Source of the DNA: a virus
Direction: 5' to 3' (one strand)
IMG/VR virus record: IMGVR_UViG_3300025853_000044
Coordinates: 31,368-95,367 of that record
Length of the DNA: 64,000 nucleotides
The notes under the pieces were generated by a model. That model had not been told where the DNA came from. It saw only the letters and a program-made list of their open reading frames with translations, and did not search any database. A program made the position numbers and the translations under genes. Of the stretch, positions 1 through 64,000 are shown in pieces (position 1 is the first letter of the stretch; every line of letters begins with the position of its first letter).

Positions 1-290
1 CTCACCTTCGTGCTACGAACTTCTCCTACGGCAAGGAGAGCGACAAGACAACGCTCGCCCCGGAGTGGGAGAAGAAGACCAACAACTACCTTCCTACCAT
101 CATTTGGATGGAGCAGGAACAACACTACAACGACGAGAACGAATTGGTCAAGACGGAGTACAAGGCTCGCTTCAAGAAATGCAAGACGAACCCGGAACTT
201 CAAGACCAAACACGCACTGTGTTTGTGACTCGTCCTAATGGTGAACCCGAATGGTTTGGCTTGCCCGAACTGTATGATGGGAGTTTGTGA
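1..290 (+). CDS. 5'-truncated protein of unknown function
   Basis: This is the C-terminal 95 residues of a gene that enters from the left edge; the frame is open from base 3 to the TGA at 288-290. The visible part is charged and soluble, with runs such as EWEKKTNNYLPTIIWMEQEQ and a terminal FVTRPNGEPEWFGLPELYDG. I do not recognise the family with confidence. Position at the head of a replication block makes a RecA-fold recombinase or helicase C-terminus possible, but no Walker motif is in view. Codons after the edge look like the downstream genes. A longer start-to-stop frame in another phase (10-228) is a shadow, because this frame is open through the edge. Confidence 0.6.
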   Translation, partial: HLRATNFSYGKESDKTTLAPEWEKKTNNYLPTIIWMEQEQHYNDENELVKTEYKARFKKCKTNPELQDQTRTVFVTRPNGEPEWFGLPELYDGSL

Positions 291-357
291 TACTCGTTGC
301 ATCCCGGTAATTGAGAGAGGTTTTAGCAGGTAATGAATGGACAATGTTTCATGGCTT

Positions 358-375
358 GTGCAATTTAGGTTGCAC
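358..375. repeat. short inverted repeat in the 291-447 gap
   Basis: GTGCAA and TTGCAC form perfect 6-base arms around a 6-base TTTAGG loop. This is the only structured element I see in the 157-base gap before the clamp gene, which is the largest gap in the window. It is not followed by a T-run, so it does not look like a terminator. It could be an operator or a leader hairpin. No convincing TATA box or small gene is visible in the gap. Confidence 0.35.
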
Positions 376-434
376 GCTAAGGGGGCTTTGTATCTTGGTT
401 CGGTGTTTCCCCTCCTTCCATTCCCCTCTCTTAC

Positions 435-442
435 AAGGTGAT
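435..442 (+). promoter_or_regulatory. ribosome-binding site of the clamp gene
   Basis: AAGGTGAT lies five bases before the ATG at 448 and supports that start. It matches the GGTGA core seen before several other genes of this virus, including the giant tail gene and the capsid gene. Confidence 0.6.
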
Positions 443-447
443 TTGAT

Positions 448-1200
448 ATGACGAAAGTAGTAATTGACAGAAAGAGTTTGCTGGACTTCCTTACCTCGTT
501 TGGTAAGGGCGTGACTGATGTACGCATGAGTTGTGCTGGCAACCGCTTGACGGTTGAGGTGGGCTTCGCAACCTACTACCTGCGTAAGCAACTCGTTGGT
601 GTCACCATTGAGGATGAGGGCATCATCCACATTGCTTTACTGGAAAAAGCAATTGCTTTCCTCAAGGCCAGCAAGCAGGATAGCGTGACGCTACGGCAGA
701 CGGCTGAGACAAAGCCACTTCACTTGGAGGCTGGTGGGAACAAACTGCAACTACCAAGCACTGACGACATTACCTCAGCGGCCAAGACCGTGGTAGTGCG
801 TGCCCTACTTGAGAAGGCATCGGCACAGGGATGGAGCAAGTTCGCTGATGATGAACTGTCCGTACACGCTACGCTCAAGACGAAGGACTTGATTTCACTG
901 GCTGGTATGAAAGGATTGCTGGCCAAAGACTCCATGTACAAGATGCGTATCCACTGCGGCGAGGGTGAGTTTGGTATCGTGGCTGGCAAGGCGGCTACTG
1001 GTCGCCTGTTTACCACTCTACCTGCCCTTGACACGGACGGCCCGAATGCTACCGTACAGACACACTTCGGTGAATGGCTACCCACTTGTTTGCAGTATCT
1101 TGACGATGGTGAGGCCCGCCTCTACATGGGTGATGATACACTGGTCATCTTTGAGCAACAGAATACTTTACTGATGATTGTAAACGAGAGTGATGTTTGA
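448..1200 (+). CDS. PCNA-like sliding clamp (processivity factor)
   Basis: At 250 residues the protein has the usual length of archaeal PCNA. It shows the alternating strand/helix texture of a clamp with two repeated halves: LLDFLTSFGKGVTDVRMSC at the start and a C-terminal hydrophobic strand, DTLVIFEQQNTLLMIV, resembling the last strand of a clamp subunit. It would encircle DNA and tether the polymerase. The call rests mainly on length, texture and its position directly before DNA polymerase B, whose ATG overlaps its stop (TGATG). A neighbour at 5225-5533 carries a candidate clamp-binding motif, which agrees. Sequence identity with known clamps is low by eye, so a T4 gp45-like clamp or another replication accessory is possible. 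Confidence 0.6.
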   Translation: MTKVVIDRKSLLDFLTSFGKGVTDVRMSCAGNRLTVEVGFATYYLRKQLVGVTIEDEGIIHIALLEKAIAFLKASKQDSVTLRQTAETKPLHLEAGGNKLQLPSTDDITSAAKTVVVRALLEKASAQGWSKFADDELSVHATLKTKDLISLAGMKGLLAKDSMYKMRIHCGEGEFGIVAGKAATGRLFTTLPALDTDGPNATVQTHFGEWLPTCLQYLDDGEARLYMGDDTLVIFEQQNTLLMIVNESDV

Positions 1201-3596
1201 TGATTATTGACTTCATCTCCGATGACCCCTACGAACCGCTCACCATTTACGAGCGTACTCGTAGGGCTGACGGGGTGTTGAAGGAACGCTACATCACCCA
1301 CGAAGACAGGGGGTATGTGTATCCATTCTGTTGGGTACGACAAGGTGCACCGAACTGGGTGCTTAATCGCTTACGCAACATCCATGCCCGTGTACTCAAG
1401 GACGAGGTTGGTGTAGGACTTGACGGTGGAAAGTTGTGGAAGGTGCAGGTGAACCACCCCAATCAATTGTGGGAAATCAAAGACTTGGTAGGCAAGTGGA
1501 CATACGAAGCCGATTTGAATTACCTTGACCAAATCCTTCTTACCAACTATCCCGATGAGTTGCCGGAGTTTCACCCACGCAAGTGGTACTACGACTTGGA
1601 GTGGGAAACATCGGGCGACGGTGCCATCACGGTCATGGCTGTGGCTGACACACACGCTGAACACAATGTGGTGTTCGCTTGGAGTCAAGAGTCCATTCGT
1701 GATACCATCACCAAGACCGAGTGGATTGACCGCTACGAAGGGTACGAGTTGCGTACCTACCCCAATGAGGACAAGATGCTCATGGGTTTCCTTGAACACC
1801 TCAAGGAGTGCGACCCCGACATGCTGATTGCTCACGCTGGTGGATGGGCTGACCTACCCAAGTTGCACGAGCGTATGGGTGCCCTGCGTCACGACATGTC
1901 TCCCATTGGTTACTTCCTCCCACCGAAGAAGGACGGGTCGGGATACAAGTCCACGGCTCAACCCATCAAAGGGCGGCTGGTGTTTGACACAGCGGCTCAA
2001 GCGGCTGAGGGTAGTGGCTTTGAGGGTGTGTGGCAGAAGAGCGGGCGTGGGCAAGCACAGCAACGCAAGTTGAATTGGTTCGCCACCGAACTCGGACTTG
2101 GTCACAAACTTACTGATGAAATAGAAGGCATGACCGTACACAACGGTTGGGCTGAATACTATGATGACTTCGTGGATTACTGTTTGGTGGATACTACACT
2201 GCTTCGTGACATTGACAAGAAACTCAACTGCACTGATTTCCACCTCGCACTACAGCAAGTTGCTGGTGTACAGTTCGGTAGCACGCACAATGTGAGCCGA
2301 TACTTCCGTGGTTTAATTGGTCGTAAAACAAATCTCAAGGCACCAACCTCCTACATTGAGGAACGGCCCGAACTACAGGCCGCATGGGTAATGCCTCCTG
2401 TACCGGGTCGTCACATGAATGTGGCGTTGAAGGATTTCGCATCCCTATACCCGAACATCATTCTCTCCGCCAACTTGTGTCACACAACACTTACTGACCA
2501 ACCCGGCCCCAATGTTCTCACACTTGACATCCCACCTAAGTTGGGTGATGATGGTAACTACATTCCCGGCACGGGTGGTGTATTCCATTGGAAGCAAGAC
2601 AAGGAAGGTTTGCTTCCGAAGGTTGTCAAAGACCTACTCGCTCTTCGTAAGCACTACAAAGGTATGATGAAAGAGGCTACCGACCCCGATGAGAAGTTGG
2701 GATACAACATGCTACAGATGGCTGTCAAGGTTTCAGTGAATGCCATCTACGGTATGGTGGGTAGTCGCAAGGTTCGTGGGCAGTGGAGCAGTTATGAGAT
2801 TGCTCAGTCCATCACTTACCTTGGGCGACAATCCATCGCCATGCTGGTAGAGCGTAGCGAAGAGATGGGGTACCGTGCGTTGGCTGGCCACACTGATTCA
2901 TGCTACATCCAAGTACCCTTTGAGGAGGCTGAAGAAGTAGCACAGAAACTCACCACCATCGCACAAGAAGAGATGGGGCTGAAGTACCTTGATGTGGAGT
3001 TGGAGGCGTTCTTCCCGTACTGGTTTACTGGTAATGTGAAGAACCGTAACTTCGGTGTCAAGTCATGGCCACCCGAAGAAGAGGGTGGTATGAAAGTGAC
3101 TGGCTTCTCCATCAAAGCCTCAAGTGCGCCACCGCTGACAAAAGAATTACTGGGTAAAGTATTCCGAATGGTTTCCACTGGAAGTGAGGAAGAGGAAATC
3201 TTTGATGAGATTCGTCCCGCTATCCGTGAGGTGTACTTGGGTGAGCGGCCCGCTACTGATGCCTCTTCGTATGGGCGTGTCAATAAGAACTTGGACGACT
3301 ACGACAAGGTGGTACCCAACCCCGCTAAGGCGGCACGATATTCCAACGAGCATCTTGGTACAGGCTACAAGAAGAACGACAGCGTAAGGTGGGTGTTTGT
3401 AGATGATGTACCCGAAGGACAACCATACTGCAATGTGGTGGCCTACGAGGATGAGCGACAACTCAGTGAGTACGGCATTGACTGGACAACCATCGTTGAC
3501 AAATGGATTCATCGTAAATTAAAATTGGTGTATGAAACACTTGATTGGGATTTGGAAAGGCTGACGGCACGCCGAGTGCCGAGAAAACTGTGGTGA
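1200..3596 (+). CDS. polB: family B DNA polymerase with 3'-5' exonuclease domain
   Basis: This is the replicative polymerase. The N-terminal proofreading domain has Exo I (YYDLEWE) and Exo III (YCLVD); Exo II is a loose match (AHAGGWADLP). The polymerase domain has motif A DFASLYPNII, motif B KVSVNAIYGMVGS, and motif C in the form AGHTDS, where most family members have YGDTDS. The first aspartate of motif C is thus histidine (codon 2889-2891), while the second, metal-binding aspartate is kept (2895-2897). The length of 798 residues is normal for archaeal or viral enzymes. I chose the ATG at 1200, which overlaps the clamp stop as TGATG, over a TTG one codon upstream. It should act with the clamp and the downstream primase. 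Confidence 0.95.
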   Translation: MIIDFISDDPYEPLTIYERTRRADGVLKERYITHEDRGYVYPFCWVRQGAPNWVLNRLRNIHARVLKDEVGVGLDGGKLWKVQVNHPNQLWEIKDLVGKWTYEADLNYLDQILLTNYPDELPEFHPRKWYYDLEWETSGDGAITVMAVADTHAEHNVVFAWSQESIRDTITKTEWIDRYEGYELRTYPNEDKMLMGFLEHLKECDPDMLIAHAGGWADLPKLHERMGALRHDMSPIGYFLPPKKDGSGYKSTAQPIKGRLVFDTAAQAAEGSGFEGVWQKSGRGQAQQRKLNWFATELGLGHKLTDEIEGMTVHNGWAEYYDDFVDYCLVDTTLLRDIDKKLNCTDFHLALQQVAGVQFGSTHNVSRYFRGLIGRKTNLKAPTSYIEERPELQAAWVMPPVPGRHMNVALKDFASLYPNIILSANLCHTTLTDQPGPNVLTLDIPPKLGDDGNYIPGTGGVFHWKQDKEGLLPKVVKDLLALRKHYKGMMKEATDPDEKLGYNMLQMAVKVSVNAIYGMVGSRKVRGQWSSYEIAQSITYLGRQSIAMLVERSEEMGYRALAGHTDSCYIQVPFEEAEEVAQKLTTIAQEEMGLKYLDVELEAFFPYWFTGNVKNRNFGVKSWPPEEEGGMKVTGFSIKASSAPPLTKELLGKVFRMVSTGSEEEEIFDEIRPAIREVYLGERPATDASSYGRVNKNLDDYDKVVPNPAKAARYSNEHLGTGYKKNDSVRWVFVDDVPEGQPYCNVVAYEDERQLSEYGIDWTTIVDKWIHRKLKLVYETLDWDLERLTARRVPRKLW

Positions 3597-3597
3597 T

Positions 3598-4203
3598 ATG
3601 ATGAGCAGAATTGAAGACGAAGTGTGTAAGAAGATTGCACAGCGAGCGGAAGTAGGCAAGAACAAGTACGGGGTGACTATGGAGACAGCCCCGTTGTCTC
3701 GCCTTGAATGGCTCATTCATGCACAGGAAGAGGCCATGGACTTGGCCGTGTACTTGCAGAAGTTGATTGAGATGGAAACACCTGTAGAAGAAAAATTCTT
3801 TCCTGTTAAAGAAGCATACGAAGAACTCACCGACGATAATTCCCCTGTTCCTTTACACAAAGTAGTGTCGCAGATAATTGAAACTCAAAAAATTCCTTAT
3901 GGTGAGGCTATCAAGTTGTTGGAACAAGAAAAGAGAGAATATATTTTTAATTTCAAAGAGGGTATCAGCATGATTCAAATGGCACCTCATCCAAACAAAG
4001 AAGAGATATACTCACAAGACCAGCACAATACACATCCTAAACGATGTGAGGCAATTACTGTACATGGCACACGATGTCAAGTTCCCGTTCACCACGACAG
4101 ACCTCACTACAACAACCCACACAACCCTTGTAAGAAGGAAAAGTTGCTTTGCTGGCAACATTGTGATTGTGGTGGCTCTCATTTCAATGAGGTGGAAGAA
4201 TGA
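3598..4203 (+). CDS. MazG-like N-terminal domain with C-terminal Cys/His domain
   Basis: Residues 1-60 resemble small phage MazG-like nucleotide pyrophosphohydrolases: RAEVGKNKYG, then LEWLIHAQEEAMDLAVYLQK, where the EE..D helix would bind Mg2+. Such enzymes hydrolyse NTPs or dNTPs. The C-terminal 60 residues form a separate cysteine/histidine module of the form C-x-A-I-T...G-T-R-C-Q...LCWQHC, a pattern found as a small zinc-binding unit in many viral proteins. The middle section is unrecognised. It starts one base after the polymerase stop with GGTGAT just upstream, and overlaps the next gene by ATGA. The MazG assignment is by motif only; the linker and fusion are unusual. Confidence 0.65.
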   Translation: MMSRIEDEVCKKIAQRAEVGKNKYGVTMETAPLSRLEWLIHAQEEAMDLAVYLQKLIEMETPVEEKFFPVKEAYEELTDDNSPVPLHKVVSQIIETQKIPYGEAIKLLEQEKREYIFNFKEGISMIQMAPHPNKEEIYSQDQHNTHPKRCEAITVHGTRCQVPVHHDRPHYNNPHNPCKKEKLLCWQHCDCGGSHFNEVEE

Positions 4204-5228
4204 GATGGAACCCCAACGGTGATGATAGTCGTCCACTCATTGAGGACTACCTCGCTGAGACAGGCCACGAGGAGGAGGCCGAGTCCTACCGCATGAGTAC
4301 CTATGCGTGGAGTCCACTGCTCACGCCCGACAAGAAACTGCGGGTCACCAAGTCAAGCCTCGGTACCTTCGGTTGGTGTCGCCAGCAATACTACCTTGAG
4401 AAGTTCAAGGGCTTGCGTGGAGAGACAGTCGCTCACCACATTCGTGGGTTGAATGTCCACGACATGATGGAATGGTTTTGGGCAAACTTCACTACTGAAC
4501 AAGAGGTTGAGGTATTGGCACTGGCTGATGATGTACCCAAGGCTCGCCAATTGTTTTACGCCGCTATCCCTACACCACCCGAACCTTACATTTATGGTGA
4601 GGATGAGCAGATTGCTCAGTGGACTGAGTGGCAGTTCCAACGCCTCCTGCACACTGGTGGTAAGCAATGGCGACCTACGGGAGTTGAGGCCAATGTCCAC
4701 GCTACACGGTTTGTAGAAGTGGACGGCGAGGCTATTCCTATTCACATCAATGGATTCATTGATACGCTGTTTGCTGATGATGACGGCTTTGCTCTCATGG
4801 AATTGAAGACGGGTAAGTACAAAGCCCGTAGCAAAGTCCCATCCATGCGAAAAGAAATGGCGTTTTACAAGATGATGCTGGAACACAGCAAGCACGCTGA
4901 GTTCCTACCCATCACCCATTGGGGATGGGAGTTTCCCGGTGGGGGTATCAACGGGGGCGAAGGCCCAACGATTTACTACGAGCCTACTGAGAAGAAGTGG
5001 GCGGCGATGAAGTCTGTGGAGAAGGCACTTGAAAAACTGGTGAAGGCTCACATAGACATGGACTTCCCTCCCGACCCATGGATGGGTAGGAAGCGAGAAG
5101 ATGAAACACTTGAGGACTTGTTGGAACGCAACGGCATGAAATGTTCGTGGTGCGACCACAGGGAACACTGTTCCTTTTGGTCACTAACTGATGAGTTCCT
5201 TGACGATATAATGGAGGAAAAACAATGA
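4200..5228 (+). CDS. Cas4/RecB-like PD-(D/E)XK exonuclease with likely Fe-S cluster
   Basis: The protein (342 residues) has the layout of Cas4/AddB-type nucleases. One cysteine lies at residue 60 (FGWCRQQYYL), the catalytic core is GFID (D188) and ELKTGK (E201, K203), and three cysteines follow at 315, 318 and 324 (CSWC...C). Four cysteines placed this way bind a 4Fe-4S cluster in Cas4 and the AddB nuclease domain. It would resect DNA ends for recombination or replication. There is no CRISPR array or other cas gene in the window, so this is a replication/recombination nuclease, as in many archaeal viruses. It overlaps both neighbours by ATGA. Confidence 0.85.
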   Translation: MRWNPNGDDSRPLIEDYLAETGHEEEAESYRMSTYAWSPLLTPDKKLRVTKSSLGTFGWCRQQYYLEKFKGLRGETVAHHIRGLNVHDMMEWFWANFTTEQEVEVLALADDVPKARQLFYAAIPTPPEPYIYGEDEQIAQWTEWQFQRLLHTGGKQWRPTGVEANVHATRFVEVDGEAIPIHINGFIDTLFADDDGFALMELKTGKYKARSKVPSMRKEMAFYKMMLEHSKHAEFLPITHWGWEFPGGGINGGEGPTIYYEPTEKKWAAMKSVEKALEKLVKAHIDMDFPPDPWMGRKREDETLEDLLERNGMKCSWCDHREHCSFWSLTDEFLDDIMEEKQ

Positions 5229-5533
5229 GAAATGCAGTGATGCTATTGGAAAAAGTGTTGAACGACACAGTGAACGAAGAGAAGTACAGGGTGCGAGTCC
5301 AAGTGACGAAGCAAGGCAATTTGCCAAACCGTGCGGCTTTCATCCGAAAGTCGTACAGGCAAACAACTTTGCATCAATTCATGGACAGCGGTATTGGTGA
5401 AACACCACACACCGTTGGCCCACTGGACATCATCTACACCGTGCAAGCATGGTACATGAAGAGTGAAAACATTTCCGATACGCAAGATAGTTTGAAGAAA
5501 GATTTGAACGAATACCTGTTTAGCCTACGGTGA
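5225..5533 (+). CDS. small protein with possible PCNA-interacting motif
   Basis: The 102-residue protein has no family I recognise. Residues 46-53 read QTTLHQFM, a fair match to the clamp-binding PIP box (Q-x-x-L/I/M-x-x-F-aromatic); the last position is Met rather than aromatic. The surrounding basic residues (RKSYR before it) are also typical. It could be a clamp-associated replication accessory. GGAGG eight bases upstream supports the start at 5225, which overlaps the nuclease gene by ATGA. The motif is internal rather than terminal, which weakens the case. Confidence 0.5.
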   Translation: MRNAVMLLEKVLNDTVNEEKYRVRVQVTKQGNLPNRAAFIRKSYRQTTLHQFMDSGIGETPHTVGPLDIIYTVQAWYMKSENISDTQDSLKKDLNEYLFSLR

Positions 5534-6627
5534 TTGTAGTGCCCTTCGTGCCCATTGATTATCCTCGTGAGGTGCTTGAGTTATCAAGCACTGGGGATAA
5601 GGGCTGGCGGCGCATGGTAAAAAACGCTGAGGAATTAGAATCCTATTGGCGAGGCAAGAGTGGTAGCGGTAATGTGTACTTCACTGCCTACGGCTACACA
5701 GCGACACAGGCACCAAAGCACCACCGTGTGGACTACAACACACCACTCATTCATCACTTTGTGATGGACTTTGATTGCAAGGACTTTAACAACAAAGGTG
5801 CTGATGTAGCGTTTGATGTACCACAGGAAGAGGTACGCCGCCTGCATCAATATCTTATGAGTAGCAACACCCTACACTACATTTGGTTTAGCGGTGGTGG
5901 ATTCCATGTATGGATTCCGTTGGCTGAAACACTCGTACCGAAAAGTGGTAGCGAGGTTTCTCGCATCAAACAGTCGGGGCGGGTGTTGATTAAATCATGG
6001 GAAAAAGAAATTGGGCCGTTAAACTGTAACGACCCAACTGTGATGTTTGATACCAGTGGTATGATTCGCATACCCAACTCGTACAACGCCAAGCGCGGTG
6101 CGTGGTCTGTACCACTCACCAGTGAAGAGGTGATGACCCTCTCGTTTGACGGTTTGATGGACAAGGGTATGGAAGCACACAGTGGGTACATCGCCCACGG
6201 CGAAAATAAATTACTGATGAATTTAATTGAAAATAAGTTTGCTGTCAATTATGACCTCAAGCCGGTGGACTTGCCTACCGTATCACTCAACGACATTCAC
6301 ATCCTCCCTTGTTTATCTCAAGCGGCCATGGGTGGGGGCAACCCACCGCACCGGGCAAGGTATCATTTCGCATCGTACTTGGCTGACCGTTTCCGTATGT
6401 TCTTCCCTGCTTGGCGTGTAGGAAACGAAGAGAAGGAAGAACACATAAGGAACATCGTGAGTATCTGTGAACAACAGGAATGGGTGGACTACCGATACGA
6501 GAAGACTGAGGAACAAGTGAGGAGCATTGTCATGACAGGATACTCTCATGCCACCTGTTCAACATTATATACTGAAGGCTTCTGTATGGGAAAGTGCAAG
6601 TATTACGATGGTACGGGTGTGAATTAA
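5530..6627 (+). CDS. archaeo-eukaryotic primase: PriS-like catalytic domain fused to PriL-like Fe-S domain
   Basis: Residues 75-185 carry the AEP signature: VMDFDCKDF (D80, D82) for metal, FSGGGFHVW (121-128) for nucleotide, and a third motif around DTSGMIRIPNS (D174, R180). The C-terminal part, from residue 261, looks like the PriL iron-sulfur domain: LPC (C261), HRARYHFASYLADRF, then cysteines 343, 352 and 356 (ATC...GFC...GKCKYY). The four cysteines are spaced as in the 4Fe-4S domain of archaeal and eukaryotic primase large subunits. A single 365-residue chain thus combines both subunits. The start is GTG, overlapping the previous stop as GTGA; an ATG lies at residue 29 but would remove conserved-looking sequence. 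Confidence 0.85.
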   Translation: MIVVPFVPIDYPREVLELSSTGDKGWRRMVKNAEELESYWRGKSGSGNVYFTAYGYTATQAPKHHRVDYNTPLIHHFVMDFDCKDFNNKGADVAFDVPQEEVRRLHQYLMSSNTLHYIWFSGGGFHVWIPLAETLVPKSGSEVSRIKQSGRVLIKSWEKEIGPLNCNDPTVMFDTSGMIRIPNSYNAKRGAWSVPLTSEEVMTLSFDGLMDKGMEAHSGYIAHGENKLLMNLIENKFAVNYDLKPVDLPTVSLNDIHILPCLSQAAMGGGNPPHRARYHFASYLADRFRMFFPAWRVGNEEKEEHIRNIVSICEQQEWVDYRYEKTEEQVRSIVMTGYSHATCSTLYTEGFCMGKCKYYDGTGVN

Positions 6628-6840
6628 ATGAGGAATAAATGGGTTATCAAGAGATTAACTAAAATGCTCTACGAAACAAATGGTGCTGTTTCAATTGAAA
6701 CACTGTACGATGGGTGTCTCAGTTTGAAACAATCACCAACAAGACAGCACATAGGCACAATCCTCTCATCCATGAAGAATGTAGAGTTTGTAGAAGAAGG
6801 TGTATGGAGGTTAAAGGATGAAACCCCAACTGATAATTGA
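6628..6840 (+). CDS. small winged-helix-like protein, function unknown
   Basis: The 70-residue protein starts directly after the primase stop. Its pattern (IKRLTKMLYETNGAVSIETL, then PTRQHIGTILSSM, then VEFVEEGVWRL) is that of a small helix-turn-helix with a short beta wing, so it may bind DNA. I do not recognise a family. Its 3' end overlaps the nuclease gene by 23 bases, in a different frame. Confidence 0.5.
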   Translation: MRNKWVIKRLTKMLYETNGAVSIETLYDGCLSLKQSPTRQHIGTILSSMKNVEFVEEGVWRLKDETPTDN

Positions 6841-7516
6841 CAGCAATGAGCGTGGCTTGCTTTGCGAATCCGTAGAGCGCAAGGCCACTAAAGCAGGATT
6901 AACCGTGGCACGCCAAGTGTTGGTGGTTGGAGACTACCAACTTGGTGGGGCGTGCGTTGAAGCCAAGAGCATAGGTGATTTGTTTCAGTCAAGCCACAGT
7001 GGACACCTGTGGCGACAACTGGATAACATGGATGCCAACTACGAGCGTTTCTTCCTTGTCGTACACGGCGACATCGCCAAATACATCGCCATGGCGAAAA
7101 GGAATGGGCGAACAAAAATTTCATATTCAAAAGTGCAAAATGAATTGATAGGCACAATGGCTCGGTTGATGGCTGATTTTGATTGCCAAGTGTTTTACTG
7201 CAACAATGTGAGTGAAGCCGCATCGTTCATTGTGCGTTTGCATGGTAAACTACACAAGCCAGCGAGCAAGCACGGAGCGCAGGCGATACGCCGTGTAGCC
7301 TCCAATGACTTACGCCTTGACATGCTGATGACTGTACCGGGTATCGGACAGGAGACAGCCGAGAAGTTGCTTGAGAAGTGTGGGAACATTGAGGAGATGT
7401 GCTTCCCCGAATCCATCAAGCAGGTGAAAGGGCTTGGAGAAGTGAGAAGAAAGATGCTTGTTGATGTACTAACGAGTGAGGAGCCTGTGCGTCAAGAGCG
7501 CAGGGTTCGTCGTTGA
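6818..7516 (+). CDS. XPF/ERCC4-type structure-specific nuclease with HhH domain
   Basis: The N-terminal half has the ERCC4 fold motif: IDSNERG, then VGDYQLGG with D39, then VEAKSIGDL with E48 and K50. The family consensus is ERK; here the arginine is alanine, while the metal-binding D, E and K remain. Residues about 168-215 are a helix-hairpin-helix (VPGIGQETAEKLL), as in Hef/XPF. Such enzymes cut branched DNA such as forks and flaps, here probably replication or recombination intermediates. GGAGG about eight bases before the ATG supports the start. No helicase domain is attached, as in the short archaeal XPF form. Confidence 0.85.
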   Translation: MKPQLIIDSNERGLLCESVERKATKAGLTVARQVLVVGDYQLGGACVEAKSIGDLFQSSHSGHLWRQLDNMDANYERFFLVVHGDIAKYIAMAKRNGRTKISYSKVQNELIGTMARLMADFDCQVFYCNNVSEAASFIVRLHGKLHKPASKHGAQAIRRVASNDLRLDMLMTVPGIGQETAEKLLEKCGNIEEMCFPESIKQVKGLGEVRRKMLVDVLTSEEPVRQERRVRR

Positions 7517-7517
7517 G

Positions 7518-7526
7518 TATATAAAT
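7518..7526 (+). promoter_or_regulatory. candidate archaeal TATA box before the helicase gene
   Basis: TATATAAAT lies 18-26 bases before the ATG at 7544, in one of the few gaps of the early block (27 bases). The distance would put the start of transcription close to the ATG. AT-rich sequence stands out here, but there is no experimental support. Confidence 0.35.
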
Positions 7527-7543
7527 CGGCAAAGAAAGAGGGG

Positions 7544-8950
7544 ATGAAGAACATGTTACTCAAAGAATACCGTGCCGTTGAACGATTCCCCATTTTGAAG
7601 GCTTACCTTCATCACTTTTCACAGACCTCAATGAAGAATGAGATGCCGGGTTTGCTGTCATTCTTTTTCATTCAAGGACAAACTACACTACCATACCTCC
7701 GGTTACCTACTGGTGATACTCACCTTGACTTGCGAGTGCATGTCTTTTGGATTCAACCGTCCCGTACAGGGAAATCAATCGCTTGGAACTTTATCAGTGA
7801 CATTATGGAGCAGGCTGAGATTCCCTTTGAGTTGTTTGCATCGGGTACTGATGCAGGTTTGATTGGCTCAACCAACGCTATTCTTGATGACAAAGGAAAA
7901 CCTACTGGTGATGTAGAAACTGTAGAGGGTCTTCTTGCGGGGCGTAAGGGTATCAATTTTGACGAAGGTTCCATCCTTCTTACACCCAACAAGCACAGCC
8001 AAGAGACAGTATTGTACCTACAGACGGCGTGCAACCCTGTGGGTAGCGGCAACAACACACTCGTGAAGCACATGAAGGGAAACAAAATTGAGTGTCCCTC
8101 AATGGTGTCGTTGTGGATTACCACTTACCCACCAAAGGGTGTCAAAGATTATGTTCTCACGAAGGGTATCTTTCAGCGTGTGCTGTTGTACTATCGCCAC
8201 TGGGACATGGATGAGCGACAGGAGGTAAGCAATCGCCGTCTTGGTACATTCTTTGGCCGACCGCCCAAGAATGAAATCACCAAGGATGATTTGTATGCGT
8301 ACTTCAAGGATACAGACAAGCGTATTCGTGACCGCCTACTTGACATGGGTGAACTCACCTTCACACAGTGGTCGGAGATGAGCGGTGATGACAAAGAGAT
8401 AGTTGTACAGGAGCACATGTGGGAGATGTTTACCCCATCCGACGATTATCAAACGGCTTTGTATCAAGCGTCCGATGAGTTGTACGACCTGTTGCGAAAC
8501 ATGAGTCCATCCATGTCCGAGATTGTGGCATCGTTTACTCCCGCCATTGAGAACTACTTGGGTATCTTCTCAGTACACATGGCTATCCTTGATGAGAAGT
8601 GGGAGGTCACTGCGGAGCATGTGGACTTGGCTCACGAGATTTTGATTGACTTATTCCAAAACCTCATCGCATGGCTTGAGGATTCAGTTGAGGTTGGTGG
8701 CAACAAGCAGAAAGAGTCTAAGGCTCATGAGGGTATGATTGCCGCTTACAATGAATGTCAAGCCTACGAGATTGATGGGCATGGCGACGGGTGGCGATTA
8801 CGCTCCATGTTCTTCAACATCTACATGGAGAAAGCCAAGGTGTCCAAGAGCACCGCCGAAAGACACTTCAAGGATTACGGTGGCTCCCTGTTTAAGAGCA
8901 AGAAGAGCGGTGGGCGTGTGTTCATTCGCAAGGTAGGCGATGCACAATGA
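7544..8950 (+). CDS. AAA+/helicase-like ATPase, probable replicative helicase
   Basis: The 468-residue protein has a Walker A variant at residues 72-78 (PSRTGKS), a Walker B motif at 137-142 (INFDEG), a sensor-like SLWITTYPP strand, and GIFQRVLLYYRH with a plausible arginine finger. The C-terminal 90 residues look like a winged helix (MEKAKVSKSTAERHFKDYGG). In a block with clamp, polymerase and primase this is the natural candidate for the replicative helicase, comparable in layout to MCM-like or phage helicase/primase-associated ATPases. I cannot place it in a specific family by eye. GAGGGG directly precedes the ATG. Confidence 0.65.
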   Translation: MKNMLLKEYRAVERFPILKAYLHHFSQTSMKNEMPGLLSFFFIQGQTTLPYLRLPTGDTHLDLRVHVFWIQPSRTGKSIAWNFISDIMEQAEIPFELFASGTDAGLIGSTNAILDDKGKPTGDVETVEGLLAGRKGINFDEGSILLTPNKHSQETVLYLQTACNPVGSGNNTLVKHMKGNKIECPSMVSLWITTYPPKGVKDYVLTKGIFQRVLLYYRHWDMDERQEVSNRRLGTFFGRPPKNEITKDDLYAYFKDTDKRIRDRLLDMGELTFTQWSEMSGDDKEIVVQEHMWEMFTPSDDYQTALYQASDELYDLLRNMSPSMSEIVASFTPAIENYLGIFSVHMAILDEKWEVTAEHVDLAHEILIDLFQNLIAWLEDSVEVGGNKQKESKAHEGMIAAYNECQAYEIDGHGDGWRLRSMFFNIYMEKAKVSKSTAERHFKDYGGSLFKSKKSGGRVFIRKVGDAQ

Positions 8951-9549
8951 GCGACATACTGGCACTGGATATTGAAACTGCGAACTTTTCTCATGAAATA
9001 GGTGGGTGGCACAACACTCACTTGTTTGAGCCATCGGTGGTCGCTACATGGGACGGGCACGATGGAACGATTTACTGCAACGAGGGATTGGATGTGGACA
9101 ACAAGGTGAAAGCCTTGCACCCACGCACCCTCGGTGACGATTTAGCCAACCATGTGGAGAAGGGTGGTAAAATCCTTGGACACAACATAAAGGCATTTGA
9201 CTTACCAGTGCTGAGGGATGCACTGGATTGCTGGACAGCCAGCGACTTGATGAAGTCGGATGCTGTCGTTGATACTCGCAACTTGGTACGCAGTGCCGCA
9301 TTAAGTGTTGGGAGGGTGGATACATCGCTTGGTATGCTTACCAAGCACACCTTCAACACCAATAAGTTGATGAACAGTGCGGATGCACCCGTGGCTTGGA
9401 GAGAAGGCCGGTATGATGAGGTGGCGAAGTATTGCTTAAGCGATGCTCAACTTACCTACGACTTGTATCAGTTTGGAAAAGCCGAGGGACATGTCCTCTC
9501 AAGGAGCCTTGAGTCGGGAGAAGTTGTAGAAATAGAAGTGGAATGGTGA
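8947..9549 (+). CDS. DEDDy-type 3'-5' exonuclease (DnaQ-like)
   Basis: The 200-residue protein has all three motifs of the RNase H-fold exonucleases: LALDIE (D8, E10), GHNIKAFD (N80, D85), and KYCLSD (Y162, D166). The tyrosine four before the last aspartate marks the DEDDy subclass. It is a stand-alone enzyme, additional to the proofreading domain of the polymerase, so it may trim ends, process primers or degrade host nucleic acid. It overlaps the ATPase gene by ATGA and the chaperonin gene by seven bases. Confidence 0.88.
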   Translation: MSDILALDIETANFSHEIGGWHNTHLFEPSVVATWDGHDGTIYCNEGLDVDNKVKALHPRTLGDDLANHVEKGGKILGHNIKAFDLPVLRDALDCWTASDLMKSDAVVDTRNLVRSAALSVGRVDTSLGMLTKHTFNTNKLMNSADAPVAWREGRYDEVAKYCLSDAQLTYDLYQFGKAEGHVLSRSLESGEVVEIEVEW

Positions 9550-11060
9550 AGAACATGACAGAAAAAGATAGCGCAAAAGGCGGAAAAGCACAGATACACA
9601 ACATTCGGGCGGCGAAGACGGTTGCAGAAACCGTCAAGACAACGCTTGGCCCGATGGGTATGGACAAAATGATGGTTGATGGTGGCGGTAATGTCATCGT
9701 CACGAATGACGGAGCAACAATCCTGCGAGAGTTGGATGTCTCCCACCCCGGTGGGAAGATGATTGCAGAAGTCGCTCGTACCCAAGAGTCGCTGTGTTAC
9801 GATGGAACAACAAGTACGGTCGTCCTTTCGGGACAACTGCTCGGCAACAGCGAGATGCTGTTTGAGAAGGGGTTGCACCCCAATGTGATTTGCCGTGGTT
9901 ATCACGAAGCCGCTCAAATGGCGGTGAAGTATCTCGTTAATGAGGTAGCCCAAGACAGCGATGACCGTGACAGGCTCGTGCATGTAGCCAAGACCGCCAT
10001 CACTGGTAAGACCCTTGAAACGGCTCTTGATGCCGTGGCGGAACTGTGCGTGAGCGCAGTGGAGAAGGCTGGCGATGCTGAAAGTGTCAAGGTTGTTTCG
10101 TTCCCCGGTGGCTCACTTGAGGACTCATACCTGTACAACGGTGTGATTGTCAACAAGGACTTCGTGCTTGAAGGTGACAACGATTACCAAAGCATGTTGC
10201 TCATCAACACGGGTCTTGAGACTGAGAAGGCTGAGGACAATGTGCAGGTGCAACTTGATGCTAAGTCGTATCAGTCCTTCAAGGGTGCAAGTAAAGCCGA
10301 CTTGGTGGCCAGTGCAAAGCACATCGTAGATGCCATGCCCAAGGGCGGTGTCGTGTTCGTGCGTGATGGTGTGAGCGACATGGTGTGTTCGTACCTCAAG
10401 AAGAACGGTATCATGGTCGTGCGTCGTATGCCTGAATCATCCATGCGTGCCTTGGGTCGCATGTCCGGTCTTGACATCGTGCAGGTGCCCGAAGAGATTG
10501 AAGGTGCCGCCGATGTTTCAATTACTCGTGAAAGAAAAAATGATATTTGGTATTTATTTGTTGGTAGCGAACAAGAGAATGAAGAGGCCACGCTGGTCTT
10601 GCACGGTGCTACCTCGCACACGCTGGAAGAAGTTGAGCGTGGGTTTGATGACGCACTGGGTGTTGTCTCGCTGGTCATGAAGAGTGGGCAGTTCGTCGTT
10701 GGTGGAGGCAACGCCTATGTGCGTATGGCCACGCACCTGCGCCAACATGCCGCCTCAGTGGGTGGACGGGCACAGATGGCCATTGAGTCGTTTGCTGATG
10801 CCTTGGAGGTCATTCCTGCCACCATCGCTGAGAATGCTGGTCATGACCCACTGGACACGATTCTCGCTATGCGCCACGAAATCCTACAGGGTAGGGTGTC
10901 GGTTGGCCCGGATGTCACCGAAGGTGGTGTGCGGGACTTGCTGGCTGATGGTGTGATTGAACCTGTAGCATTGGTGCGTCAAGCCGTGCTGAGTGCTGGT
11001 GAGGTCACTAACGCTATTCTACGCATTGATGACATCGTGGCTCGTCGCCCTACGCAGTGA
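9543..11060 (+). CDS. group II chaperonin (thermosome subunit)
   Basis: This is a full-length archaeal-type chaperonin. Seen in order: TLGPMGMDKMM, nucleotide loop VIVTNDGATIL (D56), YDGTTSTVVLSG (D87), GGVVFVRDG in the apical domain, VVGGGNAYV, IPATIAENAGHDPLD and the C-terminal EVTNAILRIDD. Differences from host-type proteins are YDGTTS for GDGTTS and GGGNAY for the usual GGGA-x-E. At 505 residues it is shorter than cellular thermosomes (about 540-550) and lacks the Gly/Met tail. It may fold virion proteins such as the 5999-residue tail protein, or replace host subunits. An ATG at 9555 is an alternative start. Confidence 0.95.
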   Translation: MVKNMTEKDSAKGGKAQIHNIRAAKTVAETVKTTLGPMGMDKMMVDGGGNVIVTNDGATILRELDVSHPGGKMIAEVARTQESLCYDGTTSTVVLSGQLLGNSEMLFEKGLHPNVICRGYHEAAQMAVKYLVNEVAQDSDDRDRLVHVAKTAITGKTLETALDAVAELCVSAVEKAGDAESVKVVSFPGGSLEDSYLYNGVIVNKDFVLEGDNDYQSMLLINTGLETEKAEDNVQVQLDAKSYQSFKGASKADLVASAKHIVDAMPKGGVVFVRDGVSDMVCSYLKKNGIMVVRRMPESSMRALGRMSGLDIVQVPEEIEGAADVSITRERKNDIWYLFVGSEQENEEATLVLHGATSHTLEEVERGFDDALGVVSLVMKSGQFVVGGGNAYVRMATHLRQHAASVGGRAQMAIESFADALEVIPATIAENAGHDPLDTILAMRHEILQGRVSVGPDVTEGGVRDLLADGVIEPVALVRQAVLSAGEVTNAILRIDDIVARRPTQ

Positions 11061-11064
11061 TACC

Positions 11065-11289
11065 ATGGGAAAACTGATGGACAAGTTGAGGCAGAAGTGC
11101 CCTGTGTGCAAAGCGTATGAGATACCTCGCCGCCTTCGTGGTCGCTTCATTGACTACGGTAGTGAGCGTGTGTATCTCTTGCACTGTCGCAAGTGTGGCT
11201 TCTTTTGGCTTGACCCATCAGTGAAGAAACTCAAGCCGTATCGTTTGAAGGGTATTTATTTGCACCCGTCAATGGACGAAGAGGAGTAA
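11065..11289 (+). CDS. small zinc-ribbon protein
   Basis: The 74-residue protein has paired CPVC and CRKC knuckles about 30 residues apart, a classic zinc ribbon, with a basic surface (RRLRGRF). It may bind nucleic acid or act as a transcription accessory, but this is not shown. I chose the ATG at 11065, four bases after the chaperonin stop, over an upstream frame extension that would run inside the chaperonin gene. Its TAA directly abuts the stop codon of the convergent gene on the other strand. Confidence 0.7.
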   Translation: MGKLMDKLRQKCPVCKAYEIPRRLRGRFIDYGSERVYLLHCRKCGFFWLDPSVKKLKPYRLKGIYLHPSMDEEE

Positions 11290-12480
11290 TCACTGCAACC
11301 GCACAAAAGTCGGGTCGGTGGCGTGGCTCACCGTACATACAAAGCGTGCATACCCACCGTCAGCGTCAGCGGTATCACCAATGGCTGATGTGGTAGAGTT
11401 GGTCAGTGCGAAGGTGCCGGTATTTGAACCATGAGTGTTTTTTATCTCAATGATGTAACCAGCAGGGAATGGGCCACTTGTAGTAACTGCAAACGACCCA
11501 CCGGGTGTTAGCACGAGGATGTTTGCATCAGCCGAGGTGATGTCAATGCTCGTGGCTGTGCTGGTCAACACACGGTCAAACACGGAACGGGTAAAGCGGG
11601 CGGCGTGGGTGCCGCTGTAGTACAGTACATCTTTCGCACTATCGCCAGCAGTTGTGCTTCCAATTTGAGAGCCGAATGATTGCCACAACGCACCAAAGCG
11701 GCTTGCGGTGAAATTACCTGTATCTTGGTTGTAAGCATCAAGTTCAGTGTGTATGTCCACAGGGGTTGTAGCACCTACGGCCCCACTGGTCACTGGTGAA
11801 AGGTACATTGGGGTAGGGCGCACAAACACTCGCTTGTCATTGCTTTCACTGATGGACAACTTAAGGTCGCCACCCGATGCAGAATAAACAACACGAAGAA
11901 CTGCAAGCACAACACTTTGCTTTACATCAAGACTTGCTAAAGGAGTGCTAAGAAATGCCGAAGGTGTAGTGGGATAGGTGTTAGATGATGTAGCCACAGG
12001 TGTGCCCAATTCCCATGTGATGCACTCTTCCGCAGTGTTGGTGCTTACATACACGACAATCAAGGCTTCCTGTCCACTGGTCAGTGCACTGTAATTTGAA
12101 GTGCTGGTATGGCTCCCTTGACGAGCATGATGGCTACTTGTTTGCAACTCCACATCTTGGGAAGAACCCGGCCCACCTGCAAACTTGTACAACACTCCAT
12201 CAAGCACTGCGTGACCACCCGCTACCCGCACAGTGTATGTGTTCGTGACTTGTTCACAAACACCCGGTAGGTCTTCGGGATTATCACGAATGCTTGCCGT
12301 ACCTGCTGTGTCTTCTTCAAGGATGATACCGTTCCCATGCACACCCTCAAGCATGTTTGTGAGGGAGGGGCTGGTGATATGTTCACCGTCTTCTAAACTG
12401 TCTGTAAAGACCCCGCTACCAGTCATTGCTGATGCGTGGTTTGCCGCTGTATGTCCCGATAATGGATTGCCTGTCATCAT
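11290..12480 (-). CDS. last gene of the virion block; probable distal tail or fibre protein
   Basis: The 396-residue protein is rich in Ser, Thr, Gly and Ala, with beta-strand texture throughout, for example SVVLAVLRVVY and AGYIIEIKNTHGSNTG. I recognise no catalytic motif. Position at the end of the tail module, after the giant protein and two distal tail candidates, suggests a fibre, tip or receptor-binding component. The N-terminus (LSGHTAANHASAM) is polar. It overlaps the upstream gene by ATGA. Confidence 0.55.
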   Translation of the reverse strand: MMTGNPLSGHTAANHASAMTGSGVFTDSLEDGEHITSPSLTNMLEGVHGNGIILEEDTAGTASIRDNPEDLPGVCEQVTNTYTVRVAGGHAVLDGVLYKFAGGPGSSQDVELQTSSHHARQGSHTSTSNYSALTSGQEALIVVYVSTNTAEECITWELGTPVATSSNTYPTTPSAFLSTPLASLDVKQSVVLAVLRVVYSASGGDLKLSISESNDKRVFVRPTPMYLSPVTSGAVGATTPVDIHTELDAYNQDTGNFTASRFGALWQSFGSQIGSTTAGDSAKDVLYYSGTHAARFTRSVFDRVLTSTATSIDITSADANILVLTPGGSFAVTTSGPFPAGYIIEIKNTHGSNTGTFALTNSTTSAIGDTADADGGYARFVCTVSHATDPTFVRLQ

Positions 12481-12821
12481 GCCACCTCAATTGCGATTTG
12501 GATTTTTAATTCATTTGCTGATGATTTAGTTATAGGGGAAATTGTGTACCGAGCCACGGGCGTGAAATCGCTTGTATCACGGAACTGGATGTACACCTCC
12601 TTTATTTGGTCAGCAAATGTAGTGTCATAGGGTAGTTTGGCCTCAACGAGTAGAGAGGTGTCGTCCACGATGGTGATGGTGGGGGTAAGGGTGATAGCAG
12701 GGCGACCCGCCGAGCCATCGTCAGTGGTGGCTGGTGTGCCGTCAAAGCCCAAAATCACCTCGTTGATGTTGCTGGCGAGTGTGTCAAGCAACAACCTTCG
12801 CATGTAATCGCTAATCGGCAT
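12477..12821 (-). CDS. small tail-module protein
   Basis: The 114-residue protein starts MPISDYMRRLLLDTLASNINEVILG and ends in beta strands (VEAKLPYD, VYIQFRD, KIQIAIEVA). This resembles small baseplate or tail-fibre attachment proteins of phages in texture, but no family is recognised. AGGAGG seven to twelve bases before the ATG supports the start. It overlaps the 471-residue gene by 11 bases. Confidence 0.5.
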   Translation of the reverse strand: MPISDYMRRLLLDTLASNINEVILGFDGTPATTDDGSAGRPAITLTPTITIVDDTSLLVEAKLPYDTTFADQIKEVYIQFRDTSDFTPVARYTISPITKSSANELKIQIAIEVA

Positions 12822-14226
12822 AGATGTTCCTCCTTTCCACTGTCTTGTTTACTCCAATAGGCAAGCCATTTCCGCCTATCAGTCCACGATTATGTGTTCC
12901 CTTCACACCACCGATAAGGTATGCTGTGTTAAATACTCCTCTTTCCTTAACGACCGATACGATACGCAACTCCACCTTGCCAAACAAGGCCAAGTTCTGT
13001 TCCACCACCTGCACATAGGTGGCGGGGTTGCTGTCGTTTGCGCCCACGCTACTGCCCTCGGCCACGCCCTGTAGGATGCCCTCAATACCCGTATCTAAGT
13101 TCATCATTGTGAGGTCGCTCATGTTCTTCATTGGCATGTGTTTAACCTCAGTAACTACTTTGTTACCACCGTCATACTTGACAGTCATACCGGGACGCAG
13201 ATTGAGTAGGTTGAGGTGGCCAGCACTGGATATAGAGCCACGGATGAGCGAGCGTGATTTGAGTACCTGCCGTGCTACACGACGGGCGGCGTTGGTGGTG
13301 CGGGCGGTGTTGTCCACGATAGGTGCGCTGTCCTCTCGCACTTCCTCTACCTGTCCTTCTACATCGTCCACCGTGACAATCACCAAGTCATTGAGAGCCA
13401 ACGGCTGGCCTTGCACAGTGACACGGTTAGCGATGTTCTCAATCGGGTTATCGGTCTTGGCACCGAATCGCAGGTTCTTGTCCACGAACACGCTTGCCTC
13501 GCTGAATGTGATGGGAATGTACAACAGGTTGCCGAAGCGGTCAAGCAGGAGCATACGGCTGTCGTGACGGCCAAGGAAGCGCAGAGCGGTCATGAGGTTC
13601 ATGTTGTTGAAGTCTTGACCCACGAAGCGTGTGCTATGCTTGCGTGCTGATGATGCGGTGACATTCTGTGGGCGTGAGATGTTCACGCTGGTTGCACCGC
13701 TGTTGATGGACTCACCAAGGCGCACAGCCAAGTCTGTGGTACGCAGGCCCACATCCACAGGCTGGCCGAGTTTGACAGTGCGACCAGTGAACCCGATACC
13801 ATCCAGCGTCTTACCCTTCATGTTGCGTAGGTTTACCAACACACCAAACGATGATGATTCAACCGTGTGCGGCAACAGGCGTTGCGCTGATGCGTCAGCG
13901 TTGTAGATGAGCATGGGGCTGTTGGTGCTGGAAATTAAATCATCAGCAAAGAAAGGGGCAGTATTGAGTGAATGACCGGGGGTATTGTTATGCGACAACT
14001 GGATGTACGATTCACCCTCAAGGATGCGGTAATTGCGTTGCGGCATCACTTGTAAATTACGAGTGTTTTTCTTTTCTACCGTGACCTTAGCCTTGTTTGC
14101 CTTCTGCACGCTGATGCGACCGTGATGAATGGCGTTGTCCACGAACACGGGCTTACGCACATGCGTCATGACCTCATCTGCATCAGTGCTGTACCGACCA
14201 GTCCTTGTGTTCTTGAGGACGGTCAT
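12811..14226 (-). CDS. probable baseplate/tail hub protein
   Basis: The 471-residue protein lies downstream of the giant tail gene. Its middle and C-terminal parts show the pattern of hub proteins such as phage D-like proteins: LFGNLLYIPITF-type strands, ENIANRVTVQGQPLALND, LRPGMTVKYDGG and VSVVKERGVFNTAYLIGG. A hub would cap the tail tube and hold the tip. The N-terminal 60 residues are basic (RTGRYS, KANKAKVTVEKKNTR). The hub role is inferred from texture and position, not from a clear homologue. Confidence 0.45.
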   Translation of the reverse strand: MTVLKNTRTGRYSTDADEVMTHVRKPVFVDNAIHHGRISVQKANKAKVTVEKKNTRNLQVMPQRNYRILEGESYIQLSHNNTPGHSLNTAPFFADDLISSTNSPMLIYNADASAQRLLPHTVESSSFGVLVNLRNMKGKTLDGIGFTGRTVKLGQPVDVGLRTTDLAVRLGESINSGATSVNISRPQNVTASSARKHSTRFVGQDFNNMNLMTALRFLGRHDSRMLLLDRFGNLLYIPITFSEASVFVDKNLRFGAKTDNPIENIANRVTVQGQPLALNDLVIVTVDDVEGQVEEVREDSAPIVDNTARTTNAARRVARQVLKSRSLIRGSISSAGHLNLLNLRPGMTVKYDGGNKVVTEVKHMPMKNMSDLTMMNLDTGIEGILQGVAEGSSVGANDSNPATYVQVVEQNLALFGKVELRIVSVVKERGVFNTAYLIGGVKGTHNRGLIGGNGLPIGVNKTVERRNIYAD

Positions 14227-14235
14227 GGCTTAACC

Positions 14236-14571
14236 TCAGCAGTTCCATCGCTTCAAGGATGCTCCCTTTGGTGTGAGTTTACCACCTTTACTGGTCGGGC
14301 CTTTGACACCCGACATGCGAGCGCAAAACGATTTACGACGCTTTGCCTTCTTTGAGCCGGGTTTGAGTTTGCTTGGTTTGGTTGTCACGGGAGGTTTGAG
14401 GTTTGCACCACTCTTACGCTTGGCGGCGGCACGACCTTTAGCGTTCAGTCCACCTTTCTTACTGTGCTTATTTGGGTTATAACCATGAAATGGCTTACTT
14501 TTTTTGGCCTTCATTACAGCAAAGGCTAATTCAGCAGGCGAACAACAATCACAAAAATCGTAATCCATCAC
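14236..14571 (-). CDS. small basic protein of a family common in marine phages
   Basis: The 111-residue protein is very lysine-rich. Its core GGLNAKGRAAAKRKSGANLK, followed by PPVTTKPSKLKPGSKKAKRR, SFCARMSGVKGP and a terminal ASLKRWNC, is a pattern I recall from short uncharacterised proteins of marine tailed phages and large viruses (a DUF6321-like domain; assignment from memory). It may bind DNA or another acidic partner. The N-terminus carries a cysteine cluster (DYDFCDCCS). It overlaps the giant gene by four bases. Two further small basic genes (56089-56487 and 56901-57092) share this style. Confidence 0.7.
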   Translation of the reverse strand: MMDYDFCDCCSPAELAFAVMKAKKSKPFHGYNPNKHSKKGGLNAKGRAAAKRKSGANLKPPVTTKPSKLKPGSKKAKRRKSFCARMSGVKGPTSKGGKLTPKGASLKRWNC

Positions 14572-17500
14572 GAAGCATCACCACTATGGTCATTTGAATT
14601 GTAGGAGACATCTCCTTTATGTCCTTTGGGATGCAGGGATTGGGAGAAACGAGGCTGGACGGTGTAATCCATGCGCTCTTCCTTGCTCTCGCCCTCTTGA
14701 TGGGTGCGGCGGCGAGCGGCATCTGCACGGTAGTGTTGCAGGGTGTTTTCACTCATCACGACACGAGTAATCTCGTTGTCCAATAACGATGAATCAAAGC
14801 CCGTGGCGGCGGTGCCGATGATTTTCGGGCCTTGACTCATTGGCACAGTGTCACTTGTACTGATGTCCATGTAGTATGCGGGCGCATAAGGTGGGTTGGT
14901 GTCGGGGTTGGTGCTACGAATGTAGGAGCCTGCCGATGCTTGACCGTTGGTTGTCTCGTACACATATAGCCCGTACTTACCACCAGCGGTGGCACCGAAG
15001 TAGTTGCTACCATACTGTGGGCTTGATGAGTGCAAGTTGAGGTTGGAGCGGAACATCTCGGCATGTTGTTTGTCCAGTAAACGAACTGGGCGCAACATGT
15101 AGGAAATGCGCTTGTCGGTGAGGTTGGTACGCTGGTGCCCGTTGGTGTCGGTTTGATATGGGTTGCTGGACTTCCATTGTGAAACATTGTTTGTGAATCC
15201 GTATTTTTCCGCAAGGTAGCCTTCTACTTGTTGTCTTTCTGTTGTACTCATAGCCCGATTATACTGAATGATTTCTGCAATTTTACCTTTTAATTCAAAC
15301 GAACCTACATGGCCGATACCATATGGGTCTTCATCAGCCACATACCAAGCACCAGTGCTACTTCCTACACTAACACCTTGTAAAAATAGTTCAAAGTTAG
15401 CGTTGCTACCTGCGCCATCTCCACCTGCTATGGTTCCAGTAACCAATTCTGCTTGATTAACGACTACAGCATTACTTGGGGAGTTTACAACAGTGTAAGT
15501 AGTGTCAGCACCACCTCTCCACTGCCACTTGTCGCTTGAATCCCACCGAATAAACAACGAATGACCAGCACGGGTTACTGGGCTGTTTGCGAATGTTTCC
15601 AAAACCCCTTGAGCATTTCCATCGTCGTCATCCGACCAAGCAACGACAAAGAGTGTTACATCGGTAGTGTTTAAGCGAGCATCAAATGGTGTACTCATAA
15701 TGTCTGTTCCATCACAATCTACAACTGGCATGTTGTTCACATTGGATGATGACGCAATATAGACTGGTTGTTTGGATGCAGTAGATTGTGTGAACTCAAA
15801 GCCATGCGGCCCGCTGTCTTTCCATGATGTTACAGCCGCCCCGTCTGCCAAATCAAGGCTATCGGCTTTGAGCCACAACGCCATGCCGGATGTGGGAATG
15901 CCGCCCCATTCAGTATCGTCAATAGGTGATACGAAGTTGCGGGCTTCTGCAATGTAGGTACCGCCGAGTGGGTTGAAGTTGGAGGTATGGGAGAGTCGCA
16001 TAGCACCACCCTGCGGCTGGCCGCTGAAGTCAAGGGCGGTGAGGTCGTAATGGCCAATCGTCTGCGAGCCTGCTTGCATACCACCATGCACGATAACACG
16101 CTGGCCTACACCACGGTCGGAGTGTAGGCTGTGAGCCTCGGTGTTGATGGCAATGAGGTTATCATCCACACCCTCTACATTCTCAGTGTCAAGTCCAATG
16201 CGGGGTGCACTGCGGCTTACAGCGTCTTTGTGTGGAGAGTCACCGCTCACGGTTTCTACACGGTCGCTTACCACGGCTTCCGGCTTGAGCAAGCCGTCTT
16301 CTGCGATGTCAAGGCGTGCGCTGATACCACGAGGCACCTCGTCAGCCTGCAACACATCGTTGCGAGCACGGATGTAGCCGTCGTTCATGTTCGGCTCAGC
16401 GGTGTGATGAGACAACACAACACCCGATGCGTGATACGGCTCGTCAAGGGCTGTCAACACATCCTCGTTAAAGGCAGTAGGGTATCGCAAACCACGCCCG
16501 TGCCCGTCGTCGCCAACACGGTGAGCGTTGGTGGGGAAGTACACATCCACAAGTTCAGTAGCGTCGTTAGAGTTTACATTGTTAAGCCGTCCAGCAAAGC
16601 GTGGTATAGTAAAGCCCGTCGTGACACTGATGTTGCCCGAAGCATCTATCAACGCTTTCGTATTCATGATTGGGAAGCCACCGTTGTAGATTCTGTCAAA
16701 CGGTGTTTTGTTGCCGGTGCGGTCATATTCGTACACATCACCAGCATCCCACGCAGGGCGAATACCGAAACCACGAACAGGGTGACGGCGTACTTCTTCA
16801 CCACGGGTGTTACCCCACCAGTCCACCAAATAGTACGCTACAGCCTCATCCAACTTGTAGATGCCCTTTCCTTCTCCATCTCCCCACCAATCTCGTAGCA
16901 CGCCGCTTGCGTTGCGTAGTGTGCGTACAGGACAACCGAAAGCACGAGCCATACGCATTCCATCACTGTAGCGCACCTGCCATTCGGGTTTATCCACACC
17001 GAGCATACCGGAGAAGTTGGTCTGCCGTTCCATAATACCGAGTTGAGTGTTGGGGTATGTGCCATTGGAAAGACCGCTACCACCTGCGTATGTCCATGTT
17101 TCAGTCTCGCCTTGCACAAGTGGGCCGTGTGGATAACCCACGCTGGTGTTTGTCCCAGTTACAGCGGCTTCTCGGAATGCACGCATACCATACAACGACC
17201 ATTGTGGTTTGTTGTAGGGTTGGCGTAGGCCAATACGATAACCGAATGGTCGGGTGCGTGTTTGTACAGGAGTGAATGTGAGCGTGCCATTCGTCACAGA
17301 CCCACCCGTGGTGGACGCACTCAACTCAAAGGTCGTAGCGTTGGTGATGGATGAAACCGTGGCACTTCCCGGTATGCCTGTGCCACTTACTCCCATACCG
17401 ACTACAAGTTTTGCCGTAGAATCCATGGTGATGGTCGGGTCATTGTTGTAGTCGCATGTTGCATCGGTAAACGCATCGTATGTGGATTTGACCACACCGT

Positions 17501-20500
17501 TGGTGACAACATACGAACCGTCATCGTCTTGGTCAGCCCACACCGGGCCGTCAAAGGTGTATTCTCGTGGGAAGTCCCATGAGGTAGAAACATACCCATA
17601 CCCGTCAAGTCGGCTGATGAGTGGGCCACCACGACTACCACACGGCCAGTAGTGGTTGAGATTGGTTTTGGTTGCGGCATCGGAAGCATCGGCCTGCCCA
17701 CCCTGTGGGTCAAAGTTACCAGCAATTATCGGACTACCAAAGGTGGTGTCAAGTACATCGGCTGTTAGCATACTTCCGATAGCGTGTGCCATTATGGTAG
17801 AACCAATTGGTATGGTAGCGACTATTGGTTCAATAACAGGCATAACACCAAGTACATGATTGTCAAATACACTACCACCGTCGTCTTGTACCGTGTAAGC
17901 GATACCATCAATCATTATTTTTGTTCCACCGACAAGTTTTGCAGTTCTGCGAGTTGTGGTGATGAGTTTATTGGGAATATCTACCGATACTACAGTAGAT
18001 GGCACATTAGTTCCAACTGAGGCGTGAGCAATGATTTCGTATGGAGGGGCCGGCGTTTTGCGGTCAAACGCAAACGGGCCGAGGCTGGCGTAGTATGCCG
18101 CATCATGGTAGTGTACAGTCTCAAAGTGTTCGGGCATACTGTTCAATGGTTTTTGGGCAACAGCACGGTCAGTCAACGGGTTGAGCCATGTACGGCTGGA
18201 ATCCGAGTAGAAGGTGTGTGGTCGGCCAAGGTTGGGGTGCCATAGACACAGGAAGGCATCGGCCACATGTAGGCTGTTGGTATCTCGGCTACCCTGTAGC
18301 ATCTGCGGTAAAATGCGTGTCACCATGCTGGTCTTGGAGTCTGTAAAGATGGCACCAGCAGGGCGGAAGTCGTAGGCACGGGTAAGGCGCAATTTTGTGC
18401 CAGCGGTCAGATTGCTGGTGAAAGAAGACTTGGCTGTGATGGTAAACTGCTTTGGTTTGTTCATGTTGCTTGAATCGTACCCGCTACGCTCAGTGTAAGT
18501 GTGTGTGCGTCGTACACCGTTTACATCCGTGTATTCCAACTTGTTGCCGTAATACGGTTTCTGTGGGAAGCCACGAGCATCATCAACAGTGATTTGAGTT
18601 GTAGAATCAACGCTTACTACAGTACACACAGGATTGAGGCTGATGTTTTCAAGCACCTCGTGGTAGATGTCGGGGTAAATGCTTGGATAACCTGCGAGTG
18701 TGATTTGACACGCTATGCTTCCTGTGCTTGCACGAAGGAACTCGTAGTAGTTGTCAAGTCGGTGATGGTTGAGATGGCGGAACCCTGTAGCGTCAGCGTG
18801 GTCGGGGCCGTCTTTATGGACAATACTCCACCATGGTATGTTGGTCGTCATACCCGGTGTAGCGTTATCAAACATTTGTGGTTGATATGGAAGTGAACGC
18901 TTGACAAAGGCGGGGCTTTCGGTTGCCTGTACACCCAATGCGTTGTACAGCATCAACGGTGGGATGTTGGTGAATTGGCTACCGTGGTCGGGGTCATGGT
19001 CAAGAATCAACTCATTGACAAACACCTCACAGCCTCGTACATCGGCCATCGTAGCCTCAGCCAACACAAGACCAACAGCACCCGTGGCACTGTCGGGTTC
19101 TCGTAGGCCAATAACCAGTGCAACCTGCTGGCTGGTCAATTCATTAACCGAACCATCGGGTAGTGCTGTTGCTCCACCATTGGCGTGATAACCCATGAGT
19201 TGTGATTTGTGGATGTTAGGTTGAATGACGATTTGGTATGCTCCCACTTCACTTGGGTCGGGGAAGTGATGACGCAGGGTGTAGGTAGCGGCGGCTTCCA
19301 ACACGATGGTGTGTCCACCAGCGGCATTGATGACACCAGCCTGTCCTTCGGATGCCAGCACACCGTATCCGTCGCTACGAATCTTGGACTCAAACATCAG
19401 CGTGAAAGCCCCACCGTGTATGTCGCTTGGCCCACTGGGTGTGGCCGTGAGCGCACCGAAAGTATGCAGGGTATCGTAACCGTGTAAATTGTTTGTGAGT
19501 GTTGTTGAGATGTCAGTCTTCAAATTGCTCATGGTTTGCTCTTCCATCAACAAGGTTTCGTGCGGTTTAACCGTAGCAGAACGGATTGCTCGGTGTTTGT
19601 TGTACAACCCTTGGTATGCAGGATGAGCGAAATGGCCGGGGAGCATGGCCATTGTAGGGTTGACAAAGTGATGCCCCATTCTTGGTAATGCCATTGGTGT
19701 CATTTTCGGCCTTGAATAAACCGTATGACACAACAAAGCGTTGAGGGTTAATCCTGTGATATAGGTGCTGTGTACAATGTCGGGACTGTTGCCACTCACT
19801 TCCGCATGGTCACGCAAGCGGCGTGATGCAAAGAAGCGAGTGCTACCAGCAGGGATGTAATACGAAGGTACGACCTTGAGCGTTGTGATAGATGACTTGA
19901 CCAATTCGGCAAAGTCGGCATCACCTACACAACCTGTGAAAGTAGAACTGCTGATACCCGTGAACGATGCAACTCCACCTTTATCGGTTGTGGGGTCATA
20001 CAACCGTAGGAATTTGCGGCCATCACGAATAGATTCGTTAAACAGCGAAGCGTTAGGAGCAGTGTTGACAGTGAGAGTGGTGCCGCTAAACGATACAGCC
20101 GTCAATTCAGCGTTGACTACACCACCCGCATGTGTGTAGAAAGTTGGGTGGCGGTGGCTGTGCGTGTTGCCGTTCTTCGTGATGTGGAAGAACAGTGTGC
20201 GGTCGTGCAATTCGTAGGATGTTTCAAGTGGTGCGTTGCCCGTGGCTGTTTCCCATCCTGCGTATGTCGGGTCGGGGAACGAACCTTGGCTGATGTGTTC
20301 CCAGTTGTGGTCGCTGAATGTACCACCAAGGCGTGGCCCCTTTGTATCATCAGTAAACAAATGCTTGATGCTACTGCTTGACATTGGGCGCATCATACCG
20401 CCAGTGCCCATGCTTTCGTTTTGGTAGGCTTGCAGGCGGTCAAATCCAGCACGAATGAGAAGGTTGCCGGGGATGCTATCGGGATGGGGCAGACGCACTT

Positions 20501-23500
20501 TGAGGTTAGGCTCTACACCACTACCTGCGGTTGCAGGCGCAAACCCTTCTGCGCTACGGTCGGACACGGCGTTGAAGGTGCGAATAATCGTACCGAATGG
20601 CGAGCCGCCCTCAATGATGTGGATTTGGCCCGTGTCGTCTTCAACTTGCATCTCTTCAAACTGCAATTCCTCATTGGGGATGGCCAATACATTTCGCAAC
20701 TCATCGGGATGTGCGGCGGCGATTTGTGGGTGTGCCAACTCTTGCGCCTGTATGATGGGGAACATGGCACTGTTGGTTGTTTCAAACGAGAATCGGTTGA
20801 TACCGTACAATTTCTCTCCCATCGTATGCGGTGTGTTACTCAAGACACGAGTGACAAATGGAACAGCACCAAGACCACGAGCATTGACGGCTGGTAACGA
20901 TAGATTACCTCCATCCATACGCTTCCACACAACATGCTCAACGGAGAAGTTCTTGGCGGGTGAGCGTTGATTCATCTTGAAAGCGTTGGTGTCGCCAAGC
21001 CAGTAGTTGGCATCGTCGCCATATCGGTCAAGTTCAGCACTGGTACTCGTTTTGAGGTCTGTAATGAGGTTGCGCTCTACACTGGTAGCGTCTTCCAAAA
21101 AGAAACTACCGGGGCTTTCATCAAGGTCAAAGAATAAATCACCAGTCTTTGCATAGCATGGTTCAGCGTTAAACAGTTCAATATCAGCGGCAAGAGGCGC
21201 ATTGAACAAAAATGGGTCTGCTGGTATATCATCAGCAGGTAGAGACAAATTGGTCACAAGAGCCTCAATGTTTGGCCCACCGTGAGCAGGTGCAACGAAC
21301 CTGTCAACACTGTGGATTCGCTCGTCCCACTGTGCAGTACCAGCAAAGGTGATGGCTGTAGCGGCGGCTACACCACCAGCAGTTTTGTTGACAACAGCCA
21401 ACCAATCACCCATAGCAGTCACACCGTCACGGTCACGCTTTGCTACAAGACCCAATTCACCCTCATACGATATGACAAGGAAGGCACGACCAAAGACACC
21501 TTGTGGGTGATGAAGAGCACGAGGCACTGCATCTGCATCACCGATGTGTACGGGATTAGCGAAGTAGTCCGAGTGTTCCGCATCTGTTTTATCAGTATTA
21601 TATGCAGGATTTGTATTTGTAGAAGCGTAAGTCCATGAGTAGGGTGTAGTGAGCATGGTTTCATCGTTATCTGTTCCACTTATTGGCCCACTGGCTTCGG
21701 GTGAGTTTCGCATTGGTGCGTAGTGTGGTAAATGGCTGTATGTACTCATTACACTTGATGCTGGCCCGTAAGGTGAGAAGCCCAATTTAGCGTGCCATGC
21801 ACCCAAGCCCGCACCGTACAGGTTCGTGGTGAAGGTAAGCGTACCGTTTGTCACAGCCCCACCAGTTGTGCTTGCTGATAATTCAAAGGTCGTAGCATTG
21901 GTGATTGAAACCACAAACGCACCCGCTGGTATGCCTGTTCCGCTCACCAGCATGTTTTTCTTGAGTAAAGCAGTTGAGTCCATTGTAATGGTCGTAGCGT
22001 TGTTGTAATCACAAGTCGCATCGGTAAATGATGAAGTTGTAACTTTCAACGAATTAAGGTATGAGTATCGCTCACCCGACCAGCCCATTGCACCTACGGG
22101 TCGTGTGCGGTCTATGGCATCCACAAGGCCACTAAAGTGAGAACGAGTCATGTGGTCACGAGGTGTGTCGTAAGCGTTGTTGTGGTAATGTACGCCCGAC
22201 TTGCTCCACACATACAATTTAGTTGGAAGGTTTGGTGGCACAGCCGTGAGGTCAAAGTCGGGCACAGTTATACCCGCACTTTCACACCTATTGTGCCAAG
22301 TTGTCATGTCCTCAAACTGTGCTTTACCAGTAATTTTGTTTGGTGCCAACCAAAATCGCACAGTCAGCACACCAGCCTTTTCATAAATTTCACGAGAATG
22401 ATATGGAGCAAATGCAGGACAGGAATTATTTGGCGCAGTGGACGGGTGGCTTCTTCCACCCGTATCGGTACGAATCCAACCACATGCTGGTATTTGCTCT
22501 AAAACATCTCTTGTTGAACCCGCAATTGAACCTTCAATGTATGATTGTGAACTGCCACCAGTGGTAGCATTTTGATAAGAATTTGATGGGTCACCATAGT
22601 CCATTTCAATCCAACCGTAGCGGTCTTGGCGTTGAGCGTTGCTCATGCTTGGCATAAAGGTACCACCCATGGCTTTGAGTGCGCCCTTGCCGGGATTTTC
22701 GTTAATGGCTTGGCCGATGATAGTCGCTAACTCTTCACCGTTTTGACAGCGTGTGCCATCTACGACAATTATTTCACGGTCAAAGTCTGTCGCTGTTTCA
22801 CCCAATGAACCAGCAAGCACGCTTTTGGCAATCACACCCGACACACGGTAAGCCGTAGGTTGTACAGCGTTTGCAAACAGTTTACTGATTTGCAAGTCGT
22901 CCTTTTCCATGGGTGGGTTGAATGCCATTTGGTTGTCCATCCATGAACCACCGGGGTGGTAGCCACCGTCCATGTGGAAAGTCATGTCAGCACTCATAGC
23001 AATGCCGTAGTATGCCATGGCGCAATGTTGGTAGGGATGTGCTTTCTTGTAATCAGCCTCGTTGTTTGCTACCACTCTACCACTTACGGGATTCATGAAA
23101 TGCTCACCGTAATGGTAGCCGTGTTCGGGTCGTTGTTTCAACCCATAACCACTCGCTCCTGTGTCGCCAATGTTTGGTGTCCCTTGTGCTGGCGACCAAT
23201 TCAATGTTGTTTGCCAGTGGAAACGATTCCGTCTTGATTGGTAATTAGCATCGGGTGGGCCGTAATCGTTGTCGTTGTTGGTAATCTCGTTGGGTAGGTT
23301 CTTGCTGTGAGGTACCTTACTCCATGAGTTTCCTGTTGTGACAACATATCCGGGGTGAGGCTCTACAACACCGAGGTTGCTTGCTGTTTCATTGAATGGG
23401 AAGGCTTGACCGGGGCCGTAGATGAGGTAAGTCGTGAAATACGGCGTGGCGGTCTTGTGGTCGGTATAGCGTGCCGTTTGATGAGGCATACGCATGATGA

Positions 23501-26500
23501 GTGGGATTGGACGCTGGCGTACAATTCCCGCAGTGTAGCGTGCTGTGACATGCGAAGGTTGACCCGATGCCAAATTGGGTAGAGTTCCACTGTCAATATC
23601 GGCAGATAGCACATTGTTTTGATTGTAGGCTGGTGGGTTGATGCTACCACGATGTTGATTGAGATATGGGGTACCGGGGAAGAAAGCAAGCAGGGCGTTG
23701 CAATCCATCAACGCATACGCTGTGCTGATTTCGTTAGCGTTCTGTATGCCTGCTGTACCAGTCGGGCCGTTGGAGTATGGATGTGTGTAGAATGACGAGT
23801 AATCGTTTTGCGAACCGTCGTTGACATCCAACACCACACCGCTAAATCCACCACCAAAGTAGAGTGGAACGCTGTGGTCGTTGCTGTCACGCCCGTTCTT
23901 GAAGTAAGTAACTGGTTCACTCTCAATGCTTCCATACAAACGATAACCGCTGAAATCCTTGTCAGCATGAAGCATCAACAAAACATCGGCCCTATCAGCA
24001 CTTGCTCCGTACAATGTATTCCATTCTTCGTTGTAATTTATTGCAACAACTTTCAGTTTGGTTGCAGAATTAGCACCTTGAACAGAAGTCACAGTAGCGA
24101 ACCTGTTGCTTCCCGACCAAATGACCTTTGCATCACCGAAAGAAACCAACTTGGTAAGGCTGTCAAATGTAGCCGCTTCTTCCCCTGCCGGAACAAGTAT
24201 ATGTGTCGTTGTTTCACCGGAATTTGTAGTAAAAACATCATCACTGTGGGTAAAGTCTGTAGTCACCAAGGCGTTGTCAAGAGCGGGTAAAATGTGGTCG
24301 CCGCTACGAGAAGTGTAAGTCAATCCTTTGAGGTTATTCGCCCAAGTCTTGGTAGGCACAGGGTCGTTATAGGAGTCAACAAGAATGGGTGTGGGTGTGT
24401 TGGTGTGATAACCACGGGCTTTTGTGCGAATCTGTAAGACAGTGTGGGGTAAGTAGCCGCAATCTACTTTGCGGTGATTGTCTTCAATATCAGCATCCGA
24501 TACAGGTTTGTTGAAAGCCGCCGGTGCCGTGACCGTCCATTGACTGTTTGATGACTGGTCAAGTTTTTCGTACTCACCAAATTCAAGATGTGGTGCCTCA
24601 ATACCCAAGTCTCGGTGCAGTGATGCCTCAAACATTGTGGACAGTGGGCGTGCGCCACGCTGTGGGTTGTGGGCACGGATTCGGATGGCATCAGCGGCCA
24701 CACCCCACTCTCCAAAGGTACGCCCGTCAACCGCATACATGTGTCGGCAATCAAACGGAATGCCTTCGGGTGTGTTTGGGTCGGCCATGTTGATAGCCTC
24801 GGCAGTGACAGCCGCCATCAACTCATCAGTCATCAGCGTTGTCCAATTGATTCGTGGTGAAATAAGTGCTTTGATGATGCGGTCTGTAGATGCGTTAAAC
24901 ATTGACACCGCAGTATTGGTGAGAGAAGTTGCCGTAAGACCGGTCAATGAGTGAGATGCTGTAAACTCACTTCCTCTCACACCGTAGAATGTGTGAACTC
25001 CCGAATCACCAGCACTGTTCAGTTGTGTACGGCTTTCGTAAGAGATGACATTCCCCACAGTTCCCTTATCCGTTGTACCAGTCATCGGGTCAGTGATTTG
25101 AATGACACCGTTTTGACGAGGGAAACCGAGATAACCAAGAATGTCGGGGTGGTTGCCAAGTTCTTGCCCGCTATCAAACGGCGCACCAAGTTGTACCGTA
25201 AGCGTGGTTGCACTTGCATCCCAAGAAATAGCACAATCAATTCCAGCCGAAGGAGCATACACCCCTCGCCATTGATTCCCTCGCCAACTGTTCATCGTGA
25301 CAGTAGTGACATCCAATCGCCCTGTAGCATCACCAAAGCCAAGCATGTGCTGTCCAATGGTAAAACCACCCTTAGCCACATCCCCATCGTTAAAGTAAAC
25401 GCAAATCTCATCATCAAGTGTAGAGGGTATGGTTGTCAAATCGTTGGCAAACGCTTCATCCATTTTGCGATAAATGAAACGCACACCGTAACCTTGTCCT
25501 CGGTGGTCGTTAAAGCGGAAACCGTACAATGGTGTGTCTCCTACCGCATCGTCTGTTATTTCAGCAGTGTTTACATGTCCACTGTATGAAGTGATGGCTG
25601 TAGGGGATGTGCCCGCTTTGGGTAAGCCTTCGTTGTACAACTTGTCAAACTCGTCATCACCCTTGCGCCCAAGCCCATGCTTACCAGCGATAGGTGAAAA
25701 TCCCGGTACCCCCGACGCTACAAGCCCACCGAAGTTGATACGACCAGTTGCTTGTTTGCCCATTCGCAATCCCTTAACCAACGCAGTGGACGGGCTTTGT
25801 GTTTCAAACGATTCGTCGTTTACGCTGTTATGTGCGATACCACCAAGATGAGCGGAAATGTTTCGTCCCTTGGGGTTAGCCGTTTCATTACGGCGTGGGG
25901 TAATATCGTGATTACTGGTGAAAGCCTCATCCGGTTCTTCTTGTGCTACGAACTCACGCAAAGTAGAGACTGGTGCAAATGGCCTTCCATCCTTGTTAAG
26001 CGGCATAGGGGCAGGGTGCATGTTTTCACTCAGTATTTCATCGGGTTGTGCCCAAAAATTGCGGAAACGACCACCATGACCGATGAGGAATTGCGGTTGA
26101 TAGGAAGATTGCCCTTTGCTGTTGTCAAGCCACACACAGAAGTTGCGACCCGATGCACCGGGAATAGTAGAGTGAATAACAATGCTATAGCCCTCGTTGC
26201 CGTTGATGTCTTCAACAACCCGACCCATGTGCGCCCGAACATAACCCATGTGTGAACCACGGTCATGTGAGTCAAAGGCGATGTCTCCATACCAAAAGGG
26301 AGCAGGGTCATAGGTAGAGCCTGTAGCCGCAAAATCAGCGTTGATGTGAGCGGAGGTTGGGTCTTTGTTCGGGTCTGCTGTGTCTTGTCGCACACCAATA
26401 CGAGTGAGGTCAAGCCGCTCACTTTCACCGGGGTATTGTTGTGATGGACGACGAGCATGTGTGCGACCGTTAAGCGCACCCCCTTGATTGATGAGGCGCA

Positions 26501-29500
26501 CCATTTCTCGTGCCGCCGCCTCAATATCCGTGACACCTTCCTTCACACCAACTTCACCCAAATCAAGTGTCATGCGGCGTACAAAGTCCATCTGTGTCCA
26601 ATGTTTGAGGTGTTGCAAGCGAGACTCTTCATGGCTGGCAAGTTCAAGTGTAGTGTTTCTTTTCCCCTTCAAACAAAGGAATGCTGAGATAACACGAGTA
26701 CCATCGGGTGTGTCAAAGAGCGTGCTTGCATCTTTCAAAGAGTGCGTAGCGGGGTTTTGAGTTGCACGGTGTAATTTTAGTTCACGCAACAACAAATCTC
26801 CTTCTTTTGCTTTGCGAATCAACTTGTGAATTTCATTTGCGTAATACACTGATGCCACAGCAGGTTGTACACGAGGAAGCACGCTATCACCCACAGTATG
26901 TGTGTTCCCTGTTTCTTCGTGATATAATCCAGTATGTACAAAGTGTCCGTGTCCCTTACCTCGCAACAACGGATTGTTCCCAAGGCTACTTGGGTCTTGT
27001 AGGGTGTATTTGGTATCGGAGCCGGGTGTGCCGTCCACGAGGTCTTGTGATGCTGTATTGGGCACATTGTGTGCGTAGGCACTCTCAATGAATTTTGATT
27101 GTTGCGTAGAGCGCACATACTTGTTCTCCGATGGGAACCCATTGGCTACATCTATCTGCGTAGTGAAGTAATGGGGAGCACCGCCGTTGACACTGATAAG
27201 ATGCTTGTCAAGTTTGATGGTGCCACCTTCGTATGCGATGTTGCGAGTAAAACCAATTGTTGGTGTATCGGCACTGGATTGCACTTGCATGTGAAGGTCG
27301 TGAAAGGCAATGAACTCACGGTCATGTCCCACATCAAACAAAAGGACACGAGCATTACCGTCAGTAGAAAGGTATGGGTCAATGTAGGCCACGGTGGGAG
27401 CCTGCGTTGCGTCCAGCCCCATAGCCTCGTAATTCATCTCCACTGTCTTGTTTACATGCTGAGCAAAGTTTTGCGCTGTTTCAAGACACGAGTTGCCAAT
27501 CAAGAAGTTTTCAAGCGGAATAGAATCTCTTGGACGATTTGCCAGTGCCCCTTCGCCACCGTTAAATCCACTCCAAACAAAAGCCTCATTCATTACACCT
27601 CTACTTTTGGCGAACAACCCTTCCACAGCATGTGGATTATTGATGGTCATGTTCATCCAAACGGTATCTCCATCTCGTAGTCCACCTTGAGCGAATGGAT
27701 AGACCCAACTTCGGTTGAGAATGGCATCAGCGTCATTCTGCACAACGGTGCCTACACCTATACGCACATCGTCGCCATTTGCTACAGCAACAGCATTTGC
27801 GGCCACAAGCGTGACAACTGTGTGTGCCCCGCTTGTCAAATTGGACTTTACATCTGCAACTTCACCCACATATTTTATGACATTGCTTGAATCTTCAAGG
27901 AATAACAAATCACCAGTACGAATGTTCGTACCGATGGTGTTAGCATGAGCAAAGCGATTATTTCCGTTTGTGATGTTTAGCGTTGTGGATGCACCTGCTG
28001 ATGTGGCACCTACAAATGTCCACTGCTCGGCTGATGTAGATGGATGGAAAGTAGCCGTTTGCAACTCTTGGTTTTGCATGTTTGCGGGATTCACTATGGA
28101 TTGGAAGGCGTTTCCTGCTTTTACAAGTTTAAACTCAGCCCCAACGAAGTCTCCAACAGTCAGCGAAACATTTTTTGGTGTTGTTACCAATACAGAATTT
28201 GCACCTGCTATTGAATCCAACTTGCCTAAATAGTACACTTCAAGCGGAGTGTCTGTGCCAATTTCAGCAATGTAGGTTAAATCGCCTTGTTCAGCGATGC
28301 TGTTATTATTGCTGTCCCTTGAGTATGGAACATCGGGAAAAAGTGAAGCATCATCAAGAATGATGTTGAATTGAAAGCCATCGGTTGCATTACCACTTAT
28401 TTCTTGTACTTGCATGATGGTTGATTTTGCTCGTTTTGATATGGTGCGAGGTGCGTGTGGGTTGGCCAATGGGCCAGCCTTGAACTCCACGGCTGAAACA
28501 TACTGGCGCAGGCCGTAATCAAGGTTCCCACCTTGCGTTTTCATGTTTGCCGCATCGTAATAAAATGGTGAGCGGCCTTCCAAATCCGACGATGGTAACT
28601 CAGCATCGGAGTCAATCGGCATGAGCGTTTCATTTCGGAAGCCGCCACCTGTATGGATTTTTGCCCCAACAATGGCGTTTTGGAAGAATGTCTCGGAATA
28701 CCCATCAAAATAACCTCCTGTAGCATTGATTGGAATTGACAAAAACCCATCCAACGCTGGATTATTGTCATACACAGCCCATTCTCCGCTGGTGAGAAAT
28801 ACCCTGCGTAGGCGGTTAATCCCCTTGAGATTACCCACATCATCAGCCGCTACAATTGTAGGCGTAGCATCGGAAGAGTTTGTGGCATCGGGGAACATGT
28901 TTGGATGAGATACAAAAATGTGGAAGTGGTTGGTGTAAGTCGTGCCTCCTGTGCCTGTGCCTGTGCTTGTGTGTTTGTGGCTTGCAGTAGCATCTTCAAT
29001 ACGAAGAATGGTAGCCGACTCAATGTAATTTTGATTATTGATAGTGTACGAATACGCTGATTTTGCGCTCTTATCCGCTGTGGCAACATCGTTTGCTCTT
29101 CTACCCACTGGTGTTGGGTTCCATGTGTGAGCGGTGTAGGTAGCATCTACATGCACTTTCATGCTGTTATCGGGGCCGGGGAAAATACCAAGGTCGGTGT
29201 GGTCAAAGAATTGCTGAGGAAATATCGGTATCTCAACCATGGCACGGGTACTGGCATATTGAGTGCCCAACTGATAGTCGTGCGTTACATCGTCAAGCGA
29301 TTGGAACAAGCGGTCATTGACGGTGCTACCGTCCTGTGTCAATGAGTCGTTGTCAAAGTCTCCATCGTTGAAGATGTAAACCGAGGTCAAATAAGTGCCT
29401 GCTGAGCCTTGACTGATGATACCTGTGGCGTTACACCACTCGTGGAAAGTCGCATACGCCGTACCTGCACCATCCAAAAATGTTCTACTGGCCACTGCAT

Positions 29501-32500
29501 TGCTTTCACTGAAATAGAATCCTGCGCCCGTTTTTTCTGTGTATGCCGCACTTGCACCGTCTTCAAGGAATATGCGCCCTACCTGTGGGAAACAAATAGT
29601 TCCCCATGATTTAAGGTCGGGGGAGTCGTTGTTGAGCGGTGTGACGCTCATGCTAAAGGCACCAGTGGTGGTGACTATTCGTGCCTGTGTAGCGCAACTG
29701 CGACGAGTAGAACCCGGAAGTCGCATCAGCGGGCTTGGGTCAAAGGTAGGCTTGGTGTTCACACCGCCCTGCCCCGGCCCACCAAGCGTGACCGTGACCA
29801 CGGGTGCGTTGGGTTCAATCTCCTTTACCACATGCGAGTCGGGCGAGCCACTACCAACAGCAGAGACATTCTCATTCACGAAGGAGTCAGCGATGCCCGA
29901 AGCAGTGATAACCACCGTGGTCATGTTGGTTTCGGGGCTTTCTTGCTTGGATACTCCACGCACACGACAGCGGCTCATGAGGAACATGATGCTGGCGATG
30001 TTGGGTGAATCACCTGCGCCAAGGGAACGCACCAGCGACAATTGATTTACTCGTGATTTAACAGACGGCTGAACGAAAATCTTCGCCATGATGCCCGCTT
30101 CATCAGTAATCAAAACATTGTCAATGATGTTAAACATCTCAAAGACACGACTTGAATGTGTGGTGGGGCCGAGGTCAAACACACCTGTGCCCGACTTGTC
30201 GGTGGTGGGCTGGCGTGTGCGTTTGCCTGCGCCTTCGTCGGTGATGGTGTCGCTTTGACTGGACGACATCGCTTCAATGGCAAGACGGTGGTACACGGAT
30301 TCGTGCGTGCCTCCGTTGTGGGAACGAGCGACGGCCTTTGGTGGGCCTGCTGGTTCAGCATTGACATCGTTTGGTGGTGTGTACAATGCAGGTGTACGGC
30401 TAAGGTCAAGTTCAGTGTCGCTGTCCTGCCCGCCCGTGTTGTCACCAATCAGCGTGTGTGACTCCTGCATGAGTGAACCGTAGCCACTGATGGCGTTTGA
30501 CAGGTAAATCACACCACCGGGCGAATAGAGTGTGGTGTTGGCAAGGTCGGAGGTGATGACATCCAACACCCGTGTTGTGCCAGTGAGAATGTGAGAACCT
30601 GCTGGTACGGTCTTGGTGACCATGAGCATGGGGGTGGATTGTCCCATGCTTGCTCCTGTGAGGTCTATGGCGTTGTAATGCACCTCAACATACGGGGCAA
30701 GGTCATGCGAAGTCCTCAAGGCAGGGACATGCAGAAGGGCCACACGGCTTTCGCTTTCGGGTGTAAGGTGGAAGAGGCGGTTGTTCTCGTCAATGTCGCC
30801 TGCTTCGGGCACCGGGCCTTTGAGCATAAACGGAGCATACTTGAAGCCGCTACCGCCAATGGCGATGAGTTCCTTCTTGCTGGCAGGCATACCGTTGTTG
30901 ACGATGGTAGCAACGCTGGACGAGTTCTCAATGCGAGCGATGGGTGCTTCCAGTGTTTCGCTGTAGAAGTCAAGAAGTGAGTTCATTGGGAACATCTCGT
31001 CAATGTCACGAGTGTTGGAGTCATACGCCATCTGCACGATGTCAGCGGAGCCGTCAGCCTGCTGGTCAATGATGAGTTCACTGGGCTTGGGATAGCGGCG
31101 CATGTACTCGTGGCCGATGATGTGCGAGAAAGTGTGCCGCCCACTGTGTCCTACTTGGAACAGGGTGTCAAGAGTGGCTGGCCATGTCACGGCGTAAGGG
31201 TTGTTGGTGGTGTCAGTGGCCATCTGCGAAGAGTACACCAGCCCGTGATTACTGGCATTACCTTCGTCAAGCACCATCTGTCCCGTCTTGTCAAAGATTT
31301 GAGTGCCGTAGTGCGGAGGTTGGTATGGCTTACCCGTGCCGTTGTCAATGAGCAGGTCGGCCCCGATGACCACGAAATAATTGTCCACATTGGCTGTACG
31401 GCTGTGCAAAGCACCTCGCAGACCACTTGTACCGTTGATGAAATCTACATGAATGCTGTTGAATGTCACAACACCCGTGTTTCCATTGATGCTTTCCAGT
31501 CGTACCCTTTCGGGTGGGGATTGGTTGGGCTTCTGCGTGTTGCGATTGATGGCACCGGGGTTGATGAGTAGGTTGTAAGGTGTGTGCGCTACGCTTAGGG
31601 TAGCGGCTGTGCCACTGTTAGTGTAGTAGTCCACGACCTTGTAGTTGCCCATGCTATACGGTGTGCTTGTGAATGTGGTTGTTGGTGAAGTAGCGTCGTA
31701 TGCCTTGCCGGTCAAGCGAGCGATAAGCGTCTGTGCATCAGCCGCCGTCATGGTTAGCGTTTTTGTTGTTCCATCGCTGGCCGCTGTAAATGCAGAAAAC
31801 TCGTAAGTTCCCTCTACGATGTCTATTGGCTCTTCAAATCGGAAGAGTGCCGAAGTTGTATTACCCTTGATGGCCATAGATGGTTGAAGCATATTCTCAT
31901 CAAATTCGTTTGAGAAGTGAATGGCTTCAATTGCACCACGGAACTCACCACCTTTACCACCGAGGTACACATGCTCAGTAGAGCGTGCAAGGCGTGTTTC
32001 GGGCGGAATGTCTTGTTGAGACACAATTTCACCGTTGACAGCCAAGAACACACGGTTCTTTTGAATACCAGCCACGACATGATATAGCGGTCGGTTGTTG
32101 AAGTTGAGGTTGGTGGCATCACCGTAGTTGCTCTTGTCGTAGCGATTGTACGAGTCGTGGATGCCGCCGTGTTCTTGCTGTGGGTACACGATACCGTCCC
32201 ATCGTGTACTGGCATCGTAGGCAGTAGCCAAGCGGAAATACGATGGGCCAGCGATAGATTCAACATTAACGCTGAACACAGCGGGGCCGGGAGTATCCAC
32301 GGTACCCATTTCAAGTGTAAACTGCCCCTCTCGGTGAGCAATCACACCGCCACAGTCGGGTACAACCCATGCCTCAATTACGAAGTCTCCCGCCGCCTTA
32401 TCGTTGATTGTGGCAGAATCTCCAACTCCTTGCAGTGTCTTGGTCATGACCTTAGTACCACTACTGTCCTTTACACCCGTCTTGGTGAAGCGTCCTTGAG

Positions 32501-32567
32501 GGATAATCACTGAATCGCTCACGCCATCAAAGAAGAAGGCGTGACTACTGCGACCGATTGCAACCAT
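14568..32567 (-). CDS. giant 5999-residue tail-module protein with LamG-like ends
   Basis: An uninterrupted 18 kb frame fills 28% of the window. The N-terminus (about 1-240) looks like a LamG/concanavalin-like sandwich: HAFFFDGVSDSVIIPQG, FVIEAWVVPD, HVVAGIQKNRVFLAVNGE. A second one lies near residues 5550-5780 (ALWLKADSLDLADG, SWKDSG, GKIAEIIQYNRAMS). Two copies of a 65-residue unit lie near 3512-3579 and 5031-5098 (repeats 21830-22030 and 17272-17475). A phage-type FTGC turn lies near 4205. Long stretches rich in Asn, Gly, Thr, His and Tyr between them are unrecognised. Lying just after the tape measure and the 391-residue gene, it is probably a giant tail tip, fibre or adhesin that binds the host surface. 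The ATG is supported by GAGGTGA. Confidence 0.75.
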   Translation of the reverse strand: MVAIGRSSHAFFFDGVSDSVIIPQGRFTKTGVKDSSGTKVMTKTLQGVGDSATINDKAAGDFVIEAWVVPDCGGVIAHREGQFTLEMGTVDTPGPAVFSVNVESIAGPSYFRLATAYDASTRWDGIVYPQQEHGGIHDSYNRYDKSNYGDATNLNFNNRPLYHVVAGIQKNRVFLAVNGEIVSQQDIPPETRLARSTEHVYLGGKGGEFRGAIEAIHFSNEFDENMLQPSMAIKGNTTSALFRFEEPIDIVEGTYEFSAFTAASDGTTKTLTMTAADAQTLIARLTGKAYDATSPTTTFTSTPYSMGNYKVVDYYTNSGTAATLSVAHTPYNLLINPGAINRNTQKPNQSPPERVRLESINGNTGVVTFNSIHVDFINGTSGLRGALHSRTANVDNYFVVIGADLLIDNGTGKPYQPPHYGTQIFDKTGQMVLDEGNASNHGLVYSSQMATDTTNNPYAVTWPATLDTLFQVGHSGRHTFSHIIGHEYMRRYPKPSELIIDQQADGSADIVQMAYDSNTRDIDEMFPMNSLLDFYSETLEAPIARIENSSSVATIVNNGMPASKKELIAIGGSGFKYAPFMLKGPVPEAGDIDENNRLFHLTPESESRVALLHVPALRTSHDLAPYVEVHYNAIDLTGASMGQSTPMLMVTKTVPAGSHILTGTTRVLDVITSDLANTTLYSPGGVIYLSNAISGYGSLMQESHTLIGDNTGGQDSDTELDLSRTPALYTPPNDVNAEPAGPPKAVARSHNGGTHESVYHRLAIEAMSSSQSDTITDEGAGKRTRQPTTDKSGTGVFDLGPTTHSSRVFEMFNIIDNVLITDEAGIMAKIFVQPSVKSRVNQLSLVRSLGAGDSPNIASIMFLMSRCRVRGVSKQESPETNMTTVVITASGIADSFVNENVSAVGSGSPDSHVVKEIEPNAPVVTVTLGGPGQGGVNTKPTFDPSPLMRLPGSTRRSCATQARIVTTTGAFSMSVTPLNNDSPDLKSWGTICFPQVGRIFLEDGASAAYTEKTGAGFYFSESNAVASRTFLDGAGTAYATFHEWCNATGIISQGSAGTYLTSVYIFNDGDFDNDSLTQDGSTVNDRLFQSLDDVTHDYQLGTQYASTRAMVEIPIFPQQFFDHTDLGIFPGPDNSMKVHVDATYTAHTWNPTPVGRRANDVATADKSAKSAYSYTINNQNYIESATILRIEDATASHKHTSTGTGTGGTTYTNHFHIFVSHPNMFPDATNSSDATPTIVAADDVGNLKGINRLRRVFLTSGEWAVYDNNPALDGFLSIPINATGGYFDGYSETFFQNAIVGAKIHTGGGFRNETLMPIDSDAELPSSDLEGRSPFYYDAANMKTQGGNLDYGLRQYVSAVEFKAGPLANPHAPRTISKRAKSTIMQVQEISGNATDGFQFNIILDDASLFPDVPYSRDSNNNSIAEQGDLTYIAEIGTDTPLEVYYLGKLDSIAGANSVLVTTPKNVSLTVGDFVGAEFKLVKAGNAFQSIVNPANMQNQELQTATFHPSTSAEQWTFVGATSAGASTTLNITNGNNRFAHANTIGTNIRTGDLLFLEDSSNVIKYVGEVADVKSNLTSGAHTVVTLVAANAVAVANGDDVRIGVGTVVQNDADAILNRSWVYPFAQGGLRDGDTVWMNMTINNPHAVEGLFAKSRGVMNEAFVWSGFNGGEGALANRPRDSIPLENFLIGNSCLETAQNFAQHVNKTVEMNYEAMGLDATQAPTVAYIDPYLSTDGNARVLLFDVGHDREFIAFHDLHMQVQSSADTPTIGFTRNIAYEGGTIKLDKHLISVNGGAPHYFTTQIDVANGFPSENKYVRSTQQSKFIESAYAHNVPNTASQDLVDGTPGSDTKYTLQDPSSLGNNPLLRGKGHGHFVHTGLYHEETGNTHTVGDSVLPRVQPAVASVYYANEIHKLIRKAKEGDLLLRELKLHRATQNPATHSLKDASTLFDTPDGTRVISAFLCLKGKRNTTLELASHEESRLQHLKHWTQMDFVRRMTLDLGEVGVKEGVTDIEAAAREMVRLINQGGALNGRTHARRPSQQYPGESERLDLTRIGVRQDTADPNKDPTSAHINADFAATGSTYDPAPFWYGDIAFDSHDRGSHMGYVRAHMGRVVEDINGNEGYSIVIHSTIPGASGRNFCVWLDNSKGQSSYQPQFLIGHGGRFRNFWAQPDEILSENMHPAPMPLNKDGRPFAPVSTLREFVAQEEPDEAFTSNHDITPRRNETANPKGRNISAHLGGIAHNSVNDESFETQSPSTALVKGLRMGKQATGRINFGGLVASGVPGFSPIAGKHGLGRKGDDEFDKLYNEGLPKAGTSPTAITSYSGHVNTAEITDDAVGDTPLYGFRFNDHRGQGYGVRFIYRKMDEAFANDLTTIPSTLDDEICVYFNDGDVAKGGFTIGQHMLGFGDATGRLDVTTVTMNSWRGNQWRGVYAPSAGIDCAISWDASATTLTVQLGAPFDSGQELGNHPDILGYLGFPRQNGVIQITDPMTGTTDKGTVGNVISYESRTQLNSAGDSGVHTFYGVRGSEFTASHSLTGLTATSLTNTAVSMFNASTDRIIKALISPRINWTTLMTDELMAAVTAEAINMADPNTPEGIPFDCRHMYAVDGRTFGEWGVAADAIRIRAHNPQRGARPLSTMFEASLHRDLGIEAPHLEFGEYEKLDQSSNSQWTVTAPAAFNKPVSDADIEDNHRKVDCGYLPHTVLQIRTKARGYHTNTPTPILVDSYNDPVPTKTWANNLKGLTYTSRSGDHILPALDNALVTTDFTHSDDVFTTNSGETTTHILVPAGEEAATFDSLTKLVSFGDAKVIWSGSNRFATVTSVQGANSATKLKVVAINYNEEWNTLYGASADRADVLLMLHADKDFSGYRLYGSIESEPVTYFKNGRDSNDHSVPLYFGGGFSGVVLDVNDGSQNDYSSFYTHPYSNGPTGTAGIQNANEISTAYALMDCNALLAFFPGTPYLNQHRGSINPPAYNQNNVLSADIDSGTLPNLASGQPSHVTARYTAGIVRQRPIPLIMRMPHQTARYTDHKTATPYFTTYLIYGPGQAFPFNETASNLGVVEPHPGYVVTTGNSWSKVPHSKNLPNEITNNDNDYGPPDANYQSRRNRFHWQTTLNWSPAQGTPNIGDTGASGYGLKQRPEHGYHYGEHFMNPVSGRVVANNEADYKKAHPYQHCAMAYYGIAMSADMTFHMDGGYHPGGSWMDNQMAFNPPMEKDDLQISKLFANAVQPTAYRVSGVIAKSVLAGSLGETATDFDREIIVVDGTRCQNGEELATIIGQAINENPGKGALKAMGGTFMPSMSNAQRQDRYGWIEMDYGDPSNSYQNATTGGSSQSYIEGSIAGSTRDVLEQIPACGWIRTDTGGRSHPSTAPNNSCPAFAPYHSREIYEKAGVLTVRFWLAPNKITGKAQFEDMTTWHNRCESAGITVPDFDLTAVPPNLPTKLYVWSKSGVHYHNNAYDTPRDHMTRSHFSGLVDAIDRTRPVGAMGWSGERYSYLNSLKVTTSSFTDATCDYNNATTITMDSTALLKKNMLVSGTGIPAGAFVVSITNATTFELSASTTGGAVTNGTLTFTTNLYGAGLGAWHAKLGFSPYGPASSVMSTYSHLPHYAPMRNSPEASGPISGTDNDETMLTTPYSWTYASTNTNPAYNTDKTDAEHSDYFANPVHIGDADAVPRALHHPQGVFGRAFLVISYEGELGLVAKRDRDGVTAMGDWLAVVNKTAGGVAAATAITFAGTAQWDERIHSVDRFVAPAHGGPNIEALVTNLSLPADDIPADPFLFNAPLAADIELFNAEPCYAKTGDLFFDLDESPGSFFLEDATSVERNLITDLKTSTSAELDRYGDDANYWLGDTNAFKMNQRSPAKNFSVEHVVWKRMDGGNLSLPAVNARGLGAVPFVTRVLSNTPHTMGEKLYGINRFSFETTNSAMFPIIQAQELAHPQIAAAHPDELRNVLAIPNEELQFEEMQVEDDTGQIHIIEGGSPFGTIIRTFNAVSDRSAEGFAPATAGSGVEPNLKVRLPHPDSIPGNLLIRAGFDRLQAYQNESMGTGGMMRPMSSSSIKHLFTDDTKGPRLGGTFSDHNWEHISQGSFPDPTYAGWETATGNAPLETSYELHDRTLFFHITKNGNTHSHRHPTFYTHAGGVVNAELTAVSFSGTTLTVNTAPNASLFNESIRDGRKFLRLYDPTTDKGGVASFTGISSSTFTGCVGDADFAELVKSSITTLKVVPSYYIPAGSTRFFASRRLRDHAEVSGNSPDIVHSTYITGLTLNALLCHTVYSRPKMTPMALPRMGHHFVNPTMAMLPGHFAHPAYQGLYNKHRAIRSATVKPHETLLMEEQTMSNLKTDISTTLTNNLHGYDTLHTFGALTATPSGPSDIHGGAFTLMFESKIRSDGYGVLASEGQAGVINAAGGHTIVLEAAATYTLRHHFPDPSEVGAYQIVIQPNIHKSQLMGYHANGGATALPDGSVNELTSQQVALVIGLREPDSATGAVGLVLAEATMADVRGCEVFVNELILDHDPDHGSQFTNIPPLMLYNALGVQATESPAFVKRSLPYQPQMFDNATPGMTTNIPWWSIVHKDGPDHADATGFRHLNHHRLDNYYEFLRASTGSIACQITLAGYPSIYPDIYHEVLENISLNPVCTVVSVDSTTQITVDDARGFPQKPYYGNKLEYTDVNGVRRTHTYTERSGYDSSNMNKPKQFTITAKSSFTSNLTAGTKLRLTRAYDFRPAGAIFTDSKTSMVTRILPQMLQGSRDTNSLHVADAFLCLWHPNLGRPHTFYSDSSRTWLNPLTDRAVAQKPLNSMPEHFETVHYHDAAYYASLGPFAFDRKTPAPPYEIIAHASVGTNVPSTVVSVDIPNKLITTTRRTAKLVGGTKIMIDGIAYTVQDDGGSVFDNHVLGVMPVIEPIVATIPIGSTIMAHAIGSMLTADVLDTTFGSPIIAGNFDPQGGQADASDAATKTNLNHYWPCGSRGGPLISRLDGYGYVSTSWDFPREYTFDGPVWADQDDDGSYVVTNGVVKSTYDAFTDATCDYNNDPTITMDSTAKLVVGMGVSGTGIPGSATVSSITNATTFELSASTTGGSVTNGTLTFTPVQTRTRPFGYRIGLRQPYNKPQWSLYGMRAFREAAVTGTNTSVGYPHGPLVQGETETWTYAGGSGLSNGTYPNTQLGIMERQTNFSGMLGVDKPEWQVRYSDGMRMARAFGCPVRTLRNASGVLRDWWGDGEGKGIYKLDEAVAYYLVDWWGNTRGEEVRRHPVRGFGIRPAWDAGDVYEYDRTGNKTPFDRIYNGGFPIMNTKALIDASGNISVTTGFTIPRFAGRLNNVNSNDATELVDVYFPTNAHRVGDDGHGRGLRYPTAFNEDVLTALDEPYHASGVVLSHHTAEPNMNDGYIRARNDVLQADEVPRGISARLDIAEDGLLKPEAVVSDRVETVSGDSPHKDAVSRSAPRIGLDTENVEGVDDNLIAINTEAHSLHSDRGVGQRVIVHGGMQAGSQTIGHYDLTALDFSGQPQGGAMRLSHTSNFNPLGGTYIAEARNFVSPIDDTEWGGIPTSGMALWLKADSLDLADGAAVTSWKDSGPHGFEFTQSTASKQPVYIASSSNVNNMPVVDCDGTDIMSTPFDARLNTTDVTLFVVAWSDDDDGNAQGVLETFANSPVTRAGHSLFIRWDSSDKWQWRGGADTTYTVVNSPSNAVVVNQAELVTGTIAGGDGAGSNANFELFLQGVSVGSSTGAWYVADEDPYGIGHVGSFELKGKIAEIIQYNRAMSTTERQQVEGYLAEKYGFTNNVSQWKSSNPYQTDTNGHQRTNLTDKRISYMLRPVRLLDKQHAEMFRSNLNLHSSSPQYGSNYFGATAGGKYGLYVYETTNGQASAGSYIRSTNPDTNPPYAPAYYMDISTSDTVPMSQGPKIIGTAATGFDSSLLDNEITRVVMSENTLQHYRADAARRRTHQEGESKEERMDYTVQPRFSQSLHPKGHKGDVSYNSNDHSGDAS
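17272..17475 (-). repeat. copy of shared structural domain (giant gene, C-terminal copy)
   Basis: It encodes about 68 residues beginning TDATCDYNNDPTITMDSTA and containing VSGTGIPGSATVSSITNATT and FELSASTTGG. It matches the copy at 21830-22030 closely at protein level, and more loosely the copy in the major tail gene (37824-38015). Confidence 0.85.
21830..22030 (-). repeat. copy of shared structural domain (giant gene, middle copy)
   Basis: It encodes TDATCDYNNATTITMDSTA, then VSGTGIPAGAFVVSITNATT and FELSASTTGG. The protein is nearly identical to the copy at 17272-17475, while many third codon positions differ, so the duplication is not recent or is under protein-level selection. Confidence 0.85.
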
Positions 32568-32571
32568 CCAT

Positions 32572-32578
32572 TCACCTC
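32572..32578 (-). promoter_or_regulatory. ribosome-binding site of the giant gene
   Basis: GAGGTGA on the minus strand ends four bases before the ATG at 32567 and overlaps the stop codon of the preceding gene. It decides the start of the 5999-residue protein. Confidence 0.65.
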
Positions 32579-33752
32579 AAAATATCCAATCAATCGGTGC
32601 AAAGTTGATGGTGTAAGAATAAATCGGCTCACCACCAAGTTGAACGAATGTAGCGTTGGCTACAGTACCTTTGATTGCTGTGTATTCATCCCCTGTACCA
32701 GTGTATTCCGAACCTGCAACTACAGCGTTATCTGCTGTTTTATCATCTGTTTTCATAAAACCACCAGTTGGCATATAAAACAAAGATTCGTTGCTATTAA
32801 CATTTGAAGAAAATGGGATTTGAATTGCGATGATATAATCACCGTATTTACTGTTTTGTAAAGCCAAAGCCGCCGCTAATCCAGCACCGCCACCTTGCAC
32901 TGCTAACGCTCCACCGCTTGCGGCACCTGCTAACAATGCACCGCCGCCCACTAAAGCCGCTCCTCCTACAAAGGCTCCTCCTCCACCGTTGTTGCTGTTG
33001 TTAAGCACAGCATACAATTCAGCCACTTTGTCGCCAGCACTTTTGTTGGTGGTAGATGATGAATCACGACCTCCCGAATACTGAGTGTGATATGGTTTGA
33101 AAACATCCACCCCTGCATCATAATTTGGAAATGAAATGGTTTCATTATTTCCTGCTTTTCCTTTGTTTACATTTGTCAAAGTCACCGCAGTGTTAGTAGC
33201 ACCGCTAATTGGTGAGTTAATTCGGGTTGCTGTTAATTCAAATGTACTACTGTATGTAGTCACGAGGGCAACAAGGCTGGCCGCAATATCCGATGCGCTT
33301 CTTGCAGAAGTATTGTTGTGAACGGCAATGTAATACCTCCCCGAAGAAAGTCCTTCGGTGGTACCGGAAGAAGTTTTTACCAAATAAACCTCATAAGAAT
33401 TGTTGATTTTGATGGCATAATCGGCATCTGCTATAGCACCATTTCCATGACCACTTACCAAAGCGTCTATTTTTGTAGGCCAGTCCACTGTTGTTGAATT
33501 AAAAGCCTGTGAAAAATCAATTGTAGCACTTGCTTCTTGTTGGGAACTCGTATTTACCAATTGGTCATCAGTCATCACTCCCTCAATGGTGATGAGGGAT
33601 TTGGGGAGGTTGAGGTCAAAGGCAAAGCGAGAGCCACCAGCAAAGGGCATAGGAAGGGGTGTAACGCCCCTGTCCACATTCATGGTCATCGTGGTAGCCA
33701 TCAACTCAATGATGCCGCCATCGTTGCGTACAAGACGAATTGGCGTGCCCAT
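32577..33752 (-). CDS. tail protein with a Gly/Ala-rich hydrophobic segment
   Basis: The 391-residue protein starts directly after the tape measure gene (TGATG overlap). The N-terminus (MGTPIRLVRNDGG, then NVDRGVTPLPMPF, RFAFDLNLPKSLITIEG) has the look of a distal-tail or baseplate protein. Residues about 250-300 are an unusual stretch of Gly, Ala, Leu and Val (NNGGGGAFVGGAALVGGG, then ALLAGAASGGALAV). It is hydrophobic but glycine-rich, so it could insert in a membrane or form a flexible core. Function is unknown; position favours the distal tail. Confidence 0.5.
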   Translation of the reverse strand: MGTPIRLVRNDGGIIELMATTMTMNVDRGVTPLPMPFAGGSRFAFDLNLPKSLITIEGVMTDDQLVNTSSQQEASATIDFSQAFNSTTVDWPTKIDALVSGHGNGAIADADYAIKINNSYEVYLVKTSSGTTEGLSSGRYYIAVHNNTSARSASDIAASLVALVTTYSSTFELTATRINSPISGATNTAVTLTNVNKGKAGNNETISFPNYDAGVDVFKPYHTQYSGGRDSSSTTNKSAGDKVAELYAVLNNSNNGGGGAFVGGAALVGGGALLAGAASGGALAVQGGGAGLAAALALQNSKYGDYIIAIQIPFSSNVNSNESLFYMPTGGFMKTDDKTADNAVVAGSEYTGTGDEYTAIKGTVANATFVQLGGEPIYSYTINFAPIDWIF

Positions 33753-35005
33753 CAGTACCGCCCCCTCATGGTGGTGCCGCCGATGTTGCGGGCCATCTCT
33801 TGTTGAATCATGTTACCAATTTCACGAGCAAGTGTGCGTTTGTCCGTGCGGTCGGTAATGCCGCTGGCGTTGACGGTGACATTGACCGTTCCACCACCCA
33901 TGCCTACACCACCGGGGTTGTTACGCTGTGAAAGCGGGACAACGGCTTCCGGGCCGTCTTCACCAATCATAGCGAGTGTGGGCTTGTTCACGATACCACC
34001 CTTAGCAAGTTCGGGTATTTTCCAATCGGAAAGGTCAAAACTGTATTTTTCACCACCGATTAAAGGCACCCAATCGGGAATATCAATACTGAAATTAACA
34101 GCACTAAACGCCGCATTGATACCGGAAATCAACAAGTTGAAAGGTGCTTTAACGATGTCTCCAAGAGTCAAACCTTCAAACAATTCAGTGATTCCCTTCC
34201 CTACATCTGCAAAGGTGCCGAGTGGGTCATCAACCAATTTCTTGATAAAGTCCCACGCATCACCAACAAGGTCAATACCGAAGTCAATGTAGTCTCCAAT
34301 GGAGATACCAAATACCCCTTGGAACAGGTCAGCGATGAACTTGAATGGCTGAGGCAACGCCCCAATAGCCAAATCCAATCGGTCGCCAATGCTGAATCCA
34401 GCAAACGGCCCATCTCCCGTCAAGAAGTCAATGGTGGTGAGAAGCCAGTCGGGGAGGTTAAAGGCGAAGTCAAGCCTGTCGGACAGGGAGAAGCCTGCAA
34501 ACGCACCGTTTCCAAGAATGAAATCAACGGAGGTTTGCAACCAGTCGGGAAGTTCAAAAGAGAACATAGCACCCCAGTCGGGGCTTTCAAAAGTGAACAA
34601 ATCAATCCAGTATTGTGCCGTTAAAAAGTCGGGCAATTCGGGTAACATGTCCCATATCGCACCAGCCCATCCATTGACAGTTTCACCTATACTCTCAAAC
34701 AACCCTGTCCAAAATTCAAGTGTAAACACTGCTGGTAATTCTTGTAGCAAGTCCCACAGTGTGCCAAGAACACCAAGCGCAGTTTCTCCTATACTTGTAA
34801 AAACCGCACCAACCATCTCTTTGAGTGCATCCCATTTTTCTCCTACACTATCAACTGCATCACGAATGGGTTGAATGACGGTATCGTTGAACCAAGACGC
34901 TAAGCCTTTGAGAGCATCCATCGCCATCGTTCCAGCCGCTTTAAAGCCGGGGCCAATTTGTGACACCATGCTGGACATGGACGAAATCATGGAAATTAGC
35001 GACAT
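33752..35005 (-). CDS. tape measure protein
   Basis: The 417-residue protein has the C-terminal signature of phage tape measures: LAKGGIVNKPTLAMIGEDGP followed by EAVVPLS. The middle is amphipathic and holds three tandem units of about 32 residues, with DWLQTSVDFILGNGAFAGFS followed by LSDRLDFAF as the first. Tape measures set tail length, at roughly 1.5 Angstrom per residue in known phages, which would give a short tail of around 60 nm if the rule holds. It follows the two tail-chaperone frames. There is no lysozyme or peptidase domain, in keeping with an archaeal host lacking murein. Confidence 0.88.
   Translation of the reverse strand: MSLISMISSMSSMVSQIGPGFKAAGTMAMDALKGLASWFNDTVIQPIRDAVDSVGEKWDALKEMVGAVFTSIGETALGVLGTLWDLLQELPAVFTLEFWTGLFESIGETVNGWAGAIWDMLPELPDFLTAQYWIDLFTFESPDWGAMFSFELPDWLQTSVDFILGNGAFAGFSLSDRLDFAFNLPDWLLTTIDFLTGDGPFAGFSIGDRLDLAIGALPQPFKFIADLFQGVFGISIGDYIDFGIDLVGDAWDFIKKLVDDPLGTFADVGKGITELFEGLTLGDIVKAPFNLLISGINAAFSAVNFSIDIPDWVPLIGGEKYSFDLSDWKIPELAKGGIVNKPTLAMIGEDGPEAVVPLSQRNNPGGVGMGGGTVNVTVNASGITDRTDKRTLAREIGNMIQQEMARNIGGTTMRGRY
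34271..34557 (-). repeat. three tandem repeats in the tape measure gene
   Basis: The units read ELPDWLQTSVDFILGNGAFA, NLPDWLLTTIDFLTGDGPFA and ALPQPFKFIADLFQGVFG, each followed by a (F)S/ISxxDRLD- or SIGDYIDF-type end. The first two are close and the third is diverged. Confidence 0.75.
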
Positions 35006-35009
35006 TCTT

Positions 35010-35285
35010 TCACTCCCAGTCTAAAAACGAATAATCCAATGGTACGACTTCCCTATCTCCGGCTTTGGCCTGTTGCTTCTTACGCTCAATCTCCTTATTG
35101 TTCTCTTCGGTTGATACCATAGCCCAAACAAGCGATTGCTTGAACAAGTGAGGGGGCATTGAGTAAACTTCCATCAGTGAAATACCAAAGTGTTTTGCGA
35201 TGATGTAAGCCCACAGTTCAATCTGTGTGCTTATGTCCTCCACCGAATTGTACTTGTCTTTCTTGAGGAAACTCTCTACCCTCAC
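35010..35285 (-). CDS. tail assembly chaperone, downstream frame (gpT-like)
   Basis: The 91-residue frame begins with GTG that overlaps the stop of the upstream gene (GTGA), in the -1 frame. It lies between the major tail gene and the tape measure, exactly where siphovirus G/GT chaperones lie. The sequence (ELWAYIIAKHFGISLMEVYS, HLFKQSLVWAMVS) is helical. It may be made mainly as a frameshift fusion with the upstream frame, because the -1 frame is open from the G6 run at 35303-35308 into this gene, reading GGVYQADRVRVESFLKK. Confidence 0.65.
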   Translation of the reverse strand: MRVESFLKKDKYNSVEDISTQIELWAYIIAKHFGISLMEVYSMPPHLFKQSLVWAMVSTEENNKEIERKKQQAKAGDREVVPLDYSFLDWE

Positions 35286-35653
35286 TCGGTCGGCTTGGTA
35301 AACCCCCCTTGCAGTGCCTCCGCCAACTCCTGTGGCTGTGGGAGCACCTTGCAGACCTGTTCTCCGACATGTCCTTTGAGGGAAAGTAATTCATCAGTGG
35401 TTAAACTGGGGTTGGTCTTGGTAATCCAATTGGAGAAGGCAAATGTCCAGTAGCCTGCCAAGTCAAGTGTCACATCGCCCTTTTCAACACGAAGCATGTG
35501 TTGTGCGGCGGCTTGTATGTCAAGGAAGGATATGTCTCGTATCCATACCTCAATGACCTGTGATTCATCGTCGGGGTCAATCCCAATCACATGCTTGGTC
35601 GTATCGTCATTCTTCAATAACAGGCTCTTGTTTGTCACTACTGTCTTTTTCAT
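35282..35653 (-). CDS. tail assembly chaperone, upstream frame (gpG-like)
   Basis: About 123 residues with the layout of a tail chaperone: a beta-rich N-terminus (HVIGIDPDDESQVIEVWIRD) and a helical C-terminus ending EALQGGFTKPTE. Such proteins coat the tape measure during tail assembly. I chose the ATG at 35653, preceded by GGAGAGG; an ATG five codons upstream (35668) is possible and has only a distant GAGGT. It overlaps the SAP-domain gene upstream. The final codons contain the G6 run discussed as a frameshift site. Confidence 0.6.
   Translation of the reverse strand: MKKTVVTNKSLLLKNDDTTKHVIGIDPDDESQVIEVWIRDISFLDIQAAAQHMLRVEKGDVTLDLAGYWTFAFSNWITKTNPSLTTDELLSLKGHVGEQVCKVLPQPQELAEALQGGFTKPTE
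35303..35308 (-). other. candidate -1 frameshift site in the tail chaperone pair
   Basis: On the minus strand the zero frame reads CAA GGG GGG TTT ACC and stops 18 bases further on. Slipping back one base on the six G residues opens the frame of the downstream gene with no stop in between. It is not a perfect X-XXY-YYZ heptamer in this phase, so efficiency cannot be judged. Confidence 0.5.
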
Positions 35654-36095
35654 TTGTTTCCTCTCCATTGGATGCGGCTACCTCATCGGTAGGGGCTTCC
35701 GAATCGCCTTCAAGGGCCGCTTCTTCAGCAGGGCTTTCGGGGTCTTCTTCGGGAATAACGCCTCCGTCATTCTGCTTAAGGCGCAGGATGATTTCGGCCT
35801 TCGTACCGTACACAGGTAGGCCACGCTCTTTGCAAAGCGCACGCAGTTCTGCGACGGTCAATGAATCGTATTCTTGGATGTCAGTAGGGAAAGGGTTCAC
35901 GACATCCTCTTCCACCAGCGGTGCTGGCTCGTTAGCAGGAGCAGGGGAAGATTTCTCAATCACCCATCGTTCAATGGAATGCCTATCCATGAGGTCAATC
36001 ATTTCTTCGCTAAACTCCACTCCATTGTTTTCACACAACCAGCGGGCATAACCGAGCGCACCCATTCGTCGGTATTGTTGAAATGATGTTTTCAT
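35607..36095 (-). CDS. SAP-domain protein in the tail module
   Basis: Residues 78-109 (SLTVAELRALCKERGLPVYG, TKAEIILRL) form a clear SAP domain, a small helix-extension-helix that usually binds DNA. The rest is an N-terminal helical part (YRRMGALGYARWLCENNGVE) and a long acidic, low-complexity tail (EEDPESPAEEAALEGD and more). A SAP domain is unexpected between the major tail protein and the tail chaperones; it may instead serve as a protein-binding module. It overlaps the chaperone gene by about 47-62 bases, depending on the start chosen there. Confidence 0.7.
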   Translation of the reverse strand: MKTSFQQYRRMGALGYARWLCENNGVEFSEEMIDLMDRHSIERWVIEKSSPAPANEPAPLVEEDVVNPFPTDIQEYDSLTVAELRALCKERGLPVYGTKAEIILRLKQNDGGVIPEEDPESPAEEAALEGDSEAPTDEVAASNGEETNEKDSSDKQEPVIEE

Positions 36096-36104
36096 GTTAA
36101 TCCC

Positions 36105-38207
36105 TCAGTATTTAACGATGGTATCTCGTGAAATTACCTTGATGGTCTTTGGCATGATTTTAAGTTGCGATTTGACCATACCTTTGTCTTCGGGGATTTG
36201 CAGTGGTGCCTCAATGATGTAGTAGTCATCAATGATAAGCATCATACGCTCAGTGGTTCCCGAAGTGGTTGTCTTTTCAAAATTGATGCGTATTTGGTTG
36301 GTAGTAGTTCCGTCTTCACTTGAACTGAACTCAGTAGTGGAACGCATTTTGTGGTAAAAGAGCGGGTCATCCACACCAATTTCCATGGTCATCTCGTAGG
36401 AAGTCTGCCCTTCAACCATAAGAGAGGTGTTGCGAGAGCCACCAAATGGAACTTGACTTGTAGCACTGGTTTGACTGTTTTCACCGTTGATAACATGGAA
36501 TGCCTGCATACCTGTTTGGCCAGTGAGGGAGAAATTAAGCACCTGTGCGACTTGCACACCAGCCATGTTGATTGTACCGTTGTAAAACATGAATGGTTTT
36601 TGGGTCTTTGGCCCAATACCGCTTTGAAACCTTTTGATGTCCGTGTTAGCGGTATCATTGAACATACGATGGGAAGCATACCTTGAGGTGCTACCTTCCA
36701 AACGGGCAGTGTCCGTATAGCACAAAGCGGCGTTGAAGTTCACAGCCAAGCGAAGAGCGGCATCGTTGTCGGTCGTGAGGGTAAAGTCGGTGACCTTACA
36801 TCCACGGAACACACGAGTCAACTCTTTGGAGTCTGTTGCAGTACCATCTACTGCTCCATCGTCTGTATCAACATCACGACGGCGTTGCGACACCTCAAGA
36901 GCAAAGGAGGGTTGGTGAGTATGTGTGAAAAGTAAGTGTGTTTGTGCATCTGCAATAACACCAGTGGATGAGACTGTGGGCGGGTTTGTATTGGGAGCAT
37001 CATTAAAGTCAATGAATTGTACAGCCATGTTATCCCCGTGAGGGAAAAGAAGGGGTTCATCCAAGTAAACTTTGGTGCCATCCATACCGATGACACGACG
37101 GACTTCACTACGCAATGCGGTGTCAAAACGAGTGTCCGTAAATGACCCATCCCATTGTAAAGCGGCATCCGATATATCTGCCTCGTGTGTTGTGGTCACA
37201 GGGACATAAGTTGTGTCCACAATGAGTACATAATGGTTAGCGGCCAAATTACCATGGTCGTCAGTGAGAGTGATAAACGACTGTCCTGCTTTTGTTGCAC
37301 CGTCAAGCGTCGTGAAGTGATTTGCTTCGGGGTTTGCCACTGGGTGAGCCAATTCACCACCAAGGCAGTATTTGAGCCAACGAGCAGAGTGCATTGCTAC
37401 TTCAAAAGAGCCACCTTCCGTAATCAGTTTACCGGGCACTTGCACGCTGGTGTCTCGTCCAAGACCAACAACATGGAACCGCTTCAAATCTACCTTGGTT
37501 TCGGGAACGGTAAGAGCGTTAGCGATACCAAGAAACTGGTCAGTCAATACTGATTCTTCCGCTACTCCACCCGTTTTAGACTCATTCATAGTTGTGTCAA
37601 ATGGTGGAGTTTTGTAAGGTAGAATGTGAAGGTCAATAGCGGCGGCACTAAGAGTTGCACCTCCTGTTTTCATTGCTGGTGAAATTTTGAGAGTTCGCCC
37701 ATCGTTCTCCACGATAGTAAAAACACCAGCAGTGTCGTTTGCATCAATAGTTGAGCCAGTATCAGTCCACTTGACTTGAGAACCCACAAGCATGTTTTTT
37801 GGGTAACGAAGTGCATTACTTAAGAAAGTCAATGTAGCACCCGAAACAGCACCACCTGTTGTGGAAGCGGATAATTCAAATTCTGTAGCCGAGGTTATGC
37901 TGGCTACCGTAGAAGAGGCTGGAATACCAGCACCACTTGATGTGACTGTCATCCCTACTCGGATTTGGGTACTGGCATCGGAAGCGTGTGTGATAGTTGG
38001 GTCATCGTTGTAAGCACCGCTTCCAAGAGTAAAAGAAGGTTTGAAGAGTACGGCGTTAGATTGTGCGGAAAATGTGATGGTGGTAAAATCGTTGCCTGCA
38101 ACTGTGGCAATGGTCATGTTTGCATCGGTATTTGCGTTAATTGAAACACCTACTTCGGGAGCGAAAGAAACCTCCGCCAAATCGCCCTTGTACACTGTTG
38201 ATGGCAT
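36105..38207 (-). CDS. major tail (tube) protein with inserted beta domain
   Basis: The 700-residue protein is beta-rich and lies just upstream of the tail chaperones and tape measure, the standard place of the tail tube gene. Residues about 65-128 are a copy of the domain found twice in the giant protein (DDPTITHASDASTQIRVGMT, FELSASTTGGAV). Late segments (VTDFTLTTDNDAALRLAVNF, TINMAGVQVAQVLNFSLTG) resemble tube proteins. It is much longer than the usual 150-350 residues, so extra domains probably decorate the tail surface. AGGTGA before the ATG supports the start. Confidence 0.65.
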   Translation of the reverse strand: MPSTVYKGDLAEVSFAPEVGVSINANTDANMTIATVAGNDFTTITFSAQSNAVLFKPSFTLGSGAYNDDPTITHASDASTQIRVGMTVTSSGAGIPASSTVASITSATEFELSASTTGGAVSGATLTFLSNALRYPKNMLVGSQVKWTDTGSTIDANDTAGVFTIVENDGRTLKISPAMKTGGATLSAAAIDLHILPYKTPPFDTTMNESKTGGVAEESVLTDQFLGIANALTVPETKVDLKRFHVVGLGRDTSVQVPGKLITEGGSFEVAMHSARWLKYCLGGELAHPVANPEANHFTTLDGATKAGQSFITLTDDHGNLAANHYVLIVDTTYVPVTTTHEADISDAALQWDGSFTDTRFDTALRSEVRRVIGMDGTKVYLDEPLLFPHGDNMAVQFIDFNDAPNTNPPTVSSTGVIADAQTHLLFTHTHQPSFALEVSQRRRDVDTDDGAVDGTATDSKELTRVFRGCKVTDFTLTTDNDAALRLAVNFNAALCYTDTARLEGSTSRYASHRMFNDTANTDIKRFQSGIGPKTQKPFMFYNGTINMAGVQVAQVLNFSLTGQTGMQAFHVINGENSQTSATSQVPFGGSRNTSLMVEGQTSYEMTMEIGVDDPLFYHKMRSTTEFSSSEDGTTTNQIRINFEKTTTSGTTERMMLIIDDYYIIEAPLQIPEDKGMVKSQLKIMPKTIKVISRDTIVKY
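37824..38015 (-). repeat. copy of shared structural domain (major tail gene)
   Basis: It encodes AYNDDPTITHASDASTQIRV, then GIPASSTVASITSATE and FELSASTTGGAVSGATLTF. It aligns along its length with the two copies in the giant gene, 16-20 kb away, but lacks the cysteine of the CDYNN start. Confidence 0.8.
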
Positions 38208-38217
38208 TCTTGTTCAC

Positions 38218-38670
38218 CTATGGTATCAGTTCCGCTAAAATTACGACTTCAATTTGGAATGTCATACGGAAAAGGAATTTGCTTCGGTCGCTTAAATCGG
38301 TGCGGGTTTTGAACACGAGTCGGTCAAAGTTTGTACCGTCGCCTTTCCTCTTGGTATGTATCACCCTCCGAATTTCATTCTCAAGAGCCTGTAAATGCTT
38401 ACGCCCCTTAACTGTACGGACATCAACCGTGATATTTATGCGTGTCGTTACAAAGTCGTAAAACAGTTCGGGTGCTTCTTCGTTGTGGGCTGTTTCATAC
38501 AGCAGGACATAATCGTGTTTGTCCAAGTCAAGACGCTTTCCTTTCTCGGCTGATGTATCAGCGATGTCAAGCACGACAGGGCGGTAGTTGCTGGTGTTTC
38601 CACGGTTCCAATCGGACTGAAAGAGGTTGATGAGAGCGTCCAGCCCTTCTGTCCATGTGGCTACCATCAC
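38218..38670 (-). CDS. tail terminator/completion-like protein
   Basis: The 150-residue protein starts MVATWTEGLDALINLFQSDW and is alpha/beta, with strands YVLLYET, INITVDVRT and FQIEVVILAEL. Size, order (connector, this gene, tail tube) and texture match tail terminator proteins that cap the tail tube and join it to the head. The call is by position and shape; no specific motif proves it. It overlaps the next upstream gene by ATGA. Confidence 0.55.
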   Translation of the reverse strand: MMVATWTEGLDALINLFQSDWNRGNTSNYRPVVLDIADTSAEKGKRLDLDKHDYVLLYETAHNEEAPELFYDFVTTRINITVDVRTVKGRKHLQALENEIRRVIHTKRKGDGTNFDRLVFKTRTDLSDRSKFLFRMTFQIEVVILAELIP

Positions 38671-39035
38671 AGCCCCTCCTTCTCAATGATTTTCTTAAAG
38701 TCAATAGGGATGATAAAACCGTTGTCATGACGCATGTTGTACCGCTCAAGGTCGGGGTTTTGGCGTAGCATGGCCTTGTCCGTAGCGTCTTGAATGAGTT
38801 TGTGTTCTATCTCACTGGCTGGCTCTCCGGTCTTGTTGTTGATAGCCACACCGTCTTGCATGGCGAAGCCCTTAGCACCAGCCTCAATGCGCTCCATTTG
38901 CTCACGAAAAGCGGCAGGTTGAGTTGTGAATTGCTCACGAAACTGCGCCTGCATTTGCTTGTCTTTCTTGAATATCTCTTCAATCATACGCTGATGAATT
39001 GTTTCACCCTGCTTGTTGAAGTCACGCTGATTCAC
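38667..39035 (-). CDS. small neck-module protein, function unknown
   Basis: The 122-residue protein is helical and charged (QRMIEEIFKKDKQMQAQFRE), with a C-terminal NGFIIPIDFKKIIEKEGL. It lies between the adaptor and the tail terminator and overlaps both by ATGA, so it probably belongs to the neck, like HK97 gp10-type or minor tail proteins. I recognise no family. Confidence 0.45.
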   Translation of the reverse strand: MNQRDFNKQGETIHQRMIEEIFKKDKQMQAQFREQFTTQPAAFREQMERIEAGAKGFAMQDGVAINNKTGEPASEIEHKLIQDATDKAMLRQNPDLERYNMRHDNGFIIPIDFKKIIEKEGL

Positions 39036-40633
39036 TCAAACACCACCATCTCAATGTACTTTGGTAGTGTTCGCTCAATCTCGGCTTGGTACAGTTGTAC
39101 CTTGCTGGCGAGGTCAATGTTCTGTGTGCCTTCGGGAATCAGCACGCTACGGTCGTCAGCCATCAGCAATTCAATGGCCACCATCTTCGTACAGATGTCC
39201 TCAATGGCTTTCTCCACATACCGCTCACCGTAGATGTAGGCTACCTTGATGGCGTTCCACTCAAAGAACGGATAGGAGTTGTTGAAGTAAACGATACCCA
39301 TTTCATGGTCAATCCACCAGTCTCGCAAACGACCTACATCGCCGCTACCACTGCCACCTTGCAAATCCACAAGGAAGGATTTCTGTGTAATCGTACCAGT
39401 GATTGCACCCAAACTACCAGTGACAGCCACGCATCCTGTAAAAGAGGTAGCCGTTTTTCCTGTGTACCGGAATACATCACCACTTGCATCTATGGCTACA
39501 CCAGCGTTCACAAAACCTGTGGTGGAGACTACATTGATGGTGGTACTATCAAGGCTTGAGAATGTCGTGCTGTTGTTTTGTACTTGGTCAAGTTCAATGT
39601 CGCTTGATGTGGTGACAATGCTACACACCTCACCAGCCTTGACAGGACGCATGGAAGTGACTTTCACCACTCCCGTACCATAGTCGCTGTTGGCTGATGC
39701 CAAGAACTCGTTGTGAACCGCTACGGCGTTTGTGCTACCCTCCAAGGTAAATGTGGTGGTTGCATCAGTTGGAGTAAAGAGAAAGTTCACAGCCGTCTTG
39801 TCCACCCTGTCCTCTTTGTTGATGAGGTCAGCGAGGTTTTGGGCTACGGTGGTAGCGTCAAAATCGTCACGCCACTGGCCCGTGCCTGTGCCTTGAGCGA
39901 GTGTTGCTACACTGCCGTTGCCGGGTGATAGGTAGATGGCGGCTGATGAAAGGCTTGACACATCGTTGAACTTGATGCGTGCCTCAGCCCCGCAAATCTC
40001 ACGGTAGTCATCACCTTGCCACAATTCTATGCGTAGCATTTGCTGGACATTGCGGAATAGAAGGGGACTGGTACCGACATAATCCGTATAATAACGGCGG
40101 CGATATGGCTTGTAAGTGTCAAAGTTGATGTATTCAGCCGACACCAAATACGGTCGCCATGCGTTGCGTGTCATGTTGTCAATACGGTCTTGCATTTTAA
40201 GAATAACATGCTCCACTTTTGCCTTGGTCACGCCACGAACACGCCCGTTGGTGAACGAGGCTTTGTTCTGCACATACCCGTTGTCAGCCACTTGATAGTC
40301 CGATGCTGTCAGCGTTGCTCCACTAAAGGTGATTTTGACATGTCCAGCCTTGCTACTCGTGCCTTTACCGATGGCAGTGATGGTCAACTCCTCTTCACCC
40401 AGTGGGTCAGCATCACTGTACACACGGATTTTGTCGCCTACGCTAAAGCCTACTTGACGGTACTCGTTGCCTGTGACATATACTGCGTCCGTGTCAGCGT
40501 CAGCACTCATGAGGATAGCGTCTTGTGGGCCGATGTCCAGTAGGTCAGCGACTTGTTGAGCGGTGCAGTACACAACAGCAGTGGGGTCAAGAGGCCGGGT
40601 TTCCGGCTCACCGGGACTGAACACTACTGGCAC
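39032..40633 (-). CDS. head-tail adaptor protein with inserted beta domains
   Basis: The ends of this 533-residue protein look like a head-tail adaptor: an N-terminal TAQQVADLLDIG and a C-terminal helical part, EKAIEDICTKMVAIELL, LASKVQLYQAEIERTLPKY. The middle (about 200-440) is beta-rich and includes the phage-type FRYTGKTATSFTGCVA turn, so accessory domains appear to be inserted. It lies in the neck region after the capsid genes. Adaptors bind the portal ring from outside. Confidence 0.6.
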   Translation of the reverse strand: MPVVFSPGEPETRPLDPTAVVYCTAQQVADLLDIGPQDAILMSADADTDAVYVTGNEYRQVGFSVGDKIRVYSDADPLGEEELTITAIGKGTSSKAGHVKITFSGATLTASDYQVADNGYVQNKASFTNGRVRGVTKAKVEHVILKMQDRIDNMTRNAWRPYLVSAEYINFDTYKPYRRRYYTDYVGTSPLLFRNVQQMLRIELWQGDDYREICGAEARIKFNDVSSLSSAAIYLSPGNGSVATLAQGTGTGQWRDDFDATTVAQNLADLINKEDRVDKTAVNFLFTPTDATTTFTLEGSTNAVAVHNEFLASANSDYGTGVVKVTSMRPVKAGEVCSIVTTSSDIELDQVQNNSTTFSSLDSTTINVVSTTGFVNAGVAIDASGDVFRYTGKTATSFTGCVAVTGSLGAITGTITQKSFLVDLQGGSGSGDVGRLRDWWIDHEMGIVYFNNSYPFFEWNAIKVAYIYGERYVEKAIEDICTKMVAIELLMADDRSVLIPEGTQNIDLASKVQLYQAEIERTLPKYIEMVVFE

Positions 40634-40646
40634 TCATATTCCTCCC

Positions 40647-41327
40647 TCAAGACTTCATAGCACAATCGGTACACATACCCATTTCATGAATGAATAACAA
40701 ATCGTCTTCATCTTCCCGATAAATACCTTTGCGGCATCTTGGACAATGTGTATAGTATTCTTGCCCCTGCCAATCATACGGGTCATTTTTCAACACACTC
40801 CAAGCATCACGAATAGCGACATCACGAGAAGTCATGATACGACGGAGGTGTTCAGCCTCAGCATCGGGGTTGAACTCTTCTTCGGGCGATTTACCTGCTT
40901 GCCATCGTTGCACTTTTGGGTCGCCATCATCCACTTTAGGGTCATCCGGTATATCATCACGGAGTTTACCTTGCTCATCAAAAATGTCGGGTATTTCGGG
41001 CTTTTCCGGGGCAAACTCTTGGTCAACAGCGGCTTGCTCGCCCTCAACATCGGGTTCACTCAACGACTCTTCCAAGGTTTGACCCTCAAAGGGCACACGC
41101 TCGCCCATGAACTTGAGTCCATGCTCGTCGGGATTGGCTACAGCCTCACGCATGAGAGCGTCACGAGCCTGTGTGAATTGTTCACCACCGGCCTCTCCGC
41201 CAGCACCACGAAGAGCGGCTGATGCTGTTTTGTTTGCCCACTGTTGCAGGCGCATCTCTTGTCCGTCTTCAGTCAACACCTTTTGTCGGTGCGGTCGCAT
41301 TGCTTTGATAAGTACCTTCATGTTCAC
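40647..41327 (-). CDS. acidic head-module protein with C-terminal zinc motif
   Basis: The 226-residue protein has a basic start (IKAMRPHRQKVL), a long acidic disordered middle (EEFNPDAEAEHLRR and similar), and a C-terminal zinc motif with CPRC and CTDC knuckles about 24 residues apart. The segment IRDAWSVLKNDPYDW lies just before the zinc motif. Function is unknown. It overlaps the next small zinc protein by ATGA, and the two may act together in the head or neck. Confidence 0.5.
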   Translation of the reverse strand: MNMKVLIKAMRPHRQKVLTEDGQEMRLQQWANKTASAALRGAGGEAGGEQFTQARDALMREAVANPDEHGLKFMGERVPFEGQTLEESLSEPDVEGEQAAVDQEFAPEKPEIPDIFDEQGKLRDDIPDDPKVDDGDPKVQRWQAGKSPEEEFNPDAEAEHLRRIMTSRDVAIRDAWSVLKNDPYDWQGQEYYTHCPRCRKGIYREDEDDLLFIHEMGMCTDCAMKS

Positions 41328-41623
41328 AGCCTCTTCTTTTCATCACGGTGCGCTAAGTTGTATTCCATTGGTTTACCGCAAGTAGCACATGTGGCTCTCC
41401 ATAAGAAATGAAGAAATCCACAATGTACACAGCGTGTACCCGAACCAATGTTAAGGATGTCTCCTATTTCTTGATTACGGTTGCGCTGAGATTGAGTCAC
41501 ACCTGCAAGTGGGTGGTCTGTGTTGGATACGACCTCACTACCGTATTGATAGTCGGCTTTGCGACCTTGCTTACCAGCACGGTTAATGTCGCTCAAGTCT
41601 ATGTTTCGGACATCAAACCCCAT
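41324..41623 (-). CDS. small zinc-ribbon protein of the head module
   Basis: The 99-residue protein has CVHC and CATC knuckles separated by about 14 residues and a polar N-terminus (DLSDINRAGKQGRKADYQYG). It is one of several short CxxC...CxxC proteins encoded among the virion genes here. No family is recognised. Confidence 0.5.
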   Translation of the reverse strand: MGFDVRNIDLSDINRAGKQGRKADYQYGSEVVSNTDHPLAGVTQSQRNRNQEIGDILNIGSGTRCVHCGFLHFLWRATCATCGKPMEYNLAHRDEKKRL

Positions 41624-41638
41624 GCTAACCCCTCAACA

Positions 41639-41842
41639 TCATGCGAGTTGATAGGTCACCATGACGAAAAAATTGCCTAAAACAGGGAAGACCTCAGTAT
41701 CAATCACCGAACTGGTGCTATTCGCATCAGCAATCGCTTGGATGTCTGCTTGAATAGCCGCTTGAAGGGTACCTGTGGCACTGAACTCCTTTGGGGAGAA
41801 CGGGCCAAAGACCTTCACGCCAATCTTAGTCAGTGCCGCCAC
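41639..41842 (-). CDS. small virion-module protein, function unknown
   Basis: The 67-residue protein (KIGVKVFGPFSPKEFSATGT, then a helical AAIQADIQAIADAN and a beta end, FFVMVTYQLA) lies in the capsid-to-neck gene run. The layout resembles very small phage structural proteins but nothing more specific can be said. Codon-level spacing to neighbours (11-15 bases) suits a real gene. Confidence 0.5.
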   Translation of the reverse strand: MAALTKIGVKVFGPFSPKEFSATGTLQAAIQADIQAIADANSTSSVIDTEVFPVLGNFFVMVTYQLA

Positions 41843-41853
41843 GAGGAATCACC

Positions 41854-42393
41854 TCATCTCTTTCCAAGAATCCACCAGCGTCCATCGGATGTTGATGTAG
41901 TAGCGGTTGCGCTCACTTTACCAACTTCAAACAACACCAAGTTGTTGGTTTCATCAACAGAAACATCAACACCAACCGATTTAAGAGTGATTGATGGCTT
42001 GTGGCCACCAAGAACTGCTATTTCAGTGTCATCCAAAAGCGGTTGCTCAGTGCCCCCACCAACGGTAATGCTCGTATCGCTACCGATTGCGGTTAGAACA
42101 CCAATTTTAAAACCTGTATCAGCAGCGTAAAGCGTCTGTCCGACTGTAAGTGCCGCTCGTGCGGCAACAGTATCTACAGTCATTGCGCCTGTTTCTCCGG
42201 GGTTGTACCCCGGCCCGTTGTTAATGAGAACACCAGTTCCAGTCACACTGGTCAAATGTCCACCTGCCGCAAAGACTTCGGTGAGTTGGTCAGTAAAATC
42301 GTACTGCGTACCACCATCAGTAAATGTGCCTGTAATCAACACCATGTCGCCAAGAACATGGAGCCTTGAGTCGTCTGTATTTCCGTATGCCAT
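41854..42393 (-). CDS. beta-rich head accessory protein
   Basis: The 179-residue protein is Gly/Thr/Val-rich and all-beta in texture (HVLGDMVLITGTFTDGGTQY, GYNPGETGAMTVDTVAARAA), ending WWILGKR. GAGGTGA nine bases before the ATG supports the start. Position three genes after the major capsid protein suits a head decoration or fibre protein; no homologue is recognised. Confidence 0.5.
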   Translation of the reverse strand: MAYGNTDDSRLHVLGDMVLITGTFTDGGTQYDFTDQLTEVFAAGGHLTSVTGTGVLINNGPGYNPGETGAMTVDTVAARAALTVGQTLYAADTGFKIGVLTAIGSDTSITVGGGTEQPLLDDTEIAVLGGHKPSITLKSVGVDVSVDETNNLVLFEVGKVSATATTSTSDGRWWILGKR

Positions 42394-42404
42394 ATTTTTT
42401 CACC

Positions 42405-42728
42405 TCATTCTGTGGGATTCAAATGCCCTTCTACAAGAGCGAGAGCGGCGGTTTTCGTAAGATACCCGCTACCCTTGCTAACTCCGTTGTCGGTCAACCA
42501 CTTAAGGATGTCCTTTCGTGACCAACCTTCATCGGGGATGCCGTCATCGCCACCATCAACGGTGACTCCTTCATCTCCTTCAATGGAGAAATGTTTAGCG
42601 GGTAGCGTATGTCGCCATTCGTTTAACCACTCTTGCGTGACCTCTACTGTATCACCACGAATCCAAGAGGTAGGCGTATCACGCCTACGCCTCTCAAAGA
42701 AGGGGCCAGTGTAAGTCACATTGGGCAT
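42405..42728 (-). CDS. small protein with HeH/SAP-like C-terminal domain
   Basis: The 107-residue protein has a beta N-terminus (MPNVTYTGPFFERRRRDT) and a C-terminal helix-extension-helix (GWSRKDILKWLTDNGVSKGS, then TKTAALALVEGHL), similar to HeH/LEM and SAP modules. Proteins of this layout, with a short beta part plus HeH, occur in phage head gene clusters near the capsid gene. The role is unknown; a head-completion or DNA-contact function is a guess. Confidence 0.55.
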   Translation of the reverse strand: MPNVTYTGPFFERRRRDTPTSWIRGDTVEVTQEWLNEWRHTLPAKHFSIEGDEGVTVDGGDDGIPDEGWSRKDILKWLTDNGVSKGSGYLTKTAALALVEGHLNPTE

Positions 42729-42738
42729 TCAATCACAC

Positions 42739-43203
42739 TCAGTTAAGCATCATTACGGTTACCGTTCCAGCACCGCCAGCCTCGCCGTGAAGGACGATTG
42801 CTGGAAGGAGCGCACCAGTCTTTGCGGCAGGTGCGGCACCAGTGTTGGTGAAAGTTGCAGATAGAGTCTTGTCGGCCACTGCGAAAGTAGTACCGAGCAC
42901 ACCGATAATCTTTGATGCACCTGCGGTAATAACCAGCACTTGCTCATTGGCATCCGCCAAGGTAAAACCAATGGTCACCATTCGCATACTGCCCACTGCG
43001 TTCCCGTCAGTGTTTTGAGCGGTGAAACCAGTAAGGGTGCCGGGGTATGAACCACCAGCGTTACCGTCCAACCAACCCGTTTCATCAACAGGGGTACCAG
43101 TTCGCATATCCAAGTCCAAAAGAACTGATACAGTTCCAGTGGAGAAATCACCATCGTCAAATGAAATCGTCAAGCCTTTTTGTGTCTTCGTTTCTGTCGT
43201 CAT
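42739..43203 (-). CDS. probable capsid decoration protein
   Basis: This 154-residue all-beta protein (LTISFDDGDFSTGTVSVLLD, QVLVITAGASKIIGVLG, GAGTVTVMMLN) lies directly downstream of the major capsid gene, the usual place for decoration or stabilising proteins. Ala/Gly/Thr content is high and there are no cysteines. The assignment is by position and fold texture only. Confidence 0.5.
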   Translation of the reverse strand: MTTETKTQKGLTISFDDGDFSTGTVSVLLDLDMRTGTPVDETGWLDGNAGGSYPGTLTGFTAQNTDGNAVGSMRMVTIGFTLADANEQVLVITAGASKIIGVLGTTFAVADKTLSATFTNTGAAPAAKTGALLPAIVLHGEAGGAGTVTVMMLN

Positions 43204-43237
43204 AATTTACACATCCATGTTTTTTTGTTTTCAACCC

Positions 43238-44338
43238 TCACTTGAGGTCACGGATTGAGCCGTGTCCACCGAAGAAAGTCGTCCATAGTTCTCCCATGGT
43301 GCGGTACATTCCTTCTTGTCCGAGGCGGTTGATAGCGAATGGGTCGCCAGTTTCAATACCGCTCTCAAAGTATTGGGTTGGAATTGCAGTGCTGAAGTAC
43401 AAGTAATCCGTGTCAAGGAAGTACATACGGCTCAAAGTGTCCGTTTGAATGTCCTTGGATGGGATGATTGGGACACCGTTGTAGGTGGCCACAATGAAAC
43501 CTGCTTCAATACCGGGAACACCTTTCACACCGTTGTAGGTAGGGGTGACACGCTTCTCTTCCATAAACCGCTGTTGGCTTTGGAGGAGTTGTTGTAGGCG
43601 CATCAAGGTGTCGTATCCAGTAAGAATAACCTTGGGGTTTCCACCACGAGTCCAAATCTTTTGGAACAGGTCATCCAACTGGTCAAGGGACAAGTTGCGG
43701 TCAGTACCACTGTTTTCATTGTGCTCAGCGAGCGACCACGAGTTTGCACTGCGGTCAATGGAGTACATGTCTTCAGTTGAACCTGCGGAAGCACCAACGG
43801 TCACACGGTCAAGGGATTCAAAGTCGTTCCCTGCAACGGTGGCTTTGTCGGTCGTAAGCATCTTGTTCACATGCTCAGCGTGGTGCTTACCCATTTCTTC
43901 CTTGAGAATTGCACGAATGTCGCCCAATCCATCGTCCTTGTCGGACAGGAACATTGCGGTTTCGCTCATGTCAAAGGTGTGAACCACAGTCTTTGGCTTG
44001 GCGGCAATGTGCTGGAAGGTTGGTTTGGTGGTGTCGGGGAGCGTAGCGTTTTCTGCAACACCGCCGCCAACCGTGAAGGAAGGACGCTCGGTGATGACTC
44101 GCCAACCACTGCGTTCCCAAGGTCGCTTGGGAAGGATGGAGAAGGCGTTGAACTCTTGGTTCAACTGGCTCCAAACCTTGCGTCCATAGATGGCTTGGTA
44201 AGTACCAGCCGTGGTGGACAGCATTGGAGCGTCAGCCTTGAGCAACTCGCTACCGGAGTAGGAGTATCCCATTGCGTTGCCTGCGCCGTAGTAGTATCGT
44301 TCCATGTCAGTAATGTTTCGGATGTAGTCTCTTGCCAT
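43238..44338 (-). CDS. major capsid protein, HK97 fold
   Basis: The 366-residue protein has the order and texture of HK97-fold capsid proteins: an N-terminal arm, IYGRKVWSQLNQEFNAFSIL, a beta hairpin with VVHTFDMSETAMFL, a spine helix (REDIRAILKEEMGKHHAEHV-like, residues about 143-162), an A-domain with NPKVILTGYDTLMRLQQLLQ, and a C-terminal PTQYFESGIETGDPF. It follows the protease-scaffold gene directly, as is typical. GAGGTGA before the ATG supports the start. It should form the icosahedral shell after protease maturation. Confidence 0.9.
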   Translation of the reverse strand: MARDYIRNITDMERYYYGAGNAMGYSYSGSELLKADAPMLSTTAGTYQAIYGRKVWSQLNQEFNAFSILPKRPWERSGWRVITERPSFTVGGGVAENATLPDTTKPTFQHIAAKPKTVVHTFDMSETAMFLSDKDDGLGDIRAILKEEMGKHHAEHVNKMLTTDKATVAGNDFESLDRVTVGASAGSTEDMYSIDRSANSWSLAEHNENSGTDRNLSLDQLDDLFQKIWTRGGNPKVILTGYDTLMRLQQLLQSQQRFMEEKRVTPTYNGVKGVPGIEAGFIVATYNGVPIIPSKDIQTDTLSRMYFLDTDYLYFSTAIPTQYFESGIETGDPFAINRLGQEGMYRTMGELWTTFFGGHGSIRDLK

Positions 44339-44344
44339 ATCATT

Positions 44345-44351
44345 TCACCTC
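44345..44351 (-). promoter_or_regulatory. ribosome-binding site of the capsid gene
   Basis: GAGGTGA on the minus strand ends six bases before the capsid ATG at 44338. It is one of the strongest sites in the window, in keeping with high expression. Confidence 0.6.
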
Positions 44352-44365
44352 ATTTATTTGTGTGT

Positions 44366-45745
44366 TCATTCCCCTCGCAGGGTGCGATGTGCAAGGGCGT
44401 GAACTTCGTCCCACCCCATGTTCGCCATGTCTTGCGTTGAGGGAATGTCAATGGATGCAACCGACTTTTGAATGGTCGTGCCTGCTCCTGCACCGATGTT
44501 GTCAATGCGCTCGGAAAGAGCCTCAATGGACTTCACGATTTCCGTAAGTGGTGCTCGTGCGTCAAAGGCGGCTTTATCAGCCTCGGATTTAGCAACTTCC
44601 ATCTCGTTGTTGAAGCGAGCGGCAAAGTTGCCTTCAAGGTTGTTTCGGAAGTCTTGTTCCAAAGCGGCGGCTTTGTAAACTTCGTAAGCGGCTTCAAGGT
44701 CTGCATCACTCACATTTTCGGAGTTGAGGTAGCCCTTGGACAATGAGGCTGGCCCCATTGCTCCGGCAGGAGTTTTACCACCGGAAGCGGTGATAGCGTT
44801 GATTGCACCAGTGGAGGGAGAACCGTTCTCCTGTCCTCGGCCACGGACTTGACCACCGAAGTAGTCAGCACCGTCAACAGCGTCGGGGTTGTCAAAGCCA
44901 CCAAGTTGGGCTTTCTCAAGTTGGTCAAAGTGGAGGCGAGCACCATCAGTGTCAACGCCAGCCGACTTGAGGGTGTTTTCCATCCAAGAAAGGTATTCGG
45001 AGGAAATAACATCGGAGTATTCTCCTTTGTCCATGTACATCTTGTCATCGTCTTTCTTTTCGTCTTTCATTTCGTCACCTTCTTCTTTTTCGGGCTTTTT
45101 TTCTTCATCACTACCCTTACCCTTCATGTGTTCACGGAGTTGAGGAGGTAGTTCTCCCTTTTCCATGGCATCCAGTCGGCTTTCAAGTCGTGACATAATT
45201 TCTGTCAAATCACTGTTTTCGTTTGTCATAGTGTTGTCCTCCTTCAAAATGCGGAACTGTGCTTCGGGGTTGATACCCTTTTCACAAATCGTCACCTCAT
45301 GCAACTCCATTTTTGAAATCTCTTGGTAGTCGCCTTTTTCCATGTCGGACTTTCGCACTCGCTTGAATGCTTGCCCTCCAATAGAAAATCCACGAAGGTT
45401 GCCCTTGCGGATTTCAGCGGCTACTTCACGAGCCTTCTCTATATCGTTGCGGAGTTTAACAACAACGAACAGCCCTGTGTCATCCGTTTCGGATTTCCAC
45501 ATGCGTCCGTTGGAATCAATGTACGAGTCAATGACTTCGCCAACTTGAATGTTGGAGTGAGCCAACTGTACATTGCGGTACTTTTCACCCTTCATGAAGC
45601 CATCAAAGGCATCCTTTAGGGCGGAGCGAGTAATGAGGTCGCCTTGCTTATCTACAAGTTCAACTGATGCGTAGCCAGCAACAACCAAATCGTTACCACT
45701 CTTGAGGAGAGTGATACCGTCAGTAGGTCGTTGAATGCTCAGCAT
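44366..45745 (-). CDS. prohead protease fused to scaffold
   Basis: Residues 1-170 are an HK97 gp4-like serine protease: VVAGYASVELVDKQGDLI, catalytic histidine in VQLAHSNI, catalytic serine in RGFSIGG, and LHEVTICEKGINPEA. The remaining 290 residues look like a scaffold: a charged coiled-coil segment (EEKKPEKEEGDEMKDEKK), helical repeats and a C-terminal tail, MANMGWDEVHALAHRTLRGE. The protease-scaffold fusion is a known arrangement; scaffold is digested as the capsid matures. The C-terminal motif recurs in the 113-residue gene at 52242-52583. The start has a poor ribosome-binding site and a TATA-like box upstream. Confidence 0.88.
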   Translation of the reverse strand: MLSIQRPTDGITLLKSGNDLVVAGYASVELVDKQGDLITRSALKDAFDGFMKGEKYRNVQLAHSNIQVGEVIDSYIDSNGRMWKSETDDTGLFVVVKLRNDIEKAREVAAEIRKGNLRGFSIGGQAFKRVRKSDMEKGDYQEISKMELHEVTICEKGINPEAQFRILKEDNTMTNENSDLTEIMSRLESRLDAMEKGELPPQLREHMKGKGSDEEKKPEKEEGDEMKDEKKDDDKMYMDKGEYSDVISSEYLSWMENTLKSAGVDTDGARLHFDQLEKAQLGGFDNPDAVDGADYFGGQVRGRGQENGSPSTGAINAITASGGKTPAGAMGPASLSKGYLNSENVSDADLEAAYEVYKAAALEQDFRNNLEGNFAARFNNEMEVAKSEADKAAFDARAPLTEIVKSIEALSERIDNIGAGAGTTIQKSVASIDIPSTQDMANMGWDEVHALAHRTLRGE

Positions 45746-45767
45746 TGAACTTCCGACTCCCTGTTAT

Positions 45768-45774
45768 GGTATAA
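45768..45774 (-). promoter_or_regulatory. candidate TATA-like element before the protease gene
   Basis: TTATACC on the minus strand lies 23-29 bases upstream of the ATG at 45745, in a 39-base gap that is large for this operon. The spacing fits a leaderless archaeal message, and it could give an internal promoter for protease and capsid. The support is weak. Confidence 0.25.
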
Positions 45775-45784
45775 GAATGGTTCG

Positions 45785-48700
45785 TCAAGTCCGAGACACC
45801 AACGGCTGGTCATTGTCGTAGTCTATAGAGAGTCTTTCACCCTCGTCAGTTTCTACTTGAATGTGATTCAGTCGCTCGGTTTTCTTCTCTTTCTTTTCAT
45901 CAGTAATTTTTTTCTCACCGTCAAAATCCGGTAAGGTTGACTCGTGACGAAGTTGGGTTGGGCCACGGGGCGATTCCTGCGGTGTACCAACATCAATACC
46001 CAGTCCCTTTGGCCCAGTCCATGTCATGCGCTCTTTGCTGATTTTATCCAAGGCTCGTACAATAACTTCCAATGCTTTCTTTGTTTGATTGGGTTTGAGA
46101 AGGCGATTTTCATCATCTTCTTCAAGAATACCCACGCTTTGCTCTTCAGTTCGTTTATCGCTCGGCTTCTTCGGCATTACATCACTTTCAGTTTGTTTAC
46201 TGAGTAATCCTTTTACCATTAGTGGAGCAACCGACGACCAAAACGGCATAAGACTTTCAGCCAGCACCACAGGGTAATCGGTCTTGGTCAAATCACCCAT
46301 CGTGCTTTTTGGTGAATGCACACACCACACATCGCCTATTTCTTCCATGTTGTACACTACTGTGTCAACTCCCTTCAACACGATTTGAATCTGTGAGTCC
46401 GAGATTTCAATATCGTGAGGAATAAGAATTGGTGCGAATGCTTTGGTCATGAGGTCAAGAGATTCTGTGCTGGCCGCACCCTCTCCTTCACCCTCCCCTT
46501 CCAACTCCTTGACTTGTACATTGTACACAGGGCGGTTTTTGCGGTTTTTCTTGGAAATACCCGTGATGGATGCACGAACAATGTCGCCAACCTTGAACAC
46601 CATACGCTGGTTATGAGCCGTACCCACATCCATGTAATGTTCACCATCATGCTCCACAGCCCTGTTTCCAAGCCCCTCAATCTCAAGGATAGGGCCAGCA
46701 CCCAACTGATAGGTGTACGGGCCTTTGCCACGACGGTCAAGGATGATGAAGTTGAAGTCTCGGCTGTCACGGTAAACAATCCACTTTGGATGTCGTCGCT
46801 CTCCACGCATGTAGGTGGATTTGTTGTCTCGCAACAAAATGTTGTCGTGGTCGTCTTTGAGGTTCTTTACAGCGTCGGCCAGTCCCTCATCGTCTGTCAT
46901 ACGAGTATCGTGTGGGCCGGGTACAATCACAGGCTCTTGACTGTCAAACTGTGAGCGTAGAATTTTCAACCGCTCAAACAACTGCATTTCACCCACATTG
47001 GTATCGTCGTAATTGATAATGTCAATGATGTTCAACTCTTCTTCACCAAGAATAGCGTCCAGCGTATAGTTCTTGTCGTTCATTTTTTCAAGAGCCTCTT
47101 TCGTGGCTTTGCGTAGCCCCTTCTTACGACCGTTTTCATCATACGCCGTAATCTCGTCATCACTGCGTACAATGATAATTCGCTTCCCATCATACCACTT
47201 ACTTACAACCCACGAGCCGCTGAAACCACGAAGGTGTTCAAGGTCGGCCAAATCAAAAATGCGGTGCATAGGGCGAACAGCAGGACTCCATTTCGCATCG
47301 TCGCTCTTGCTCAACAACACATCCGGGTCAAGTAGAGAGGTGATGAGTTCGGTCATCTCACTTGCCGCTACCGTAGTTGGAATCTCGCTTGCTGTTTCTG
47401 CTGTCTCCATGTTCATGCTTTGGTGAGGATTGTCGGGGTACTGAGGTGGTGGTGCATTTGCATAGACTTGTTGCGCTACTTCTTTTCCGTGAATCATAGC
47501 GGTCAAATCCTCCGGCACAGAATGATACAACCCTGTGCCTACATTTGAACCGATGTGAATTGTACCGTCGTCGCCAAACTCAGCACCAAGTGTAGGTGTT
47601 GCTTCATACCCATGGTGCCACGCACCGCTGTCAAAGTTATCCGTCAACCCTGCGTGTGCGGGCGAAGGAATACCCAGTGGATACTGAGACATGCCTGCTG
47701 TTTCAGGAATTTCCAAGTCGGGTGTGAAGACACCTTCCTCTTCTTCAAGTACACGAGGGTCAAAGTGAATAATCGTGTCAAGGTGATTCTTGGTGTCGTT
47801 TGTTTTACGGGATTTTGATTGACTACCAAAGCCCTTTGCACCGTGAATATCACCTTTGACGGCACCAATACCAGCGGCTTTCATTGAGTCTTTGAATTGC
47901 TGTGGGTTAAGTTTCATACCCATGGCTCGTGGAATACCGTGAGAAAGATGTCCACCCCATGCTTTTATGTCAGTTTGTTGTGCAAAGTGGTTAATGGCTT
48001 GATGATACCCGTTTTCTCGTGCGTGGCGATAGAACGCCTCATGGTCGTCCAACTCCTCTTCGGGCTTGTTCATCATCTCTTCGTCGGTGAAATGATTGAG
48101 GTCAAGCCCGTCAATGTTCGGGATTTTACCACTGAGAAGAATGTTCTTAATTGTAGAAACTTGTAACGGCGCACCTCTTTCACCCACCATATCAATGAGT
48201 TCTTGGGCTTTCACTTTTGCAACAGGAGTTCGTTGGATTCCAAGTTTGTCCAACAGTTTGTCAGCATTTTCATCACCCTCAACCATTATACCGTCTGTGG
48301 ACAAATGATTAGCGATAGTAGCGTGGAATGGATTTTGTGCCGCAGGGTCGGTGTCTCGTACAGAAGCCTGTAATCCATAATTGGTTGAAGAAACACCGTG
48401 TACACTGTGAGGAACAGACACAATGTAGCGTTGAGCGTCACGCATCAGTTGATGGGTGTTTGCGATAAACTTCTCCGGCTCGTCGGGATTGAAAGCATCG
48501 GGGTCATGCTCAAGGTATTTTGGTAGAAGAACATCTCGTGCAACCTCAGCAATGGTTTGTCGGTGGCCACCAAACAATTGCTCCATACGAGTGGCATCAA
48601 GTTTCCACATTGTGTTTTTACTCTTCTTTTGTGTGCTTTGCTGTACCTTTTCCAATTGTTGAGTCGTATCGTTGATTTCAGCCATCAACGGTTGCAATTC

Positions 48701-51571
48701 TTCAATGGGTGCGCCAGTGGTTTGCTTTTCAGTCAACTCTTGATTTAATTCTTCAAGCATTGTTGTGAGTTCGGATTCTTGTTGCGAAGCGGGTAACATA
48801 CCGCCGAATTGAAGCAAACGAGAAACGGCATCCTTTTCGTCAGCCGCCATTGTGGTTTTTGTTTTCTGTGTCTTTTTCTTCGCTTGCAGTTCCTCAGTCA
48901 TGGTTTCCGTCATGCTTTGAAGAGAAGAAAGCAACTTCTGTTCATCAAACTCACCAAGACCTCGGCCCAACAAAGCAGTGTTTAATTCGGGATGCTTATC
49001 TGTAACGACACCGGGTGCCATCGGGAGAGTGTTTCTACCGTGCATAAGGTACTCAAGAATCTCCTTTGGGTCTTGTGTACCCAGTATTTTTGACGCTTGA
49101 GTAATGGCCGTCATAGCGTGATTCATATCGGGATTGGTCAACACTTGATTCTTCAACGCATTGAACGAAAAGCCACTACCACCGCCCCATCGCATAAAAT
49201 CAATGAAGTGTTCTTTGCTCTCCCCACCACTGAATGCCTCATCTCCACGAAGGAAGTCTTGAACTTTCATCAGTGATTTTTGTGCTGGTTGATGAGGGTG
49301 ATTCATACGCCCGCCAAGCGTTTCAAGGAAGTGAGCCAGTTGTGCGTTCTTGTGCATATTGCTGTCCGAAGGAGATGCGCCGTAGGATGTGAAGGCACCC
49401 ACATGATAGGTGGGAATAATTGTGTGTGGATATGTCAACGGTTTGAGATGGGTGCCAAACCTGTCCTTACGCTCTTTGTCCGTCATGTGGCGAATCGTGT
49501 ATTCGTAATCGGGGTTGAGTGTCGTTTTGTGTTCTGTGTAGTTGTTCTTGCCGGTTGAACCGTCCCGGTACGCTCGTTTTTTGGAATGCCCTACGGGAGA
49601 AAGCAAGTTTTGTAGCAACTCTTTTTGGTTGAAGTATGAAAAGCCCTTACCAGTAGAAACAAATTGCTGTGTGCTTGTGTTTACCTTTTTCATTTTTTCG
49701 CCAAACTCACCAATCAACTTTGTTTTTAATGGCATGAAGTGATGAGCGAGCGTTGTGTTATCGGGATTGGCATTGATGTAATTTGCACCAGCATCGCTTA
49801 GTTCTGTGAATGGCGAAAGACCGTCCTCATCAGCATGTGTGGCGTGAAGGATGTCATGGTAAGTTGCAAGCGTTATACCTGCTCCGCCCGTTTTTGCAAA
49901 GGCTGAGTCCCAAAAGCGACCGGGGCCGTAAGTGAAACCGTCACTGTGGTTTCGCCAGTAATTCGGTTTTTCCTCTGTTGGATGAGGGCCGTGTGGGGAA
50001 GTAAAAAAGGCCCGATGATTGCGAGCATCCTTGATACCAGCATGAAGTGAAGAGTTCGCCTTAGCCATGGATTCAATGTCGTCAATCAAGTCAGCGTTGA
50101 CAATTGGTTCTTCCAATTTACCGTGAATTGGATGGTCGGTCATCAACTCCCGTGTCTTAGGGTCGTAGCCAGCCAAATAAAGCAAATCAGCCTTGCTCAT
50201 TCGCACATCGTCAAGACTTCGCTTTCTTCCCTTTACTTTGAAGTGGCTTGCCATTGCATCTTTCATTTCGTCTTGGTCAAGTTCTCTCATTGGGTTCTTG
50301 TCCACATAAAGGCGTGGTAGAAACTTGTGATGCCCCGATATACCGTAGTTGTCTCGGATGCGTTCAAGAATAATTTCTGAGAGTGAATGACCATCAAATT
50401 CATCCATAGGCTCGTGAGCAAATCTACCCATAGCCTGTTGCAAAAACATGTTGCTTTCACCAGCAATGTAGTCGTTGTCATTGTTTTCTTGATGGTAGTG
50501 TGCATTTCGCCCCATATGTGTCATTGGACGCATAGCCCAATTCATTTCGGGAGTCATACGCATGAGGGCGTTGTATTTGAGGCGAGCAGAAGGAAACTTT
50601 TGTCCGTTAGGTAGCGAAATCAAATCATGGTCGTCAAGACCCTTTTCACCGATATGCTCCATGATGGCTGTGCGTTCTTCGGGGTCAAACCATTCAAGGC
50701 CAAGCATGTAGCCAAGGTGCCCAAGCCGTGTTGGGTGTTCTTCATACTTGTCGCTGAGCATCATGTTGCTATCGTCATCAGCCTCCCACATGGCCGCTCG
50801 GTCAGCAAAGTGTTCTTTGCGAAGTTGCTCTTTCATCTCAGCGTTGTCCATACCTTCAGCCAGTAATTCCTCTTGACGATTCTTGTTCCGCTTTAACCAA
50901 CGGAAATAATCTCGCTCGTAGAGGTCATGCTGGTGATGAAGAAGTGTGCCGTTTGGACGGGTATCACCAAGAATGTTTACCTTCTTTCCTCCTTTTTGCT
51001 GAAACCCACCGACAAGAGGATGGTCTTTACCGAGAGTATCAAAGAATTGCTTTTCCATTTCCTTCTCGGCTTCACCATGCCCACCCAGTGCCCAACTTCG
51101 TAGCATCTCTACATAGGCAGGCATCCCCGACACTGCGTTGGTACGAAGAAGCGGGTGGTTGACTTCGTGAAACGGGAAGTGGTGCCGCTGGTATGGATGT
51201 GTGCCGTCCTTTGGTTGGTAGTACGGCCACATTGCATGGCCGTGCTTTTTGTTTACAGGTGATTGAAGCCCGTCTTTCCATACATGGTTGGTCGGCTCGC
51301 CATGTGAGTGTTGAAGAGCGAACAAGTAGCCCATACCTTCGGGATATTTGTAATCGGTTTCACCGACTTTTACTGCATCTTTTTCTGCTTGTTCTTTATT
51401 CTTGTAAATCATCTCAGCCGTGGCTTTGAGAGATTTGAACAACGGTTCGCTTGGAGTCGTGTCAAGTGCTTCGTAGGCAAGAATGTATTCAGCCGCCGAA
51501 TAAACAAGGTCAAGACCATCATCCAGTGATTTAAGCAGTTGGTTGCTACACACAAAGAAATGGTCGTTCAC
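45785..51571 (-). CDS. 1928-residue head-module protein with degenerate DNA ligase-like domain
   Basis: A very large protein between portal and protease genes. Residues 1-1400 are rich in His, Met, Asp and Glu, with no family I recognise; a coiled coil lies near 900-990 (MTETMTEELQAKKKTQKTKT, LTTMLEELNQELTEKQ). Residues about 1430-1740 follow the layout of ATP-dependent DNA ligases: WVVSKWYDGKRIIIV (motif I region), TLDAILG (III), IIDIINYD (IIIa), DNILLRDNKSTYMRG (IV), PKWIVYRD (V), then an OB-like VGDIVRASITGISK. The expected nucleophilic lysine of KxDG is tryptophan (1459), and motif III and IV acidic residues are also replaced, so it is probably not an active ligase. The GTG start has GGTGAT just upstream. 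Confidence 0.6.
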   Translation of the reverse strand: MNDHFFVCSNQLLKSLDDGLDLVYSAAEYILAYEALDTTPSEPLFKSLKATAEMIYKNKEQAEKDAVKVGETDYKYPEGMGYLFALQHSHGEPTNHVWKDGLQSPVNKKHGHAMWPYYQPKDGTHPYQRHHFPFHEVNHPLLRTNAVSGMPAYVEMLRSWALGGHGEAEKEMEKQFFDTLGKDHPLVGGFQQKGGKKVNILGDTRPNGTLLHHQHDLYERDYFRWLKRNKNRQEELLAEGMDNAEMKEQLRKEHFADRAAMWEADDDSNMMLSDKYEEHPTRLGHLGYMLGLEWFDPEERTAIMEHIGEKGLDDHDLISLPNGQKFPSARLKYNALMRMTPEMNWAMRPMTHMGRNAHYHQENNDNDYIAGESNMFLQQAMGRFAHEPMDEFDGHSLSEIILERIRDNYGISGHHKFLPRLYVDKNPMRELDQDEMKDAMASHFKVKGRKRSLDDVRMSKADLLYLAGYDPKTRELMTDHPIHGKLEEPIVNADLIDDIESMAKANSSLHAGIKDARNHRAFFTSPHGPHPTEEKPNYWRNHSDGFTYGPGRFWDSAFAKTGGAGITLATYHDILHATHADEDGLSPFTELSDAGANYINANPDNTTLAHHFMPLKTKLIGEFGEKMKKVNTSTQQFVSTGKGFSYFNQKELLQNLLSPVGHSKKRAYRDGSTGKNNYTEHKTTLNPDYEYTIRHMTDKERKDRFGTHLKPLTYPHTIIPTYHVGAFTSYGASPSDSNMHKNAQLAHFLETLGGRMNHPHQPAQKSLMKVQDFLRGDEAFSGGESKEHFIDFMRWGGGSGFSFNALKNQVLTNPDMNHAMTAITQASKILGTQDPKEILEYLMHGRNTLPMAPGVVTDKHPELNTALLGRGLGEFDEQKLLSSLQSMTETMTEELQAKKKTQKTKTTMAADEKDAVSRLLQFGGMLPASQQESELTTMLEELNQELTEKQTTGAPIEELQPLMAEINDTTQQLEKVQQSTQKKSKNTMWKLDATRMEQLFGGHRQTIAEVARDVLLPKYLEHDPDAFNPDEPEKFIANTHQLMRDAQRYIVSVPHSVHGVSSTNYGLQASVRDTDPAAQNPFHATIANHLSTDGIMVEGDENADKLLDKLGIQRTPVAKVKAQELIDMVGERGAPLQVSTIKNILLSGKIPNIDGLDLNHFTDEEMMNKPEEELDDHEAFYRHARENGYHQAINHFAQQTDIKAWGGHLSHGIPRAMGMKLNPQQFKDSMKAAGIGAVKGDIHGAKGFGSQSKSRKTNDTKNHLDTIIHFDPRVLEEEEGVFTPDLEIPETAGMSQYPLGIPSPAHAGLTDNFDSGAWHHGYEATPTLGAEFGDDGTIHIGSNVGTGLYHSVPEDLTAMIHGKEVAQQVYANAPPPQYPDNPHQSMNMETAETASEIPTTVAASEMTELITSLLDPDVLLSKSDDAKWSPAVRPMHRIFDLADLEHLRGFSGSWVVSKWYDGKRIIIVRSDDEITAYDENGRKKGLRKATKEALEKMNDKNYTLDAILGEEELNIIDIINYDDTNVGEMQLFERLKILRSQFDSQEPVIVPGPHDTRMTDDEGLADAVKNLKDDHDNILLRDNKSTYMRGERRHPKWIVYRDSRDFNFIILDRRGKGPYTYQLGAGPILEIEGLGNRAVEHDGEHYMDVGTAHNQRMVFKVGDIVRASITGISKKNRKNRPVYNVQVKELEGEGEGEGAASTESLDLMTKAFAPILIPHDIEISDSQIQIVLKGVDTVVYNMEEIGDVWCVHSPKSTMGDLTKTDYPVVLAESLMPFWSSVAPLMVKGLLSKQTESDVMPKKPSDKRTEEQSVGILEEDDENRLLKPNQTKKALEVIVRALDKISKERMTWTGPKGLGIDVGTPQESPRGPTQLRHESTLPDFDGEKKITDEKKEKKTERLNHIQVETDEGERLSIDYDNDQPLVSRT

Positions 51572-51583
51572 GCTATCACCGCC

Positions 51584-51730
51584 CTATTGGAGCGGTACAA
51601 ATTGTGGACAAGCGTGCAAATCCATTCCGCCATGTTGCGGCAATTGACATCCTGTGCGTTCAACGCCTCCACACAGACCACAAATAACTGGTGCACCGCT
51701 TTCACGCATTGCCGCTTTTGGGTTAGGCAT
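51584..51730 (-). CDS. 48-residue zinc-finger protein
   Basis: A short frame fills the gap between two larger genes. Its ATG overlaps the preceding stop (TGATG) and it ends with TAG twelve bases before the 1928-residue gene. The product has CGLC, then a cysteine in RTGCQLP, a histidine pair (QHGG, DLHAC) and a fourth cysteine, so it is a plausible single zinc finger. The tight start-stop coupling, identical to that of its neighbours, and the well-ordered cysteines argue that it is real in spite of its size. Confidence 0.65.
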   Translation of the reverse strand: MPNPKAAMRESGAPVICGLCGGVERTGCQLPQHGGMDLHACPQFVPLQ

Positions 51731-52245
51731 CAACGCCCACCCGCCGTGTCTTCTCGCTCAGCCCCTCGTCCCTCATGAGGATTCATACGAGAGCCGAGGC
51801 GTTGAGTGTCAATGGCTTCTTTGGGCTTCTTTTTCTTGGGAGCATCCTCAGTCTCAATGGTGCGTCCGTTAGTGGTAAAGTAACCACTTTTGGTTTGTCC
51901 ACCCGATTCAGCGTGGAAAGAAGGATTGACATCGGTGATTTTCTCAGCCTTGAAGCCCGGTTCGGCTTTGGCCATTTTACCATGAGACTTGTTGCATTGT
52001 GCCTTTTGCTTTTCCGAGCATTCCGAATACTTCTTACCGAAGTTCTTCATACAGTATTTATCTTTGGTAGCCATGTCAGCCTTAGCCATTTTGCCACCGC
52101 AACCCATTTTCATACATTGGCCCATTTTGTTGAGTTTACCACCTTTACACTTTGGACAATCTTCACCTTTTAGCAATTCGTCAATTCGTTGTTCAAGTTC
52201 AATGGCCTTTGTCAAATATCCGTTTTCTACTGGTCGTGGTTTCAT
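51730..52245 (-). CDS. cysteine-rich basic protein of the head module
   Basis: The 171-residue protein begins MKPRPVENGYLTKAIELEQR, an N-terminal helix, followed by a zinc-type cluster (CPKC, QCMKMGC) and a second cysteine-rich stretch (YCMKNFGKKYSECSEKQKAQ, then CNKSHGK). The C-terminal half is polar and lysine-rich. I chose the ATG at 52245 because AAGGAGG lies seven bases upstream and the start overlaps the previous stop (ATGA); an in-frame ATG 16 codons upstream lies inside the previous gene. Function is unknown. Confidence 0.6.
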   Translation of the reverse strand: MKPRPVENGYLTKAIELEQRIDELLKGEDCPKCKGGKLNKMGQCMKMGCGGKMAKADMATKDKYCMKNFGKKYSECSEKQKAQCNKSHGKMAKAEPGFKAEKITDVNPSFHAESGGQTKSGYFTTNGRTIETEDAPKKKKPKEAIDTQRLGSRMNPHEGRGAEREDTAGGR

Positions 52246-52583
52246 TGTACACCCTCCTTTGCACCTAAAGCCAATTCGTGAATGTCTTCCCACGACATGG
52301 CATGAATGTCCTCATTACTCATTGTGCCTATTTCGGGTGAACTCTTGAGAAGAGCACCACCTTCAAGAGCCATATCTCCCCGGAAAGGGTCAACTTGTAA
52401 GTCATTTGTGAAAGGAGTAGAGACATTGACAAGTCCCATTTTACGAAGAAGTTGTTGTGGGTTGTTGATGAGTCTTTTGAGAGCATCATTTTCAGCCTTA
52501 AGAATTGAAAGATTGGAATCCATAGACTCCATCTTATTGATGAGAACACCAATCAATTGTTCAGCATCGGATGATTCACTCAT
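52242..52583 (-). CDS. small coiled-coil protein, scaffold candidate
   Basis: The 113-residue protein has an N-terminal coiled coil (LINKMESMDSNLSILKAEND, ALKRLINNPQQLL), a short central part, and a C-terminal MSNEDIHAMSWEDIHELALG followed by AKEGVQ. That tail matches the C-terminus of the protease-scaffold protein (pattern D-[IM]-x-x-M-x-W-[DE]-[DE]-[VI]-H-x-L-A). Coiled coil plus shared tail suggests a second scaffold or a capsid-docking protein. It lies between portal and protease genes. No database family is recognised. Confidence 0.55.
   Translation of the reverse strand: MSESSDAEQLIGVLINKMESMDSNLSILKAENDALKRLINNPQQLLRKMGLVNVSTPFTNDLQVDPFRGDMALEGGALLKSSPEIGTMSNEDIHAMSWEDIHELALGAKEGVQ
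52253..52259 (-). promoter_or_regulatory. ribosome-binding site deciding the 52245 start
   Basis: AAGGAGG on the minus strand, seven bases before the ATG at 52245, lies inside the end of the previous gene. It selects this start over the upstream in-frame ATG. Confidence 0.6.
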
Positions 52584-52592
52584 TTAATCACC

Positions 52593-52943
52593 TCAAAGAC
52601 GACGACCGTAGGAACCTGCGCTTCGTTTGTACTGTGGGCTGTGGCGGGAGGAAGACATAAAGCCGAGTCGCTGTCCTTCAATGGCGGGCTTAGATGCTTC
52701 TTGTGGTTGCATTTTCAACACAGGGACACCGCCAGCAAAAATATCCCGTGGGCCTTGTGGGGTCACCACATCGGATTTAGCAATCTCTTGGTGCAAATCA
52801 TCAGCCAAAAAATCGCTGAGTTTTTGTACTTCACTAAGGTGTTGCTTGGCCATTTGACCATCTCCACTTTCAAGAGCAGAAATAAATGATTTCTGTGCTT
52901 GTTCCATTTTTCGGGCCATCGGGTGCATTTTCAATAAGTCCAT
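52593..52943 (-). CDS. small helical head-module protein
   Basis: About 116 residues from the ATG at 52943 (MDLLKMHPMARKMEQ). Residues 10-60 are amphipathic helix (AQKSFISALESGDGQMAKQH, LSEVQKLSDFLADDLHQEI) and the C-terminus is basic and Ser/Tyr-rich (FMSSSRHSPQYKRSAGSYGR). An open extension upstream reaches into the portal gene, but AGGGAT before 52943 and the lack of overlap favour the shorter form. Position after the portal suits a head chaperone or minor head protein; this is not proven. Confidence 0.5.
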   Translation of the reverse strand: MDLLKMHPMARKMEQAQKSFISALESGDGQMAKQHLSEVQKLSDFLADDLHQEIAKSDVVTPQGPRDIFAGGVPVLKMQPQEASKPAIEGQRLGFMSSSRHSPQYKRSAGSYGRRL

Positions 52944-52989
52944 GTTAATCCCTGCTATGTTCGCCTCATGCCTTTCGTCTTTAAGAGCA

Positions 52990-54771
52990 TTACTGTCCAC
53001 GGGGGCGACGAGCATCCAAAAGTGCATTACTCAAGTTTTGTTGCATAGATGGTGCTGGCCCTCTTTGTTGTACATTCGTAAATGGTGCACCGCTACCCAT
53101 ACTTCCTCGTCGTTGAGGAGTCGCTGGCCCACGGTTTCGTAATCCCACGCCTTGACCTCCGGGTTGTGGAGGTGGCATCACCTGTTGAGCGAGTTGTGGA
53201 GGCATTTGTGGGCCTCTTCCTTGCATCATAGGCATACCCGGAGGCATACCCGGAGGCATACCGGGAGGCATACCGGGAGGCATACCGGGAGGCATACCTC
53301 CTCCCATTGGTGGAGCACCACCCGGCGGAGCACCTTGTTGTGGTGGTTGAGGTTCGGGACGCTTGTAAGTGAAACGGATGTCTCGGTTGGCTGTGTCTTC
53401 AATGAGTTCGGGCATAAAGCCAAGTTGCGCCATGCGTTGTGCGACATTGAGTTCTTCCGAATCACGGCGTAGGCGTGTAATCTCATCTTCTTCTTCGTTG
53501 GGATAGAGCGTAAGTTTCCAATCATTGATGTCCATTTGTTTGAGAAGACGAGGGAACAGAACTTCTGTGTACACTTTTTGTCCAAACTCAACGGCTCGGT
53601 TTGTCACGAGAATCTGCATACCTTCATTGTTAAGACCGCCTTTTTTACCAGCATCCATCATGAAAACCGACGAAACACCGTAGAAAGCGGCAATGCGATT
53701 ACGAATTTCATCACGCACTGCAATGTATTGCATTTCTTCCAGTGTGTCCATGAACTTAACCCAATTAACGCCACCACGACCTGTAGATGATTCAATGCCA
53801 ACCTTGGGCACATAGTGAGGGTCACGCTCCATTTTTTCGTCCACAGCCTTCCAAAATGACTTCATGGACTCCAAGTTATCTGTGGTGACTGATACGATAC
53901 CCTTTGGCATCCGTCGCTTTTGATATGCTGTGTAAATGTAATTGTCCATAGCCGTGAGTGTCATGGCTTGTCGCCACATGGTGTTGACAGGAGAGCGACC
54001 ATACAGTTTAGACGCTTTGTACTTACTCACATGAAGAATTTCGCCTTCAACGAAGTATTGGGTTTTTCCGCTACCTGCCATGTTTACATAATGCACATCG
54101 TGGAGGTCAGCACCGCACACTTCACATGTATCATCCTCAGCGTGTGTTTTGATTTGGTCACGATGAATTAAACATGTTTTGTAGCGTCCACCACGCACAC
54201 CTCGCTTATCAGCAACGATACGCATGAAAATAGGGTCGCCACGCATGATTTCTTTAACACGGTAAAAAGCCACTTCTTTGCTCTTAGGGTCAATAAAATA
54301 CTCCTTGACTAAAATCAAGAAAGCATCATCTACGATGTTGAGGTCAGCCTCTATTTCATTGAGTACAGTAATGAACGATTGCTCCATGCTGTTCTCTTGT
54401 TTAAGGAGCCACTTGGCGTAAGTCAATTCATCTATATCGGGTTTTCTTACAGCCCCGCCGCACTCAGCACATGTTTCCACTTCACTTTGATACTCCTCAT
54501 CACACACCGTACATTTGCGTGCAAATTTCTTCTCCCAGTAGTAGCCACGACGAAACATCTCTTGGCGCAACTTGGCAAGCACTGTACGAAGAATCAGCGA
54601 CTCGTTGCTTACAGCATACAACGCAGGGATGGTGATACCCTGCGCCATCACAGGCTCTTGAATACCACTTGTCCACAGCGGCATGGTTGGAGTGGGAGAT
54701 TCTTTGCGACGGAAAGGCGTACCCAACGCTGAAAGAAATCGTGAAATTCTACCTTGTTCTTCAGCCATCAC
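52990..54771 (-). CDS. portal protein with zinc-type insertions
   Basis: The 593-residue protein lies between terminase and capsid genes and has portal hallmarks: EILHVSKYKASKLYGRSPVN, MDNYIYTAYQKRRMPKGIVS, AVRDEIRNRIAAFYGVSSVF, and RAVEFGQKVYTEVLFPRLLK. Two cysteine modules are inserted: CTVC...CAEC near residues 87-104, and a C/H/C cluster (CLIHRDQ, CEVCG) near 195-215. The C-terminal 150 residues are proline/glutamine/glycine-rich with five or six MPPG repeats. The portal forms the dodecameric DNA channel and docks the terminase. Zinc modules of this type are unusual in bacterial phage portals. Confidence 0.85.
   Translation of the reverse strand: MMAEEQGRISRFLSALGTPFRRKESPTPTMPLWTSGIQEPVMAQGITIPALYAVSNESLILRTVLAKLRQEMFRRGYYWEKKFARKCTVCDEEYQSEVETCAECGGAVRKPDIDELTYAKWLLKQENSMEQSFITVLNEIEADLNIVDDAFLILVKEYFIDPKSKEVAFYRVKEIMRGDPIFMRIVADKRGVRGGRYKTCLIHRDQIKTHAEDDTCEVCGADLHDVHYVNMAGSGKTQYFVEGEILHVSKYKASKLYGRSPVNTMWRQAMTLTAMDNYIYTAYQKRRMPKGIVSVTTDNLESMKSFWKAVDEKMERDPHYVPKVGIESSTGRGGVNWVKFMDTLEEMQYIAVRDEIRNRIAAFYGVSSVFMMDAGKKGGLNNEGMQILVTNRAVEFGQKVYTEVLFPRLLKQMDINDWKLTLYPNEEEDEITRLRRDSEELNVAQRMAQLGFMPELIEDTANRDIRFTYKRPEPQPPQQGAPPGGAPPMGGGMPPGMPPGMPPGMPPGMPPGMPMMQGRGPQMPPQLAQQVMPPPQPGGQGVGLRNRGPATPQRRGSMGSGAPFTNVQQRGPAPSMQQNLSNALLDARRPRGQ
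53229..53291 (-). repeat. 12-base tandem repeat coding MPPG units in the portal
   Basis: About five copies of a 12-base unit (GGAGGCATACCC or close variants on the plus strand) encode Met-Pro-Pro-Gly repeats. Such arrays can change copy number by slippage. The unit is too short and lacks spacers, so it is not a CRISPR array. Confidence 0.85.
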
Positions 54772-56084
54772 AATCCCTCAGCGTATGTACCTATCGTGTC
54801 AGCATTTAAGCCCCACTTATCAAGAAGAGAAGCGGCTTTGTTTTTATGTTCTTTCCAATTGTTGTAGGTAACCAATTGATACAACTCAGTCTTTCGCATG
54901 GTGTCCTTCTCTTCAATGTAATTCAACACCGCTTTGGCTTGTAGTGATTTGAGTTTAAGGTGTGGAAGCACCCCTTTGAGTATTTCACGAATGTCATTCT
55001 TTGATGAGAAAATAAGGCGATGAACGGGCTTAATGGTATTTTTTGCCAACTTTTGGTCGGACACAAGGCGACCACAACCAATCATTTTTTGCAATTCTTC
55101 ACAATGGCTGAAACCATTGTCGCCACTGGCTACAATCGTCACACGAGGGTCGCCACGCTCGGAGATGAAAATGCTTCCATCGGCATCAACAAAACCAGCG
55201 GTGTATGCCCACATGTCTTTGATGATGAAACCATCAGTGCCTTGTTTGACAAAAGTTTGTCGTGCGCTACCTTTGTACACATCAACCTCTTCACCATACA
55301 TTTTGAGTAAAGAACTCATTTTACCGGCTGTCATGGATTTGTTAAGGGTTCCATAGCCTCTACGCACAATTTCACGACTTCCGAGAGCACCTTCCTTTTG
55401 TAAAAGGTCGGATGCGAAATGCAATGCGGCTACATCTGTCTTTTTTAACCCATCAATTTGATGCAGTGTGTTCTTCCACATCTTTTGGGCTTCTTTCTTC
55501 ATGTCGTTTGCATCAACCCAGTTTTGCTGGTCGTCAGTGTTCCAATCCAACTTGTCGTTAAGGTGTTGAAGCACTGTAATTGCTTTGAGGTATTGTTGAC
55601 ATGATTTTTGTAAACTGATACCACGGGATTCACCAAATTTACGCAATGCTTTGAGTGAGCGGTCATCAAGTCCGATATTGCGTATGACATCCTCCATACC
55701 ATCAGCCCATGAAAGAGATTTGATGGTCAAATCAACCTCCATGGCTTTTACACGGCGTATGTCTTTGATGATGCCGTCATATTCATCCCGAAACGATTTG
55801 TCGTGTCGGCGCATTTTGCGACACATGCGAATAATAGTGTTGGCATCGGTACCGTATTTACTTTCAAACCAGCCATCTCCGTTTTTTGCAAACCGTGATA
55901 CTGCGTTGTCTTCTTTGATGACTGTATTTAAAGTCTTAAGGGGTACACTTTGTGGCTGAAAATGGGGATGTTGAGCAATACTTTTCAAAACAGTATTGGA
56001 AAAATCATCTGCGACACGCAACGGTACATCGTACTCGTCACCGATAAACAGACTCCCCCACATATTGACCACTGGATTGACCAT
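54768..56084 (-). CDS. head-module protein fused to a LAGLIDADG endonuclease domain
   Basis: Residues about 285-400 carry a LAGLIDADG-type unit: WAYTAGFVDADGSIFI with the catalytic acidic residue in the DADG end, then RVTIVASGDNGFSHCEELQK, MIGCGRLVSD, HRLIFSSKNDIREILKGVLP and LQAKAVLNYIEE. This single motif fits a homodimeric homing endonuclease. The first 280 residues are helical and unrecognised (RMCRKMRRHDKSF, LKALRKFGESRGISLQKSCQ) and contain no intein splice motif that I can see. It lies between portal and terminase genes. Either a mobile nuclease has joined a virion gene or the domain is used as a DNA-binding part. Confidence 0.7.
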   Translation of the reverse strand: MVNPVVNMWGSLFIGDEYDVPLRVADDFSNTVLKSIAQHPHFQPQSVPLKTLNTVIKEDNAVSRFAKNGDGWFESKYGTDANTIIRMCRKMRRHDKSFRDEYDGIIKDIRRVKAMEVDLTIKSLSWADGMEDVIRNIGLDDRSLKALRKFGESRGISLQKSCQQYLKAITVLQHLNDKLDWNTDDQQNWVDANDMKKEAQKMWKNTLHQIDGLKKTDVAALHFASDLLQKEGALGSREIVRRGYGTLNKSMTAGKMSSLLKMYGEEVDVYKGSARQTFVKQGTDGFIIKDMWAYTAGFVDADGSIFISERGDPRVTIVASGDNGFSHCEELQKMIGCGRLVSDQKLAKNTIKPVHRLIFSSKNDIREILKGVLPHLKLKSLQAKAVLNYIEEKDTMRKTELYQLVTYNNWKEHKNKAASLLDKWGLNADTIGTYAEGL

Positions 56085-56088
56085 TCAT

Positions 56089-56487
56089 TTAATCCTTCTT
56101 CTTTTTGACACCGACTTTTTTCGGTTTGGCTGTGACCGCAATCACCATTACCATACCCTTCTTGCCTTTCATGTCTTTCTTTTTGTCTTTCATTGCTTTC
56201 ACCACCGTTGGTTTGCCGCCAACGCCTTGCTTTTTTGCACGCTTGCGTTTGGTAGCGGCTTGTTTTTGACCTTCACTCATAGAGCCACTGGTCTTAGGAG
56301 TTTTACTTGATACTTTGACGGAGGGACGGCACTTTGGGTAGCCTTTGCTTCCCTTCTTCGCTTTAGAACGGCCACATGGAGGGTGTTTTCCGTCTTTGTT
56401 CTTACGGGACACATCCACCCATTTCTCCTTGAACCAACGGTTCAAGTTTTTCACGATGAGAACATCATTCACTCTTTCCTCACCCAC
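56089..56487 (-). CDS. small basic protein of a family common in marine viruses
   Basis: The 132-residue protein has the core KWVDVSRKNKDGKHPPCGRS, then GYPKCRPSVKVSSKTPKTSG, a pattern I recall from short uncharacterised proteins of marine phages and large eukaryotic viruses (DUF5872-like, from memory). The C-terminal half is almost pure Lys/Gly/Val/Met (KKDMKGKKGMVMV). It is strongly positive, so DNA binding or DNA condensation is a reasonable guess. It overlaps the next upstream gene by 19 bases. Confidence 0.7.
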   Translation of the reverse strand: MGEERVNDVLIVKNLNRWFKEKWVDVSRKNKDGKHPPCGRSKAKKGSKGYPKCRPSVKVSSKTPKTSGSMSEGQKQAATKRKRAKKQGVGGKPTVVKAMKDKKKDMKGKKGMVMVIAVTAKPKKVGVKKKKD

Positions 56488-56687
56488 GCATCACAAATAT
56501 GGTCAGCCATACAGTTGAAATCGTACCACTTACAAAAACCAGTCTTAGGGTCGTTTGTAGCAGAACTGTCCCATGCCTTACATGTGCCACAGTTTTTCTT
56601 TGCCTTCATCTCCTTTTCCGTTGCCTCACGGTAGTTGGGAGCATCACGCTTTGCTTTGAGAAAAGCCATAACATAATCAAAGTCCAT
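56469..56687 (-). CDS. small cysteine-rich protein
   Basis: The 72-residue protein has a helical N-terminus (YVMAFLKAKRDAPNYREATE) and a C-terminal cluster with five cysteines: NCGTC, GFCKWYDFNC and HICDAW. Similar short proteins with CxxC...G-x-C..yd...C..W occur in marine phages; a metal or Fe-S site is possible. Function is unknown. Confidence 0.55.
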   Translation of the reverse strand: MDFDYVMAFLKAKRDAPNYREATEKEMKAKKNCGTCKAWDSSATNDPKTGFCKWYDFNCMADHICDAWVRKE

Positions 56688-56904
56688 CGTTTTTCACCGC
56701 CTCAAATGGATTTACAGGTTCAACCGGAGATTGTTCGGGCACCATGGTGTAGCATCCTGCACACATCATATCACCGCCACTTCTCTTACGGTACAACCCT
56801 CTCCCGCAATTGGGACAAGGTTGTTCGGGCTTTACACGAATCCAAGGGTCAGGATTTTCCGAATAAAACTTCAAAATATCCCAACTTTCTTCAAAGGGTT
56901 TCAC
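56677..56904 (-). CDS. small zinc-ribbon protein
   Basis: The 75-residue protein has CPNC and CAGC knuckles about 18 residues apart (QPCPNCGRGLY, MMCAGCYTM), the standard zinc-ribbon layout, with Pro/Glu-rich ends. It lies in a run of four small genes just downstream of the large terminase gene and overlaps both neighbours. Confidence 0.6.
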   Translation of the reverse strand: MKPFEESWDILKFYSENPDPWIRVKPEQPCPNCGRGLYRKRSGGDMMCAGCYTMVPEQSPVEPVNPFEAVKNDGL

Positions 56905-57092
56905 TTCTTCTTACCTCCCTTTTTCTTGCGGAATTTACCTCGGCAGTATTGAACAGCCCAACCGTTAGCATAAGCAGACGGGTACACCTTGAACTTCCGC
57001 TTAGCGGCGGCTTTACCTTCGGGACACAGTTTCTTTTCAAGAGCGTCCCAAGCAATCCCCATTCCAAAGCAATGTCCACATTCACAAGTCAT
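56901..57092 (-). CDS. small basic protein downstream of the large terminase
   Basis: The 63-residue protein begins with a CECGHC knuckle and continues KLCPEGKAAAKRKFKVYPSA, then YANGWAVQYCRGKFRKKKGG. The KAAAKRKF...YPSAYANG core is one I recall from short marine-phage proteins. It is very basic. It shares the AAAKRK element with the protein at 14236-14571, although overall they differ. A role in DNA binding or packaging is plausible given its place beside the terminase. Confidence 0.65.
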   Translation of the reverse strand: MTCECGHCFGMGIAWDALEKKLCPEGKAAAKRKFKVYPSAYANGWAVQYCRGKFRKKKGGKKK

Positions 57093-57121
57093 TCAAAACC
57101 CCCAGTCATCAAAAGGAAACA

Positions 57122-58612
57122 TCATGGAATCATCCACCCATCAGCAGGATTGTGTTCTTTTGAGCGGTGTGGTTTACCACGAATCCACTCATCAAAGCCG
57201 GGTAACACATCGTCAAGCAGGACAACCGAGCCTTTGAACTCCTTGGTAGCCCAGTTTGCCAGTGCAAGTGACATAGCCAAGTCATCGTGAGTACCCACGC
57301 TTTCCAATTTACCATTTTTCTGCATACCGAAACGGTTGAGTTCAGTTTCCAATTTGTGAGTAAACTCACGGCTTCGTTTGTCACCGTATGGAGTTTGAAT
57401 GCGGCCTTGCTCAAAAGCCATCAAAAGGGACATGAACAGGCTTTCCTTGCGTGTGCGTGTTGTCATGAAAGTCTTGATTGGAATGTCTTGGCGCATTTCA
57501 AGGAGTTCGGCTTGGAACATACGCTGGAAGTTGTTGCCTTCCAACTCAATGAGGTCGGGTTGGAAACGGTTGTTAAGCATCATGATTTGATTTTTCTGCG
57601 CCAGTCCCGACATACCACGCTCGTGAACGATGCCAACGATTTGTTTGACATCCTCACCCGGAAGCATACGCATGACGGTCATAGCGGTGAAGTCAGCGTT
57701 TTTATCCGATGCAATGGCTGTGTCCCACCCAATGAAATGTTGACCGAAAACTCCCATTGGTTCTCCTTCAGCATCGTACTCGGTATCAGCACGGTCAAGC
57801 AACACGAGGTCTTTGTTGCGTGCCTTTTCCAAGATGTCGTTAGGAAACATACTGGCAACATCGTGGATAGGCTCACACAGGTACTCACGAGAAAACTGAA
57901 TGGCTGGCATGGTGAGTCGCCGCTCGTTAAGTGAGTCTAAATCCCATCGCTCCGGCCACAGGGCTTCGCCTTCTTTGTTGATAGCGGGGTATGTTTCCAC
58001 TTGGAATGTTTCAGTTTGTTCCAACTGAGAGTACAAGTCGTTGTACGAAAACGGCGTACCCACCATCATAAGGCGACCCGTGTGGTGGAGAACAGGGAGC
58101 AGGACACCGTAGAACCAGTCTGCGGCACGCTGTAGTTCGGTACCCGTCGTACCCCACAGAATATCGTCGCACAACACAACATCCGGGTGGAAACCACGAG
58201 TACCACCGCCGACCGACTTGGCCATGATACGGCTACCATTGCTGAACTCAAAGTAGGTCTTGCGCCATGGTCGGCCTTCGGGGATGAGGTAGCGAATGGA
58301 GGGCGTGTTCTCAATGTTTTGACGGATGAAACGCATGTGTTCAAGCGTCTGTTCCAACGAGTGCGAGAAAATCATGATGTGCTTACCCGGCTGGAAAGCG
58401 GCAATCCACAGGGCGTAGGACATGAAGAACACGGACTTGCCGTGGTCACGAGATGCTTTCACGCAGTAGTATCGGTTGTCAGCCAGTCCTTTGTCCCACG
58501 ACTTGTGATGGCCCGAATAATCAAAGCCCAAAATCTCCTTGAAGAAGTATTCAAACGACTTTGCAGACATCTTTCTGTCCATGTCGTGAATAAACCCCTC
58601 CATGTCGCTCAT
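57122..58612 (-). CDS. terL: terminase large subunit
   Basis: This 496-residue protein is the packaging motor. The ATPase domain shows a Walker A variant, KASRDHGKSVFF, a Walker B DVVLCDDILWG, and a coupling motif near RLMMVGTPFSYND. The nuclease domain has GWDTAIASDKNADFTAMTV with the first catalytic aspartate and a late THDDLAMSLALANW with the last. Length and order are normal. It should work with the portal and with the small terminase candidate at the right edge. The C-terminal PHRSKEHNPADGW tail may dock the portal. Confidence 0.93.
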   Translation of the reverse strand: MSDMEGFIHDMDRKMSAKSFEYFFKEILGFDYSGHHKSWDKGLADNRYYCVKASRDHGKSVFFMSYALWIAAFQPGKHIMIFSHSLEQTLEHMRFIRQNIENTPSIRYLIPEGRPWRKTYFEFSNGSRIMAKSVGGGTRGFHPDVVLCDDILWGTTGTELQRAADWFYGVLLPVLHHTGRLMMVGTPFSYNDLYSQLEQTETFQVETYPAINKEGEALWPERWDLDSLNERRLTMPAIQFSREYLCEPIHDVASMFPNDILEKARNKDLVLLDRADTEYDAEGEPMGVFGQHFIGWDTAIASDKNADFTAMTVMRMLPGEDVKQIVGIVHERGMSGLAQKNQIMMLNNRFQPDLIELEGNNFQRMFQAELLEMRQDIPIKTFMTTRTRKESLFMSLLMAFEQGRIQTPYGDKRSREFTHKLETELNRFGMQKNGKLESVGTHDDLAMSLALANWATKEFKGSVVLLDDVLPGFDEWIRGKPHRSKEHNPADGWMIP

Positions 58613-58616
58613 GGTA

Positions 58617-59540
58617 TCACCGCATCACTTTGTCCATGTACACTCGGAAGGCGAGTAAACCAGCCACATGTGGGTCAGCCTTGTGGAGCATGTCGCCAAA
58701 CTCGTTAAGCACTTGTTCTACAAAAGAGCGGAGAACAGGGTATGGTTGTCCAGTTGCCGGGTTAATTGTCCCTTGATAGTGAGTAAGACTGGCTGGTTGT
58801 AATGGATTAGCCGTTGAAGTAGGCTCTTCTTGATTATACATGGGTTGTACTGAACCATGTGTTGCTTGAATTATTTCGGGACTTACTGGTTGCTCCGATG
58901 CCACTGGCTGTATTGGTGGCGTTTGTTGCATATGGTCTGCTGGCGGCGTTGGTAAGTTTGCTGGTGGTGTTTGTGCAGGGACAGGAGGTGTTGGTAAGTT
59001 TGCTGGTGGTTGTGTTGCCGGTGTCGCAGAAGAGGAACCATAGGTGGGGGGTGCTACACCAACAGTAAGGTTGCCTTGTCTCGGTGGCGTGGCCTGTTGC
59101 ATCATAGCGTTTTGAGCCATCGTTTGTTGTTGTTGGTTGAATGCCTCCGTAGCCATGTCTTGGGTCTGCTGTGCTTCAGTAGGTCTGTTCGCCGTCAAAC
59201 CTTGCACATTCTGTGCATAAGTGTCTCCAACACTACCAAGCGCACCAACATTGCCTCCTTGTAGGCCGTATGCTGTTTGAAGACCCGTCAAAGCGGCGGC
59301 GAGTCCACGACCTGCGAGGTTAGCACCTGCACCCAATCTTTGCATCCTTGTAGGTGCGGCACCGGGAAGTTGTGCGCCGGGAATAAATGATTGACCACCT
59401 TGTGGATTAAGGCCCATTGCTCCACCACGAACAGCGGCCAAGTCTTGCATCAAGCCACCTTGACCTCGCCCGCCTACCTCACGAGTGTACATAATGCCGC
59501 CGCCACCGGCTTGCTTTCTCACTAAAATCGGTTTTTTCAT
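58617..59540 (-). CDS. low-complexity Pro/Gln/Ala/Gly-rich virion-module protein
   Basis: The 307-residue protein starts with a basic Gly-rich stretch (GGGGIMYTREVGGRGQGGLM), continues with Ala/Gly-rich helix-like sequence and a long Pro/Gln/Thr-rich linker (QPPANLPTPPVPAQTPPANL), and ends in a short folded part (LRSFVEQVLNEFGDMLHKAD, PHVAGLLAFRVYMDKVMR). The C-terminal domain could be a docking helix. It is coupled by ATGA to the 659-residue gene upstream. Function is unknown. Confidence 0.5.
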   Translation of the reverse strand: MKKPILVRKQAGGGGIMYTREVGGRGQGGLMQDLAAVRGGAMGLNPQGGQSFIPGAQLPGAAPTRMQRLGAGANLAGRGLAAALTGLQTAYGLQGGNVGALGSVGDTYAQNVQGLTANRPTEAQQTQDMATEAFNQQQQTMAQNAMMQQATPPRQGNLTVGVAPPTYGSSSATPATQPPANLPTPPVPAQTPPANLPTPPADHMQQTPPIQPVASEQPVSPEIIQATHGSVQPMYNQEEPTSTANPLQPASLTHYQGTINPATGQPYPVLRSFVEQVLNEFGDMLHKADPHVAGLLAFRVYMDKVMR

Positions 59541-61516
59541 CGTCGTCCACCTTTTACAATTTGCATGACATCATCCATGGCTTTGTCCATGGACTTGTAA
59601 TACTCGCTGAGAAGAGATTGCTGTGGGTCAGCCATGAGTCGCTGTGCCGCCGCTTCCATAGGAGAAAGCGGTGCATCGCTCATCGGCATGGGTCTGCGAC
59701 GGCCCGATTGTTCAAGCAGTTGTCGGAACTGCATGGGGTCAAGTTGCCCAATTTGCGGTCGCAATTGTTGATATTGCTGTCTCGCAGTATGCGGGAAAGA
59801 AGAAGGTGCCGCCCGAACCGGAGTAGGAACCGGAGAAGTAGTACCCGTTACAGGAGAAACGGGCTGAACAGGTGAAGAAATGACCTGCGGTTCGGGCGAC
59901 TGTGTAAGGGAGGGGTCAAACGCCTCCGTTGGTGCAAAATCATGGATTTCGTGAAAGTACGCATCCATGTGAGGGTCAAGAGGAGGCATGGAGTATTCTC
60001 CTGTCTCGGTATTGAGTTCGGGGTAGCCGCCAATGGACATACCGGGACGAGCGGTGGTAGGGATGTCACCAATACCTCGCTTAACCTCGTGGCCTTGTGC
60101 GCTGGCTTGATGGTCAGCCAATGCTTCCAAAACATTTCGGAAACGGTCAACTTGACCCATAAGACCCTCACTGTGATACATACCCATGGCTTGAAGTTCA
60201 TCAGCCGAGATACCGTGTTCACCAAATCGGCTACGACCTTCTTCACTACCCTCACCCGATGCACGGGCAAGAGCGAACATACGCTTAGCGGATTCGTGCA
60301 TTCCCTTGCCGCCTTTTGCACCCGCTGAGAGGTACTTGGCCTGCTCACCTGCTGAGAGCATGTCTTCGGATGCACCATACTTTTCCATCATGTGGTCGTA
60401 CAACTTTTTGAAATTACCTTGCCCACTACGACCAAACAGAAACATCATAGCAGGTACATGAGCCATGTCTTCTATCAGTTTATTTCGCAATTCGGGAGTT
60501 TGAAGGATTTCGTGAAGTGGTCGGCTTATCATGTTAGGGGCACCAAACGAACCAGTATTGACCGTGACATCTACATTGGGAATGTGTTCTATACCTTGTT
60601 GTAAAGCACTTTGAATCATTTTTGATGCCGCTTGATATAACCCATCTTTGTGTTCCCAAGAATGCTTTTTTCCTGTTTTTTGCATTTTTTCGTTAAGAGC
60701 AGGGTAAAAGAAAGCGTCGGGAAGGTGGTGCAAAACTTCCCATGTATGTACACCTTCTGTTTCACCAAAAAATCCTTCGGGGCCACGCCCCATCATGCTC
60801 TCATCAATGTCAGCACCGTGTTGCTTTTGATTTGAAACGAGGAAGTTTTTAGGTGTAAGAAAGTGAGGTTGCATCCAAGGATAGTCAAGAAACTTAAGTC
60901 CTTGTCGTATTTCTTGTGTTGGAATACCCATATCCTCTAATTGGTGAGTTATGTTACGGTGAAATGGAATGTAGCCACCCTCAACGAATTTACCAACAGG
61001 GGTGGACATGTGATTCTTATTGGTGAGCATCGTGATTTTTGTACCACCCTTTGTTCGTGCAGGCATGGTATTTTTTTCTCTTGTTGCATCCCCTCCGGGC
61101 ATATCCGAAGCCCTAATTTTACGCCATTCGGGAGAGTCAAAACCCGCTAAAGCGTGTGCATCACCGTGAGAATGTGTGTCATTGAACTCGTTGATAGCGT
61201 TATTGATGACTTCGGAGACTGGAATGTTGAATCCTCTTGCACGAAGGAAATCACCAAGTCGGTGTGCTACAGCGTCAATAGGATGATGAAAATCACCGTA
61301 ATCTGTTTGATATGTTTTTTGACCGTGTTCTCCGATAGCCCACTGGCCGGGAAGAAGGTTGCCCACACCATCGTGAGCATGTGCAGGAAGGTCATCCTCT
61401 CCTTCGGGGCGGAAAGCCTGTGGTGGTGGGTTGCGAAAAATTTGCGCTCCCGCTGGCCCGTGCCCCACAAGGCTCCATGCCTTCTTGAGAGGACGACCCA
61501 CACGAATCATCATCAC
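59537..61516 (-). CDS. large virion-module protein, function unknown
   Basis: The 659-residue protein is rich in His, Met and Gly with a Pro/Gln-rich linker near residues 545-600. Distinct stretches are PPQAFRPEGEDDLPAHAHDG, WEVLHHLPDAFFYPALNEKM and HVPAMMFLFGRSGQGNFKKL. The last contains GRSGQGN, which resembles a P-loop but lacks GK[ST]. Composition is close to the N-terminal 1400 residues of the 1928-residue head protein, though I cannot show homology by eye. Possibly an internal virion or ejected protein. It overlaps both neighbours by ATGA. Confidence 0.5.
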   Translation of the reverse strand: MMMIRVGRPLKKAWSLVGHGPAGAQIFRNPPPQAFRPEGEDDLPAHAHDGVGNLLPGQWAIGEHGQKTYQTDYGDFHHPIDAVAHRLGDFLRARGFNIPVSEVINNAINEFNDTHSHGDAHALAGFDSPEWRKIRASDMPGGDATREKNTMPARTKGGTKITMLTNKNHMSTPVGKFVEGGYIPFHRNITHQLEDMGIPTQEIRQGLKFLDYPWMQPHFLTPKNFLVSNQKQHGADIDESMMGRGPEGFFGETEGVHTWEVLHHLPDAFFYPALNEKMQKTGKKHSWEHKDGLYQAASKMIQSALQQGIEHIPNVDVTVNTGSFGAPNMISRPLHEILQTPELRNKLIEDMAHVPAMMFLFGRSGQGNFKKLYDHMMEKYGASEDMLSAGEQAKYLSAGAKGGKGMHESAKRMFALARASGEGSEEGRSRFGEHGISADELQAMGMYHSEGLMGQVDRFRNVLEALADHQASAQGHEVKRGIGDIPTTARPGMSIGGYPELNTETGEYSMPPLDPHMDAYFHEIHDFAPTEAFDPSLTQSPEPQVISSPVQPVSPVTGTTSPVPTPVRAAPSSFPHTARQQYQQLRPQIGQLDPMQFRQLLEQSGRRRPMPMSDAPLSPMEAAAQRLMADPQQSLLSEYYKSMDKAMDDVMQIVKGGRR

Positions 61517-63294
61517 ATGTGCCCCCTTCGGCTGTTGATGATACCAACAGGGTCAAGCCCGAAGGTCTTAGCATCTGTCTCAAGGTTCTCAGTTGGGCCT
61601 TGTGGGTCTTCGTCATCAGTCGGTTTGACACCAGCAGGATGACCGGGTAAATCTGCGGCATCTGTCGCTGTCAAGTTTTTCTTTATTTTCGCTTCACGCT
61701 CTTTGGCTTGAATAAGCCGTCGCATGAGATTAAGCAACTCAATACGATGAAGACTGTTGCGAGCCTTAAGTATTTCACTTCGGTATCGCTCTTCACTCAT
61801 CATAATGCTGGAAGAAGGAGAAGGCATAGCAGGCACGCTGGATTGTGCCTGTGGCATCATAGGAGGAGAAGGAGGCATAGGAGCACGCATACGAGGCATA
61901 CGAGGCATACGAGGACGACGCATACGACGAAGTGCCGGACGAGCCATTTGTCCACTTTGTCCAGCCATCAATCCACCGAGTCGTCCAGCACCCGTAGGGC
62001 CAGCGTAGTTGGAGCGGGCACCATACCTTGCGTGCGGTGAGAACGGTGTGCGAACATTGCCCAAGATTTTACGGGCCTCGGATTGTCCTTTGTACTGCGT
62101 GTACTTCTGCGGGTCTTTGGATAGCGGTTGCTTGGTTTGAATACCACGGTGGCTCATCTCAACCGATAGGTGTGGCTTCATCAGCCCCGTCTTTTTGCCG
62201 CTTTTGATACCACGCATCTGTGCTTTGAAGCGGCGCATCGTTGCACCAGCCCCACCGCTCATACCACCCGGTGGTGTCTTGAATTGTCCAGTAGATGGAC
62301 GAAACTGTTGGCGTGCCTCACGCCGTCGTCGCCCTGCAATTGAGCGTGGAGTTTCACGCTTAAGCAGGCTACTCCAAGCATCCTCCATCGGCTCGCTGGC
62401 ATTCTTTGTTCTAAAATCATCATCGGGTTCACCCATTTGGGGGCCAATGAGTTGTCCGAGATAATTCAAATTAGTGTACAAACCTGCTATATTTGCGGCT
62501 ACTTGAGCATGTGAAGGTGCATCACTGAGCATCCTCGTCATATCCGCATTTTGATGTTGGTCAAGGAATTGTTGTGGTACAGTATCCCCCTTACCTTGCA
62601 TCATTGCATCCAAAACCAACAAAGAATTACGATGCTCCATTACCATGTCCATTGATGCCTGTGGATGAAGGTTTTCTTCGTGCATACCGCTTAGCGTTTC
62701 TGCATCTCCATGATGGTGGTTTTTGTAACCCATTGCATCCATCATTCCGCTGTTGACCAAGTTCTGTATCATTGGCGTTTCCATACCCATAATTTGGTCA
62801 TACCACTCGTGATTGGGTGATTTGAATACCTCGTTTAAATTGAATGAAAACGGCTCTTCATCCTGCTTTAACAAACTACTCCAAGCATCTTCCATCGGCT
62901 CGCTCATGGCGATTGGGAGGCCGGGACTCATGGCTGAGCCTGTTCCACTCTTTGCCCCAGTAGCAAGGTCAAGAAGTGTACCCCGACTTCCAGCAGGGCC
63001 ACCAGCCAAACCAATTTCACGCTCAGCATCACGCTTGTTGCCATCATCCAACGGGGATGGAGACTCTTCTCCGCTTAATCCTTGCGTGGCACGGATTTTG
63101 ATGTGCTTAATTTTTGCACGCTTGGCTTTCTTCTCCTCAGCCTTGCGCTTCTTTTCCTCACGCTTTTGCTCGTTGTACTCCGGGTCGGACGGGCTGTACT
63201 TGGTTTCATCCTCGTTGGCCGAGGAGTACATTTTGTCCGACTCGCTACGAGGCGAGTACATGCGAGTATCGGAGCCACGACCCATCATTGGCAT
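61513..63294 (-). CDS. large basic/low-complexity virion-module protein with duplicated motif
   Basis: The 593-residue protein has a charged N-terminal segment (EQKREEKKRKAEEKKAKRAK), two copies of SEPMEDAWSSLLK (residues about 130-142 and 299-311), a very basic region (AGRRRREARQQF, RRMRRPRMPRMPRMRAPMP), and a C-terminal helix (YRSEILKARNSLHRIELLNL). No family is recognised. The basic region suggests DNA contact. Position between the two terminase genes suits a packaging accessory or internal head protein. Confidence 0.5.
   Translation of the reverse strand: MPMMGRGSDTRMYSPRSESDKMYSSANEDETKYSPSDPEYNEQKREEKKRKAEEKKAKRAKIKHIKIRATQGLSGEESPSPLDDGNKRDAEREIGLAGGPAGSRGTLLDLATGAKSGTGSAMSPGLPIAMSEPMEDAWSSLLKQDEEPFSFNLNEVFKSPNHEWYDQIMGMETPMIQNLVNSGMMDAMGYKNHHHGDAETLSGMHEENLHPQASMDMVMEHRNSLLVLDAMMQGKGDTVPQQFLDQHQNADMTRMLSDAPSHAQVAANIAGLYTNLNYLGQLIGPQMGEPDDDFRTKNASEPMEDAWSSLLKRETPRSIAGRRRREARQQFRPSTGQFKTPPGGMSGGAGATMRRFKAQMRGIKSGKKTGLMKPHLSVEMSHRGIQTKQPLSKDPQKYTQYKGQSEARKILGNVRTPFSPHARYGARSNYAGPTGAGRLGGLMAGQSGQMARPALRRMRRPRMPRMPRMRAPMPPSPPMMPQAQSSVPAMPSPSSSIMMSEERYRSEILKARNSLHRIELLNLMRRLIQAKEREAKIKKNLTATDAADLPGHPAGVKPTDDEDPQGPTENLETDAKTFGLDPVGIINSRRGHM
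62359..62398 (-). repeat. second copy of the SEPMEDAWSSLLK repeat
   Basis: This 40-base stretch is nearly identical to 62867-62905; both contain CTACTCCAAGCATC followed by TCCATCGGCTCGCT, with one differing base in the shared 29-base core. Confidence 0.8.
62867..62905 (-). repeat. first copy of the SEPMEDAWSSLLK repeat
   Basis: It encodes the same 13-residue helix-like motif as the copy about 500 bases away in the same gene. The flanking sequence is not repeated, so only the motif is duplicated. Confidence 0.8.
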
Positions 63295-63971
63295 TATTCA
63301 ACCCCCATGTTTTCTTGCAACTGCTTCTTAATTCGCATCCATGTGTCGGGGCTTTCCTTACCCAACTCCACTTGCAAAATGTTGAATGTTTGATTGACCT
63401 GCTGGCCGTCGCTCTTGGCACCCCATTGGTCTTGAAATCGCAGGAGGTCTTTGACAGTCTCACGCACTTCTTTATGTAGAGCCACAGCATCTCGCACGAA
63501 TCCGTCTTCATGAACTGTACCTTCATCCAACAACTCACTGAGTTTATGATTTAATTTCTCAGCATTTGAACGAAGAAGTGTAATTTCACTTCCAGCCGTG
63601 AGAGCGACTTCAATGGCGGCAGACTTCTGCACGAGTGGTTGGAAGTGATGTCGCATATGGTGGTACACATTGTCCTCGGAAATACCCATCTCTTGAGCAA
63701 TGTGTTCACTTACGCTTCCATCCTCAAAGTAAGCACGCTCATACTCGCTTCGCATGGGAGTGACACACAGCGCACAGTCGGTGTTTGCGGCCATGTGGTA
63801 GTCGCCCATGTGGTTGCGGAAATGACGGTCTGCGGTATTGCTTCTCCACCCCATATCTTTGTCCAGTTGACGGGCAGAAATGAAGCCTTGAAGCATTTGC
63901 TCTTCAAGTGAATCACGGTCTTCATGCGTGCAAAACGCACATGAGCGCTTCGTGACTCGCTCCCCCGCCAT
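63294..63971 (-). CDS. terminase small subunit candidate with two zinc/HTH units
   Basis: The 225-residue protein has two similar N-terminal units of about 50 residues: CAFC...EEQMLQGFISARQLDKDMGW...DRHFRNHM, and CALC...YERAYFEDGSVSEHIAQEMG...YHHMRHHF. Each has a CxxC, a helix-turn-helix and a HxxxH-type end, so each probably folds round one zinc. The C-terminal half is helical (AAIEVALTAGSEITLLRSNA). DNA-binding units plus a helical oligomerisation part, as the first gene of the packaging operon, fit a small terminase that recognises viral DNA. The start lacks a ribosome-binding site, and a TATA-like box lies upstream. Confidence 0.65.
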   Translation of the reverse strand: MAGERVTKRSCAFCTHEDRDSLEEQMLQGFISARQLDKDMGWRSNTADRHFRNHMGDYHMAANTDCALCVTPMRSEYERAYFEDGSVSEHIAQEMGISEDNVYHHMRHHFQPLVQKSAAIEVALTAGSEITLLRSNAEKLNHKLSELLDEGTVHEDGFVRDAVALHKEVRETVKDLLRFQDQWGAKSDGQQVNQTFNILQVELGKESPDTWMRIKKQLQENMGVE

Positions 63972-63992
63972 GGCGGTGTTAGGAAGTAGGGA

Positions 63993-63999
63993 TTAAAAA
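63993..63999 (-). promoter_or_regulatory. candidate TATA box of the late operon
   Basis: TTTTTAA on the minus strand lies 22-28 bases before the ATG at 63971, with no ribosome-binding site between. This is the spacing expected of an archaeal promoter for a leaderless message. It would drive the leftward virion operon. The window ends here, so upstream elements such as a BRE are mostly out of view. Confidence 0.35.
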
Positions 64000-64000
64000 C

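Follow-up and report, generated by a model that had tools for sequence, protein, structure and literature searches.

A C-terminal tail shared by the protease-scaffold and a small protein of a tailed virus is a putative procapsid-docking module

Introduction

In bacteriophage lambda, the protease-scaffold gpC and the separate scaffold Nu3 have a common C-terminal part, and their genes are nested. The herpesvirus proteins UL26 (a protease-scaffold) and UL26.5 (a scaffold) are identical in their last ~25 residues; this tail binds the major capsid protein, and cleavage at the nearby M site, 25 residues from the C-terminus, releases it (PMC12474303). UL26.5 is nested within UL26 and is identical to its C-terminal part. 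The scaffold of phage 80alpha and CpmB of the staphylococcal satellite SaPI1, which hijacks the phage, have a common C-terminal RIIK helix-and-hook; both bind the same site on the capsid protein, and they are exchangeable (PMC5644958). In phage T4, a short N-terminal capsid targeting sequence on several cargo proteins brings them into the procapsid and is removed by the prohead protease (PMC9026906), which cuts after Glu. The protease of phage HK97 cuts between K103 and S104 (PMC10275583).

Few studies have addressed how archaeal tailed viruses assemble their heads. Those of Poseidoniales are abundant but are known mainly from sequence. Here, we describe a C-terminal tail that is carried by two proteins in a window of 64 kb (64,000 nucleotides), taken from a 95,367-base virus record in IMG/VR (IMGVR_UViG_3300025853_000044). 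The tail is probably a removable procapsid-docking module on the protease-scaffold and on a second, minor scaffold; we infer its binding partner, its cleavage, and the scaffolding role of the second protein. In the open-access text of the magrovirus papers that we searched, neither the shared tail nor the lysine site that precedes it turned up.

The head gene block

The head genes begin with the portal protein (52990-54771, minus strand; PF04860, E = 1.7e-10; PHROG portal, E = 3.6e-65), which is followed by three small genes, a giant gene, the protease-scaffold, and the capsid protein. The protease-scaffold (44366-45745, minus strand; 459 residues) consists of an S78 prohead protease domain at approximately residues 10-170, a scaffold region (44456-45223), and a C-terminal tail. 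Its match to PF04586 (E = 2.8e-10; 41 bits, with a cut-off of 21) places it in the S78 (HK97-type) family, and it also matches the head maturation proteases in PHROG (E = 8.7e-16). The major capsid protein (43238-44338, minus strand) has the HK97 fold, as judged by its matches to SU10_MCP in Pfam (E = 1.3e-12) and to the major head proteins in PHROG (E = 2.3e-60). As members of known families, the protease and the capsid protein are unremarkable.

The other protein with the tail (52242-52583, minus strand; 113 amino acids) is an open reading frame with homologues in all of the clades that we examined. It did not match any family in Pfam, it had a single weak match in PHROG (E = 0.016), and a search with Foldseek, using its predicted structure, gave no useful match. 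AlphaFold2 predicts a long N-terminal helix at residues 3-40 (52464-52577), which is probably a coiled coil (pLDDT is 88-95 across residues 11-40), then a linker, and then the tail; we did not recognise an enzymatic domain. Scaffolding proteins are expected to have a mainly helical body and a helical element at the C-terminus, and the predicted structure agrees with this. The gene comes soon after that of the portal, which hints that the protein is an early or minor scaffold. The genes for the small prohead core proteins of T4 lie at the corresponding place after the portal.

Two proteins with the same C-terminal tail

The protease-scaffold ends with ...STQDMANMGWDEVHALAHRTLRGE and the small protein ends with ...SNEDIHAMSWEDIHELALGAKEGVQ. 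A sequence-only reading of this DNA had placed a shared motif 7 or 8 residues from the two C-termini, and a pattern scan and alignments bear this out: the motif is DMANMGWDEVHALA in the protease-scaffold (residues 439-452; 44390-44431), followed by 7 residues, and DIHAMSWEDIHELA in the small protein (residues 92-105; 52269-52310), followed by 8. The core of the proposed pattern also holds in relatives, and relatives are looser at three positions (W-6, W-5, and W+6, relative to the tryptophan). The motif is real, and the common element is longer than that reading had it, as an invariant lysine site upstream was overlooked. The whole module spans about 34 residues and comprises an invariant [IL]xK[SGA], a stretch of 15-22 residues, and then a predicted helix-turn-helix with the pattern [DE]hxxM[SG]W[DE][DE][VI]Hx[LM]A. 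The spacing from the lysine to the tryptophan varies across 15-22 residues in both families and is 18 in both of the proteins here.

The predicted structures of the two tails (residues 435-459 of the protease-scaffold, at 44369-44443, and residues 90-110 of the small protein, at 52254-52316) have the same shape: a short helix, a turn, and a terminal helix that starts at the tryptophan. These helices are at residues 437-441 and 445-456 of the protease-scaffold (local pLDDT of about 66-80) and at residues 90-94 and 98-110 of the small protein. The AlphaFold2 model of the whole protease-scaffold is poor (mean pLDDT of 50), and we used only the tail helices from it. The residue ahead of the tryptophan is Ser, Gly, Thr, or Asp, which would be consistent with a helix cap.

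A stop-to-stop scan of the 64-kb window found the motif in two open reading frames only, and a profile scan of the whole 95 kb record (2622 open reading frames of at least 20 amino acids) found no third carrier. When the open reading frames of the whole record were scored with a profile of the protease tail, the small protein ranked second with 14.5 bits, while the best score in 50 shuffled sets was 10.1. The reverse scan gave 9.1 bits, with shuffles reaching 9.4, which is not significant taken alone. Because of this, the evidence from the single genome is only moderate.

We consider the comparative evidence for a shared tail to be strong. In a profile-profile alignment of the two families, the tails alone align, over 34 columns that include the lysine site (E = 7.5e-6). 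Full-length profiles of the small protein find the protease tails, and vice versa (E of about 2e-4 to 0.03). The sequence-only reading would have failed if the motif were not conserved in relatives of either protein; in our first set of relatives, W..[VI]H is present near the end of all 202 closed reading frames for the protease and all 166 for the small protein. The two genes are in the same order and 6-7 kb apart at 163 loci (about 6.7 kb here). Within the protease-scaffold, conservation at the scaffold end is highest at the C-terminus, and six residues of the motif (M443, W445, E447, V448, H449, and A452) are invariant in an alignment of 53 rows. The codons for the invariant tail residues differ synonymously, which shows that conservation acts at the level of the protein.

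These comparisons rule out a chance resemblance between the two tails. We also considered recent gene conversion between them. Some tails have a serine at W+1, in both proteins in two separate clades, and it is encoded by AGY in the protease and by TCN in the small protein. Also, among the motif-bearing tails that we tabulated, W+3 is always V in the protease and I in the small protein. Given the different classes of serine codon and the consistent difference at W+3, we reject recent gene conversion for the serine change.

A putative cleavage site ahead of the tail

The lysine site ahead of the motif is IQK/S in the protease-scaffold (residues 425-428; 44462-44473), 18 residues ahead of W445, and LLK/S in the small protein (residues 78-81; 52341-52352), 18 residues ahead of W98. 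K427 of the protease-scaffold is invariant, with I or L at -2 and S or A at +1. K80 of the small protein is present in 55 of 55 homologues, and the pattern [IL]-x-K-[SG] is retained in most of clade C (described below).

Similar sites are concentrated in the head genes. In the genes that run from the one after the portal to the capsid gene, the context [ILVMF]xK[SAG] surrounds 17 of the 47 conserved lysines, versus 7 of 100 elsewhere. The protease-scaffold alone accounts for 11 of these among its 18 conserved lysines; with other thresholds, the count is 10/15 in the protease-scaffold versus 13/102 in all other families (Fisher P = 2e-5). When R, E, D, or Q takes the place of the lysine in this context, there is no such excess in the head genes. 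Other conserved [ILV]xK[SAG] sites lie in the scaffold region, at K196, K278, K337, K358, and K405. In the capsid protein, the sole conserved site of this kind is near the N-terminus, at LLK/A (residues 32-35; 44234-44245). In context, it is ELLK/AD (residues 31-35), and it corresponds to LLK[AS]D in clade C, to IQKA in the divergent virus L332, and to MSKAD in the haloarchaeal virus HVTV-1.

Given the excess of lysine sites, the site near the N-terminus of the capsid protein, and the precedent of K103/S104 in HK97, we predict that [ILV]xK[SAG] is the cleavage site of the maturation protease. The pattern is short, and it arises by chance in other proteins too. The invariance of the lysine upstream of the tail hints that maturation removes the tail by cleavage.

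Joint retention and joint loss of the tails

On the loci that we examined in IMG/VR, a scan for the motif identified at least 85 open reading frames that carry it: at least 58 proteases, at least 26 small proteins, and, among the matches listed, one other. This last carrier comes from a very divergent virus (L267/L332), in which it is the small protein. The divergent virus is 25% identical to the virus studied here in the terminase, 28% in the portal, 39% in the capsid protein, and 44% in the protease (catalytic domain only). Its small protein has 162 residues, is encoded two genes after the portal, and ends with SNEELLKMSWEEVHKLAQLAKEESEE. Its protease-scaffold ends with TTPWIEVHKIAKNFRPY (WIEVHKIA), and its scaffold region aligns poorly with ours. 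Thus, WxEVHK[LI]A is found at the ends of both proteins in L267/L332, while their bodies have diverged almost past recognition.

In clade C, both proteins have lost the motif: the protease ends with ..LDGWRALEELGQRAL.. and the homologue of the small protein ends with ..ELKEWQQMENSMP... The replacement tails resemble each other weakly. Across distinct pairs, W+4 is H in both proteins (77 pairs) or E in both (16 pairs) and is never mixed. The loss in clade C counts as a single, deep event and therefore favours a common partner without proving one. The sequence-only reading had proposed that the two tails have a common role, and the joint loss in clade C, together with the joint retention in the very divergent virus, fits a single common partner. 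One member of clade C (L409) is a 106 kb contig from the single-cell genome of a Poseidoniales archaeon (AG-422-I20), which is evidence that Poseidoniales are the host group.

Finer co-variation of the two tails is only suggestive. The concordance of the serine at W+1 is imperfect (both proteins in 4 pairs, the small protein only in 2, and the protease only in 1). Among motif-bearing genomes, the two tails of a genome are not clearly more similar to each other than mismatched pairs are (P = 0.10); if clade C is included, then P = 0.00015. A strict screen for residues of the capsid protein that change with clade C found none, and a similar screen for the serine clades found two trivial candidates only and no residue that is tied to the tail. 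The portal has one column that sets clade C apart and the capsid protein has none, which is too little to decide.

What the tail might bind

The gene context and the precedents from other tailed viruses and herpesviruses point to the capsid protein as the most likely partner of the tail, and we infer that it is. If so, the amphipathic helix-turn-helix at each C-terminus would bind one site inside the growing shell, most likely on the capsid protein. By its tail, the protease-scaffold would form the main scaffold core and would carry the protease inside. The small protein, by the same tail, would be a second, minor scaffold; perhaps it links the portal to the shell or sets the curvature. At maturation, the protease would cut at [ILV]xK/[SAG], about 32-33 residues from each C-terminus, and free the bodies from the tails. 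It may also make several cuts in the scaffold region of its own polypeptide and one near the N-terminus of the capsid protein.

The tail might instead bind the portal, or an initiation complex near the portal, so that both proteins would gather at the portal vertex and nucleate the head. The small gene does lie shortly after the portal gene, and the C-terminal hook of the P22 scaffold also touches the portal (PMC12005531). But a main scaffold has to touch hundreds of capsid subunits, and it is the C-terminus that is most conserved at this scaffold end; also, in herpesviruses, the portal site is a long way from the C-terminal tail with which the scaffold binds the capsid protein (PMC12474303). 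We consider binding to the portal to be quite unlikely. Another potential arrangement is that the two tails bind each other or dimerise, as a homotypic linker instead of a shell-docking element. Both tails are predicted to be helical, and their joint loss in clade C would fit a mutual interface too. However, the same sequence in both proteins is more natural for a common third partner, and the terminal position matches that of known scaffold docking tails, which makes this arrangement very unlikely.

A different question is whether the small protein is a scaffold or a passenger. As cargo, it would use the tail as a capsid-targeting signal, and its coiled-coil body would stay in the head and be ejected into the host. 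T4 has short terminal targeting sequences of this kind that are removed by the prohead protease (PMC9026906), and the genes adjoining the small gene also have recurrent [ILV]xK[SAG] sites. On the other hand, a single helix with a linker is a typical body for a scaffold and a poor one for an effector, and the small protein is kept in every clade that we examined, while the internal proteins of T4 are poorly conserved (PMC9026906). The sequence-only reading had left the choice between a second scaffold and a guest protein. The small protein has only a helix, a linker, and a tail, and we recognise no enzymatic domain in it. This favours the second scaffold, and we view the cargo alternative as unlikely. 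We therefore favour the reading in which the tail docks both scaffolds to the capsid protein.

Comparison with known systems

As in UL26 and UL26.5, a C-terminal tail is common to a protease-scaffold and a proposed second scaffold. The putative cleavage site is 32-33 residues from the C-terminus in both proteins, and cutting there would part the body from the tail, as cutting at the M site does. However, the two genes here are separate and share the tail module only, whereas UL26.5 is nested; and the protease belongs to Pfam's S78 family, which is named for tailed phages. Since nested genes are a defining feature of the UL26/UL26.5-type pair and are absent here, we regard this pair as a variant and not as a member. 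The genes also differ in this way from the nested genes of gpC and Nu3.

The pair is similar to CpmB and the 80alpha scaffold in that a small helical protein (72 residues for CpmB) and a main scaffold with an unrelated body have a short C-terminal motif in common. In contrast to the satellite and its phage, both genes here belong to one virus; also, the protease and the main scaffold form one polypeptide, and the shared motif reads W-x-x-[VI]-H instead of RIIK. Like the T4 targeting sequence, the tail is proposed to be a short terminal tag that brings proteins into the procapsid and is removed by the protease. But the T4 tag is N-terminal and is found on several cargo proteins, while this tail is C-terminal and is found on the protease-scaffold and one other protein, with a predicted cleavage site at lysine instead of Glu.

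The haloarchaeal viruses HVTV-1 and HCTV-1 (Druskaviridae) have homologous capsid proteins (34-36% identity), the protease, and the same gene order. They also have the putative cleavage sites (in HVTV-1, the capsid protein has MSKAD, and the protease has VQKS close to its C-terminus). They lack the W-x-x-[VI]-H tail and a recognised homologue of the small protein, and the N-terminal arm of their capsid protein is much longer.

If the tail is a docking module, then a scaffold docking tail on two proteins, as in herpesviruses, lambda, and the staphylococcal satellite, is probably also found in a lineage of viruses of marine archaea, with separate genes. This gives a concrete hypothesis for how these heads are built and matured, with two scaffolds that share a docking tail and a cleavage code based on lysine; recombinant proteins would be enough to test it. 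If true, the tail could be used to load proteins into such capsids.

Other genes in and near the head block

The genes on either side of the small gene (52593-53027 and 51730-52245, both on the minus strand) have recurrent [ILV]xK[SAG] sites (EIAKS and YLTKA, respectively), so their products may be substrates of the protease too. The giant gene (45785-51571, minus strand) encodes a protein of 1928 residues with a recurrent LLKS site at its N-terminus, and this protein might be internal to the head. Residues 1471-1598 have a weak match to an ATP-dependent DNA ligase domain (E = 2.5e-4, under Pfam's cut-off). A broader idea is that the whole block from portal to capsid encodes procapsid-internal proteins, including the ligase-like protein, that are cut at one [ILV]xK/[SAG] code. 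In that case, a giant protein with a ligase domain would be packaged by these viruses, and possibly injected, and the docking tail would be the shell anchor for two of the members. We find this doubtful.

Upstream of the portal, a 438-residue open reading frame (54768-56084, minus strand), which has no match in Pfam at E = 0.01, contains a LAGLIDADG-like stretch, WAYTAGFVDADGSIFI. In the divergent virus L332, the capsid gene is interrupted (at about 12822-14650) by an open reading frame that resembles an HNH endonuclease; this is probably a self-splicing intron.

What the first reader, a model, noticed from the sequence alone, without database searches (positions are those of the whole stretch)
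46480..47260. A ligase-like domain with its catalytic residues replaced, inside a head-module protein
Residues about 1430-1740 of the 1928-residue protein follow ATP-dependent DNA ligase order from motif I to an OB-like segment. But KxDG reads WYDG, motif III DGE reads DAI, motif IV EG reads DN, and motif V lysines are V and R. All nucleotidyl-transfer residues seem lost while the frame and structure motifs persist. That suggests a ligase reused as a DNA-binding or structural part of the head, or an enzyme with shifted chemistry (a lysine lies just before the tryptophan).
Basis: partly seen in the sequence, partly recalled or inferred. Interest (0 to 1): 0.72.

Follow-up and report, generated by a model that had tools for sequence, protein, structure and literature searches.

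The report
Dead DNA-ligase domain in virus head protein
A giant protein in the capsid-building gene block of ocean archaeal viruses (magroviruses) carries a DNA-ligase domain that kept its fold but lost every catalytic residue across the whole family, and it is probably what the literature has counted as these viruses' DNA ligase.

Summary
The window lies in a 95-kb magrovirus (virus of Poseidoniales archaea). Residues ~1434-1707 of the 1928-aa protein are a complete ATP-dependent DNA-ligase core (nucleotidyltransferase plus OB domain): Pfam E=7e-6, profile-profile E=7e-9, and a good AlphaFold2 model (pLDDT 86) whose best PDB match is archaeal DNA ligase (E=2e-13).

All motif residues for nucleotidyl transfer are gone, in this virus and in all 124 distinct relatives (22 groups). 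K1458 is not a shifted nucleophile: it is Lys in only 59 of 124. The domain is not decaying: it is the best-conserved part of the giant ORF (dN/dS 0.02-0.12), has its own invariant residues, and always lies between portal and prohead protease/MCP.

No other ligase was found in 57 magrovirus records, and one paper places the annotated magrovirus 'ATP-dependent DNA ligase' beside the prohead protease. The reported replisome ligase is therefore probably this pseudo-ligase, at least in this clade.

Function is inferred: a non-catalytic binding or structural module of a head protein. The closest precedent is snurportin-1's cap-binding domain, a dead nucleotidyltransferase fold that 22 of 46 members also match. 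Acidity argues against simple DNA binding.

The parts
45785..51571 (-). Giant head-module ORF, 1928 aa, carrying the pseudo-ligase near its C-terminus
   Evidence: ORF list; complete relatives have ORFs of 1847-2577 codons
47327..51571 (-). N-terminal residues 1-1415, His-rich (5.6%), fast-evolving, no known domain
   Evidence: No Pfam/PHROG/NCBIfam/PDB match; conservation 0.2-0.4 against 0.45-0.7 in the C-terminal part
46742..47272 (-). Residues ~1434-1610: nucleotidyltransferase (adenylation) domain fold, catalytically void
   Evidence: Pfam, hhalign, AF2 and Foldseek
47186..47197 (-). Motif I position: WYDG 1459-1462; nucleophile Lys replaced by Trp, K1458 lies one residue before
   Evidence: Alignments; 0 of 124 relatives have Lys there
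47051..47059 (-). Motif III position: D1505 A1506 I1507; catalytic Glu replaced by Ile
   Evidence: Column is I/V/L/M in all 124
46841..46846 (-). Motif IV position: D1576 N1577 instead of EG
   Evidence: Columns unconserved
46781..46840 (-). Family signature ILLRD..STYM(R/K)GE.RHPKW, residues 1578-1597, near-invariant
   Evidence: partly inflated: this stretch was part of the search patterns
46769..46783 (-). Motif V position: W1597-R1601 (WIVYR); both lysines lost
46451..46741 (-). Residues ~1611-1707: OB-like domain; motif VI RxDK replaced
   Evidence: hhalign to ligase OB region, AF2 strands, Foldseek over 353 columns
46301..46420 (-). Residues ~1718-1757: small conserved beta region after the OB domain
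   Evidence: AF2 strands; conserved through all groups
45785..46276 (-). C-terminal tail, residues 1766-1928, conserved at ~1801-1900, no known domain
44366..45745 (-). Prohead protease (S78), next gene downstream
   Evidence: PF04586 E=2.8e-10; in all 146 testable loci
43238..44338 (-). Major capsid protein (SU10-like, HK97 fold)
   Evidence: PF17236, phrog_24667; 116/116
52990..54771 (-). Portal protein, upstream
   Evidence: phrog_18178 E=3.6e-65; 121/121

Best explanation
It is a pseudo-ligase: the catalytic core (nucleotidyltransferase plus OB domain) of an archaeal-type ATP-dependent DNA ligase, captured near the C-terminus of a 1.85-2.6-thousand-residue head-module protein of magroviruses, in which every residue that binds or transfers the nucleotide has been replaced. 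Shown here: the fold, the loss of all motifs across the family, strong purifying selection, fixed gene order, and no other recognisable ligase in the sampled magroviruses. Inferred: the protein is a virion (head) or head-assembly component, and the old cleft, now re-lined with invariant R/H/D/E/W residues, binds a fixed partner (a peptide of another head protein, a nucleotide-like ligand or a nucleic-acid end) without chemistry, as snurportin-1 uses a dead nucleotidyltransferase fold to bind a cap. It follows that the 'ATP-dependent DNA ligase' credited to magrovirus replisomes is, in this clade, probably this domain, and that these viruses must use the host's ligase.
For: Fold. Motif loss in all 124 distinct relatives. 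Selection: dN/dS 0.02-0.12 in the domain, where N-terminal dN is about 4-11 times higher for the window against four partners; conservation steps up at ~1400. Gene order: protease 146/146, MCP 116/116, portal 121/121. Only ligase-like sequence in 57 magrovirus records; no NAD+-dependent or RNA ligase family in the longest records. Dead-fold precedent: snurportin profile matches 22 of 46 members, best 1.5e-5. Literature: annotated magrovirus ligase gene adjoins the prohead protease gene (PMC7318539).
Against: No experiment. The model's coordinates could not be inspected, so the re-lined pocket is read from alignments. Invariant charged residues could equally be a new active site. Presence in the virion rests on gene order. 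Records may be incomplete, and only contigs related to this clade were sampled for a second ligase. The type genomes ON649702 and OR863078 could not be checked (ON649702 not held).
Confidence: 0.62

Rival explanations
1. Neo-enzyme: the ligase scaffold acquired a new active site from the invariant residues (H1436, R1437, D1517, R1534, R1539, R1581, D1582, Y1587, E1591, R1593, H1594, K1596) and catalyses another reaction.
For: About a dozen invariant charged or polar residues, several on the strands that carried motifs IV and V; very low dN/dS.
Against: No match to any catalytic signature other than the lost ligase and capping-enzyme ones. Part of the invariance is inflated by the search patterns.
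Confidence: 0.17
2. Packaged effector: the giant protein is carried in the head and ejected with the genome, protecting viral DNA or acting on the host, the dead ligase domain serving as DNA-end binder, like the ~2000-aa DarB of phage P1.
For: Size and head-module location; haloviruses carry a 1210-1313-aa protein with zeta-toxin (and, in HVTV-1, ADP-ribosyltransferase) domains in the same slot; P1 Dar proteins are head-internal and co-ejected (PMC12810830); catalytically dead yeast Dnl4 still binds DNA breaks (PMC3694833).
Against: No sequence similarity to the halovirus proteins; the domain is net acidic; no virion data. Not exclusive with the best explanation.
Confidence: 0.15
3. Active ligase or adenylyltransferase using K1458 or another lysine as shifted nucleophile.
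For: K1458 precedes the nucleophile position; K1596 is K in 122 of 124.
Against: K1458 is lost in more than half the family; the motif III and IV acids, both motif V lysines and motif VI are gone too; K1596 aligns with the ligase residue just before the motif V tryptophan, not with a catalytic lysine.
Confidence: 0.04
4. Decaying relic or chance likeness with no present function.
For: All catalytic motifs are lost.
Against: dN/dS 0.02-0.12, highest conservation in the ORF, open frame in complete relatives, new near-invariant residues; fold match E=2.3e-13.
Confidence: 0.02

Closest known systems
Archaeal/eukaryotic ATP-dependent DNA ligases (PF01068; PDB 4eq5, 2cfm)
   Same: Nucleotidyltransferase plus OB fold in the same order, shared structural residues (G of KxDG, D1517, R1534, Y1587, G1590, R1593), best structural match
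   Different: All nucleotidyl-transfer residues lost, about 34 residues between motifs III and IIIa missing, fused to a 1400-residue N-terminal region, in the head gene block
Snurportin-1 m3G-cap-binding domain (PF21974)
   Same: Dead nucleotidyltransferase fold; profile matches 22 of 46 members, best E=1.5e-5 over positions 15-172 of 179
   Different: Snurportin lacks the OB domain and is eukaryotic (own knowledge); the OB domain and overall scores here favour ligase ancestry; cap binding untested
Catalytically inactive DNA ligase IV (yeast Dnl4 K466A; PMC3694833)
   Same: A ligase with a structural, non-catalytic role at DNA ends
   Different: A laboratory point mutant, not a natural family; this domain is acidic
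Phage P1 DarB and the Dar proteins (PMC12810830)
   Same: Giant (~2000 aa) protein linked to head morphogenesis
   Different: Packaging and ejection shown for P1, only guessed here; no homology tested
Halovirus HVTV-1 gp115 / HCTV-1 gp109 (zeta-toxin protein)
   Same: Large multidomain protein in the slot upstream of the protease and MCP in the closest cultured relatives
   Different: Unrelated sequence and domains

Membership tests
ATP-dependent DNA ligase (active enzyme) | Nucleotidyltransferase plus OB fold | tested here: met
   AF2 pLDDT 85.9, Foldseek E=2.3e-13, hhalign E=7.2e-9
ATP-dependent DNA ligase (active enzyme) | Motif I nucleophilic lysine (KxDG) | tested here: not met
   W1459 here; Lys in 0 of 124 relatives
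ATP-dependent DNA ligase (active enzyme) | Motif III and IV acidic residues | tested here: not met
   III: I/V/L/M in all 124; IV: unconserved
ATP-dependent DNA ligase (active enzyme) | Motif V lysines and motif VI RxDK | tested here: not met
   WIVYR; motif VI replaced
ATP-dependent DNA ligase (active enzyme) | Covalent adenylation and nick sealing | not testable with these tools
   Needs purified protein
Snurportin-1 cap-binding domain | Profile match to PF21974 above its cut-off | tested here: not met
   Best 25.5 bits against a cut-off of 27
Snurportin-1 cap-binding domain | Nucleotidyltransferase fold without the catalytic lysine | tested here: met
Snurportin-1 cap-binding domain | Binds m3G cap | not testable with these tools
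   Needs binding assay
mRNA capping guanylyltransferase | Closer to capping enzymes than to DNA ligases | tested here: not met
   3s24 E=1.4e-9 against 4eq5 E=2.3e-13; Pfam capping-enzyme model in 2 of 46 members only
Virion (head) protein | Fixed place in the head gene block | tested here: met
   Portal 121/121, protease 146/146, MCP 116/116
Virion (head) protein | Present in purified virions | not testable with these tools
   No cultured magrovirus (PMC10768690)

The most novel reading that the evidence does not exclude
A large group of abundant marine archaeal viruses has turned a DNA-ligase core into a head-resident binding module or neo-enzyme with a re-lined, invariant pocket that recognises a specific ligand (genome end, modified nucleotide or peptide of the capsid or portal) during packaging or entry: a viral counterpart of snurportin's conversion of a nucleotidyltransferase fold into a cap receptor.
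Probability: 0.2. Interest if true: 0.85.

Novelty: new variant of a known kind. Interest (0 to 1): 0.62.

Why it matters
Magroviruses are among the most abundant ocean viruses and are described (PMC10768690, PMC12999244, PMC10160649) as encoding an ATP-dependent DNA ligase, part of a nearly self-sufficient replisome. In this clade the only ligase-like sequence is a catalytically void domain of a giant head-module protein, so that claim probably needs correcting, and dependence on host ligase becomes testable. It is also a clear, family-wide case of a nucleic-acid enzyme core becoming a non-catalytic module in a capsid gene block.

Tried and rejected
1. K1458 as displaced nucleophile: rejected, not conserved. 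2. Decaying relic: rejected by dN/dS and conservation. 3. First AF2 run with 17 close homologues gave pLDDT 50 and was discarded; the second, with 46 diverse homologues, gave 85.9. 4. Homologue in cultured phages or haloviruses: none by tblastn or by profile; HVTV-1 and HCTV-1 have no PF01068 match. 5. Cellular copy: none in the species-genome collection with A2 patterns. 6. N-terminal 1400 residues: no Pfam, PHROG, NCBIfam or PDB match worth the name. 7. Snurportin in the PDB by sequence: not reached at E<=5 or 10, so that link rests on the Pfam profile alone. 8. Simple DNA-binding role: weakened by net negative charge. 9. Primary paper on magroviruses (PMC5434244), PMC11706807 and the snurportin structure paper are not held.

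Full report
What the window is. The window is positions 31368-95367 of a 95,367-bp virus record with 49.7% G+C. It has PolB, PD-(D/E)XK nuclease, ERCC4 nuclease and a thermosome-type chaperonin; the rest of the record adds a SNF2 helicase and an RFC-like AAA ATPase. It has TerL, portal, S78 protease and an SU10-like MCP whose closest cultured relatives are the haloviruses HVTV-1 and HCTV-1. This is the gene content described for magroviruses, viruses of Poseidoniales (PMC10768690, PMC12999244, PMC5332604).

Noticed in passing
14568-32567 (-): A 5999-aa ORF in the structural gene block, too long for the family scan and not characterised.
   Followed up: no
52990-54771 (-), protein residues ~83-108: The portal has a weak zinc-ribbon match (E=0.006); the HVTV-1 portal has a DUF7563 match at a similar place (E=2.4e-5), so a zinc ribbon near the portal N-terminus may be shared.
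   Followed up: no
54768-56084 (-): Between terminase and portal, a 438-aa protein with HNH-endonuclease similarity (phrog_5046, E=2e-7): probable homing endonuclease.
   Followed up: no
L123:7539-11480: Halovirus HVTV-1 gp115 joins a zeta-toxin domain and a C-terminal ADP-ribosyltransferase domain in one 1313-aa head-module protein.
   Followed up: partly
BFVD A0A516LT18 (827 aa): Best viral structural match (E=1.3e-25, 24% identity), unnamed; possibly another virus with the same pseudo-ligase module.
   Followed up: partly
45785-46276 (-), residues 1766-1928: The C-terminal tail of the giant protein is well conserved at ~1801-1900 with no assigned domain.
   Followed up: no
G000:C1:23089-24111 (L058:3089-4111), left of the window: A strong DUF932 protein (E=5.1e-54) in the early gene region.
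   Followed up: no
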